In this document: positions 1 to 64,000 of the stretch, one piece after another
Layout: the number at the start of each line of letters is the position of its first letter
Position numbering within the stretch: the stretch's first letter is position 1
DNA from: Sphagnum magellanicum
Taxonomy: Eukaryota > Streptophyta > Sphagnopsida > Sphagnales > Sphagnaceae
Direction of reading: 5' to 3'
DNA: 64,000 nt
NCBI GenBank assembly: GCA_021904315.1
Contig: CM038912.1
Span: 11,061,061 to 11,125,060, forward strand
Notes under the pieces: generated by a model
Databases searched by the model: none
Seen by the model: the letters and a program-made list of their open reading frames with translations, nothing else
What the model was told of the DNA's origin: nothing
Made by a program: the position numbers and the translations under genes

Positions 1-159
1 ACAAAAGCATACATAGCACATGTCACAACTTGCATCACATTTTGCCTGTTGACCAATCCTGTACATCACAGTCTACGTGTAGAAAACTACTACTACTGAA
101 TCTACAATAAACTACATAAATCACTCCTGTATCTGAAATTACATTAACTAGTGTTGCAT

Positions 160-1012
160 GTGCCATTGGCCCAAGTGCGAGCAGGACCTTAACAATTTAG
201 CCACATTGCAAAAATAATAATTTAATATTTAAATATTTAAATAAATTTCCAGTGATGAGAATTACTCTACATTCAATATATGCTGCACTTTAGGTCTAAA
301 AATTATGAAATTGCACCTCCATAAGATCCTACTCACTGAAGGCTTTCCAACAGTATCACAACCACAACCCAATTTCCCTAAAAAATTTAGTTTTGATTTG
401 ATTGAATTTTCTTAGTTCAACATTCGATAACTATTGCACTGTAGCTCTGAACATTACAAAACCACCTTGTAATGTTCAAGGGCCTTCCAATACCATAATC
501 ATGGTGGGGGTAAGGGGGGGCACCATGGTTTGGGGGATCACAATGCGACAAAAAAAAAAACAAACTACCTTTCTTAATGAATAGACAAGTGTGGCCTGTT
601 GGAACTGACCCAAGTGTGTACAGGACCTTGACAATAAAGCCCAATTGTGAAAATACTATTTTAAATTTTAACTTCCAATTAGGAAAGATTACTCAAAATT
701 CAATACATCCTCCACATTAGGCCTAAGAATTAGGAAATCGCCTCCAAGAAGTCCCACTCATCAAGGGCTTTCCAACATTACCAAGAGCTCACCCCAATTT
801 CCCTTGAATATTTAGTTTTGATTTGGTTGATTTTAATTTTTTGACAAGTTCAATATTCAATAACACTACCAAACCACCTTGGTGCACCACTATTCATTGA
901 GGAGTTTCAAACGGTACAAAGAGCACAATGGGGGCAAGTGTCATGGTTTGGGAGATCTCAACATGACAGACAAACAAAATAAACAAACTACCTTCCTTAA
1001 TGGATAGATTAC
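160..1012. repeat. Two diverged tandem copies of a roughly 425 bp repeat within a Dicer-like intron
   Basis: Copy 1 (about 160-585) and copy 2 (about 586-1012) share the same series of blocks: a CCCAAGTG...CAGGACCTT block, a TCCAA/AAATTC block, GGCTTTCCAACA, CCCAATTTCCCT, TTAGTTTTGATTTG, AAACCACCTTG, then CATGGTTTGGG and ACAAACTACCTT near the end. Both lie left of the last visible Dicer exon, so probably in an intron. A third, more distant relative is at about 50385-50695. The family is not identified and no coding capacity is seen. Confidence 0.6.
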
Positions 1013-1318
1013 ATAAACTACTGTATCTGAAAATAGACAGATTGGCTGTAGTATTAAGGTGTTTTGGCATAGTCTACTAATTGCGTTACTTAATGTTGAT
1101 GACAGTATTTGTGTATTGGTAATCACATTTTTTATCCGAGCCCCACCTTATGTTTCCACAGTGAAAACCATGGAGCTTATTATGGTTATGCGTAGCTAAA
1201 TAAGAGAATCTATCATTCGCAACAGCATCGGAAGTAGGAAATTGTTTCATAAAACTCAGAGCTAGGTAACTGCACAAACTGCCAAGAACAAGTCATTATT
1301 GTCCAACAAGAGATGTAC

Positions 1319-4300
1319 CTGGCCAACACGGAAGGACTCAATTATGCGACATAGTTGGTTGCGGTTGGACTCCTGGCCTGCATGTAACCCAGACATTGAT
1401 TCTGAACGTATGAACTTGGAAAGGCAGCTTAGCTGGTTCGCCATGCTTGCAAGAACCACTGCTGCCACAATCCTTTCCACAAAAACAATGCACCGTACAT
1501 CGTGGACCTCCCTGTAGAAAAAACCAACAACAATAATAGCTAAGACCATTGGCATTCTACACAAGAAAATCCATAACTCATATCTGAGGACTAGTGGCTT
1601 TACATCAGTAGATAGTCCATTGTTAAATTCACTGAGAAAAAATCTTCATAAGCAATGAAAGCTTCCCCATACATAGAATAGCATTGAGAGATGATCCAAT
1701 AATAAGGATATAAATATTTCAGAATCTAAGGACATAACAGTGATCAATCACCAAGAATGAAAAGGAAACTCAACTTTAAAACACTAAAAAAGGACCAAAA
1801 ACAAAACTGAGAAGCTTGAATGATAACAATGCTCACATACATGTTCAGCAAATGTCAATTTAAATGAAAACAATGGTCATAAACATGATCAGGGACATTC
1901 AACAGCAAAAAGTGTGGTATTGACCACTGCCATAACCTCCCCACTAACTTCATCAGCTCTCCCATCAATGAATGGGTGGAGGTTGATGTCAAACATCAAC
2001 CAATGTACTGAATTTCAGTCACAAGACCAGGAATAGCAGGGAAAACTCAGCAATGATCTGGCTAGCTCAAAAGAACACAACCAGAAAACCAGAGGAACAG
2101 GAAAAGAATTAGGTTAAGGAAAAAGAGAAAGGAAAACCCAACCCAGAAAGGGGGAAGAGAAGAGAGAAAGAGATGGAAAACATTAAGAGCAAGATTCTCA
2201 GAAGATGAAGTGGGTTCAAGAAAACTGTCCACTCAGGATTAAAAAGCCTGATTTTGAAGCTTTCCAAGGCAGGAAACACCAAACAGATTTCTTTGTTAAC
2301 CAAAAGTTAGGAACAACTTCTCTAGCAGAAAATCTAGATAACAACAATATAAAACTGCAGCATTTGCAAGCTTGAAGCTGCAGAGAACTCCACAGACCTG
2401 GTCTTGTCCTTATTCTTCAACCAAACATACTTCAAGTTAGGGGCTAACCTGCGAACCAATAAAAAAACCGAAAGAATGAACACATCCTATAAAAGGTTTA
2501 TTCTCTAGAAAATTCATTCTAGCTTTCAAATGCAAAAGGTTGATATTGGTATAAAAGAGTTGGGAAATCAATGAACTGCAAACATATGGGTGAACATTTG
2601 TCAGTTCTTGGACAATTCAAAATTGTCATGATATTTACTACTCTGGAGAAGTCTTTTGAGGCCTGGGACATCAGCTTCTTGCAACTTGGCAACCCACAGG
2701 ACATTCACCACCTGCAAGATAGTTTTTAGAAGGAGCTTTCACCACTTAGAAACTTCTGAGAGTGAATTAGAACTAGTTGCACTTAAAAATCTACACTACA
2801 ACGAGTTCTATAAACTTTCCACACCAAATAAAGCAAAGGAAGATGAGGGCTGCATTTTTCTTTAAGCTCATTAGAAGCATTGAAAAACTATGAAGACTCA
2901 AAAAATTCAGATTCAGACCAATTGGACTTCACTATGTGCCTTCAAGAAAACAAAGCAACATAATGCTTCTCACAGGAAAATAAAAAGTCAATACAGAATT
3001 CATCCATGTAGGTAATAACAAAAGAATGCTCAAATTGTTGAAGCGTTCTTAGTTGATGCAAGAGAAACAGACAGAAAATAATGCCATGGCTTAAAGGGCA
3101 ACGATTTGATCTTCAATTCGACAGGTTTTTGAATTTTCCATACACTCAAGATCTCAAGCATCCCTAGATCCTCTTACTTTACTAGAAAATTTGTTAAAAC
3201 CTCTACCAAAATAGCTTCTCAAAGAGACTAACTCAGAAAAGATCTTCTAAATGTCTTTAGTCTATACTCTAGAAAGAGCGATCAATAAAATTAGGTTGGC
3301 TGAAATTACATGACCAAAACAAGGAATGAAAAAGAATTTGGAAATTGCAACAAGAATTATTCTGAACTTCCAAAATGATCAAGCTCTCTGCAGTATCTCT
3401 AGAATTTAAATTATCATGACCTTAAAAGCTACCAGGGGAGGAGAGCAAAATCTTCTTGGAGGAAGACACTCCAAGAAGGTTCATAACAGAGTTTCATAAG
3501 GAGGTTCATAATAGAAGAGGGATCTATCTCATTGAATTAAGAGGAAACAAAGTCTGCAATAATGAGATCTCTATGCAAAGACTGAGATTTGGAAGTGTGG
3601 GCATTGTACCAATGACACTTGATAAGCAGACTAAAGACATAAGTTGCAAAGTGAGTACATTTCCAGAAGCAATGGGAAGACAGTGTCATGATGTCATTTA
3701 GCACTCTAGAGACATACAAACAAAAAGAAATCACTGGTTCTATGACATGAAGTATTATATCTCTGAAGTCACATTGATGTATAGAATGTGCCTCACCTTG
3801 TTGTGACAGAACCATTCTCACTGTTAAAAACTGAGGACAACCATCCTTCAGTTTTCAATAGTGAGAGTAGTTCAGTTACCAGAAGGCAAGACACCATCCA
3901 TACACAACAAAGTTTAATCAGGAGCTAGTTGACAGGTAAATATAATTGAGAAACACTCAGTTTACTGTAGGAAGAAAAAGCTGTAGAAATGCACCTGTAT
4001 TCCAAGAGAACATTTACCAATAGCTCAACCTTTGGAGTCATCAGACCTGCTTTTACAGCTTCTGCTAATTGAGATTCTGTGTTACAGGATTCTGCCCACC
4101 CTGAGAATACAACAACGTGGCTGTTAGGTTATTAGGAATCTATGCTAACATCCATGAAATATGACCTTGTCTGCCGAAGACAGATTGAAAGCTAATCATT
4201 AGAATCAACATGCAGCAGAAGCAATCACCTAGACAATAATGTCACACATAGGAAGTGGAACACCTTCCGAAAGTAAGAGCTGCTTCATGCTTAGACTGGC

Positions 4301-7300
4301 TTAGGAATGTCTACAAGACTTCAAGTATAAGGGTAAACAAACACACCATCTGGTATAGCTGGTTGAAATATCTCCATTGCCTCTTTAAGAAATGCATCCT
4401 TCCTGGTCTTCAGAACATTGGCAATGTTCACAAATGTTTCTGTGTCATTGTTGTCTACCACATCAACTTTCATCCAGTGTTCTGCAGCCTGGTTGAAAAA
4501 GCAACCCACAATTTGAGACATTCCTCACCTGCACAGAGGTACAGAATTCAAATGTGCACAGCAAAAAGAAGTTTATTACATCATAGACCTAAGAAGTTCA
4601 TTACATTGTGTTATCAAAATGCCTTGCACAAGGAGTGAGAATGTGGAGTTTGCAAAGGTGTCAATTGGGGAGGACTTTTGATTATTTGTAGAGATAATTG
4701 AGCTTTGGTCATGCAGCACCTATGTGAATTTCTGATATGTTACATAATCTAGTTAGATGCATGATAGATGGGTACCTTGTAAGTACACCAGAAACCCAGC
4801 TGCTCCAAACAATAATGCAAGTCCCGGTGAAGCTTGGCAATTTTCTTACAAAATGTCTTCACAAGCTCTTCCTTGTCTTTGAATCCATCATCGATATCAC
4901 CCATTGGTAGCATCTTAGGATCTTGATACTGCACCAGATCTCCAGAGCACAAAGAATGAAATAATTCTGAGTGATTCCCTACCCTGAAGCGGACTGATGT
5001 GTGAAGTGGTGAACAGAAATGTAAAACTGAAGGATGAAACAATTGAACCAAACTGATTGAAGTAATTGTGAGATCATTTTGCTAATGCACACACATAAGC
5101 CATAGATGCTAGAACTTAGAACACCATAAAGAAATGACCTGTCTAAACTAAATTAACTGATATATTCTCTCACAGAGGCAAAGAAATCAGCAAGTTCCCA
5201 ACAAAACCAGCATCACTGAACAGTTCATGTGAAGGCAGTGATAATGCATCCAATCTCACAACAAGTAGAATTGTGAGAAGGACAGAGACAGAAAATGAAG
5301 AGAACATCCAATTAGAAGTGAAACAAGTCTCTTAGATAACTTTCATGAGAAATCTCCATACTTAGGACAAGGCAAAATTATTTTCCATTTGAGTCAAAGA
5401 AAAACACAGCAGGGAAGATCTTAAACAAAGCACAACAAAACTAGCCAGCAGTGACAGTCCCTCACTTGTTCAGGGACAATCAACAGTAATATATATGATA
5501 GCCACTTGTCTATCACAAAATTCCCACTACATTCCCACTGACTTCATCACCTCCCTTTGGTGGGTTGGTTAACCACTAGCCCAAGTACTGAGTTTCTGTT
5601 GCAAGTCTTGAAGCAGCAGAAAGACTCAGCCATGATACCAGCTAACATGTAACACCACAGAAGGGAAACATGGAGCAAACACAGAGGGACAAATAATTTT
5701 GAAGTATAAAACAGAGGACAGGCAATAGGAAGAAAGAGTAGGATATGATTGACCAAAGGGAGAAGAGAAACAAGGACCAGTGGACTCAAAGAAGCACCCA
5801 ACATGCAGGACTAAATACAAAAATCATTTGAAAGACACAAAATGCTGAAATTCCAGTAAAGTTGTTTCTCATTATTGAGTAAACCTCTAGGCCTCTTTAA
5901 GAGAATCTTTAGAAGGCCAATAAGTCTGACCATCTGTGAAACAAAAGAACTTTAGAACTACAAAGCCTCAAGAACATGTAAAAGCGACCATTGATTACAC
6001 TGAACTGAGCAATAGAGTAGCTGGACCTATTAATGCACAATCAAACACATGTTTTTAAATATTCCTCTAGTACAAATATACTTCTTGCTGAAATTTGATA
6101 TATAACACCTATCCTATGTTGACCAGGAAACCAATTTCAGAATGTGCAAATATGATTTGTATGTGAAAATCTGTGGCATACAACTAATCAATATAATTTG
6201 AGTTCACCATTTTCCATTTACCACATGATTGCAAACCTGATTGCACAGAAAAAAACCTACCACACACCATATGCAGACCTTATACCCATGATTACCATTT
6301 CATTTCATTTACAAGAACCCAGATAGAAAAGACCAGTGTCCAACAGCACAGTTTTCATGTGGACAGGGATAGGGAACAAAATGGTGGCAATAGGGAAATT
6401 GGTGTGTGATAATAGGGGAATTGCAATGATAGGTCCCTTTACCCTAATACAGAAAATTGGAACAGTCATAAGGCATACATATGCATTTCAATACCTGCAC
6501 CCCCTGGTTGAGAATGTTTCTCAAAGACATCACAGAAAATACCTTGAGGACTCTGGCTTATTGCTAAATCCAAGAAGTTACAAGAGAAGCCACAACATCA
6601 TGACAATCATAAATGAAGAGAGAGCAAGAATAGCACTACCAAAGGAAGAAGAACCTATGTGTATGAGCTGCACCAGCAGATTTGTTCTCTCATTGGTCCA
6701 CAAGTTCAAGCAGTTTTGAAATCTATCTGATTGCAGCAACAACTGAGCCCCATGTTCCTTCACAGAGTACCTTACCAATGGTGGTATGAAAACAAAAAAA
6801 AGGAATTATCTTTGAAAGAACTGAGAATATCTCAATACTTCAAATTTCAGGCAACCTGAAATTTTTGGAGATGGATCCTATAATAAGCTAATGGATATTT
6901 CAGAGCTGACAAAAAAATTACCAATAATCAACAACCATGAAAAAGAGGAAACCTGACCCTACAGAAAAGAGAAAGTAAGACCATCAAAAACAGAATTAAT
7001 TAACAAAAGCTGTAGTAGACTTGGAACTTTGCTCAAAATAGCACCACTTAATTAAAACATACCTTTTCCAAAAGGGCCTCCAACTGTGACCTGTAATCCT
7101 TGATAGAGTCAATGTCAGGCTGATTGTAATACTTTTCTCTGGTCGTTGCCGTGGGTACATGGGTCTCAACCTCTTCTCTATCTTTTAAGGTATAAACCTG
7201 TAGTCCACACATTGACAACTGTTTATCTGACCAGCATGCTTTGTGTTCAGCTTCTGAATACAGGCTAGTACAGCATTTAACCAGTGCAGATGATAATCAC

Positions 7301-10300
7301 CTTACCAAGTCCAATGCTCATGCAGGAGGGGATTCTACATTCCACCTATGTCATCTGGAAGCCTAAATCATACCTCCAAATGCCAGACAGTTGGAGGATC
7401 AAGATTATCACACCTTAGAATGAAGTGTAATCTCCAAGGTTGATAGCTGATATCCACAGTCCACACTGGAACGCACCCCTGGAACAAGGGACAATAACAG
7501 ATAGCCATGAGAGTGCATCCAAAGGGTTCTTGAAGATCCTCTACTGTTCCTATCAAGAGCAACAAGATTATAAACATATCTTGTCTAATCAGTATTGAAA
7601 ATTATCTGCTGTTCTGTTGTCACTGCTGTTGAGATTTGCCTAGACTAGCAGTTTACAAGATTCTTCCACTGGTATCATGGAGAATGTAGTCAATATAATG
7701 TGCTCAACTACCTTCTTGCAGACACTTCCAGTAGGAAAATGTGCAAGCCAGAGATCAAAAATGAATGAAACTCTCACCTCTCCGTGTAACTGGAGATGCC
7801 GTCATGCCAAATACACGTGGACGCCTTGATTCCAACTTGCTGTAGAAGTCCTTACATCCCAAAAGCAGACAACCAGTGTCATGAAACTTCTCTTGCTCAT
7901 CAGCACTCTAAATGGCATCCAAGACAAGGAAAAGAAGAGCAGTACGTGATACTCATGAGGATCCAGTTAGACCAGGAGAAAATGTAACCACCAACAGCAG
8001 TGCAGCTCAGATGAATGCAAACACTGCCTGCTCATGCAAAGAGGTCCAGGCTTACTGACCAGGTACTTGCTACAATTCCCAAGGCCTAACATTGAGAACT
8101 CAAACCATTTTATCAAACTGCTTCTAGAATGGGCAAGTACATAACATAACTGGGTGGTCATGAGCTCAGGATTCAAACCAAGTGCTCCTCAATTTTAGCT
8201 GAAGCAATGTAAAGAAATCAAAACTGAAAGCCAACTTGTACTCATGCATGAGACAAGCAACAACTCACCATCATGATTCTGGCATATGCATGGTTTTTCT
8301 TTGCATGATGACATTCGTCAAGGATAAGAATTTCAACCATATTCAGCTTGAAAAAGCCATGAGCCAACCCATCCAGAAATATTTGGGCTGTCATCACCAG
8401 CACCTGCTCAAAGTCCAATAACACAATTCAGTACTCAAGATAATGAGGCACTAGTAGCCTTAATAGTACACCACTTGACTCATGAGACTTCACTTGCCAT
8501 AAACTCTGAATCCTATTTTAGTGTAACCTGTTGAAGAACCAGTTCACATACAATTATGGACTATAGCTGTGAGTTCTTTCAACTTCCACCATGAGTCTTT
8601 GAAGCTCCAATCATTCAATGCTTGTACAGAGGCCAACAACTCATGCTTTGAAAGAGTTGACAACCTCATTAGAATCAATCTCTTTCTGCCATTCATTGAT
8701 GCTCCACGTATCAACACCTTTGTTGCCCCAATAGCGGCCAACTTTCAAATCAGTGTGGATGCCAATCACATCTGCTTGCTGTCATGATCATTATCATGCA
8801 ACTAATTCAGCACCAATGCTTTTAATCAAATTAAATCAGAGCAGACATCACACCACTGCCAAGGTTTCTCTACAAATACTTTGGTGAAAAGCCTCACCTG
8901 GTGAACAAGAATAACAGTGGGCACAAGGAAGACAGCAATGCGCTTATCTCCCTTCAAGCGAAGATTGTGAGCAAGAGATTTCATGAGCAACACTGCTATA
9001 AGTGTCTTCCCACCCCCTGTTTCCAGATATAGAATTATATTTTCCTTCAAAGCCTTTTCTAAGACCTCAAGTTGGTACCTATATTCAGATGCCACATAAA
9101 TGGATCAGCAAAGCAGGATTCAAAAGGTTCTAGAGTTACAGACCTGGTAATGGACAGAAAAGGGGAATCAAACCATGGAAGTTTCTATGAGTTTAGAGGC
9201 AGAAACCAGTCTGTTTCAGGACAACTCATATTCAGCTGCAGAACTTTGCAACAGTGTCAGAAGTGACCTATGGCCTACTGCCATTTGACTGTCCAGCAAG
9301 TGGATCTTACAAAAGTTCATCCATTGGTTCCATGAGGTCAACAGAACATTGATGATGACATCCTTCCTTCCCTCTGGGTCTCTTTCCTCTTTGTCTTTCA
9401 TGCATATAGAATGACAGAAACATCTGGACAGGGAGCACCCACTCAGGACCATTTACATTGGTGCATCAGGACCACAGATAAAATGAAAGACAGAAGATTC
9501 TTTTGTAAAGATAAAGGTCAGTTCAACATACCTTCGAGCCTTGGCTTCAGGGTTCACCACATTGGACTCCTTATCCTCTTTTTCAACAGTTTGCTTGTTC
9601 TTTGTTTTAATGGCCCTTATCCGTTGCACATGCTCTGGCTTCTTCACTTTGTTTGGCCTCAATTTCACTTTTGTAATCAGTAGAGGATCATCCATATCCT
9701 CAAAGTCAACATCTGACCATTCTGGTTCATCACTTGGCCTCTTGCGTTTATTTGTCTTACTTGGTAATGCTTCACTCCTCAAATCTGCTGTCCAGAACAA
9801 AGCAAAGTCATATATACCTTTGGGAACATGACTGTATCAATAGTTCATCATGAAATGAGATTGACATTACCAGCTTATTGCTAACAGGAACAAGTACTGA
9901 GAACTGCTGGCAAATGACATGAAAGTGTGATGTGGCAAATAATACAATAAGACAAGAGACAAGGACAGATAATGCACTTCAGAACACAAAAGTTGTGAAG
10001 AAGGTGTACAGCAATCTCCACTAACATACTGGGCTTGCCCTGATGTTGACTCAAATGTATATGGAGTCAAAACGGGAGAAACAGACATCCATGTGAATGC
10101 AGAGAAAAACTCCCAAAAAAACATGTAAGGAAACCAAACAAAAGTTGTGCCAGTTCTGACCAAATCAAAACAAACTTTTAACAAGAACAAGTGCAGTCAT
10201 AACCTTGTGAGAGGTTCACTCACAAAGTATCAGACCACCAACTTCATCATGATTGTCAGTGACTAGCTGCAATTCCTCCCCTATGAGTTCATCAGCTCCT

Positions 10301-10720
10301 TGACAGAGATATGTAGATAATAATCTGCATAAAAACTAGGAGAAATAATGAATCCAAAATCTATTTCCTGACTCTCCATCACATTTTAGAAGCAGGTGGA
10401 AAATTCTGTGATGATATTGTCTAACACTCAAGTCAAATAGCTAACTCAAAAAGTTGATAGAATCCTCATTTAAGGTAAGATTGAATTCATTTCAGTTTGC
10501 CCCGGTACATGCAAGCATTTTAGCCATAGGCATAGAGAGGCCCAGATAGAGGTGGTGGGTGGGACAAAACCAGGAGCAAGAGACAACATTTGGGCTGGAA
10601 CAAGGACTCAAGTAGCATATTGTGGAGATAATTCTGTGTGTGGAGCTGACCTTGAAGCTCCTCAGTATTGAAGCTCAATTTGAGCGACTCAGAAGCAAAT
10701 CTTGAAGTTGATGAGCCCAT
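1319..10720 (-). CDS. Dicer-like ribonuclease III, amino-terminal helicase part (partial, runs off left edge)
   Basis: Plant Dicer-like (DCL) protein, which cuts double-stranded RNA into small RNAs for silencing. Coding exons on the minus strand: 10720-10651, 9787-9532, 9078-8898, 8778-8665, 8403-8269, 7895-7778, 7253-7063, 4928-4776, 4488-4347, 4100-3995, 1511-1319. Every junction has GT and AG, and the phases join without a break into 553 residues. Seen: a basic and acidic leader; the RYQLEVLEKAL motif; Walker A ETGGGKT at about 128-134; HTDLKVGRYWG; DECHH at about 236-240; GMTASPV at about 282-288; the helical insertion with LEQLGFWCTYK; and CIVFVER at about 496-502, starting the second helicase domain. 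The rest of that domain and the PAZ and RNase III domains must lie left of base 1. The first helicase half reads most like DCL2 by eye, with DCL1-like pieces (LVMTAQI, TPKVELL), so the clade is left open. The start is the first ATG opening the frame; an upstream exon is possible. The exon 4 donor (GTTGTC) is weak. Confidence 0.9.
1512..3994 (-). other. Long Dicer-like intron (about 2.5 kb)
   Basis: Lies between the exon ending LLEY (3995) and the exon with CIVFVER (1511). The two exons join in phase 2 to give an uninterrupted family motif, so no coding exon is needed between them. The intron contains purine-rich and AT-rich sequence and some short open frames that match nothing I recognise. 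Confidence 0.7.
4929..7062 (-). other. Long Dicer-like intron (about 2.1 kb)
   Basis: Lies between the exon ending ALLEK (7063) and the exon beginning YQDPKML (4928). Both junctions are phase 0, and the join leaves a helical insertion of normal-looking length. A small extra exon cannot be excluded, because this part of Dicer is poorly conserved. No repeat or gene was recognised inside. Confidence 0.6.
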
Positions 10721-13460
10721 GGATTTTGAGCAACTTGGCTGGAAAGAATTATCGCAAAGATCCTGCCTGCAGAGATATTTTTACCACCATCAGTAACAAG
10801 ACTTGGGTGTGCAGACTTGAAACAAGCAAACTTTTTTTTAAAAGGTTGAAAATATCAAATCCACCACCATTCATATCTTTCTTATCATTGTTTTGTGATG
10901 CAAACTTTTATGGCAAGCACAGACAGCTTTGACATCAACACAAGAAGCATACATCATGTGCCTTCTCAACTGCAGAGAAGATGGCCAATTTTGATTCCAA
11001 TTAAGTGAACACTGATTTAAGAAATCCCATACAGTAATGAATCTGCAAGGCAAGAGGAAAAATAGCCAGGATTGCCCTACTCTCAAGCAATAAACACCAA
11101 ATCAGAAATCTTGGAAAATTGCAAGAAGATTGCAACAGTTCAACAGCCCCACAGTATAGACTTGGACATTGTAATTATCTCAGCACATTTGAACTCTTGG
11201 AAAAGAGGAGCACCCAAAAACTTTGCTAGACTCCCCACAAGACTCCATCTGTGGTAAGGTGCAGGGACTATGGAAAGCCAAAAAAGGTGGTAGAGCACCT
11301 TGTTGAATAGGTCAGCCACAAGGTTCAGCATAGGCTTTGACAAAGTAACTCCAGGAAGAGAAGATAGAATACACATCTTGAAACCACCATGATTTATTGC
11401 TGGCCTGATCTGAGAGAACCAAAGAGATTTTAATCGGGAGCACAAAACCCATAGATACTCAAAAGCACACCACATTAGTAAGTTTAGAATACCGCATATA
11501 GTAAGGGGTTCTGTCTTGTGTGGATCTGTGCTCAATCTCTCTTCCAATACACTTCAGGAGACAATCACAGAAGCAAAAGAAGTCATTTTGCATTGGATCA
11601 ACACAGTCTGAGAAACTGCATTGTGTGCAAGATATATGCATGGCAACATTGTAGCTGCATTCAGTAGGAGCAAAAGGCTATCTGGAGGAAACTAACTGGA
11701 GCACAGACATTTCTCGACCATGTTCACAGGAGCTCCAATGCTGAGAGACTATTAGGAGATTATACACTTCTGAGACAAAAGTCTGTTTTGAAAACACCTG
11801 TGCATCAGATGGCACAATGACATCGTAGCTTCATTCCAGCACAAGCATCAATGCAGCTAACAGTTCCGGTCTCACAAACTGAAGAAAGAGAAAATGGCTG
11901 TGCAAAATTGTACTCTATCTAAGCAACAAGCATATAATCCAGGTACACATCCGCTGTTCAGACGCCCGCCCACACAAGCGTGTAAAGTGCGGACAAGAAA
12001 ACAGGAAGAAGCCTGATACTACAGTACTCACTGACAGGAACGTTAACAGAATCAGGCAGTTGTCTGAATTTCCCTCTGTTTGTCAGTTCAAGAACTGTGT
12101 TCTTCTTGTATGTCCATCTCTCTCTCTCGCATCGAGAACCTATAGAAAAGTCTCTGAATTGTGGACCGAGCCGTCGTCGCCAGAGGTAAGAAATGTGAAA
12201 GAAAGTAGGATAAAAAAGTCTTGAGAGCGAGAATTTCTCCCTCCGGACTGGATCGCAACGTTTCAGGAGCTCCGGGTACGCAGGATGACATACAATAGAT
12301 CGCAATGTAGCAAACCGTCTGAACTCTACACAGCAGACAGACCACCGCCTAGAGAAAGCGAACAATGAACGACGTATGGAAGCCGAAGCCCGGGATGCTC
12401 TCAATTTCTGGAACAGAAGAGTATTATCGCTTGCATTGCAAGCACTTGCTTAGAACACTGGACGTGCACTGCGAGACTTTCGTACTCTTCCGGGAAAAAA
12501 ACTCTTCTCTCTCTCCAACAGACGAAAGGCACCCGGATATACGATCCACAAAACTTCGGAAATAGCGCAACTGACGTGAAACTCATCAGCTGCTGCACAG
12601 ACTGACTACTACTGCGGCCTGATTCGAGGATCAATTGCCAAAATTGACTTGCGAAATCGTTATCATCTCGTCAAAAACATGAACAAAACACTCGCATCAG
12701 TCTCCCTGAATGTGCGAATTGCCTCACGAATTTGCGACGCAGTTGATCCTCGACAAGTGAAAATCCGCGAACCTCTCTATACATCACGCAAATCCACAAT
12801 CCAGCAGAAAGCACAAACCAGAAGGACGGAAATAAAGTAAAATAATAAAGTCATGGCGTTCTACAACTCAGTGACAAGAAGGAAAAAAGCGAGAAACGCA
12901 AAAACAAAGAAATCAATAAACATTAGAGACTTTATCGGGGGGGGGAGAAAAAAAAAGCTTTTTTCTGTTTCCTGCCAAGAGAAATAATACCTGGAACTCG
13001 TCTTGGAAACCCGTGAGAAGAAAAGCTCATCTTGAAGACCACGACGTTCTCATCACCATATCGCCGCCGCCCCCTTTCTTCTTCTTCTTCCTCTCCTACG
13101 CCCTCGAGCACTCCGCCACGGAAGAGAACCAAACACACAAAAGACAAAAAGAAAAACAAGAAAAACAAACGCTGAAAATTAGGAACAAGAAGGCCCGGGG
13201 GGGGGGAACCAAAAACAATTGCACAAAGAGCATCAAGCTGTTCAGCTTCCTGAATCTCGTAACACGCACAAGGATCCGGGGCTCAGAAGCAAAATACCAA
13301 AAAAAATAATAATAATCCCAAAGCAAAAGCGACAGAGGAAGACGAAGCAGAGCTGCGACAGGAGCAGCAGCAGCAGCAAAGAGGGCAGACGAAGAATCCT
13401 TCACACTCTGCAACGGACGCTTTCCTTCTTATTCGACACTACGAACGTGCGAACGAGTTA
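10721..13460 (-). promoter_or_regulatory. Upstream region of the Dicer-like gene (5' untranslated region and promoter, extent uncertain)
   Basis: Base composition rises from AT-rich to more GC-balanced between about 11950 and 13460, with many CG dinucleotides, pyrimidine runs (CTCTCTCTCTC near 12117-12128) and CAG/CTT-type short repeats near 13070-13090 and 13360-13380. This resembles plant promoter and 5' leader sequence and is the only such region next to the Dicer start codon. No transcription start or TATA box can be fixed by eye. Open frames here on either strand are short and match no family I know. Confidence 0.45.
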
Positions 13461-13468
13461 ATAGACCA

Positions 13469-13497
13469 CCCCCCCCCCCCCCCCCCCCCCCCCCCCC
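13469..13497. repeat. C homopolymer, 29 bases
   Basis: Uninterrupted run of C on the plus strand, so a G run on the sense strand of the Dicer-like gene, about 2.7 kb upstream of its start codon. A-rich and T-rich runs follow at 13514-13552. Such long G/C runs can fold as G-quadruplex and are also prone to length errors in assembly. Confidence 0.95.
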
Positions 13498-13499
13498 GC

Positions 13500-13954
13500 G
13501 CCCCACCCCAAAAAAGAAATCGAAAAAAAAAAAAAAAAACTTTTTTTTTTAGTTCCTTCCTTGGATTTTCTTTTTCTAGGTGGAAATCACCCCACTCCCC
13601 AATGTCCCCATTATGCACCCCCCACTCCCCACCCCCTCCTCCCTAAATCAAGAAAAAAAAAAAACTTCTATTTTGAGATCTCATCTTGTTTTCGGGGAAA
13701 CATTGGTACTTGATAATGTTGACCCCAACCATACTCCCATGGACCCCACAATTTTCTCATTTTAGTTCGGAAACAACATAAGTAGACGAGAGGGCCAATA
13801 CCGTCCGTCTTCCTGTGGTACATTTTCTTCATTGTCTAGGTACCATAGTAGTAGTACCTTACTGGATTCGACATCAATTACTTATTTATATTATTTGCAG
13901 AAATGTTGAAATTTTCAAACAAATTTTTCTGAAGGAAAATATAGTGAAATCTTC

Positions 13955-13987
<33 letters not shown>

Positions 13988-14849
13988 TATATGTCCAAAT
14001 GAAAATCTCACTACGTATCAATTAATTATTCGACAGACATGAATGTGCCAAAGTTGCCCAAGGTAGGTACTACCGTAATGGATACCGCCCATCCATATCC
14101 CTTTTGTAACTCCTCGACAATTTTTTCATGACTTATTTATTTAATTGCGGAGGGGATCATCGGCTTGTGGTTGGAAGTCTGTACTCGAAGCGTTGCTCAT
14201 TGTTGACATTAGTTGATCTTCCCGAGTGTTCACATCTCATCGTAATAAAATGCTTGTGTTGTTTGTTTGTTCTCATGTTGTTATTGTTGTTGAGTACTCC
14301 TTTTAAGTAGTTTTGCAGGTATCAAGTTTCATGATGTTGTTGTTCTTTGTTTTTTTGCAATTATTGTGACTAAAATATGTATTTAAATATTCCTCCAAAG
14401 AGAGAGAGAGAGAGAATTGGTTTTCAATAAAATCTGTACATGATAGAACAACCAAAAAAATCCCCAAAAAAAAAAAAAAAAAAGAGTGTGAATGGACCAA
14501 ATGGGTGATCACACATACTAAGAAATTTATGAACACTAGGTAATGTCATATGATATGTGGGGGGGGGGGGGTTGAGGGAATATATACACAAAAAACATCC
14601 ATGCAATATGAACCTTTGATGGAAGAAATAACATGCGGGTGTACGCCACACATTGGATACGGTTCGACTTGCGACCTATATCAATAAAAGTTTGTGGGGG
14701 AACTTGGATCATGCCAACATACACACCATGGTACGATGAGTTTTGAACCTATAAATGTTATGGGAGAGTTGGATTTTTGGGTCTCATTTTGTTCTTTGAA
14801 GAAAAAGGGTTGGGGGAGTTTCGGACTTTGATCCTTGACCCTACCTATT
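13500..14849. other. Intergenic low-complexity sequence, no gene seen
   Basis: Contains an ATTT microsatellite at about 13957-13988, a GA run at about 14399-14415, an A run near 14466-14483 and a G run near 14560-14571. The short open frames here are created by these tracts. No gene or transposon motif was recognised. Confidence 0.7.
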
Positions 14850-15344
14850 CACCTCTCCTATTAATTAGATGAGGTGCCTCTCTAGTTTTTTTTTTTTTTT
14901 TTTTTCCTCCCTGCAACAAGCCAATTTGATTGGTCCATCACTCAAAAAAAAATGAAACTATGAAGGCTCCCCAAAATAGAAGGTTCTATTTCGAAAAGTT
15001 AGAGTTCCTCCCCTTTGCCCCACCTATGTAGGTGAAAAGAGGATAAAAGTGAGGTGCTATGGAGAACATGTTGGGGAACAAATTGGGAACTTGGGGAACA
15101 TATTGAGAACTTGAAAGGAACATAGTGCAAACACATTGGGAACCAGGGAAAAATGAAAAAAAAATCCTTTCCCCCCCCCCCCCCCCCCCCCACCAAACTT
15201 GAAATGAAAACAAGCAAGGCACCTTGAGTGCATGCTTGGGCCTTCCCATTATTGGCTACATGAAATTTGTCTTACCAAAAAGAGTTGGTCACCATTTTTG
15301 GCCTGGGCTAATTACCCCTTGCAAAGAACACCCTACCTATTCAA
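14850..15344 (+). repeat. R repeat, copy 1 (about 0.5 kb, plus orientation)
   Basis: Shares an ordered series of blocks with 34579-35064 (minus orientation): CACCTCTCCTATTAATTA at the start, GCCAATTTGATTGG, CTCCCCAAAA, GTTCCTCCCCTTTG, a CACCTATGTAGGTG near-palindrome, GGGAAC-type short repeats, a long C run (15171-15191), AAGGCACCTTGAGTGCATG, TTGGCTACATGAAATTT, and an end resembling TATTCAA. No protein is encoded. It is most likely a non-autonomous transposable element, class unknown. Confidence 0.7.
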
Positions 15345-18300
15345 CCCATGGATGGTTGGGGGCTATCTTGATGCCTTGGGTGAACCAAAGGAGGATCAAA
15401 TGAAATTCCATGTTGAGAATCCCAAATTTTGTTACTGGGTTGCTTTCTAAACATTGTAAATTTCATATCATAAGACACCCACCATCTTCAAGTTCAAAAT
15501 TCAACATTTCTTGGTGCTAACCCTAGCCCCACTAAGAGAGGCAAAACTCAAGAAGTTGAAGGTACCAACTAGTGTTGTTGAGTGCTTGGTTCACTCTATC
15601 ATGACTTTTTTAGGATTGTTAGTTATAATAACTCACAAGATCGTTTTTCCATCACTCACATCAATCAAGTTGTCTACCTCATTTATTCTCTCTACTCATC
15701 CTACAATTTGGTGTTTCCATTAAGGATGATTAATGGGGTCAAAACTTAATGAATGGAGTAGGTGGATAGTTAAGATCAATACTTAGTATGATTAATTCAT
15801 AATCTTATTATACCCATCAAATTTAATAGAAAATATATATAACTTAGAAAATGGAGAAAACTTAAAACTTGAAAATAGATGAGGTTGAGTCATCAGCCTT
15901 TCACTAGAGGTCTTCTATTATGATCCATTAATGGTGCGTGATTTCCATGTCCTCCCAAATTTTAATGAGTCATTCCATGTATTAATTACACTAAAACTTG
16001 GAAACTTGAGACAATTAATATCACCAACCTTAGAATTTAATGCAAGTATCCTTCATGATCCAAGTAATGTAGTCAATTGACATCTTGCATAAAAAACACA
16101 TGTGGGATAAATTAGGGATGCAATAACTTAATAGGTACCCACATTTTTCCATGTTTTATTAATTAATGGTGCATGTGCCCTTGGCACAATTGTGAACCTG
16201 TTACTCAACTAATTTCTCCTTCCAAAACCAGCTCTTTTTTTTTAAAATATTTAATTGAATTTTCAATGACAAAACCTTTCAATGCTAAGCTTCACTAGCC
16301 AAAAGCCTCAATTGCCAATTCACTCTATAAACAAAATAATGTTGAATTCGTCAAACTCTTTATTAAAATGTGCAACAAAACCATACCCAAAAGTTTGGTT
16401 CTATTAATTAGTTTTTGGGGGGTGTGCATTTAAAGGTATTTTTTCCTTTTTTTTTCTTTTTTTTTTCCTTTGGGGGCAATGAGCCACTTTGATTGGTCCA
16501 TGATATGTTTGAAGCCTTCAATGGTATCTAGACAAAAAAAAAAATTGTGGGACCCCTTCACATGGTCATAAGCAAACCTTTTTTTTTCCCCCAATCTTTC
16601 ACATTGTGAAGGCACTTGTTCTTAAAATATTCACAGAAGTTAAGTTGGTAAAGTATCAAGAGATAGTCTTTGAGACTAAAATACACTTGATATTTTGATG
16701 CCCATTTTATAACTAGTGGAACTTGCACCAACATTGCTGGATTGAAAGACAATGTTGTACATATTGTATGGAAGAATGTGAAAGGCAATAAGGTTGTTGA
16801 AAACATATAATTGTTTGTAAATATTTATTTATTAATATTTATATTTATTATCTATTATTTATTAATTATTTATTTTTGTTTAAAACATATACTATGCATG
16901 AAAGTTGAAGCCAGAATGTGATTCTTCAAATAAAATTTTCTTAAATTTCATTTTTGGAATTTTGAATATGGATAAAAAATCTTTGGGAATAGACAGCAAC
17001 TTCAAAGGAATCCCAATGCTGGAACTCTTGGGTTAACTTAACTCATAAATGAGGTTCAACATTTAACCCCTTGTTATTCACCTATGATTCTCAGCACTCT
17101 CATTTGGTGCAATCCCAAGTGCAAGCAATTGGTATTCTTCATTGAAATCCCTGGGATCACCAGCCAGAAGCCCAATGCATGCACTTATACAATCACCCAA
17201 ATCTATATGAAAGTTCGAAGTCAATAGAAAATCTAACAAGATTCCAGACAACCCTACACAACCCTCAAATGTTTTTTTCTTTATTGGCCTGGCCTACCAA
17301 GGCAAGGATATCGTGTTTAGATTCATTATAGAGTATAATAGCTTAATGGATTTTGGCCCGTACATAATAGGTCTATTTAATTTTTATATGAGGATTTTTG
17401 AAAGATGATATTTTGGCTTGTGTTGAAACTTGAGATTAGTTGTAATAGAGTTATAACATCTTGAAGGATTTGGGTTTCTTTTAGAAAAAAATTTGAAGAT
17501 TATACTTTGGCATGGTGAAATATTTGAATTTTCATAATTCTTTTTTTTGCCTTTAGATACTTTTTCATGTAAATGGCAAGGCCACAATGTGACACACCCC
17601 TTGTTTAATCTTTACCTTTCATCATGCACATCCATTTGAAATTCCAAAAGAATTCCTCTTTGGCTTATGAAGAGTTTGGTGGAATTCAGATATTTCCTAA
17701 TCATGGTCATACTTTTTTGTTTTGGAGTAAGACAAGGTTTTGAAGAGTCTTCAAATTGTCATGGGCACTTTTATGATCAATCTTCTTTCAATGTGAAGTC
17801 TAGCTTTTGGTGCATCTTTTTGCCAAGGTGAAATGCACGTGGGTTCAAGTGTTTTTTTTTTCGAATCCGTGAGGTAGGTTGATTGGCTACAAATTGTCAA
17901 TGCATGTATGCCCATGTGACTATTTCTTTTGAAGGAGGTGGATCTAGTTAGCTACATAGAAATTATTTTTTTCTAGATGTGGCTATCATAATTTGTGTAT
18001 GTTCATAATTTGTTAGTGACAAATTGTAAAGTGTTGTATGTTCAAGTGGTTAAATAGTATTTCAATATTTAAGTTTTATTGGTTATTGGATTTTTAGCAT
18101 TGTAACATTGTGGTGACAAATGCTTCAATATGGCAAGTTTTATTGGCTATTGAATGTGGATAGTCATCAATCTTTACTTTCTTTGTCAAAGGCTCTTCAT
18201 ATGTTTTTCAAAAGACAAGAAACAATGATTCAATTTGACACCCCATCAAACATGAATGGAACACTCCTTTCCCAAGTCTTTGTTTTCAATATTAACATCT

Positions 18301-18779
18301 CCACCGTAGTCATGTTCAATCATGACCATACCATGGAACCCAAATCAATGCAATATTTGCACGATCTTCTTTGTTCAGTTGATTTGTAACAAACTCAACA
18401 TCAAAATAGTAAATTAAATGAACAAATTCAACATCTTAACTAAAACACCCACAAAATTAATACTACAAAATCCAAGAATCCAAAAGGCATTCCCTCCTTT
18501 CAATGAGGCATACCAAGAAATTTATTAATGGTTGCCTGGACTCATTCCGTATGTTTTAAATTTAGATGAATACCTTTGCTAACAAATTTTTTTCATCATG
18601 CATACAAAATGAAAGGTTGATTTAACACCATTGAACTTCCAACTTCATCTTAAGACTTCCTCTACTTCCCATATACAATTTTTCTTCACTTACAAAATCC
18701 TAAAGTTATGAAACAAATGGTATACATTTACCCTTGAAACAGCTAAACCTTGTTATAATCTTAAAGTCATCCCTCCTTT
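15345..18779. other. AT-rich intergenic stretch, no gene recognised
   Basis: Mostly AT-rich sequence with long T runs. A short piece at about 16440-16515 (containing CCACTTTGATTGGTCCATGA) resembles part of the R repeat. An 89-codon open frame at 18120-18389 on the plus strand has no motif I recognise and is probably chance or eroded transposon sequence. Confidence 0.6.
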
Positions 18780-20160
18780 TCACATACTAACATCCATTTT
18801 TCCATCTTCTCAAGAATTTCCTTCATTGTGGATGCTTCCTATTTGGCTTGCACTACCTTTTCCTCCATACGGCCTAGAAGTTCTACAAGGTCTACCATGC
18901 CTACAATTTAGAAATTTTATGAACACCTAATCAAAGTGCAATTTGAAGTCAATAAAATTATCATTGAAATGGTACATGGTGATGCAAACCTCCTACTGAA
19001 CTAAATCCATCATGGTAATGAACTTCTCTTCCATTGTACTGACATCTAGCTCAATGTGTGCACATTTGTAAATCTCTTCTAGTTCCATTCTACTATTCTC
19101 CATAAGCTCTTTCATTATGCTTGTTTTAAGAGTAGCAAGTCTTTCCATCTCTAATTCAACCTAAAATTCATCAAGCACATAATGCATGAATAAATGGAAT
19201 TTTTTTTGTTACAAGGTGTTATTGATCACAACAAGCCCTAACAATCAAAACAAACTAGGAATCATGCATTAATACATGTGCAATGGTGTCAATTAAAAAG
19301 ATACCAAGTGTAGAAACCTTGTCTTTAGTTGATGCAATATGGCAAATGATATGCTAAAAGAATTATTGTTCTTCAACTAGAATGTCCATCAAATTCTAAA
19401 ATTTTAATAGAACAGTGCCCAAGTCTTATAACTGTGAATGTAAATGAGGTAGTTAGTCATCACATATCAAGAGGAATTGTGCTAGTAACCTTGTACCAAT
19501 TTTGTCTCCAAGTTCAATGCAGTAAATATAAGAAACATTTTACCTTTATAAGGTGAATCCCTTTTGCTTCTTGTAGAAAAAGGATGGTCTTGGCTGGATA
19601 ATCAACTGTGGCATTGTTAATGCTTTTGGTGTGCCCTAATGTAAAGTCCACTAAATTGGGATGAACGTTAGCAAGAATCTAGAAAAGAACCATTCCAAGA
19701 ACTACACAAAGTTCATGCACCACATTCACACACTCTAAGACTCTATGCAAGCACACATTATGCAAGGAATCCATCCTAACATGACAAAGGATTATTCACT
19801 CGAAGAGTCCCTACAATCTGTTCATTTGCAAGTTACATTGAATGTTTATTTCCCAAAATGAGGGTTTACATACATTTTCCCTTTAAAGCTTTTGAAGTTG
19901 AACATTATATTCTTCCAACCTCTTTAATGTCAAATCCTAATTTCCTCCGCTTGGGTAGAAGTTTGTAGATGCTATCGTTGCAATTTCCCTAAAAATGTGT
20001 GTTATTTGCCTTTTCACCTCTAAAATTACGTCATCCAATCCTCTTTCTTATGTCACAATGCTTCCAACTGAGGTTTTGTAATAGTCAATTATTTTTTCAA
20101 AGTCCCTATGTGCTTACCTTGCAATCTCAACATTGATGTAGAATTCTTCATATAGACTCA
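18780..20160 (-). pseudogene. Eroded coiled-coil reading frame, probably transposon-derived
   Basis: On the minus strand, stretches such as MKEILEKMEKWML, MKELMENSRMELEEI, EEKFITMMDL and LEVKRQITHIFREI are rich in Leu, Glu, Lys and Met in a coiled-coil-like pattern. They are separated by in-frame stops and frame changes. The reading direction is the same as the hAT transposase remains at 20622-22790, so it may be a second gene of that element or an older neighbour. I do not recognise a family. Confidence 0.3.
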
Positions 20161-20621
20161 CAATAAGAAATATCAACCAAAAACACTAAACCCTAAATAA
20201 CTTGAAGGGGATTTGAACCCCAATTTTAGAAAGGTGATACCCACTACAACTCAAGCCCTACCTACACCCAAAACCCAATTATAAACAAGATTAAAAGGGA
20301 AGAGCAAACCTAAATGAATTTGGGGTATAATTGAGTATCTAATAGCTTGTTAATTGTAACCATGTCACCACTATTGACAACTAAAACATATGTGAAATGT
20401 GACTAACATAGAAGCTGACCACAATAGATAAAAACATGTAATAAAAGGTGTGCGTTTTCATTGATTGTTGCCATATGTTGAACAAACACTATAATACAAA
20501 ACTGGTTTCCAACCAATAATTGACCTTCAACAAGCATTAACAAACCAACAACTTGCAAAACCAATAATGCAATGTCACATGAAACCTATGCATCAACCCC
20601 ATATCACAACTAATGTTCATT

Positions 20622-22790
20622 CTAGTCATGAATAGCTAAGTAAAAAGGAAAGTTCTCTAGGTCATAAAATTTATGCACATACATCCAAACAACAAGGTCC
20701 ATATGAATAGTAAGGTGATTTTGAAGCTGTGTTTTGATGAAGGCCAAGTTGGAAAAAATGTGTTCATCTTCCACGCTGCCCAACACCATCACCATACATA
20801 ACTTGGTTAGCTTAAACCACTTGGAAAAACAATGGTTTAGAATCACACTAGACCCAAACTTTTCCCATAAACATGTACTTGGATTATAGTCATGGGGAGG
20901 TAACATGGCAAATTGGGCATGGTTTTGCATTGTCAATTTGAAAAAAAATGAATGTTCATTAAAAATGATTGGGTTTAGTAATGCCCCACCAACTGTAATA
21001 GTCCCCCATGCCTTGGGGTGACCAAAATGAGTTTGGATAATAACTAGGTGACCTGAAAATGTTGTTCCCACCTTAGGAACAAACCAATATTGTGGGTAGA
21101 TCACTCAAGTGGCATTTAACAACTCTTGTGTTAGAAACTTTTTTTTATTTTAGAGATGAATTTGTAGCAATTTAAGAACATTATTATTTCACAAATTCAA
21201 CACAGTCAACCCAAATTTGTTTGGTTACAAGATCCATTGCCACTTTAGTAATTAAATCATGGGTATGCAACATATAAAGTTTGCCTCCCAAAAAAAGGCA
21301 AAATATTCAATGCCTATGGCAAGCTCTTTCCACCATGTCAAGCACAAGTGGTCATGGATGTATTCACAAAGATCTTGGAAACAATTGAAGTGTTATGAAG
21401 AAAACCTTTTTCTAGCTTCATAGTACATTGTGAAAAGATATGCTTCACAAAGTTTTAAAGTAAAATAAAATCACAAATGAAGGTTTGTTGGCTTTGGGCA
21501 AATTTTGACAAACCATGCACCAACTCCAATAAAGGAATGATGCAAGAAAGACCATCAACGGTTCGGGATCACATAAGAGTTCATAATCGGTTTTGGTAAT
21601 GTCAACAATTACACTATCCTTAACTATTTTTATAACCAAAACTTTATATTCACTAAGGATTTTCTTGGAAGGCAATAACATTGAGATCTAGTGTGTCTTG
21701 ATGTTTTTGATCATTTTATTGTGTTTGCATTCAAGGAATTTAGCCAACTTACTTGTTTCAAGATGGCACTTAGGACTATGGGCAAAGTAATTGTGCATAA
21801 ATGTAAGCAATTTTTTAATTTTTCCCACCAAACTCCAACTGCTCAAAGTTTGGATAACTAGGTTTGTGAAATATACCATACAATGCACACCATTCATGAA
21901 TGGAACATGGTTCTACATTAGCTTTATGGTGACACCATTTTTGAAACCTTAAAATATCATCATTCCATTTGCTTTGAAATAAACTAACTTGTTTGCCACA
22001 TGTATTTCAGTCATGCTTCCAAATTCAACAAAATTCTGCACAATAAGCTCTGTAAAAATTACACTATCCAAAACCCTTTGTAGGTTAAGCAAAATTGGGA
22101 CCCACTTCCACCCATTAATCACATACAAATGAATTGAAAGCCAACTCTGGTTGTCAACAATGGTGGCTTCATCACAATTCATTGAAATGAATAATGTTTT
22201 TTAAATAACAACATTTATGGTTCACAACATTAAGTTATGCACTGCTTCAACCATGGTCTAGCTCATGGTATCTAACCAATGTTTTCAAGGACAATGTTCC
22301 ACTCTCAAGAATTGGAAAAGCCTTTTGAAATCCCCAAAATTTGTCATTGGGTGCCCTTGCTAGAACAAATGGAAGATTGTAACAAATTGTAGGTTTTTTT
22401 TTTTTTTTTTTTTTTACTTTGTCACCATTTGCAACTTGCATAACAATAGTATCACGTCTTCTAGAGGCATGCAAGTTTTAATTTTTCACATGAGCATTAA
22501 AAGGATAAAGAAAAGATTGCCCTATAATAATTCCTTGTCTACCCTTACTACATTTCCTTACTCCATAATGTTTGATGAGGGAATCTAGTTTTGGAACTAG
22601 AAGCTTTTCCTTCCCTTCAATGTTAGAGCAGATTTTTTCATCTAACCATTTCATTTTCCCATCTAGTCCACATATTGACTCAGACCAAAGGAACCTAGTT
22701 ACTCATCAATCTTGAAAAACTTTGTTTATTTCCCATTCAAATCTTTTTGGGCTCTTCTTATTTGGTTCACTATTTCCAAGGTTTGACATA
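20622..22790 (-). pseudogene. Broken hAT-type transposase
   Basis: Reading on the minus strand gives, in order: KMKWLDEKICSNIEGKEKLL and LVPKLDSLIKHYG (amino-terminal part), RRDTIVMQVANGDKV, then CDEATIVDNQSWLSIHLYV, GVHCMVYFTNLVIQTLS, SPKCHLETSKLAKF, and near the carboxyl end VEDEHIFSNLAFIKTQL with LVVWMYVHKFYDLENFPF, which is the hAT dimerisation-type tail (SVEDERxFSxLxFxKSxLRNRL). The order matches one transposase, but it is spread over several frames with stops, so it is dead. No terminal inverted repeats or target duplication were found for this copy. Confidence 0.75.
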
Positions 22791-24897
22791 TGATCTATAG
22801 ATTTAGATGTGGGTGTAGATTTAGAAACCAACAAACTCTTACCCTGCACTACAACAAGAGATGTAGGTGATAGTGAGGAGGGAACTAAATTAATAAAAAT
22901 GTTAGGTGATTCACTAGGTGTGTGGTTTGTAGCAAAATTAGGTACTAAAAAGGTTTAAAAAATTAGATGAAACTTCAAGTTTTGTGAGGCTTCAAGGACA
23001 CCATTTCCACAACAACAATTGTAAATTTGATAGGAAAAAAAAAATAGTGACCTTGGATGTGCTATAAACTTCCCACAACAAACCTTTAACAAAAAACCAA
23101 AAGAAAGGTCGATCGACACTTGAACAAAAGATACAAGCTCAACGAAACATTTATAGCAAGCCGAGCTTGAACCCTAAACCCTATAGTTTTTGGGATTTTG
23201 ATTACCTTCAAACCTTGCACAACTACAAAAAACAAAAAAACACTTGAACGTTCAACATGTTTTTTAGTTGAAAACTTATGTACATTTTTACATTCAATCT
23301 TGTCCTCTTACGTCCCTTGGGCCCTAAGTAGTGTGTTTGCATCACTTTTAAGCTCATCATGTAAAAGGTCTACATTTACAACTAGCTAAGCATACTCGAT
23401 CCGATCCTAACCAAATAAGACCCAAATCGAATCAAATGATTCAAAAGGAAAAATTATAGTATGTACTATGATTTTCTTGGAATGAACTTCACACAGAAGC
23501 ACAATGTCTTATGGTTTCCTATTTCCTTCTTTAACATTAGGAGCACATTGATTATGTACCTTGATATTCATTGAATGCACTCAGACAAAAGTGTACAGTG
23601 CCAATTTTTTGTTTGTTCTTTCACCATTATTTACTTTTGGCCTCATAGCACGATCTAAAATTTAATGGAACCCATCCTACTAAACATGCTACCAAGAAAG
23701 ATTGGCATTCATTATTGGCGGTGATTTTAGTTTCAATGTGTGCATAATTGCTTGCAAATGTTAAAAGTTTTAAGTGAGGTGAGATAAGAAAAGGGGCCCA
23801 TAGTGGGGAAGGTTGTGACATTTGACAACGTAGGGTGGTAAGTACAAGTAGTGCCAAACCTAAACTATTGATTGGCTAGATTGCTACAACATGTTGCCAA
23901 ATGGTTGCATCCTGGCAACTTGCCTCCAATCTAATGGTCAAATTCTTTTAGGTCAATTTACAAGGGCCTTTTTTTGTCGCTAAGTTGCAATTTTTTGCCT
24001 TAAAAAAAAACATTGATGAATTCTTCCAAGTTACAACCCCATGGCATTTAAAATGCAAATATATATATATAATGTCACAACCAAATAAAAAAGACATTTA
24101 AAATGCAACCATTCCTTGACCACCAATCTAAGTGGTGGATAAAACTTAAACGACATATAACTTGGGTTTGTGAAATTGAATGTTGTGTAACCATTTGAAT
24201 ATATATTCCAATTTTTAAATTGTTTCCAAACTAAAAAAGCCAACGACCACCCTTGGTTCTAGGTATTTGAAACAATAAAAATCAAAGAATGATGATCAAT
24301 CATAATTATTTCAAATGTCTTAAAGAACCAATGGTTTCGTGAAGGAATAAGTAATGAACTGGCAATTTGATGGCCATTTATTTGAATTTTTTTCAAAACA
24401 CTTGAAAACCATGGTTACATATTGAAACTAGTTTTGAAAAACATGATTACCAATCTTAAAATTGCCTTGATAACCACCAAGGGTTTGTTCTTAATTATAA
24501 TAACTACCAACATTGGTCAAAATGTCAAACCACCCCATTGTTAATTAGGATAATACAATACCCATTGTTTTACCATTGGATTGAACCTTAGATTTGAACT
24601 TTCATTTAGGACAAACAAAACAACTAAATAATGTGGTATGGTCCTTATCATTGAACATAATCTTATCAATGAAGACATGGATTGTGCAAAAAAGATCCCA
24701 TGACCAAATAACCCAACCCTTTACTTTGATCAAATCAAATCCTTTGACTAAATGTCCAATGAAACAAAATGTTTTTTGGTAATTTACGAGATTTCAACCA
24801 AGGATATTGTATGTGTTCTATATATTTTTGACATATAATATTCATTCAAATATATTATTCAATCATATAAAAGAGGTGTTAGGTTTAAGGTAATCAC
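22791..24897. other. AT-rich stretch with no recognised gene
   Basis: May include the 5' flank or terminal part of the hAT copy to its left. No recognisable ends, coding motifs or RNA gene were seen. Confidence 0.5.
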
Positions 24898-27800
24898 TAA
24901 TGTTGATTAATATTAGATTTTTAGCATACCCATTTGGTACGGGTATTTGACTTTTTTTGAAATTAATATACCACGGTAGTATGGGTATTGGGATGAAAAT
25001 ATGAAAAATTTTACTAAGTGATATCAATATGTACAACATTTACAATTTTCACACAATGGTATGAATATCATGGTATTGAAATGTGTGATACCAAAAGGGT
25101 ACATAATATCAATATGAATATGTTGATTTAATGTGTGATGCCACAAAAAAATGCAATTTTTTACATAAGTTGAAAGGAAAAAATCCTTGATGAACCCTTA
25201 AAAAAAACCAACAAAACATTAGTCACAACAAAATTGATGTGTAGATGTCCCAAAATCAGCACAAATAGATCATCGATCAAAAGCCAAGTTGGAAATTTTT
25301 TATATTAATAATTTTATTAATATTAGCATGGGCATAAAATCAATAAAATTCATTTTCACATGTAGATCCCAAGTTGAAAATTAAAAACCATCATTTGATA
25401 AGTCATATACAATAACTAGCAAAAAAATATTCTGACAACTTTGATTTGAAGAAGTCTTATATTCATCATTAATGCATAATTGATTAAAGGCAAAGGCTAC
25501 CGAGTGAAAATTCTTTAAGGTGTATCACATAGAAGGAAAAAGGCTTAATCATTTTTGTGATTCTTTTTTACCTTATATTTTGATCTCCATAAAAAATAAC
25601 GAATCAAAAGTTATCAAATATTTCAAAAGGACTATATTTTAGACCATTACAATTATAGATTATATCATAATCATCCATAAATGTGTTTTTACATGGTTAA
25701 AAAAAACTAGGTAAAAAAGACCCAAAAAAATGGTGTTGTGACAAGATGTTGGTACACCTTAAAAAAATTGGACCTTGCCAAGCATAAAATTAATTTGTGC
25801 AAATAGGTCCAAGTTTGAAAAAAACCATTATTTGATCAATCATATAAAGTAACCAACAATAACAAGTTTGATTTTAAGAGGCCCCAAATTGATCACTAAT
25901 GAATCATTAATCAAAGGCTAAGGCTAGGTCAAACATAATCAAGCACAATCATTAATATACAAGGTTATAAATCCCAAGTTGAAAAAAAAACACCACTCAA
26001 TGACACATAAAACATGGTACCAAGTATCGACACAAGCACTACAAATTATTTTGATATGTAGAGGTCCTATATTTATCACAATTGCATGAGACATCACATC
26101 AAAGCCTCAATGTGCTACAAACTTGGAAGAAAAAAATGGTCACTTGATGAATGAAGTAAGTAAACTAATTGGAGCATTGCCAAAGATTTGATCAACAAAG
26201 GTCCAAAAAACTAAAACAATGTATATCATTGATCAAAGGTTCATGGGGCAAAACACAATCATAATTTTTTTTTAAACGTAATTAAGTCCCTTGAGATGGA
26301 AAAAATCAGCAATTGACAAAAAAAGGAGGTAGCAAGTACTCAATATAAGCACTAAGAAAGGATTTCCAACTTGAATGAACATTAAATAACAAAGTGTTTT
26401 TACTTGTCCTCAAAGTAGCCTTGTTCTTGAAGTTCTTTCTCATGTTCATTAAATAGTTTGTTTTTTGCACAAAAAAATTTAGTGATGCCTTTTTCAACGA
26501 GTTTGTAATTTGTCCATGCATCAGTAGGCTAATTTTTGTAAATCATCTCCAAGGCATCCAAATTATAAAGACTTAATCAACAACACCATAAACTAGTCCA
26601 AAGGAGGTGTTTGTAGGTGGCTAGGATAATCGACTTGAAGACCATAATTAAAAGTGGAACTGATTTTTTTTTGTCATACTCCTTCATAAAATCATGAGCT
26701 CTATCCTTCCTAGTAAAACATGCCACACATTTTAAACCCTTTTATATAGGGTCTAACATGAACACCATCATGTTACGAGCCATGGTTGTATCAAATTGAA
26801 TGCAAAATGCAAGAAAAGGTTGCAAGACATGTAAAGATTATGCAACCATCTTAGCATACAAGATTTCTAGCTTTGCATAAAATTTTCCCAAGTTAGAAGA
26901 GGAAAAATAGACACCCTAGAATTATATTCAACTTGAAGCTTAATGCAAATGGAAATTGCATTATAGAAAGCATTGAATAATGATTAGTAACCTCTAGTTT
27001 AGTTGAAAACACATTGTTTAACAACCGGGTTCAAGATTTCAGTCATTGCCTTACAGTAGCCCAAGTTAGACTAGATGAAACACATGCATGTAAATGCAAA
27101 GATTGACAATTATAAGAAATTGTGATGGTGTGGGCATACTTTAATGTCTATTTGAAAATTACAACTTTTGAAGCAAATGTGGTTTTCATAGGGCCGGTCT
27201 TCAACTTCCTTAAAAGCAAACTTGCTTCTTGGCAAGTAGCTTCCCATTCTTGCCTCCCTTGACCTGATTTTTTGTTTAGGTGATGGTTTTTTGTAGCATA
27301 GATTGGGCATCTTTCAAAGAGACCTCCTTCATGCCTTGACAAACTTTTTTTTCATTTGTAACATACTAGTAGACCTTTGATGTCACATGTCCAAAACATG
27401 TGCCCAAAAAGGCCTTCTCTAATTGAAGAACATGACAAGACACAATAGTGGACATGGCAAAATTCAAGGTGGCTAAATTCTTGCCTTTATCCTTCACACA
27501 AGCTAGTACCTTGTTGGTCAACTAGAATTCAACCAAAAGAGGCTTCCTAAACTCTACCAATGTAATTCCACTAAATATTTGCATCCTCAAATAAATCGAT
27601 AGTGACATGGCAAGGTACCCAATCCCGATCCAAAAAGTTCACAATGAATGCAAAGGTGTCAAACCTAATTTGATTCATCCATAAGTCAAATGTGATAAAA
27701 ATTGTATCACATTGTGCCAACACATGTAAAACATAACAATCCATGCACTTAATAAGCACAAAATGTATGTGTTTTTGGATAAGTTGTTTATGAATAGGGG

Positions 27801-29209
27801 AACGAATTTTACTATTTTGTCACATGACCAAACATTGTACCCAAGAAGACTCCACTATCGATAATGGCACATATCCCTTCACAATGAACATAACTAGGTT
27901 TTCAATGAAGATTAACTAAGGGGGATCAAAAAATTTGTAACATCAAACATTTGAAAAAAAAATAGTTATTGTAAAAGGCGCACCTCATTTGTGCTTCTTA
28001 CTTTTTTCAGAACTCGGATTATAAGTTTTATCTTCATTCTTATGATGCAAAGCATACTTGGCAACAATGGTCTCATGTTCATTGTCAATGTTTTTTCATG
28101 GAGGTGATGCCTGCATTGGATTGTAGGTGAGAACGCTTGGGTTCATGATTTGTGCTATTTGAACTTTGAACTTGTTGAGTGACATGGCAAATAGTGCACC
28201 TCGTGGTTTGTGGTGCCCCCATCAAAATTTTCAAAATGGTTGTTTAAGACAAAAAAAACATGCACATTATGGCAATGCAGTGGTTTGTGAACCAAAACTT
28301 TCTATTTGCTTTTAACTACTATAGTTACATTCTTCATATTATTTAATTATTCTTTAGTAAATAGGACCTCCATTCAAATCTTTCAGTTTGAAATGTGGAA
28401 TCTTTTGCAAGTCTTATGTGTAACCCCTAAACATCCCAAATTCATTAGTTGTGATGAATTCCACTGTAGGATCCATTTCACCATGTACCCAAACTTGATT
28501 TGTGAACATTATTCCTAAGAATTAAAACTTAAAAGCCCATGCGCAAATTTTGAAACTAGCTAATGACTTGTGACTCAAGCACCATCATTGCTAACATCAT
28601 TAAAGCAATGAATGAACACCACAACAATGACACCAACCACCATATGATTAGAATGATGCACACACAAATCGGCATTTTGGGAGAATATTGAACTCAAGAC
28701 ATGAAGAATGAAAAATATTATGAATGGTAGTAGTTAACAATGTTTGTTTTCTATTTTTTCACCTTAAATATTCCTATTAAGCTTTTGGAACAAGGAACCA
28801 TGCACATTGAGGTACCTAGTGGACTTCTTTTTTTTGGTAACGTTAAATTTTCAAGTTCAATTTTTGCACCACCCCGCCCACATTGAAAAGTTGCCTTCGA
28901 TTATAATGTAACAACTTCTTGCCATGTTGAAAAATAACATAATTTACAATTTAAAACTTTCACCTTACACCCTAAAAAATTGATACTCATACCATGGCAT
29001 CAATGTTCGTAACTAGTTGAATATGAATACTTAAAATGTTGTTACTAATCGGATTTGGTACGAGTTGAGATATCCAATTTTCACATATCATGGCAATATG
29101 ATCTCAATTGTATGATGAGCAAACCATACTCGAATGGTTTGGTATTTTCATACTCATATTAATACCCGGGTTGATATCCATATGCAACCTATATACTAAT
29201 CCAACATTG
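24898..29209 (-). mobile_element. hAT DNA transposon with recognisable ends (about 4.3 kb)
   Basis: The left end begins TAATGTTGATTA and the right end, read on the other strand, begins CAATGTTGGATTA. Both fit the short imperfect inverted repeats of hAT elements. The eight bases outside are GTAATCAC on the left (24890-24897) and GTTGTCAC on the right (29210-29217), six of eight identical, as expected of an old 8-bp target duplication. The transposase remains lie between, on the minus strand. Both terminal regions also carry short GGTAT/ATACC-rich stretches. The length suits a once-autonomous element. Confidence 0.6.
26300..28080 (-). pseudogene. Broken hAT transposase of the 24.9-29.2 kb element
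   Basis: Minus-strand pieces in order: EHETIVAKYALHHKNEDK, GYVPLSIVESSWVQC, CYVLHVLAQCDTIFITFDLW continuing to FDTFAFIVNFLDRDWVPCHV at about 27600-27740, then LACVKDKGKNLATLNFAM and SCHVLQLEKAFLGTCFGH, and further fragments to about 26300. FDLWM...FDTFAxxVNFL...PCHVT and VKDxGxNLxT are hAT transposase signatures. Stops and frame changes interrupt it throughout. It belongs to a different hAT lineage from the copy at 20.6-22.8 kb. Confidence 0.75.
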
Positions 29210-29217
29210 GTTGTCAC

Positions 29218-32200
29218 ATTCCAATGTTCATAAATTTAAAAGTATCCCAATGCATGGGATTTTAAATGTTTTGTGAAAGGTGTGATTTAAGGCACATTTG
29301 CAAGATCAAGGGAACAAGTTTTTAGTTGTTTTTGTTCAATGCACAAAAAATAACATAAATTTGCAAAAATATGTATGCATTGCACTTTAAACGTTTGGTT
29401 AAGGGGGTATAACTTCACCATAAAAGGTTCAAATTGTAATTGACTTGTAAAATTAGTCTATGGGGGTGCAAGGTGCATTTATATTGGCAAAAATCTAAAC
29501 ATAAAATCAAAGAACACATTGCAAGCTTCAAATATTATAATGCAAAAATTATGAATAATGCAAAAATAACAAAGGAGATTCTTATACATATTTGCATGAT
29601 TTTTCTTAAAATATTAATATCAATATCTCAAATCTAGTCAAATTTAATTTGATTTGTTTACTTTTTTGAACTACAAAGAAACATGTCCAACTTATTGGTA
29701 AGTATGCTAACTATGTTAGAAGAGCTCCAAAGTGTCTTCAAGATTCTAGTACCTAATGCACAAGTGCTAAAAGTAATAATAGAATATACCCAACATAGAC
29801 GTGAAAGTATAAAAATGTGATGAATGCAAAATTGAAGAAATAATGTTAAAAGTAACAACAAAAGATATTAATAGAAAGGTGAAACAAATGAGTTTAATAA
29901 GTGCAAAATTGAGGATATAATGGTAAAAGCGATAATAGAAGAAACCAACATAGAAGTGAAAATATAAAAGAAATTTGATGAGTGCAAATTAAAGAAATAG
30001 ATAATTTAAATAAGGGATTTTTTTGTTAAATTTTTACACTAGTAACTAAATTTTTTTTAACTTCACATCATTTGCAACTATGTTGTAATTGAGATTTTAA
30101 AATTTTAAATAGAATTATATCATTTATTAATTAAGTCAATTCATTTACTATATTGGTATATAATTAAAAACATTTTTCAATTGGTGGTCATTGTTGAATA
30201 TTCCCTACATCAACAATGTTTCCAAGTTGAATGCCCATCCATGTTGGTAAACAATGTGATGCATGTTTTAATTAATGGGCCATTTTATAAATATTTTTGG
30301 CATTTAAGGTTTTCTAATTGCCATACATTCAAGACATTAACTACTGTTCAACTATTTTGGTAACACCATCAACATATATATATATATAGTTGATAAAATC
30401 TCTTAGAGGATGAATGAAATGAAATCTTTTTTGCATATTGTTACAACTATCTTTTTCAACTAGGCAAGATAGCTAGTAATTGAAGAAAATTTTGAAATAT
30501 AATTTTGTGTTAATGTGTACATTCAATACATATAATTTATTATTTCAATGTAAATTAAATTTTAATTTACAACATATCAAGCAATGATACATAGTTAATG
30601 ATTTTGTGGAACTATAATATTTATTCATTTTTATATACATGAAATCTTAATATTGTTCTAAATTGTCATGAAATTTTATTAAACATTAAACTACATGTAA
30701 ATTATATTTGTGTAAATGAATAAATCTGTATGATGCAAATATTTATTTGTGATTATAAATATAATACGCTAATTCCTTTGTGGCTTGTGGTAACAAATTT
30801 CATTTTATAAACATGGTAATTCCACGGGGAATTTGTTATAAAAATGAAGTATATATTTAAAAACATCACATGTTATGATTATGATGTAATTTTTGTGTGG
30901 GGTCTTTTTAAAAAACCAACATGTATTTTAACATTGCCCTTATTGAAAAATATATATATATTAAAATTTCGTTTGGATTATTTTGAAGGTTCCATTTAGG
31001 GTTTTTTTTTTCCTTTAAAGTTTATTTTGAGTATTCTTGGATCTAAAGGGTGTAAACATGTTGCACTTCAAAGGAGGAAAATGATATACAATGGATTGAC
31101 TATAATGTTGTTATTGTGAAATCAACATACAAACCAATAATCAAGTCAAAAGAAGTTTCAATGGCTTAAATCAAAGAATGACACACACAACCCGTGCTAA
31201 TTTCTACGATTGTCCAACTATTCCACAAAAAAGGAAACAAGGAATTATCATAACACAACAATTAAAGAATCAAAAGGAAGACATTTCAGGTTTTTGGGCA
31301 TTCTCTATATATTAATATGCATTTGCAAAATCCCCAGAGATTAACCTACCACTGATAACATATCCATCCAATGAATGGCTACCTGCAAAACTCAACATTG
31401 TGAAATGAGTGCAAGTATTTGAGCTAGGGGACTTGTAATCATTTAATAATTACCTTAGGGGCAACAAAACCCTTCACAAATATAATCCAAAATCTCCATC
31501 TTTTTAATTACACAGGGAGGCATGCTTCAAAATTGTGCAATAAAAGAGTTATTTTCACTAATTTTAGGCAATACTTTAAAGGTTACAAATGCTCCCATAT
31601 AAAACACTTGTATATGGAGGTAATCTTCGGTGTCATTAATGCACTTGTGTATTTTCAAGCATGATACAAACTAAATAGAAGTCAAAACGTTACAATTGAC
31701 AATGTAAAAGAACCAAATCATTCTCCATTTTAACTGTCGTAGGACCAATAATTTTGACTACATGCATTGTTCTCATGTAGAATCATGAAAACACTTTAGA
31801 TGCAATAATGCATGGGACCCTTCCATGAAACAAAAATCAAACTGGTTGTTGAAGATAACTTCATTTTTGCATAACTTCAAAACTATTGCAAAAGTGGTTC
31901 TACACAAACCCATAAACTACATGTGGTCGTAATGAGTAAACCTTATGCCAGGAAAAGGTTTGTTCACGTGAATGTTGTGAGTTTGTTCAACATTCCATCA
32001 ATCTACATGAAGTAGGCCTGCACATTTTCCATCGATTAGTTTTATCTAATAAAAAGTTTTTAAAGAAAGGATAATTATTGCATATAAAGGTGGGAACAAA
32101 TCATTGATCGTGTATTAGCATTTGACTGAAGACCTAATATTTGTATGCTGTAAACAACAACAATCCATAGTTTGGAAGCATAAAGATCTCAAGTCCATTA

Positions 32201-33240
32201 ATTCAAACTTAGTTTGGAGTATTGGAGCATAATGGAAATGTAATATTGAGGCATTCCATCAAGGTGTTTCTCCCTGAGGATAATCTAAATTGCCAAAGAA
32301 CATAAAGTGGAAGAAAACAAAAACCCAAAGTATATGGTAGTGGAATGTGATGTAGAGAAATGTTCCTAAACATATTAGTTAACCAAACATTATGTTGCAA
32401 AGATAAGAAAATTATGAACATGCATTGAAAAATTTAGACGGCAAAAAAACCAAAAGAATGTCATTTAGGATAGACACACCTAGAGAGAATAAATGCATCC
32501 ATGAATTTCATATCATTGGATTGGGTGGGAATTTGATGGAAAAACCTCTATAATTTATAAATAAATACAAAGTTTTGTGGACAATGGGTTTCATTTTCCA
32601 ACCATTGAAATCCAAAATATTGCCTTTTAAAATCCTACTTGACATTTGCTCCCCACAAAACACCATCGAGTTTGCACTTTGAAATTCATGTTCACATTGT
32701 GTTTTCAACCTCAACCACCACCTGTTCGAACTCTTGTCAGAACCAAGTTCTTCAACACATCGTAGTGAAAACATACTTAGAGGAAATCCACCTTCCTTTT
32801 GCAATAGCAATGGACACACAGCTGGTTGTGTTGAGAATCAAACATTGTGGCAAGGACCCTAATTTGAACAAAGAGTCTATAAACTTTAATATGTGCCCTA
32901 TTGGGTTTGCTTTTGAACTGCCAAAGGCAAGAATCAGTTGTAAGGTGAAGTAAACATGGAAACCAGTCCTTGAGAGAATATAACCTATGGTGCTTCTAAT
33001 GAAATTGTTCTACTATCATGTGCACTTTTTTTTCCAACACACAAGTCGTAGGCAAACTAATGGTGATGACCCACCTATAACTAGCAAATGCTTAACAATT
33101 GTTGTTAGAGCAGTGAACTTGGAAAAACCTTGAGACTGCAATGCAACATTAAATTTATCGAAACTAATTCCAACATTAGAGGTTAGTGACTTGGTTCAAT
33201 TGCTGAAAATAGTCAACACGGATATCTTTCATGATATCAA
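29218..33240. other. AT-rich intergenic stretch; possible unidentified gene fragment at 31.26-33.0 kb
   Basis: 29218-31250 is AT-rich with an AT microsatellite near 30373-30388 and nothing recognisable. From about 31260 to 33000 the composition is less skewed, and the minus strand has exon-like pieces: SHSLDGYVISGRLISGDFAN after a TTTTGCAG acceptor near 31386, EILDYICEGFCCPK near 31460-31500 before a GTAATT donor, and GGFPLSMFSLRCVEELGSDK near 32740-32800. I cannot assign them to a family. They could be a decayed host gene or chance open frames. Confidence 0.3.
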
Positions 33241-33526
33241 TTACACTACTATAAATTTTGGGTTTTGCAACTATTGTTTGCAACTAAAATTCAGTTGCAT
33301 GTGACACATGCAACAACAAATTTGTGTAGTTGCCTAAAACAAATTGCACATTACATTCAGTTGCATGTGACACTATGTATACAACATGTCTATATGGTGT
33401 TAATATACATGTTCATCCATACATTCTAATCCAAATGTAGTTGCACCTTGTGTGCAACTATCTTTACAACTACAATGTAATTAATAAAAATATGACATGT
33501 GTTTAAAAATTGGACAACTAGCTTGC

Positions 33527-33539
33527 GGACACGTGTCAT
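33527..33539 (+). repeat. Subterminal inverted repeat with G-box core, left side
   Basis: GGACACGTGTCAT, 283 bases inside the left end of the CACTA-type element. Its exact reverse complement lies near the right end. It contains CACGTG. Confidence 0.7.
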
Positions 33540-34578
33540 TATCTAATTTTTTTTGTGTTTTCAAATTAAAAAATCCATTGCATTAATCTCAATCATTAAA
33601 GTTTCTGCCATTAAAATGATGACACATGGCACACCATGGAACCTTCATTGACCATTTGACATGTGTTTTTTTTAAACACCAATTATATGATGACACGTGG
33701 TAATTAAGGCTCACCTATTTTTAATTTTAAAGTATTAATTAATAAAATTTAAATCGTCCAATTTATGCTTAATAAGATGTTGACACGTGTTGCCTAGATA
33801 GGTAATTATTAAACCCTATTAAATAAGTAAGTTTATTTAGGTATGTAAGTAGGTTGAAAATAACTAAGTTTAAGCTATAAAGGTAAAATTAAAATAATCC
33901 AAATTTATTTTTAAGATTAACCATTTCATAAAGGTTAAGTTTTATTTATTTACTCATCCCCAATGGCACTTGGTGTTTGGTTTTTAGAAAGTTATTGTTC
34001 CTACTTATATATTGAGCCAAATATAATTGGAAGCCAAAGGATATGGGATAAAAAATTCCATTGCATACTTCATGAACCAATTTAGTTGCACATTATATGC
34101 AACTAATGTATTAGAATATAACTACCATAGGAAGGCTTTGTTGCTTATGGTGTCCAAACAAAACTTGAAGCCCTCTTCTTGGCACATCTAACACACTAAG
34201 GATCGTTGAAAATAGATTAGAAACGAGAAAGTTATGGCCCCCCAAAGTAAAGGGGGTCAAAAACTCAGAACAAAAACCATTGAACATTATAAAGGCCGAC
34301 TCTTAAACACCTAGAAAGTTCCTTTTATGTTGTTTTTTTGTTATTAAAGTTCAAACATGATTTGTAGAACTTTAGCTCTTATAACATTTTAAATCATTTA
34401 AAATGAATAATAAATAAGAATGTTATGAAGTTTGAAAGTAGGAAGGGTCCAAATAAAAGAAAAAGAAAAACGTTTTCTAACTTGGAAACTTTTTTTTCTT
34501 TTTTTTTTCTTGTATCAAAGTCCATTTTGTCCACTTCTACCCATTAATTATTTTAAAATATTAAATGTGCCCCAACAT

Positions 34579-35064
34579 TGAATAAGTGGGGTGTTTTTTG
34601 CAAGGGGCGTTAGCCCATGCCAAAAATGGTGATGAAGTCTTTTGGAAAGAGAAATTTCATGTAGCCAATGGGAAGGCCCAAGCATGCACTCAAGGTGCCT
34701 TGTTTTTTTTCCTTTTATGTTTTGGGGTGGGGGGGGGGGGAGGGAGGAAAGATTTTTTTTCATTTTTCCCGACTTCCCAATGTGTTCACATTATGTTCCT
34801 TTCAAGTTCCCAATGGGTTCCCAATATTTTCCCCAACATTTTCTCCATACCTCCTCACTTTTATATGCATTGGAAAATGGTGTCCTCCTTTCACCTATAT
34901 AGGTGGGCCAAAGGGGAGGAACTGTACAGTTCAAAATAAAGCATTTTGTTTTGGGGAGTTTCCATTATTATTATTTTTTGGAGTGATGGGCCAATCAAAT
35001 TGGCACGTTGCCCAAAACAAAAACAAAACTTGGGAGGCACTTCATTTAATTAATAGGAGAGGTG
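34579..35064 (-). repeat. R repeat, copy 2 (minus orientation)
   Basis: Same ordered blocks as the copy at 14850-15344, inverted: TTGAATAAGTGGGGTGTTTT, GGCGTTAGCCC, TTTCATGTAGCCAATGGGAAGG, GCATGCACTCAAGGTGCCTTG, a G run, GTTCCCAATGTG-like short repeats, the perfect palindrome CACCTATATAGGTG (34893-34906), CCAATCAAATTGGC and TTAATTAATAGGAGAGGTG. A further tail-like piece (TAGCCAATCCGAAGG) continues to about 35160, next to the end of the Helitron coding remains. Confidence 0.7.
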
Positions 35065-35253
35065 ACTATTTCCCCAAATTTATTTCCTTGACATTAACTT
35101 AGGCCAAAAAGGTAATTAATAGTTTTGGAAATAGAAATTGCATGTAGCCAATCCGAAGGTGCAACATCCATTCAGACGCCCTAGCTTTTTAATTTGGGTT
35201 TTGGGGGTAGGGAGGATGGAGTCGCGAACGTAGTTTTCGTTACAACCATTTTT

Positions 35254-35268
35254 GCATCTAATGCAAGG
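35254..35268. repeat. Short perfect hairpin downstream of Helitron coding remains
   Basis: TTGCATCTAATGCAA: 6-base arms with a 3-base loop, about 80 bases beyond the end of the helicase reading frame. Helitrons carry a small hairpin near their 3' end followed by CTRR. No CTRR is found at the usual distance, so this is only a candidate. Confidence 0.3.
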
Positions 35269-35345
35269 AATTTCAACCCGTGATTTGGATGTGGGAATTC
35301 CGACCCATCAAGAGATAAAAGTAGGCAATAGATAGAGAAAAGAGA

Positions 35346-38300
35346 TCATCGCAACAATTCCATATAAACAATGGTGGTCGTTGTCTTGCCATTCGGGTAG
35401 AAAACAGAGACGTCATTCACACGCGTAGCTCGTGACAGAGCTACATATAATTGGCCATGGGTGAAAACAGGTTCAGGCAAGTAAATGCCAACGGTTTTCA
35501 TGGTCTGACCTTGCGCCTTGTTAATGGTCATAGCGAATGCCAATTGCAAGGGGAATTGGCACCTTTGTAGCGTGAATGGCCACTTCAAATAGTTTGTTGT
35601 TGTGGTGATGCGCGGTATGTTGTCAATATTCCCCGCATGCGCGCCACCAATGATCTGCGCGATGATCAATCTCCGTGCCAGGCACCAAATGATTATACGG
35701 GTCCCATTACAAAATCCTGAGGCTGCATCAAGATTTCTTTGTAAGATAATAGGGGCGCCAACTTTGAGGGCCAGACGATGTGGTGGCATACCTGCCAGAG
35801 TAATGGTGTTGAAAAATTTTGTGCCAATCGCCATAGCCTGGTCGTCCCCCGTTTCCACTGAGTCTGCTAATAAAAATATGTGCTATTGCCCGGGCACAGC
35901 CTCGACAATCTGAGTGTTGAGAGAGTTCATGACTATATTTTTTATTATTAGAATAGCTCGACCGTCCATGTATCCTTGGGTTTACGTAATTGATTGCCAG
36001 GGCTGGGAAAACAGTGTGGATGAGGGTCTCTAAAGATGGCACTTGATGGATTTCCGGTTATAAGGTGATATCGACTCCGATTGAGGGCTCCGCTTTGGCT
36101 TTCGATGGAAAATGATCAATAATGGAAGACTTTTGGCCATTGTCGACTTTCAGAAGGTACTCAGCATACGGCCTGGAGAGGGGATCGGTGTGCAATCTCA
36201 TGTTTTCCATGAAAGTCAAGACACGCACTTCATGCCATAAAATCGAACACGAAAAGGCCGTAGAAACGATTGCTGCCCGAGAGCCTCTAGACACCACTAG
36301 CGGACATTGTCGGAAATCACCCCCAAAGACAACCACTTTACCGCCAAAGGGCGAATATGGGTGTCACATGATGTCGCGCAAAGTTCAATCTATCACCTTA
36401 GCACAGTGTCGGTGTTGTGCTGGAGCCTCATCCCAAACGATCAACTTTGCTTCCTAAAGTAGTTCAGTATAATCACTTTGCACAGGTATCGAACACATTG
36501 AATCCCTACCAAGGGCAATTGGGATCTTGAAAACTGAATGTGCGGTTTGTCCACCTTCCAATAAGAGAGCTACTATGTCGGAATAGGCAACCCTAATGGC
36601 GACATGTTCGTCTTGTCGAACCAATGCCCATAACACATTATATACAAAGGTTTTGCCTGACCCACCTGGACTGTCTGGGAAAAATACTACACCTTTGCCT
36701 TGGGCTACTACATTAAACACTGCAGTGACAATTTTTTCTTGAGAAATGTTGAACCACGAAAGATTTTGGTTAATGTAGCCATGGAGTACGTCTTTATCAT
36801 AATTAAGCTTTGTAGCCAATTGAGGATTGACACACAACATTTTTATAGGTGGCAAAGCGAACAACATTTCTGGAAAGTCGTGTAAGCCTTTGTTCGTCAA
36901 TGTTAATTTGGCCTTGAGGAATAGTAGGGTGTCATTATAGGCATCGTCGACAATGCCTCCATTCGTGATGCGTTGATGCCGCATATTGTGCGACATATCG
37001 TTTCAATATCTTTCCCATAACACTTTCGGATTCAAAGGAGAGCATAATAGTAAGAGAGTCACGAAGATATTCCTTAGCCTTTTTGCGTCTTGATCGATAC
37101 ATGCTTCTCGCATGCACATGTCCCATTTTGTGTCATCCTGCAGTAATCCCAGTGTTTTGCAAGCAACTTGAAATGTCGGATGTTCTATGTCGTCAACAGT
37201 TCGGAGATGTTTGAAAGAGGTCACGCCCGGTACGATAGTAAGTAGGAGGTGGAGGAAAAAGCGTTCACCAATGGCGAGATGTATGAAATACATTCTCCCA
37301 ATAACTTTTTCTCCTCATTATCGGGCCGACCAAACTTTTTCTTGAATTTTCCAAACATGATCAGCAGGGAAGTCTGCGTACACCACGTCTCGCCCATCCA
37401 CATTTTGAGCGTTATATGCAAAGTAGGCGGTCAAGGTGGTTTTTTGGCAGGCAGCACGTTTCGCCACAGTGGCCAAATTTTCATTTTCATTAAAAATGAC
37501 GTTGTGCTGTCCTGGCAAATGAATAATTAATCGAGTGATTGGCGGCCATTCCATATGCTTTTTGAATGAAAGTAAGGAATTGACCCCTTCAGTAACGTTC
37601 AAATATCTAACATTAATGTATTGCTGGATTTCATTTATTGGACCGATAGTCACTGTTGCAAGATGGTCAAGACCTTTGTAAACATATTTAAAAGGGTATT
37701 TGACACTTAGAATACCAGCGGACACCTCGACATTAATATGTGCATCAAACATCTTGATAAGGTAGGGGTTGTGGGGCACCACCCATTGGTTGTCGTACGC
37801 AAAGCCATCTGGAGGCTTTTGAAACATTCGACCATCATTTCGTTGACAGTAGACAGGGTAATTGTCTTCGCCTTGTGTTGTCTCCTCGAAGAAAGCTCGC
37901 GAATATTGTTTCTTGCATAAACCATTGACCATGCAAGGTGTGTTGGGGTATTCTTGGCCGCATGGTTTGTGCAACAAACATTTTGTGATCGTTTCAAAAA
38001 GAGGTGCGTTCTCTGTAAAAGGAAGCTTTGCCGACACTAAGCGATCTATGTATTCGGTTGTGGAAACTTTTTGCTCTGGAGGAAATATAAGGAGCAAATG
38101 GATGTGAGGTAGGCCTCATTTTTGGTATTCCCTTGTCCAGATGTTCCCAATAACTTTGGCGAACCATCCAATTTTTGCCATTCCTTTAAGAAGGGCTTTC
38201 ACTTTCATCTCAAATACACGGGCGACCAAATCTGGACGATTAGAGGCTGTTTGGTTGGGCTCAAGCTCTGCTATGATTTCCTGCCACTTCAGGTTACAAA

Positions 38301-39805
38301 TGAATGTGAGGAAGACATCCGGAAATCCTTTGCTTCGCACAATAGCCATCGCATCTTGATACGCTTGCATCATGAAACATGGAGAACCACGAAATGAAGT
38401 TCGGAGAATAATTCGCTGACCCACTTGCGTAGGATCTAATTGGAAATCATGTTCGACCGTATTTGCTAGCCCTTGGTAGAGTTCCACACGAAGTTGAGCT
38501 TGGTTTAACACCAAAAAATTAAAAGTGTTATTCTTTATCTTGGCAATAACATCGACGATATACTGTTGAAAAAGGCGACCATCGAGATGCAGAGCGAAGA
38601 GTTCGCCACTAAAGTGCACTATTTGTGCGTAATAAGCCGCCATTGAGACCCTTATGCGTGCTCCATCTTGATTGTTCTGTAGCTGTAGATTTTCAGACCA
38701 CCCGTCCTCCCCAGCAAGGAAAAGCAACGGGTATTATACAGGATCGTAAAAAGGTGCTAGCTCGTTCATCCATTATAAACCACCTCCATATCATCGTTGT
38801 ATAATGACATCACGATTTCCAACCTCTGCCGGCTCACCGGGAATTATCATTGCAACCTTGTTTGCCGTAGGGATGTTGTAACGGTGGACATCTCCATTTC
38901 CTAGGGTACGACCAGTTGTAATGCAAATGTGGACCTCCTCTACAGGGTTTGCGACGAGACGATTAGTTGCATGAACGAAGATGTTTACATAAGGATTTAC
39001 GCGCCCGAGGAACGTGCGAAATGTCGTCAAATGTGCCGGGCTTAGATTAGGGTTCTGCATTTGCCGATTCGGACCCTCATTTACTACATCATGCACATAG
39101 GCCTGAAGAAAGCGTGGCAATTGCTCTTCTGTGGGTTCCATACCACCAATCAAATGGTAGAATCCTCCTTGCATTTTGTAGGTATGCACTCCTGGTCCAA
39201 GCTTGAAGCTCACATTCTGGACCCTTGTGGACGTAAATGCAAATGCAACATTGTATAAACGAAGATGTTTACGCAATTTGGCATTTTGTCGATCTTGAAA
39301 CATCGCCATGTACTCTGGCGGGGTGCGAATAAGAGGAAAAAAAATTTTCCCTGAGGCACAACATTTATTATAGTGTGGTTTTCGAAAAAAGCCCCCCTGT
39401 GCGCTTTTCGATCCAGAAGCAAGAGCCACAATGGTTGCATTGTTCATTCAAGCATCCGAACACTTGTCAGTCTATTTACGGGTTGGCCAAGGGGTACCGC
39501 AAATCTCATAGGGCCATGTGTTGTCCAGCTTGAAGTTGATTTTTTGTGTACGCAACGCGATGTTGTTAAGCGCATCGTGCAACATCTATCATTAATTGGG
39601 CTTGACGACCCCACTCTGTTTCAACAACATGCGCTCTCGTGTGCTTTTCCAATAATCGTTGAGCAATATTAGCCATACATCGTGCTTCCTCATGTTGGGC
39701 CCCATTACACGCAGCCCTTTTGAAAGCTATTGTAGCACGATGGAGTCTTTGACGTTCTCGAGCAGATGTTCGCCTTTCTTCGTTGTTTGCATATCTGCGC
39801 GGCAC
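35346..39805 (-). pseudogene. Broken Helitron replicase-helicase (RepHel)
   Basis: Minus-strand pieces in the order of a plant Helitron protein. 39805-39566: basic amino-terminal segment (RRTSARERQRLHRATIAF). 39447-38791: the CASGKIFFPL and FAFTST region. 38727-38116: Helitron-like N domain (CFMMQAYQDAMAIV, SNRPDLVARVF). 38097-37318: Rep domain, with the HUH motif PHIH and the two-tyrosine motif YPFKY. 37293-37003: linker (TLGLLQDD). 36996-36454: helicase with Walker A GSGKT. 36336-36058: VVFGGDFRQ and NMR motifs. 35858-35346: FAMTINKAQGQT and FTHGQLYVALSRAT. An in-frame TGA stands just before the HUH motif and there are at least six further frame changes or stops, so it is not functional. 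Its GC content is clearly higher than the surrounding DNA. Confidence 0.9.
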
Positions 39806-40089
39806 TCCAAGGCCTCGTCTACGATTCTTTCAGTTGAAAGCAAAATGGAGTCAAACTTTAAAAACACAATAACATAATTTCATATTTAATTACCATTACG
39901 ACATGCACAAGTCTAACCTCGAGGTTAGCATATCCAGGAGCAATGTATATGTATTCTCTATGTCATTTGAGTATCAAGTAGCCCTTTCCCAGTCAGACAA
40001 AACCAATTTAGTTTTAAAGAATCATATGAGGTAGTAACCCACCAGAAACACCACACATGGAAGAACTAAAAGGAGTGAGGAAGAGGTAC

Positions 40090-41137
40090 CTGTGCCATGA
40101 CAGTATTTGTAACGCTTGTGCTTTTGTTGTTTCACATTGTTCAACTCTACAACCATGAGTGACGTGATGATTCCCACAGCTCCTCTCGAAAATGATGCCA
40201 CAATTGGGTCAACTTCACTGCAGCCCCCCACCCAACAATCTTAAGTTTAGGAGCACATACAAGCTCCTAAGTCAAGACTTCACTGTTAGATAACCATCAA
40301 AACGACTCCTTGCAGGTCCTACTTTGTTGTTCTCTTCATGGAAATGAAAGGTTTAGAGGATAAACCTCAAAATGGTCCAAAATCACAAAATTGTTCTTAC
40401 TGGGCCAAGTGGGCAATTTGTGTGCAATTCATGGCCTTTTAAGTCAAACAATTTTAGATCCAGGATTAGGGAAGACTATCAAAACCTGAGCTGAAGTGGA
40501 AGATGCATGTTCTTAATGAAGTCTTCACATGATGTGCCCCAATCCCCAACTTCAGTTCCAACTACAGTGCATAAAATCCAAGAAAAAAAAAAACCATAGA
40601 CAATCAGGAATGCATAGGGTCCTTGTGAAACTCTAAACTCAACTACTCTATTTGAGCCTGCTAACATAATTATGTTTTTCAAGCCTTGGAGACACATCAT
40701 CTAACGATGTATTTACAAGTGCTTGATTTTACTTTATGTTGGTTTTAAGTTTTTGTAATACATTCTTTTCAGCTTTACATCTTGAAAGAGAGTATGGAAA
40801 ACCAAGAGATTGATGAAGAGTCTTACAATGGGATCTATAAGGCCACCAAAAAGAATGATTCCAGCCACCAGTGAAAGGCAGCTTGCAAAATACTGCTGCA
40901 AAGTCTCTCTCCGACCCAATTCCAATAGACTTTTGTTTCTATGTTCCTGAATCACAAAATGCTCCAAATTGTCATCATCATCATCTTTTTCTTCTTCAAA
41001 TTCTGGTTTTGGGGATGACTACCAAAAACCTCTTTCCAATCGAATTCTTCCACACTTTTGTTTATGTGTTCCTGAATCACAAAATGCTCCAAATCTTCTT
41101 CATATGTTTTTATTTTGTGGGACCACATATTGAACAA
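40090..41137 (-). pseudogene. OR: Fragment of the host ORANGE gene (plastid DnaJ-like zinc-finger protein), with introns
   Basis: ORANGE is a plastid membrane protein that stabilises phytoene synthase and promotes carotenoid storage. Three exon-like pieces on the minus strand, bounded by GT-AG signals: about 40985-40827 (SLLELGRRETLQQYFASCLS followed by AGIILFGGLIDP), 40561-40486 (LELKLGIG, then after a one-base shift TSCEDFIKNMHLPLQL) and 40217-40090 (SEVDPIVASFSRGAVGIIT, then VVELNNVKQQKHKRYKYCHG). These match the transmembrane core and the KRCKYCxGTG start of the zinc finger. The fragment stops before the rest of the zinc finger and has no plastid transit peptide. A duplicated segment, LEHFVIQEHINKS at about 41070-41112, lies upstream. 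Retained introns show it came from genomic DNA, not a cDNA. It is truncated and frameshifted, hence non-functional as ORANGE. Confidence 0.85.
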
Positions 41138-41254
41138 TGGTGAAGGTGCTCTGAGTCATTCACATTCATCACTCTCCAAAGTTATGGTCTATTTTGGGGG
41201 GTGGGGTATCCTAGAAAAAATCTGCCTATTCAAAGTTTTTTTCAAATTTATTTG

Positions 41255-41492
41255 CCATCTCATTCATGCTTACTGTCTCATCACTACCAATATTCAGTGG
41301 CTCTTGGAAGTCTAATTTTGTCAACCTGCAAATGGAACTAAGGATCTCGTAAACCGAGAGAGACATTATCTTTTCCCATAAGAATCACTAACTGATTCAA
41401 GTAAAAAAATTGCAAAAATCTCCATTCAACCCTGTGTCTACATACATACTTTCCTGCTATGACCACCTGAAAAACAATAGAGGAGAGAATTG
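41255..41492 (-). repeat. Duplicated gene fragment, copy B (238 bp)
   Basis: Direct repeat of 42512-42750, about nine bases in ten identical by eye. On the minus strand it has a CAG acceptor, a tiny exon-like VVIAGK followed by GTATGT, then MSLSVYEILSSICR with a CAG/GT boundary, LTKLDFQEPLNI and a GTAAGC donor. It looks like two or three exons of one host gene, which I cannot identify. It lies between the ORANGE and TrmL-type fragments. Confidence 0.7.
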
Positions 41493-41577
41493 GGACATTG
41501 TTGAAGTAATTCACAATTGGTTATACAACTAATTGTACAAACCTTATCTCCATGAATCTTATCACCCCCAACTTCAG

Positions 41578-42306
41578 AGTCAAGGGAACCCATCATTGTA
41601 CTCATAATTTCCCACAAACATCAACATGCTTTGATCTAAATAATCACTTGGTGAAACGTCCAAACTACTATAGTTGTTTTCAGCATCAAGTTGCCTAAGA
41701 GCTTCATACACCCCAACACTTGCTGACATTGAAAGATTCAAGGAGCGCACAAATGTGTCATTCATTGGAAGTCGCACAATACCCCTTGTATACGGCCCAC
41801 AATGGCACTCCTATAGTGCTGCAGGAGGAAGGCCATCAACTTCAGATCTAAACAAAAGTTAGTCACCTGGCCTGTATTTAACATCCTGCACCCACTCAAC
41901 CCTGCATCTTGACTTCAAAAAAAATCCTAGACAACACAAACCTTGCATCACATATTTCATCATGCTGGATTTTCGTCATTGGAATAATGTCCATGGTTAG
42001 AAGACTTATTCACATTTCAAGTGCTCAACACACTCATTGTTTAGTCTAGCCTTTAACCCCATTATTTGAAGGAGAATCAAAAGTCAAAGTCTTTTAGAGT
42101 GCATATCTAGCTTCAGAAATCTATAACTTTATGAAGATTATGTTTCCTTTCACCAGAAAAGATTCAGTGCTAAAATCATGTCATCTACCGTTTGCTAATA
42201 CAATGCTTGTAAAATAGGTGGAAGGGAAACAAACCGTGTGAACATGTTTGCCATGTTTTGTGAATGCAAGCAGTCTCTTCTCCCCCTCTTGCAATTGCAC
42301 CACAAT
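41578..42306 (-). pseudogene. Fragment of a TrmL-type (SpoU family) tRNA 2'-O-methyltransferase gene, with intron
   Basis: SpoU-family enzymes methylate ribose 2'-OH groups using S-adenosylmethionine bound in a trefoil knot; the TrmL branch acts on the tRNA wobble base. Two minus-strand exons join in phase 0: 42306-42235 (VVQLQEGEKRLLAFTKHGKH) and 41885-41578 (DVKYRPGD, LLFRSEVDGLPPAAL, then VRLPMNDTFVRSLNLSMSAS and VGVYEALRQL). The last block is the family's knot motif IPM...VRSLNLS..V....YEALRQ. TGA replaces the usual Trp after RPGD and TAG follows PPAAL, so it is dead. The amino-terminal half is absent. Acceptor and donor signals are still visible, so an intron of about 350 bases was carried along. 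Confidence 0.85.
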
Positions 42307-42511
42307 CTATGATCCTCAAACAAACATAACTACATTCAATTAACACTACATGATTAATCGTCAATGATAAAATTCAAGCAATTGATTACAACATTAGAAT
42401 GTCCAATGAGAGGCTGCAAACTTGCTGCTGAAAATATGCAAAGAAGTCAGTCCAGGAGCTATGCACTTTCATCGCCACATATCTGCCCACCTTGCTCTTG
42501 AGCATGAAAAC

Positions 42512-42750
42512 TCCATCTCATTCATGCTTACCGTTTCATCACTGCTAATATTCAGTGGTTCCTGGAAGTCTAATTTTGTCAACTTACAAATGGAACTAAG
42601 GATCTCATAAACTGAGAGAGACATTATCTTTTCCAATAAGAATCACTAACTGATTCAAGCAAAAAAATTGCAAAAATCTCCACTCAACCTTGTGTTTACA
42701 TACATATTTTCCTGCCATGACCACCTAAAAAACAATAGAGGAGAGAATTG
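42512..42750 (-). repeat. Duplicated gene fragment, copy A (239 bp)
   Basis: Direct repeat of 41255-41492. It encodes VVMAGK and MSLSVYEILSSICKLTKLDF continuing to QEPLNISSDET before GTAAGC. The two copies stand on either side of the TrmL-type fragment in the same orientation, so a duplication or a second capture of the same source gene placed them there. Confidence 0.7.
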
Positions 42751-43133
42751 TGTCCGGAGTCACATTTGTCCAAACAACTTGAGGTTTTGATAAGGTTTTA
42801 AAAAACATGCGTGCGGTCGGATGGACCCCGCACCACCACCGCAGCTGATGTTGTTTCAAACTAATAGTAGACTTTGGGGAGGGAGGGGGGCCTGGTATAG
42901 CGAAATAAGTGCATAGCTTTTTGTCCCACATCCTAAGTAAAGAGACCGATTCCTCATTTTGGCCCTGATGATGATCGGCTTCGGTTTTTTTTCTCAGGTT
43001 GTACATGGTTTTTTCGTCACATTGTGTGGGTGGGGTAAAGGGCGAAGGGGCCCCCTTTGAATGTTGGCTTCACCGCCACTCGCTGCGACTGGAGCAAAAT
43101 GATCGAAAGAAAGGATTATGTGCAACATCCTAA
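42751..43133. other. GC-richer block between captured fragments and R repeats
   Basis: Clearly richer in G and C than the flanks, with CG dinucleotides. A 93-codon open frame on the minus strand (42725-43006) overlaps it but has no motif I know. It could be the 5' terminal part of the Helitron or another captured promoter or exon. Confidence 0.35.
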
Positions 43134-43745
43134 TTGAATAAATAATAAGTACCCCCAGTTTATAATGGGGGTATTAGTCAAAGTTGAAAATGGTGCCAAA
43201 AAGTTTTGGGAATAAAAGTTTCATGCAGCTAACGGGAAGGCTCAGCATGTACTCAAGGTGTCTTGTTTTTTTCTTTTAAGTTTGGGGGGGGAGGGGGGGG
43301 GGGGGAAGGAAGATTTTTTTCATTTTCCCTTTGTTCCAACAGGTTCCCAATGTGTTCCCCATGGGTTTTCTTTTAAGTTTTCGGGGGGAGGGGGTGGAAA
43401 AAGGACGATTTTTTTCATTTTCCCTTTGTTCCAACATGTTTCCAATGTATTCCCCATGGGTTTTCTTTTAAGTTTTGGGGGGAGAGGGGGGCGGGGAAAG
43501 AGGAAGATTTTTTTGATTTTTCCTTTGTTCCAACAGGTTCCCAATGTGTTCCCCATGGGTGTTCCTAATCACACCTTGCTTTAATCCCATATGTTTTGTT
43601 CAAAGTCCTCCCCTTCTCACATATATCGATGGGCCAAAGGGGGAGGCACTCCATCTGTCCATAGAATCTTCAATTTTTGTGAACCTTCATAGTTTCAATT
43701 TTTTTTTGCTGGGGCCAATCAAATTCAATAAAAAAAAGTTGGACT
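43134..43745 (-). repeat. R repeat, copy 3 (minus orientation), with internal triplication
   Basis: Begins TTGAATAA like copy 2 and contains TTTCATGCAGCTAACGGGAAGG, TACTCAAGGTGTCTTG, CATATATCGATGGGCCAAAG and GGGGCCAATCAAATTCAAT. Its middle (about 43269-43560) is three tandem units of about 96 bp, each made of TCTTTTAAGTTT, a G run, a T run, TTCCCTTTGTTCCAACA, and CCCAATGTGTTCCCCATGGG or a close variant. A perfect inverted repeat, TACCCCC and GGGGGTA, lies at 43150-43173. Confidence 0.65.
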
Positions 43746-43763
43746 TGTGAGGGGTAAAGGTCA

Positions 43764-44150
43764 GGCCAAAAACGTTGATAAATTTTTTTGGGAGGAGAAA
43801 TTTCATGTAGCCAATGGGAAGGCCCAAGCACACACTGAATGTGCTTTGCATTTTTTCCTTTTAAGTTTGGGGGGCCGGGGGATTTAAAGGGGGATATTTT
43901 TCAGTTTTCCTTGGTTCCCATTATGTTGACCATCCCACCATCCGATCACTTTGGCTGGCCAAAAATGGTGATAAACTTTTTTGGGAGGAGAAATTTCATT
44001 CAGCCAATGGGAAGGCCTAAGCACACATTGAATGTGCCTTGCATTTTTTCCTTTTAAGTTTGGGGGACGGGGGATTTAAAGGAGGATATTTTTCAGTTTT
44101 CCCTAGTTCCCATTATGTTGACCATCCCACCATCCGCTCACTTTGGCTGG
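43764..44150 (-). repeat. Tandem pair of partial R repeats (about 193 bp each)
   Basis: Units 43764-43956 and 43957-44150 are nearly identical. Each runs from GGCCAAAAA through TTTTTGGGAGGAGAAATTTCA, CCAATGGGAAGGCC, TGCATTTTTTCCTTTTAAG and GGATATTTTTCAGTTTTCC to CATTATGTTGACCATCCCAC. Both resemble one end of R. Confidence 0.75.
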
Positions 44151-44449
44151 GGCCTTCAAAGGAAAGGGGGTGTGGGGGGGGGGGCTCTAGCCAATCATGA
44201 ATTACCGCATCAAGACACCGACGCTCATTTCTTTATAGTAGTAGATAATTGATTATCATTATAATTATAATAAGCATTTAATTGATAATTACGAATATTT
44301 ATTATAAATTTTAATATTATCATATTAATTGATTTTAAATAATTTTTTGTTCAATCAAATTTACATTAAAAAAAATTCCAAATGAAATAAAATCAAAGAG
44401 TTTTACTTGCCAAAACAAATATTTAAATATATTTGACAAATAAAATTAA

Positions 44450-44640
44450 AAAACTTGCAATATATATTTAAACCATGGTTTAGTTTAGTTTAATTTAATT
44501 TAGCCATGGTTAATTTTAACCATAAATATTTTAGCCTAATAAATTTAGCCATGGTTAATTTTAGCCATAATTATTTTAGCCTAACTTAGTTTAATTAAGG
44601 TTAATTTAGGTTAGCCTAAGTTAGTATGGGGTTAACCTTA
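44450..44640. repeat. Degenerate short tandem repeats (TTAG/TTAA and CCATGGTTAA type)
   Basis: Repeated TTTAGCCATGGTTAATTTTA and TTAGCCTAA blocks in an AT-rich stretch near the right end of the CACTA-type element. Confidence 0.6.
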
Positions 44641-44732
44641 GTACTAAAAGCACATAATATTATTATACATAACATATGTAAATATATTAAGTATAATAAT
44701 TTAAATATGTATAAATTTAGGCCATCATTTTT

Positions 44733-44745
44733 ATGACACGTGTCC
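44733..44745 (-). repeat. Subterminal inverted repeat with G-box core, right side
   Basis: ATGACACGTGTCC, 171 bases inside the right end; exact reverse complement of 33527-33539. Confidence 0.7.
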
Positions 44746-44919
44746 ATGTTGTACACATTTAGTTACACGTTAGTTGCACACACAAACATATGGTTGAAAA
44801 ATTATATAATATAATAAATTTATAGTTGTAAACATGATCGAAATAGTTGCAAACGATAATTAGTTGCATGTCAGTTACATAATGATTGGTTGCAAATGAT
44901 AAGATTTTTAGTAGTATTA

Positions 44920-47425
44920 AATACCTAAACCTTAATAAAAATATTACTAATTAAAAAAAAAAAATCTTACAATACATTAAGGACCATGTTCGACATCTTG
45001 TAAAACACAAAAAAAATGCAAGACTGTCTGAGAAGCAGACATGTGATATTAAATAGGTATCGATATGAAGAGCTGAACGTGGGAATGATTTTCATTGTGG
45101 ACATCGATGTTGTTGCGATAAAAGGTCATTTGCAAGGTGCTTTCAAGTAGATTAATTTTCGTTTCCCTTACTTTCAAACGAAGTTAATCTTTCGCATGGA
45201 TTTGTTTAAAGCTTGATTAATGGGAGATAAATTAGCTTGTCAAACAACATATTGGCACAACGTCTGGTTTCAAACATACAATACATAACTCAATTGTTAT
45301 TTTTGATCTTGGATGAACATGGTGTAATGTTATAGTCATGTAGTTCGGAATAATATGATAGTCTTGTGTTGAGGTTATAAGAACATTCTATAGGTAAGAA
45401 ATGTAAGTTGCCCACCAGATCGTATTTCTCGTATCCAATTCTAATCGGGTTCATAATTGTGGTGTTAGTATGAAGTTTTGCAATTTTTTTCACATAACAT
45501 GAAGTGTTCAAAACTGACAAAGTGGCAATGAATAATTACCTTCCATGAACCATGAAATCATGAAATATAATAAATCCCTATCTATATGCGGAGTGGATTA
45601 ATAGTTTTTAGTAATTGCCATAACTACAAAATAACTTTTCCCAGTTCGAAAATTGCCAAACGATAACTTTTTTGGTAAGAAGTTATCTAACTATTGAAGC
45701 CACGATGTTAATTGTGGACATAAATTTGCTTGCACAAATTGAGTTGCCTAACTATTTACAGAGTGTTCTAGTTCTTCCTACGATTAGATGTTATGTTTTT
45801 TTATGCTTTTTGTAGTGTGTTGACACTTAAGGAAAATAAAACCAAAAGTAAGGAAAAATAATGGAAAAAAAAAGAGAAAAACATCAAATTTTTAAAGAAA
45901 CATCCATGTGCAAGTTTGGGCTATTTCACATCACTAACTTGTTCACAATAAGATCGTTACGACAGACCTTACGTTCGAATAATGCCATTTTAGTCTCTTG
46001 AAAACAAGACTATGGTGTGGTGTCACCATGTCGAAACAAATTTCCCAATGTTTGAACATGTTTTGATGTTTCTATTGGTATAACAAATTCGTGTAAGATG
46101 ATGGCCACTTCCCATGGTAATTTTCAACATGGAATTTTCAAATATCTTGTGAAAATCACCAAGAATTAGATAGTTTTTCTTGTTTTGCCCTTGTTGTGTC
46201 ATTACATGGTCATTATTTTTTTAGGGTTTTTAAAAAAAGGTTTGTTGTAATAGCTCCTTTAAGGTTATTTTAAAGTTTATTTTAATAACTTTTAAAAGAT
46301 TAATTTTATATTACAAGTTTTAATTGAAAAGCCTTTTAAAGGTTTATTATAGGTATTTTTGTGGTTTTAAGAAATTATATATATATATATATATTTGATG
46401 ACATGTTTTAATATTAATGATTTTTCTACCATTTTAAAAACTAACAATGAAAATATGTTTTAGGTTAAACATAGGTAGCGCTAAATTTTATTTTAAATTC
46501 AATGAACTTTAGTTTGTTAAAATTTGAAAAATTAACAAAATTAATGATTTTTCATCATCTACGCCCATGTGAGATCCATTAATGAAGTTCACATTGTAAT
46601 AATGTGATCGGTTAAGTTGATTTATAAAAATCATTATTTTTGTCCATATTGTACATAAAACATAACAATGTGGTCATGTATAATTAAAAACATAACAATG
46701 TGGTCATGAATATTTAAAAACATTTGATTTTGTTTACCCCTCGCCATTCGAAATAAATGTAATCTTAAAGCTTAAATTAGATGATGAAATATATGTTATT
46801 GATTAACATTTTCACATACCATATGAAAAATATGAAATTTAGATACTATGAGTGGGGTAAAAACATATTTAATCACATTTTGTCATATTTTGAAAACATT
46901 TCGAATGGCATGTTCATTCATGTTTTTAAATTCACACCTTTTCATTTTAAAATATAATGTTCTATTTCCCCTTTTCATTGGATGTTCTCATTTTTAATTA
47001 TTTCAAAACATTTCAAAGTTGATCATCTAAAGAAAAACTAACATTTTAAAAATCTAATTTTTTTCTTCAACACAATTATAATGCTACATAATTTTCAAAT
47101 GAATAAAACCTTTGGAAAACAAACCAACAATTTTTTTCAAATATTAGTTGATTTTTATTTAACATAATCATAAAATTATATAATAAGGTTATTAAAAGGA
47201 TTGATTACATTTACAAGTTGGATTTGAAAAAAATAATGAGTAAATGACCATGCATAATTTTTTAATGACCATTTAAACTATTATAAGCAATATGACCAAC
47301 AATATAACTAGAATTATAAATAGTTTGTTTTAGAAAAAAATTAAAGGTAAAACATGACCATTAGTTTTTAATTAATATATAAACTAAAATGATTTAAAAG
47401 ATTAGGTGTATAAACTAATAAAATG

Positions 47426-47492
<67 letters not shown>

Positions 47493-50384
47493 ATGACCAT
47501 TAGATTTGAAATGATGATGTAAACCAAAATGATCAAAATGAATAATTGCATACATTAATTAAATGTTTATTTCATAAAAAATCAAATGTAAAAGAGGACT
47601 ATAAAATGTTGAATGAAAATAATAACAAAAATAATCTAGAAGAATAGTTGTACACATTAATCAAATATTTTTCTTGAAAAGAAAAAAATGATCATTAAAT
47701 CATAAATGATGCAAAAACATAATTGCTTGACATAATTAAAAGTTTGATTGGCCAAATTTTCGAAGGCACAAATCTTGAAAAACTATGGAACTATAATCTA
47801 AATCAAATTAAATATAAAATTAAGTTGCATATATTAGTAAGGGGTTTAATTGGTCACAATTGAAAGGTGAATGATAATTTTTTTTAACAAAATACTTAAA
47901 TAAATTAGAATGAATAAAAAGGTTTGATTCAAAAGAATTCAAAGATGAAAAGGTTAGGGTTGAAACTTTAAACCAAAATGAAATAAAGGGACCATAAAGA
48001 GACCTTAAAGATTTAATTAAAAAGAATTCAAAAGTAAATTTTGTTTATGAAGAGGCATTAAATCAAAATTTAAACCAAAATTAATTAAAAAAATAGTTAC
48101 AAACTTTAAACAAAAGTCTAATTGAATTAATTTCAAAAATAAAAACACACGAAAATTTATTAAATCATCATTTTTAATCACAATAAAAAAAGGATATCTT
48201 AAAAACCTTAAATAAAAGTTTAATCCATTAATTTTGAAAATAAAAAATCATGGATATGGGATAAATCATCATTCAAATGATAATTAATAAAATAATCACT
48301 TGAAAACCTTGAATGAAGGTTCAATTCACTTAATTTTAAAAGAAAAAAACCATGCGAAATATGAAATCATCATGTAAACCATAATCAATAAAAAACCATT
48401 TAAAAAAAACACCATAATGTGAAATTAAATGAATTGAACTTTCATTTTAGGTTTTCATAATGTTTGAAATTTAAGTGAATTGAACCGTAATGCTTTAATG
48501 AATCACAACAAATGTTTGATTCACCCAAAATCATTTAAAAACATCATAATGTGAAAGCTCCAAAAATTTAATTAAAATTTTCATCTTGCAACAACTTTTT
48601 TTGTTCCACTTGCAAAGATTTTGGTAAAGCTTCATAATTAGTTTTCTATTTTTTTGAAACTCCATAACCACACCTTTAGAACTTCCAATCCAAAATCCTC
48701 TTACACTTCTACTTGAAAATTTGTGATAATTTTTGTTTTGTTTCACATAAAAATAAAAAAATTATGTTTTCACATGCAAAATTTTCACTTTTCAAGAATT
48801 GAATAATCTTTCACATTTTGATTTTTTTTTCAACTCTTTCACATGTGTGAACATTAGATTCAAAAAATGTGAACTTGAAAAATGACATGAAACTAATGTG
48901 GTCATCTATTTTGGTGGAAAAAACTAATTTGAATTTCAATTATTGTGTTTTGTAATTTTGTTTTGCCTAATTACATGTTTGATGTCTTATTATAAAGGAA
49001 CATGTTTATTTCACATCCAATCTAATGGGCTTTATGGATAATTTTATTATGAATAAAAATTCATCATTTGATAAAGTTTTAATTGGAAAAAACATTTGAT
49101 CAATTTGAACAATTTGACCAATACAAATTTATGCAATAAAAAATTGATAATTTTAATTAAAAAAACATCAATGAAGTAAATCGTTAAAAAGAAAAAAAGA
49201 TTGTAAATGTTTTAAAGTTTAACACCACTTATAGTTGATTGTGTAAATTGAAGCACAATAATATGCAATTAATCACATTTCTACTAACATTTTTCTTATG
49301 AAATCTTGTTTTTTTTATTATAAGTAATTTGGGTAGCTTTAACATTCTTGTTGTAAAATTTAATTTTTTATTGTAAATAGTTTAGGTACCTTGTTAGTTC
49401 TAGTTTGTTGAAAACAATACCACACTTATGATGTTAAAATAAAAAATTCCAACAAGATGCAAGGTTAAAGGTTTTGGACTTTTATAACTAATTTGCAATT
49501 ATAATGAAAAATGCACATAATATATACATTTCTACTAACATTTTTTTTTATAATATTTAATTTCCCCTAAATAATTTGGGCTCAAACTTTGCTTAATTGT
49601 TAAGACAATACCTTAGTTATGATGGTTGAAGAAGAAATTCCAAGAAAAGGTACAAAAAGGTTAAAAGTTTAAATTTTTTGAAAATGCATAACAATTAACA
49701 ATGACTAATTTGCAATAGAAAATGTGCACAAGAAATACATTTATACTTATGTTCTTCCTACAATATTTAATGACTTGTTATATGTAGCTTAAGCCCAAGC
49801 TTTACTTATTTGTTGAAATAATACCATAGCTATGATGTTAGAATAAGAAATTCCAATAAGCAAGAAGGCTAAAAGTCATGGATTTTGGCAAATGCAGGCA
49901 ATTGGATAATAACCAATTTGCAAAAAAAACTTTAAACAAATTTATCCAAATATTACAATTCCAATTGTATTAGCTTTTACATTCATTATTTATACATCTT
50001 AAGAAAACAAATGAATAAATAAAATAAAATATTATTTTAAACAACTAGAATGAAAGATATCATAATGTCTTATATAGAATTGTTTGGCATGAAAAATAAG
50101 TGTATAAAAATGAAAACATTACTATTTTTAATGCACACAAAAAAGAATGTGAATTAATATTTAATTGAAAATATTAAAAAAACGTCCAAATTGATTTGAA
50201 GGTAAAATTAAATTAAATTTCAAAATTTACTTATATAGTCATTCAATAAAGAACTAGCATGTCGTGTGACCTTTTATCAAAGATTGAAAGACCTTAATAA
50301 TGTAGTTCAGTCGTGAAAAAAACATAAATGTTTTGTAATTTAATAGAATTTGCAATGACAAAAACTATTCAACAATCATTCTCC
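44920..50384. other. Very AT-rich intergenic stretch, no gene recognised
   Basis: Long A and T runs and many stops in all frames. The longest open frames (76 codons at 45290-45520 and 71 codons at 48531-48746, both minus strand) have no motif. Three loosely related blocks near 49205-49900, each with ATACCA or ACCACA, TTATGATG and AAATTCCAA, look like degenerate local repeats. Confidence 0.6.
47431..47489. repeat. AT dinucleotide microsatellite, about 59 bases
   Basis: Uninterrupted alternating A and T. Confidence 0.95.
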
Positions 50385-50695
50385 CACACTTTAGATCTAA
50401 TTTTTTTTCCAAATCACATTCACTAAATCCTACTCTTAGAGAGATATCCAACAACATCAAAAGCATGCCCATATTCCCATGTATTTTCTAGTTTTGATTT
50501 GGATGAACTATCAAAGAAAAATTGTTCAATATTCAAAAATTTCTCCACCATAGGTGGAAACATCATGAAACCAACTCAATGCATCCCTACCCATCGATGA
50601 CTTTCCTAAGGTACCAAGAGCAAGGCAAGGGGCATTGTGGTGTGTGACACAATGTGACAAACAAGACAAACTACCTTTGTTCATAGTTAGATTAA
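50385..50695. repeat. Distant third copy of the repeat found in the Dicer-like intron
   Basis: Contains TTCTAGTTTTGATTTGGAT, TTCAATATTCAA, GGTACCAAGAGCAAGG, TGACACAATGTGACAAACAA and GACAAACTACCTTTGTTCAT, in the same order as blocks in the copies at 160-1012. Confidence 0.5.
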
Positions 50696-52559
50696 TTGAA
50701 TTGTCTTTACAACACTTTAAAACTTCATTTGATTAACAAGCAAACATTGGAATATTTGAATAGTCTCTACATGTTGTTCAAAGCAACTTGACATAAAATC
50801 ACCTAAAAAGAATAGGTGACAAAAGGTGAGATTTCCTTATGGTTAACAAATTGCTAAACCAATCATGTAAGCAATTGCTAAATCCCACCAAATTAAAACA
50901 AAAAAAAACACCTTAAAGAGAACAACTAGATCTCCAACTATGACCCACAAAATGGGTTCCTAGTTTAAGCCAAAATTCTCTCTCAAATCCTACATGACCG
51001 CAAATTCTCTTCCCTCTTGGCAAAGCCAAAAAAGAAAGGAACCAAGCCCCTCCAAAAGGGAATCATTGAAATAGATTTCAACATTGAAATCATTGGAAAA
51101 AGCGGATAAAATGCAGCAACAACAATACTTGGGATTTTAGAACTCAAGTACTGATCTAAAGCATCACATTATTATGTGTTATGGAGGAGACCATATACTC
51201 TTACAAGTCCTATCATGACTGAATGCGAAGAAGAATGCAAAAAGCCTAAAGAAGAGGAAAACAAAACTTGATGATTCTATAAGAGGAGAAGTTCAAGCTG
51301 TGATTAGCTCAGAAACTCATATTTCAATGTCAGGCTAGCATGGATACAAGGAAACACTTGCAGCTCAATAGTGTAAGTTTGATGACACTATCAGGTTGAT
51401 TTTTCTCCTTAAGTGTAGTTTGCAACATGAAAGGTGGAAATGATTTAGTTTGGGATTAAAAAACCAAATTCAAACTTTGCTTCATTTCTTGCACACAAAG
51501 TCACCATAACCAAGAAAGAATTGCAGACCTGAAATGGGCATGTAGAATGTCTCATGATTTGATTTTGCAAGAGTCTTCTTTCTCAGATTCAATGAATCAT
51601 ATATTCTTTGTGCACTGGGCCATCAAGCTCACGATGGGTACCCCAAAATTCCACAAGAATTGAAGACAGATCACTTCTCCTGCTGCATAGAGCAAAACAC
51701 AGCTTCATCAAAATTTATTATGAGGTCTTGCAAGCATACATAATCAAGCTGAAAGCATTTATTTCATGAGTAGATTCATTGTTGAGCAAGATCTGGTTGT
51801 GCACTCCACTCTGTTGTTGCTGTTGTTGTTGCTGTTCATGGTTCTCTGTCAGAAGAAGGGCATGTTCCTGAGGTTAGTAGTACAAGTTGCAAGAAGGAAC
51901 ACTTCCTTCATGATTAGGTAAGTCCATTGTGTCCTGAGATGATGTGAAGATCTCACAAATGGTTTCTCAAGATGATGAAAAAGATTTCAACAACATCTGT
52001 GGTAGGATCCTCTGTTCTTTAAGGCAAAGACGAATACATTTGACTGGCAAAGGAAAGACCTCTGCAGTACTCCCAGTTTTTGCAGTACTCACAAGCTGCA
52101 GGCTCAAGCTTCGTGACCTTAACCACAAGCATCGGGTATGAGCTCCAACATATCTCTCCACCATACCATTCTCGATTTCTTACCAACTTCAAAACACATA
52201 CCCATCGATGCCAAGCTTCAGATGAGAACTTCAGATGGAGCAAGCTTCTTGTTCCCGACTCTCCTGGAGCATGGAGCATTGATCTGGATTCCTCCTCCTC
52301 GCAAACTAGTTAGTTACCTCCGCTTTCTTTCTTTTATTCCACAACATCGGTATCTCATGATCCATCTCAGAAACCAAAACTCATTCCAACTGCAATCACT
52401 TTACCAAGACCAACTGCTGCTGCTGCTGCAGCTTCTTTCCTGCTCACGTCTGGAAGGGTGTTCCTACGATGACAACACATGACATTGCAGATTTCTGCGG
52501 CAATAGAAGAAGCCAAAGAACATCAGCTGCTACTCCTGCTGCTTTACAAAATCCACAAC
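50696..52559. other. Region upstream of the FYR-WD gene, content unresolved
   Basis: Less AT-rich than the stretch to its left, with GTT/GCT triplet repeats near 51812-51835. Several open frames of 65 to 114 codons on both strands between 51944 and 52482 match nothing I know and overlap one another. It may be distal promoter, leader exons of the gene to the right, or a decayed gene. Confidence 0.35.
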
Positions 52560-53523
52560 ACCGATGATAGAAGAAAAGTAGAGATGGAACTTCATAATAG
52601 ATCCTCCTGCTGAAGTTGTCATCGTCGTTCTCCTCCTCTCGCGCACGTTCGCTGTTCTTTCCCGCGTATTTCCACTCAAACTCGCGCGTCTCGCTCCCTG
52701 TGCCTGACACCGCGGGTAGACGAACCCGCGTCTTTCGCGGTAAGATCAAATTTTCGTGCGCGGGAGAACGACGATAGACTCGTAAACACTCGCCACGACA
52801 GGCAATCGCTCTGTCTCTCTCCTTTCCGCTGTTTCGGATCCCTGACTCATCTTGGAAAGAGAATCATTCACAGCAACAAAAAAGAATTGTCGTCGTCGTA
52901 GTCGTCGTCGTCGATTCCATCATGTCCTCAAGTTGCAAGAGCTTTGGGATCGTGTCTTTTTGTCAAATATTTTAGTTGCAGTTCCGGTTTTGCTTGGAAG
53001 GGAGAAGGAGACAAGGGAGGACGAAACAAAGCAAGAAGAAGAAGAATTGCGGCTGGTTCGAGCGAGAATGCAAGGTGCATTTGCCCTTCCGGAGTGATAG
53101 ATTTCGGATTTCACTAACATTGTTTTTGCTCAGTTTTTTTCATTGAGAAAGTAAAGAACGAGGAGCCGTGATCACAATGATATGATGATGATGATGATGA
53201 TGTCCTTGCAGCATTCTTTGCAGCTGGAGATTGCTTCAGCAATGTCTTGAGCTGGAGATATGCTACATCCCAGTGAAAGGTGGAGTGAATCAAGTATCTT
53301 TAGGTCTTGATCCTGCAATTTTGTCTTGGCAAAAGATGCAGAGTTTGAACTCAAATCTCTACCTCATCCCCGCAGCAACATCAGGGAGAAAGAAAGTTCT
53401 GAAGGTGGTGGCAGCGGTGGATGAAGGATAAGAGTTTTATGAAGTTTTGAAGTTAACAAACAATCTCTCTCTCTGTCTTCGACTCAGGAGGATCTGCTGA
53501 GACTTTCAGGGTCTCAGATCAGC
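52560..53523 (+). promoter_or_regulatory. Promoter and 5' leader of the FYR-WD gene
   Basis: GC-rich, CG-containing block (about 52620-53100) with CTCTC, GTC (52888-52913) and GAA triplet runs, a GAT/ATG microsatellite at about 53178-53204, and a CTCTCTCTCTGTC tract just before the start codon. Several short upstream ATGs are present, so the leader may contain an intron or upstream reading frames. No exact start site can be set. Confidence 0.5.
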
Positions 53524-56500
53524 ATGGCTAAAAGTGGCGGAAGAACCCAGCATGACAACTTGGAGATTGAATCCATGGGCACTTTGTACAAGGGTGAATG
53601 GGAGAAGAAGTACTGGAGTTGCTCTCGGGTACTGTTATAATCTTTTCTTTTTTTTTATGCAAATGAGCAGCAGAAATGTGCAATGTCAAATCTGTGCTTG
53701 TATTTTGTGCAGGACACCACCCACTCAGGTAACTTATTTGTCTGATCCAGTTTCTTCCACAGGAGAGAGACTCTGATCATCTCATCAAATGAGAATGTTG
53801 CCTTCCATGCATCAAAACATTCATATCAGATGATGATGATGATGATTAAAGGGGATCTAAATTCAGAGTTATAAGGAATCACTTAGATTTGGCTATCATA
53901 TCCAGGGGAAGGAGAGGCACCCATATCCTGTTGGATACAAAGCCACACGCCGTCATGGTGGACATAACTACTCTATGGAGATTGGCAAGGGGATGCGAGG
54001 ACCTCTATTTTCAGTATGCAGAAATCTCCTTACTCTTCTCCGCTGGCCACCTTTTTTGTACACCCTATATATGTCCACTTTTTGTTTTGCATTTTGTTTC
54101 TATGCTCATCAATTGTAGGAGGAAAAATCTTGTATTGTCCACTTGCAGCATCAGAGGGTGATGAGCTCACCCACTGCACCCATGATGATCTTCCATTTTC
54201 TTTATCACCTTATTGGCTACTGTGAGCTTTCAAGGCTCTAAACCACTTGTGAAATTTTGCCACAGGTTTCCTGTGAAGAAGGACTTTCAAGCTCTGGCAA
54301 CTCCACAACTGTGGTATGGGATAACATGTTGCGGAAGAAACATGTGGGAGCAAAAAAGTTGCACTCTGCTATTGATGGTTCTGAGGTAGATAACATTCAC
54401 CATCTTCCCCATTTGGATATGAAAACATAGCAAAGAAAGGACAGGAGGCCTAAAACATTTTTGGAGACTTGCATCAGACCTGCAGAAGTTGTGACAAAAT
54501 AACCAGAAAAGCACTCAATGCAGAATGCCCCTCTTGATTATTATTGTTAATCCACTTGCAAATGTCTTTTTGCTGATGGTTTAGGGTTTCTGAAATAGCA
54601 AACTGTGAAATGTGGTGCAGTTGTTTGGTTTTACCAACCCAACAGTGCAGCGTTTGTTTCAAGACCTGGTTGCTGCTGAAGAAGCTCCAAAGTCTGGAAA
54701 GTCATTGAATGAGACTATAAGTACAACAGAGGATAGCAGCATTGTATGCAGGGTAACCCCAGCAATTAGCTCAAGAAAACGACAAGGTCAGGGTTCGCCT
54801 CAAGAGAGCCTCCAGATAAACCCAAGACAGTTGGAGGGTGTGGTCAGTGAGGGTAGTAATGAGAAGCAAGCAGAGGTCGAGCCAACTGTCAGGGTGCAAA
54901 AAGGCTTGAAACCCTCAAGACAAGTCAAGATCCTCCCTAATGCAAGTGACCAAGTCCTTGAATGTAGCCAAGAGGATGTGACCAGAGATGCATTGTCTGT
55001 ACCAAGCATTGAAGTCACCACCATAGAGAACAACCCCAATACCAAGAGGCATTCACTTGAATCAAACACCATGGGCAAATCTTTGGAGTCAATTGACACA
55101 GTTTATGAAGGGAGAACCTCAAGAGATCATCTGCCATCAAATATGGAGATGTCTGAAGAGCCACAGTGGATGAAAGAAACTGCCAAATATGGAAAGGAAG
55201 TTCTTCAGTACAAGAGGCGTTCACAAGGTCGGGTAGAAAAGGAGGTAGTTAAGCAGTCAGCACAAAAGGCCATTGTTTCTTCTGTGGGTCATGGTGCAGG
55301 CATGTTGAGTCGGCCTAAGCTACACACAGTTAAAGGGAAAGGAAGCCATGAGACAAAAGCTTTGACACTAATAAAAAAACAGCCACTACAAGAAGCAACA
55401 ATATCCTCACCTGGACAATTTCTTTCACCGATTTCTGATGCAAAGCTTGAAGACTTCAATCTCCACTCAGTCACCAAGAAACGAAAAGTTGGATCACAAG
55501 TAAGGGAGCCACCTGAACAGCAGTTGAACTCTAATGAAGTGGCAGTCCATATAGACACAACTGAAGGAATGGTGGAAGGAACTTCACTGAGGGAAACCAA
55601 TGTTGTAAGCTTAAGGGTTGAATGCCTTGCAGATATTGCAATGAGAGTGCCTGTACTTGAGTGTCAAAAGAGCTCATGCAATAGCATGATTTTGGTTCAT
55701 GACCATTCCACTCCTGAGAGACAAGTGCAACTGCTTCCACAAAAGAGTGTTGCTGTGGCTGCCGATAAAAGTCCACGGACTACTGCTGCCCCTGTATGTG
55801 CAGCACATTTCTATTTCCCCCTGGCTGCAAATCTTAATTAATCTCATGTGAACTGTCTGAATCTAGATCTGTTGATGTTGTAATTTCTAAGAATGCTCAG
55901 TGAGCTCTGTATCTGGTTAGCTTCTTATTTTGATAATTGTATGTGGGTCAGGACCCCTTGGTTGTGGAAGAGGGTAAACAACCAAAGACAGCTGACAAAC
56001 TAAAGCGAATGCAACTTGCGAGACCAAGCAGAAGATCCAAGGCAAAATTTTGTGAGCCTGCAGTAACTATAGCTGGAGGAATCAATAGTGATCAAGCTCC
56101 AAGTGATTCCATGCATGAGGAACATCAGGGTCCTGGTTGCTGTCCTCAAACACCCTCTCCTGAGGCTAGCAAGGCCCCACTATGCCCAGAATCTTGCATC
56201 CCTCATGCTGGGGGAGTGGGGAATGTTGTGGAAGATGGTGCACATAGGATACTGGAGGCCTCGAGGCTGACTGGTGAACATTTGTCACCCAGTCAAAGCT
56301 GCAAGGTGAAGTTGTCTGAGCCCCTAGTAACTCCTGATACTGCAAAACTGACAGAATTTGCAGCTTCTACTACTGGTATGCATGTCAAGGACCCTGAACT
56401 TCCAGTGAGAAATGCAAGCCCTTTACCTGATGCTGAAGCTTTTGCCACAACTGGTGACTCTGTGGGTGAACCTCACAAACATGACAACTTTAAGGGTGCA

Positions 56501-59500
56501 CAAGCTGGCGTACTGGCAAGGGCAAACAAGAGATCTCAATCAGGAGCTGATGTAAAAGGTGAAGAGACCAAGCTAGCCTTGAAAATATGGGACAGGGACC
56601 AAGCCTTGAGTATGAAAAAGTTCAAGAAGGATGGTGAGTCTTGTGAACTGCTGACTTCACTCCCATCCAACTTGGTCAGCAAGGTAAATGGAGAGAACAA
56701 TGTTTCTGAGGACAAGTCTCAGTGCATGCCAGCTGTGGGTCAGGGGGAGTCCGGGGACCTAGAAGGCCTGGTGTCTTTGAAACCTGAGGGAAGTGAGACC
56801 CAATATGGCAACTCCATTCCTGAACATATCTTTGGGAGAAATCACCTTGAAGTAGCTGTGACTCTGCCATCAGATACTAGGGTTGATTCACTGTCAGATG
56901 CCTTAGTGGTGCCTGAAATTGTCAGCATTCATGATGTCTGCAATGCTGTAAGCATGCACTCTGTGGACTCTGAGACTTTAGCTATGTCCAGAAAGGCCAA
57001 AGGGCAAGCAAGCTCTGTCAGAAACAGAATTCAGGATGGACATAATGCAGCTTCTTTGCAGCAGAAGGATGGCACTGATCTTAAAGAAGTCACTGCAACA
57101 GTGGACTCATTTGGAGTTGACCTTGCCATTGGCATCTCAAAGGATCAGAGAGCTGCATGTTGTTCGGCTGAAGATTTTCTAGGTTTAAAGACCAGGGACA
57201 ATGGGGATTGCGAGCTCTTGGAAGATCCACAGCCCTTGGGTGCAAGTCAAGAAGCAGGTCAAGGTACCACATCTGAGGGGAGCTTCAAATTCTCATCTGT
57301 CTGCGTTCCTAATTCTCCAACTGCTGTCAAAAACCCAGATCCAGTAGTTTTAGTTTCTGAGTGCAGGAAGGAAGATGCCAGCAATGATGAGCACATGGCA
57401 GATGTCACAGATGGAAGGCTGATGGTGAGTGGTGCAAGGACTGTCTTACAACTTAACTACGAAGTTGATCTTGATGCTGAAACAGAGGAGGAAGAAAAAT
57501 CGCCAGCTCAAGGTGTCAAGAGTCCAGCACCCACATGTGCACAGCCTGAGGAAATAATAGAGACAAGTCAAGGATTGTTTAACTCTGAAGACAGCATGGG
57601 GAATGGTGAGTACTCCATGGGCACTAATGTGACCAATTATATGGTGGAGCTCCTGTTCCCACAAACAGCACCTCTGCTAGATGCTGGCCTCACAAAGAAA
57701 CGGAAGCAGTACTCTGATAAACATCCAAGTGTGACTGCACCAATTTATAGGACTACAGCTGAGGAAGTATGTGTCAAGCATGATGATTCTGCAGCAACAG
57801 ATGTCAACTTCGATTCTAAAAACATGCCAAGTATGGATCTTCTTCTAATCCAAGCTCCTCCATGTATTGAGCAATGGGAACCATTGACTCATCACCAATG
57901 GCACACTAAGGTGAGCTTGAATTTGGCACAGCAAGATCTTATCCAGAAAGTGGAATCTGATCCTAACTTGTGTGCAGGAAAGAAGCCAATTTGCCAGTTG
58001 CAACAAGAGGACAAGTATCAGGACTCCAGAGAGCTGGAGTTGGAGACTCCATGTGCACAACCAAGTTCCACCCCTGAGTGCCCAGAAAGACATGAAGTGA
58101 ATACCTTGCAACCTGCTGCAACTCAAACCCACCAAACTGAAGAAAAGGGATCTCATTCTGCTGTTGAGCTGCATGGCACCCTTCTTTTGAAGGATTCAGT
58201 AGGAGACAAGGACGGACATATGTCCAGCAGACTAATTGGCAGCACTATGCAAGCATCAAAAGTGGAAGAACAAGAAAGTAAACAGCAAAGTATGGAGATG
58301 GTCAAAGAAATTAAAAGAGACTGTATGCCTGGGTCTCCTGAAGCACCTCAATTGAAAGAAGGGATTGGGTTGGGCCCTCCAATAAACAGGGAAGCTGACA
58401 GCATTGAAGTGGAGGCAACAGAGGAAAAAGCATTGCTAACACCTGAAAAAGCAGTCAGGAAAGCTGTGAATGATGAAGGTGAGAGAAGGCTGTCATGCTG
58501 TGCAAAGGATGGGTCTTCCAGAATGACAATACAGTTGATTGTAACAATGTTTTGATGCACCAAGGCCGTAGGGGCCCCCAAATCTAGGTTCAAAAAATCT
58601 AAGGCATTTTCTTTTGGTTCAGTTGATAGTGAATTGGCTCTCAAATATGGAAACATGTAGTATCTCTGAGAGACCCTCACTTCTTGTCCTTTGTTTTCCT
58701 GCAACCCATCACATCAGTATCTGTTCACTCAATCTGGCAGTAAGAAAATGTTGTCTTCCACAGATATCAGTGTTCCTGCTGCAGGTTTGGATCACGAAGG
58801 TCTGCCATCAGGATTTGAAGGTGTTGTTGGGCCATCAGACATTCTTGCACCAGTTGGAGCATTTCGTCACCCTGCTCCTGTCCGTGCTGTGATACTCAAT
58901 GTTCTGGGAACAACTGTTCATTTGTGCGTGTGTTGTGGGTCTCTTGAAGATCATAAGCGAGTACTTTTTGTGCACAAGCTAGATGTCCAGGATGTTTGTA
59001 ATGTTGCAGCTTCACTGTTGGGTGTTGTTGAGACAGAACTTTGTCATGATGATGACGCCACCCCTAGTGCTGAGGTAAAAACCACTGCCTGCACATTTAC
59101 AGGGCTTATGCCTTCAAATAAGTTGAAGCTAAGCAACAATGAATCGAGCTGCTGAAGTAATGAGGAACTACCCAAATACTTTCCAAAGTGAAGGCAGTTA
59201 GAGAGGATATCTAATAGAGGAGGAAAAAAGAATTGGGATGCTAGATGAATCTTAAACAGCCAATATTTGCTTGAATAGCTTGTGCATATAGCTATGATGA
59301 GCTTATCAAAGCAGCAGCTTTTGATCAAAAGACAACTTGCAACTGAGCCCTTCTTTGTTACATCCTAGACAAGATTGGTTCTTGTTCAACCTGACTCTTT
59401 CATTGTCCTTGGTGCTGAAAAGATGTCTTATCTGATGCCTACTTGTGGTAATTGTCTCATCAGTTTGCCATAGAAGAGAGTGCTATATGTTTCACACCTG

Positions 59501-61582
59501 ATGGACAGGAGCTGATTATGCTTGACTGTTTCCAGCTCCCAGAATCAAGGTATGCACAACCTCTCAACTCATGAGGAGTTGTTTCCACATGAAATGAAAG
59601 CAACAAATGGGCATTATTCAATGTATTATACTTGTATGACAATCCTTATGTGAACAGGATAGCAAATCGATCTCAGGATTTGTAGAGATGCAGGACTCCT
59701 GTTTTCTTTTGACAAAGTATGTGTTCTGCAGTCTTGGAGAATCCAGGCAGCTTAGGAGTAAAATCTACAGTCCACTGAAGAAAATCTCAATGCCCCAGCA
59801 AAATGGTTGTCCAGCCACTGCAAATGGCTCTTCAAAGGATGGTGGCCTCCAAACCGAGGGAGCACACAAGGTGAAGGTTGTGTCTTTCAAGGAGGGCACT
59901 AAGGTTCGTGCAACACTGAGATGTAAGCAGAAGTTGCGATGTCTTGTGGTGCCTGGACCCAACACTTTAATTGGTGCTGGGGACAAGAGCTACATCCAAT
60001 GTTGGAAAATGGATACTAGCTGGAGGTATGCTCTATCTACTGATGCAATACTAGACACATGTGGGAAGTAAAATCAATAGCATTAGCACATTGATCCTGG
60101 ATAATTATGACCTGAAATTGTTGGGGATGGATCATATGCACAAGCAAAGTTAGTATGAGGAGTCAATCAGAAATTGAGCATTCTTGTGATGACAAAGTGT
60201 GATACGCAATGCAGAAAATGTGAGGAGAGCTTTACATTACCAAGTCCAAGCTATCAGGGAGAGCAATTTGATTCAATTTCACAGCTGCTGGTTGTACCTG
60301 GACTTCCCCACCTCATTTTTGGATGCCATCATAGTGGCTCCTTCGCAATCTGGTGTGTTTACTCAATTGAAGCAACCATGGATGTCTGGAGAGCTTATTT
60401 CTTGATAATGCAGTCCTTTCCAGTTACTAAAAATTCTTCAAGATATGCTTGACAAAAGTTTTAATCTATTTCTGCTGCATTGTTTCTGTTTGAAATAATC
60501 TAACTGTGTGTGAAATATGGAGTTTGCAATAGTTCTGATTAGAATTGTTTGTTGGTTTCTGCAGGGATTACATGAAGGGCACACTGCTCTCAGCAAGCCA
60601 GACACCTGACTATTGTGTCCATAGAGCACAGCTTCTGGAGCTTCCTCATGATGTTGAACAGAGCAAGAGCAAGGCAGTCTCGCCAACGTGTTTGGTCAAG
60701 AATCCGTCAACAACCCTAGGATTTGCAGCAAAAAATCTTTTGGGAGATGTAAAGCAAGGACCTTCAGATATCCCCATAATCCACCTACTGGTTATGGCAA
60801 GTCCGCGTGAAGACGATTTTAACTTCTACTTGGAAGAGAGCGATACTCTTGGATTTGAAGAAGCTTGTACCACTGCTGATCCTGACATTTCCAAGAGAAG
60901 GCCTTTGCTACCAGGAAGCTGTCGGATGGGTATCATGAGAGACAATCATGTGGCCATTGGCATCCCCTTAGAGAGCAAGTAAGGTCCTCTCCCCAAGGTC
61001 TAACAACCGTATCACCATCTGCTTTTATGTTCAACCTCTATTTTCTCAGTGGTTGCAATAATTTTTGGATTTTCTGTTTCTTGCCTGTAGTTGCTGTGTC
61101 ACGAGCATATGAGCTCTGTGACACTAGAACTGCTACATGAAGTAGAGAGAGCTCAGCACAATAATATGCATGGTCATATTGTGTTGGCAGAGCATCAGCA
61201 GCAAGCACTCTGGGTAGGTATGGTGTGATGGGAACCACAGAAGGTGAACTCTACATCTGGGAGATTGTAACTGGAGAAAAAGTGGGGGTTTTCCCAGAAC
61301 TACAAGGTAGTTATCCAAACTCTGACTCATGCAGTTTCCTCACCCAAAAGAAGGATCTTTCATGGTCGATAATGTGAGATTGGCATGGTTCATTGTAAAT
61401 GAAATCCGGGGGATGTGTGATTCTTCTGTACAACAATAGAAGTGAATCTGACATACTTCCATTTGTAAATATGGATGACAGGATCTCCAATCACTTGTAT
61501 TGCAGCACATCCAGTGGGGTCTGTACTGGCAGCAGCTGGAATTGAAAATTTGGTGGTGGTATATGCAAAAGGAGGCTCCTAG
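53524..61582 (+). CDS. FYRN/FYRC-domain protein with carboxyl-terminal WD-like propeller (about 1,830 residues)
   Basis: Exons: 53524-53628, 53906-54013, 54266-54385, 54621-55793, 55952-58478, 58764-59074, 59464-59549, 59732-60025, 60215-60352, 60565-60978, 61191-61306, 61482-61582. All junctions are GT-AG and in phase, giving 1,830 residues and a TAG stop. Residues 1-71 hold LEIESMGTLYKGEWEKKYW and GKERHPYPVGYKATRRHGG, the FYRN pattern (YPVGY). Residues 72-130 hold TTVVWDNMLRKK and LFGFTNPTVQRL, FYRC-like. About 131-1345 are low-complexity, Ser/Glu-rich, with basic motifs KKRKV (397-401) and KKRK (1084-1087). About 1345-1830 are WD-like: HPAPVRAVILNVLG, FTPDGQELIMLD, GAGDKSYIQCWKMD, IFGCHHSGSFAIW, GTTEGELYIWEI, GSVLAAAGIENLVVVYA. 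It resembles an uncharacterised plant protein family; FYR domains usually occur in chromatin regulators, so nuclear action is inferred. The 58764 acceptor could instead be 58785, also in phase. Confidence 0.88.
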
Positions 61583-64000
61583 TCTATTCTTTTTTGTTGG
61601 AGTATGCTCCAACATGAACTTCAACAGTTTTACCCGCTTTGAGGGTGATAAATGTATGATGATTCACTCACTACAGCATTTGCACTCCTATTCTTGATAG
61701 AGATCAGCATGACTTAATACAGATGCAGTACAGTGACAGCACAAGTTAAGCTAACAAAAATCTGTGAAATTTCTGTAAGAATAACAACACTCTCACAGAA
61801 ATTTGTTTGCATGGTATTCAAACATTCGTGGGAACAGTCACTCTGTTGAAGTAAAAACAGTTTACTTTCTGCAACAGAAACTGTTGGGAGACCTTCCAGT
61901 AAGTGATGACGTACAATCCTGTTGGGCATTCTGAATCCAGGTGTGTGCTGAACATTCCCTGGGGTGGGAGTGTGGAGCTGTGGAGTGGTGCAGTAAGTAT
62001 GCAATCACTTGTACAGGTTTTTGTAGCAGAAGGATACTTCTTTCTTCAATCTGTTGTCTTCATCCTCAGATGTGCAACATCGGATAGTTGTTGTGTATAG
62101 AGTCTTTGTTTGGGCAGACTCAAGGACTTATGCTTGCAATTATCCAAGACCATACATGTCCCTTTTATGTGAATATGTCATATCTCCTATCAAAGACCCT
62201 ATTGCTGAAAATCCAAAGTTACAGAGCAATATATATGGCAGTTTGTGTCATGAAGGACCAATGTAATGGAACTTTACGACAATTGAGAGATCTGAAGATT
62301 CTGCTACAAAACAGGGGTGGGTGGGTCCAGAAGTTGATGTATGGCACCATTGTTCTTTCGGGCTGCCTTAGAGATCTGAGTGTTGTTGGATTTCAGATGA
62401 TTCCAGATCCAACAGCATCATAATGTAACAGAAGCATTAAAATCCTAGCATTTTTGCTGGAAATTTTCCCATTGCATCTTTGAGATCTTTACTTTACAGT
62501 GAAGGGATTGATCTTTGTTCTTTGTTAGATATATTAGTAGACATCTGTTCTTATGGAAGAGGGTCTCATCACTGCAGAGTGAGTGGGTTGATGACAGTAT
62601 AATGGTTGTTGCATTCCCATTGTTATGGTTGGTTGGTTGTAGTTTGGTTGTGCAGGGTGCAACACAGCAATGAAACTTTTTATGCAGTGCAAGAGACAAA
62701 GAGTGGTCTCATAAGTGGATTATGTAAGTGACAATAAACAACCCAAAGCTTGATTAGAGTGAAGGGATTGGTCAGTGTGGTGGTGGTTGTTATTGCATTC
62801 TCATTGTCATAGTTAGTTGAGTTTGGGATGGTGTAGGTGCAACAAAGGAATAGAAAAACTTAGTCCTAGTTGAATTGCCAGCAGCAAGTAACAATATCAG
62901 ATGTGAGAATATGAGGTGGGTTTGTTTTACAGAGGGGAATTCAAGTGGTAGCAAACCCAGCTATTCTTTGCTCCAGTTCAAATGGATGAAGGTTTCTCCA
63001 TCTTTGAAGAGCAATTGATTCTTGTAGTCTCTTCATCCCCATCCATTTAGACAGAAGTTGGGATCCCCTGCATAACTTACCCTAACCAAAAAAAAATTTT
63101 ACCATTTTACTCTGTTTTTTTCTTTTTCTTTTCAGAGTTTTTTTTCATCAGTTTGAACCAGTCTTGTGTGGTTCTCAAATTTTGTTAAAAAACTCTGGTT
63201 CCGTTCAACTGAAAAAATTCAGAATCACAGAACCTCTGTTTTTTTGGGTTTTTATAAAAATTCAAAGACCTGGTGGTTCTCATGAAAGAACCAACAAAGC
63301 ATTGGCAGTTTAGGGGTAGGTTCTTTGATCCAGGTCGTCTTTGAATTGTCAGAACACCAGTTAAAGGGTCATAACTGGGTTAATGGTTTTTGAGGGCCGA
63401 CCAGTGGAGGGTCAAGACCAGTTCTTTGCTTTTTCAAGAACCACCAGTTAAGGGTCCATATGCCTTATATACCCTTAAACCGTTGGGTTATTTCTTTGAA
63501 AGTCTTTTGAACAAGAGAATCACCCAACATTGGTTTGGATGAGTATGTTTGGGTAGTTCTTTGATTTTGTTATAGCTTCTGGTTGTGGGTTTTTGAACAT
63601 GCTCGGAGCTAAAGTCACCTCCAGGTTCAGGTTTTTGAAGAAATATACATTGAACCTGTGTGTTTTGTAAAAGAATTTGTGCTTCAAGTTAGGTTTATTA
63701 GCTGGTTATTTGGTATTGTGAGGAAACCATTGTTATGGGTTGAACCTAGTTGAGTTCTTTTTTCTTTTGAGAATTGTTGGTAGAGGGTTCATTGTATTAT
63801 TGTTCATGCCTGACCCTAACCTGCCAGTTGTGTGGAAAAAGTGAATACTGCCCAACAATGGTGAGAGAGATTAACATGGGTCTGAAGGGGGCAACATGGG
63901 TTTGAAGTTTTAACACAGTTTCCGTGTTTTTCCTCTGACTGAGGACTTTTCCCTCCTCGTAAGTTATAGCTTCTGGAGTGGGCTCTTATTGTTCCTCCTA
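61583..64000. other. 3' flank of the FYR-WD gene, no further gene recognised
   Basis: The first bases hold a perfect hairpin, GTTGGAG and CTCCAAC around TATG (61596-61613), inside the presumed 3' untranslated region. Beyond it are open frames up to 111 codons (62088-62423) without recognisable motifs, and from 63100 a T-rich stretch with many GGTTC/GAACC words. The start of another gene to the right of the window cannot be excluded. Confidence 0.45.

Follow-up and report, generated by a model that had tools for sequence, protein, structure and literature searches.

A decayed Sphagnum Helitron carrying intron-containing pieces of ORANGE and of a TrmL-type methyltransferase gene

We conclude with high confidence that the feature described here is a decayed copy of a RepHel-encoding Sphagnum Helitron family which carries, between its 5' end and RepHel, DNA-level pieces of ORANGE (from C13) and of a TrmL-type tRNA methyltransferase gene (from C18). 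The evidence comprises intact parents, alignments that run through the introns, a 5' terminus, a family 3' hairpin-CTAG, a common RepHel-ORANGE joint and many dispersed copies. The copy lies in a 64-kb stretch of DNA (C6:11061061-11125060; this whole stretch is called the window), which was analysed together with the genome it belongs to (438,994,042 bp, 31 contigs). It is very probably immobile now, because its RepHel is broken and its 3' end is not recognised.

Two gene pieces and their parents

Read 5' to 3' on the minus strand, positions 42750-39943 hold D2 copy b, TrmL, D2 copy a, the ORANGE 5' region and the ORANGE exons, and RepHel follows. D2 and R are repeats. Positions are those of the window.

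44226..44245, minus strand: Helitron 5' terminus TCTACTACTATAAAGAAATG; first base 44245, preceded by a host A
43168..44122, no strand assigned: copies of repeat R within the element's 5' part, among them a tandem array (95 bp x 3.1) at 43269-43564; same place in L103
42513..42750, minus strand: D2 copy b; shares GAGATGG with the TrmL edge
41497..42522, minus strand: captured TrmL-type methyltransferase piece, comprising the end of one intron, three exons with the two introns between them complete, the stop codon and 83 bp of 3' flank; parent C18:5053078-5054104, 92.2% over 1027 columns
42481-42422, 42288-42235 and 41885-41580, minus strand: TrmL exons, the last with the stop codon
41255..41492, minus strand: D2 copy a, 92% identical to copy b
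40900..41101, minus strand: captured ORANGE 5' upstream/5'UTR stretch; parent C13:7584885-7585083, 89%; internally repeated
39943..40904, minus strand: captured ORANGE piece, running from within exon a through exons b and c, with the introns between them, to 147 bp of the following intron; parent C13:7582573-7583529, 91.2% over 963 columns
40904-40827, minus strand: ORANGE exon a, cut inside the exon
40561-40486, minus strand: ORANGE exon b, with a 1-base frame break
40217-40090, minus strand: ORANGE exon c, with GT directly after
35346..39829, minus strand: decayed RepHel gene with Helitron_like_N, PIF1 and Pif1_2B domains, interrupted by several stops and frame breaks
34511..35226, no strand assigned: repeat R at the expected family 3' end; the hairpin-CTAG is missing from this copy

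A preliminary description had located, at 40090..42306, truncated pieces of two unrelated genes on one strand, with introns and splice sites kept, upstream of a Helitron RepHel on that strand. The location is real, if slightly too narrow, as the captured blocks occupy 39943-40904 (plus 40900-41101) and 41497-42522; both gene identities are confirmed by protein and parent-DNA matches, and RepHel does lie downstream on the same strand, with recognised domains (Helitron_like_N PF14214, E 4.5e-41; PIF1 PF05970, E 6.4e-55; Pif1_2B PF21530, E 1.5e-17). In a search of 5.8 billion proteins, the best relative of the ORANGE piece was P0001 from S. troendelagicum (E 1.6e-47) and that of the TrmL piece P0121 from S. 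jensenii (91% identity, E 3.0e-72). PDB and Pfam searches concur that the latter is a tRNA methyltransferase of SpoU/TrmL type; in Pfam this broken fragment, which bears two in-frame stops in exon 3, scores 28.5, slightly below the curated cut-off of 29.7. Chance is excluded by these E values and by the DNA alignments to the parents, each a single block, of 963 and 1027 columns. When the full parent proteins were searched back against the window (tblastn, 64 kb, E<0.2), matches were limited to residues 181-275 of 345 for ORANGE and 161-299 of 299 for TrmL. Scans of viral collections found no related DNA, and a bacterial collection gave bacterial TrmL genes only (best 80 of 129 loci). Elsewhere in the window, 54609-59155 (plus strand) contains three long open frames (410, 872 and 161 aa), for which Pfam gave nothing at the thresholds applied; these are possibly exons of one large host gene.

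Both parents are intact and collinear, and both lie on chromosomes other than C6. For ORANGE (C13:7584800-7581968), eight collinear protein matches span residues 1-345; stops appear in four of the eight match rows because six-frame matches extend into introns, and the spliced model is stop-free, identical to P0001 at 312 of 345 residues, with TAA directly after. The TrmL parent (C18:5055733-5053164) gives seven collinear matches, all stop-free, spanning residues 1-299; its spliced model is likewise stop-free, identical to P0121 at 283 of 299 residues and followed by TGA, with one tiny exon that is probably an artefact of forced alignment. A second ORANGE-like gene is located on C8. Two further loci were rejected as possible parents since both are degenerate: L117 (C16:8540801-8543400, ORANGE exon b) and L118 (C17:3389001-3394400, TrmL-like). 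Their pieces, at 88% (L117) and 83% (L118), are more decayed than the window's and could stem from earlier captures or be old copies of the same one; L117 also has Helitron 5' and 3' ends.

The preliminary description had proposed capture at the DNA level and had suggested aligning intact parents, introns included. Such alignments give a single block for each piece, exons and introns together, with intron identities of 89.0-93.2% to the parental introns, and it follows that capture took place at the DNA level. Within the ORANGE block, identity is 93.8% in exon c, 91.8% in the intron, 93.4% in exon b, 89.0% in the other intron, 98.7% in exon a and 91.0% in the next intron; within the TrmL block it is 92.0% and 93.2% in the introns, 92.1% in the last exon, 100% in the middle exon and 86.0% in the 3' flank, while the first exon piece and the intron end beside it are together 93.9% identical to the C18 parent. 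Splice dinucleotides are canonical at eight of the nine sites examined, the exception being the site before the second TrmL exon, where AG is not at the expected place. With their introns retained, the pieces are not retrocopies. That both genes were brought here by segmental or tandem duplication, with no transposon involved, might be suggested by the D2 copies on either side of TrmL, which look like a local duplication; however, the parents are on two other chromosomes and cassette pieces with the same joint recur at dozens of dispersed places, so that we consider duplication or retrocopying extremely improbable.

The captured 5' stretch corresponds to 85-283 bp before the first residue of the ORANGE parent. 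In the captured copy this region is fused to exon a about 9 bases in, and the first three parent exons, ~1.36 kb of DNA, are absent; the sequences at the joint display little or no microhomology. An acidic peptide upstream of ORANGE (EEDLEHFVIQEH...) had been a candidate third captured gene; a protein search gave no match at E<=1 among 76 candidates, and alignment to parent DNA identifies the stretch as ORANGE's own 5' region. At the joint between D2 copy b and TrmL, GAGATGG is shared, and the idea that the TrmL exon continues upstream with a deletion was ruled out, as the parent has an intron there.

Relative to its parent, the ORANGE piece has 78 substitutions, of which 53 are C-to-T or G-to-A. 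An excess of these changes is usual in silenced, methylated DNA. The TrmL piece has 16 C-to-T and 27 G-to-A changes against parent DNA. Amino-acid changes alone give coding-strand G-to-A over C-to-T as 10 to 1, with 2 ambiguous; strand-asymmetric deamination was nevertheless dropped, since ORANGE compared with its real parent DNA has 27 C-to-T and 26 G-to-A.

Helitron ends and dispersed copies

At position 44245 the 5' end of the element reads A|TCTACTACTATAAAG, and the same edge is found at other loci. The motif is present with 0-2 mismatches in L108, L110, L111, L112, L115 and L117 and in altered form in L116; homology between the window and L108, L110, L111, L112 and L115 stops at 44245-44247. 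Allowing up to three mismatches, the window has one occurrence, and a search of 38 own-genome stretches gave seven more (altered L116 included). Four of the 11 other cassette stretches (L108, L110, L111, L112) have it, the remaining ones being short, so that they may not reach that far. The base before TC is A in five of the eight occurrences; of the others, L110 and altered L116 have T, and in L115 the position is taken by the G of a tandem CTAG.

The 3' end of the family is seen in L115 (C2) as CATTTTGCAAGCAAAATG-GGTTTACCAA-CTAG, that is, an 18-nt palindrome, 10 nt and CTAG, with the TC of the next element directly after. L117 (C16) has a variant with the same palindrome, 10 nt, CTAG and then TC; in L116 (C1) the palindrome is present and the end altered, and in L114 (C3) divergence sets in before the 3' end. 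Two family Helitrons thus stand in tandem at L115:865-895 (C2:25078765-25078795), the CTAG of one joined to the TC of the next, and L117:2086 may be likewise. In the window copy, the family 3' end has no match with up to eight mismatches and there is no recognisable CTRR with hairpin; the copy departs from the family at ~35226, where repeat R is found instead. We read the missing hairpin-CTAG as a 3' truncation. The full extent of this copy is not closed, because no 3' CTRR end is recognisable; a candidate end at 34220, whose score several other matches in the window equal or exceed, does not correspond to that of the family. A different Helitron RepHel, with 29-55% amino-acid identity by piece, was encountered in a random genome sample (L092:6188-9830).

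Helitrons, CACTA and Pack elements had all been named in the preliminary description as possible carriers. The shared 5' TC, RepHel, the family hairpin-CTAG and the joined copies confirm the first; the other two lack support, as there are no long terminal inverted repeats (TIRs) in the window copy. Capture by a TIR element (Pack-MULE or CACTA) with later insertion of a Helitron would be compatible with the retained introns, since TIR elements too carry intron-containing fragments (PMC1947982, in the portion available), and with the inverted R copies that lie on both sides of the TrmL module in L107 (C10). Yet no inverted arms of 30 nt or more were found in 33-46 kb of the window, those in 39.5-43.3 kb being short or imperfect only (among the 25 longest of 29); R also occurs without the cassette; and the cassette lies inside the Helitron 5' end in the window, L108, L110, L111 and L112. 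We therefore hold this sequence of events to be very improbable and the Helitron to be the carrier. R itself is a dispersed G-rich repeat, present in the window at 14846-15344, 34578-35068 and 43168-44122; the copy at 14.8-15.3 kb seems, by eye, to sit between TGAATAGGTAGGGT direct repeats. It was rejected as the Helitron's own ends because it is also found in an unrelated 10-kb sample.

A genome search with the cassette gave 93 matches at 36 places on 15 contigs, window and both parents included, and these counts are lower bounds. ORANGE exon c is present at at least 27 of the 36 places (window and parent included), and both gene pieces at at least 16 (window included), in 11 of which the TrmL part is just 52 bp. 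This shortened form recurs at at least 11 places (on C1, C2, C4, C6, C7, C8, C9, C17 and C18), which indicates a successful subfamily.

Eleven other cassette stretches (L103-L113) were compared with the window. Alignments cross the RepHel-ORANGE joint at 39943 in eight of them (L103, L104, L108-L113), and the joint is identical at all eight, while L105, L106 and L107 are without that part; a gap of ~50 bp lies just beyond the joint in L108, L112 and L113. Were the window considered alone, the gene pieces would merely adjoin RepHel, the ORANGE edge being within ~115 bp of the Rep reading frame, and a Helitron might have inserted beside or into an older pseudogene patch, leaving the pieces outside the mobile unit. 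The crossing of the joint at eight other loci contradicts this, as do the Helitron 5' terminus outside the cassette and the lack of further ORANGE or TrmL exons beyond RepHel in the window; we regard such a patch as highly improbable and the pieces as internal to the element. At the eight joint loci the ORANGE module is 90.9-92.8% identical to that of the window (matches of at least 300 nt), except in L113 (85.2%). It reaches 40902-40904 in four of the eight and in the window; compared with the parent, these five complete modules show 90.8-91.3% identity. Judged by sequence identity, the modules would fit one capture followed by early spread. Second, partial ORANGE copies in L108 and L109 are 87.2-87.8% identical to the window copy.

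The arrangement of modules varies. L105 has the window's order, ORANGE-D2-TrmL; L103 and L104 hold D2 and ORANGE without TrmL, and L106 and L107 hold TrmL with D2a without ORANGE exons, in each case within the fetched stretch; in L110 and L111, TrmL exon 3 is fused to the ORANGE intron beside exon c. The shorter derivatives L110, L111, L112 and L113 contain two copies of ORANGE exon c, the second at query 6-172. In L105-L107, RepHel or R pieces surround the cassette in mixed orientation, which implies that nesting or rearrangement is common; one clean element fails to explain these loci.

Comparison of the two D2 copies shows 18 differences over 238 sites, of which 17 are transitions. One reading frame of the tested stretch (KIMSLSVYEILSSIC..) has 8 of its 10 differences on third codon positions, as if D2 had formerly been coding; a protein search found no relative. 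D2 is absent from both parent stretches in the alignments to C13 and C18 DNA. Of its 25 genome matches, 24 lie in or within 2 kb of ORANGE- or TrmL-bearing places, with C2:3512425 as the exception, and no clear source locus emerged.

Assembly of the cassette and possible consequences

The family termini and RepHel suggest that rolling-circle transposition would have spread the cassette. Repair by microhomology or with filler DNA, while the element transposed, may have joined the gene pieces, and TrmL and ORANGE could have been united afterwards by exchange between elements via the shared D2 repeat; we infer this last step because D2 is common to most cassette arrangements. In the available account of Helraiser, the best-tested capture model is 3' read-through, which predicts captured DNA 3' of the element core (PMC4778049). 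Here the captures sit 5' of RepHel, for which 3' read-through by itself does not account; capture inside the element through repair or template switching seems likelier, or else an exchange between elements.

The ORANGE 5' region, with exons ending in an intact splice donor, lies directly upstream of RepHel in the sense direction. It is conceivable, though in our view unlikely, that a plastid-gene promoter was captured too, that the ORANGE 5' region and splice donor could thereby have driven RepHel and aided the spread, and that sense copies could feed small RNAs onto the parents. The short derivatives L110-L113 are without the ORANGE 5' region, which argues against promoter capture. As RepHel and the fragments share one orientation, antisense RNA, which the preliminary description had also considered, would need a separate promoter. 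Among the 21-mers of the parental captured stretches, 220 of 937 for ORANGE and 206 of 1007 for TrmL also occur in the window copy, and 436 of 937 and 508 of 1007 occur in the window copy or in 11 fetched stretches with other copies. With hundreds of 21-mers identical to ORANGE and TrmL in dispersed copies, trans-silencing is readily testable. According to the accessible part of PMC2600652, Physcomitrella has small-RNA loci, of the Pp23SR class, that overlap Helitrons, and one such locus is apparently itself a Helitron.

Relation to known Helitrons and other capturing elements

The published Helitron gene captures that we found, in partly accessible sources, are mainly from maize, bats, insects and fungi; the present one is from a moss. 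Titles and the opening lines of abstracts on Sphagnum Helitrons or bryophyte Helitron gene capture, a body in which subscription journals mostly fall outside the scope, contained no earlier account of such a family. Since parents, several joints, the 5' end, the family 3' end and many copies are found in one genome, it is possible to reconstruct how the pieces were captured and spread. Their position 5' of RepHel provides a case for which 3' read-through alone is not a sufficient explanation.

Multi-gene, intron-bearing capture by Helitrons is already known in maize (PMC4528327, as far as its available text goes). The maize elements Hel1-331, Hel1-332 and Hel1-333 described there similarly contain pieces of disparate host genes with introns and splice sites, carried as DNA. 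The moss element differs in keeping a recognisable RepHel, with the pieces 5' of it; chimeric transcripts have been shown in maize. Tgm-Express1, a soybean CACTA element, also holds several intron-bearing captured gene fragments, but it is a TIR element with a different transposase (PMC1947982, same portion as above), and the moss element is without long TIRs.

With Helraiser/Helibat the moss family shares 5' TC and 3' CTAG termini, a 3' hairpin ~10 nt before the end and a RepHel core; read-through in Helraiser adds 3' flanking DNA, while the moss pieces are internal and 5' of RepHel (PMC4778049, in the part available). The rice element Mothra and plant Helitrons bearing RPA, in the accessible text of PMC4683698, are alike in having TC/CTRR ends with a hairpin and both autonomous and non-autonomous derivatives in one family; that text reports plant Helitron RPAs in monocots and dicots only, and a six-frame search of 31001-45000 in the window detected no RPA domain at E 0.01. 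Taken together with these systems, the moss case is a well-documented new example of the known process of Helitron capture.
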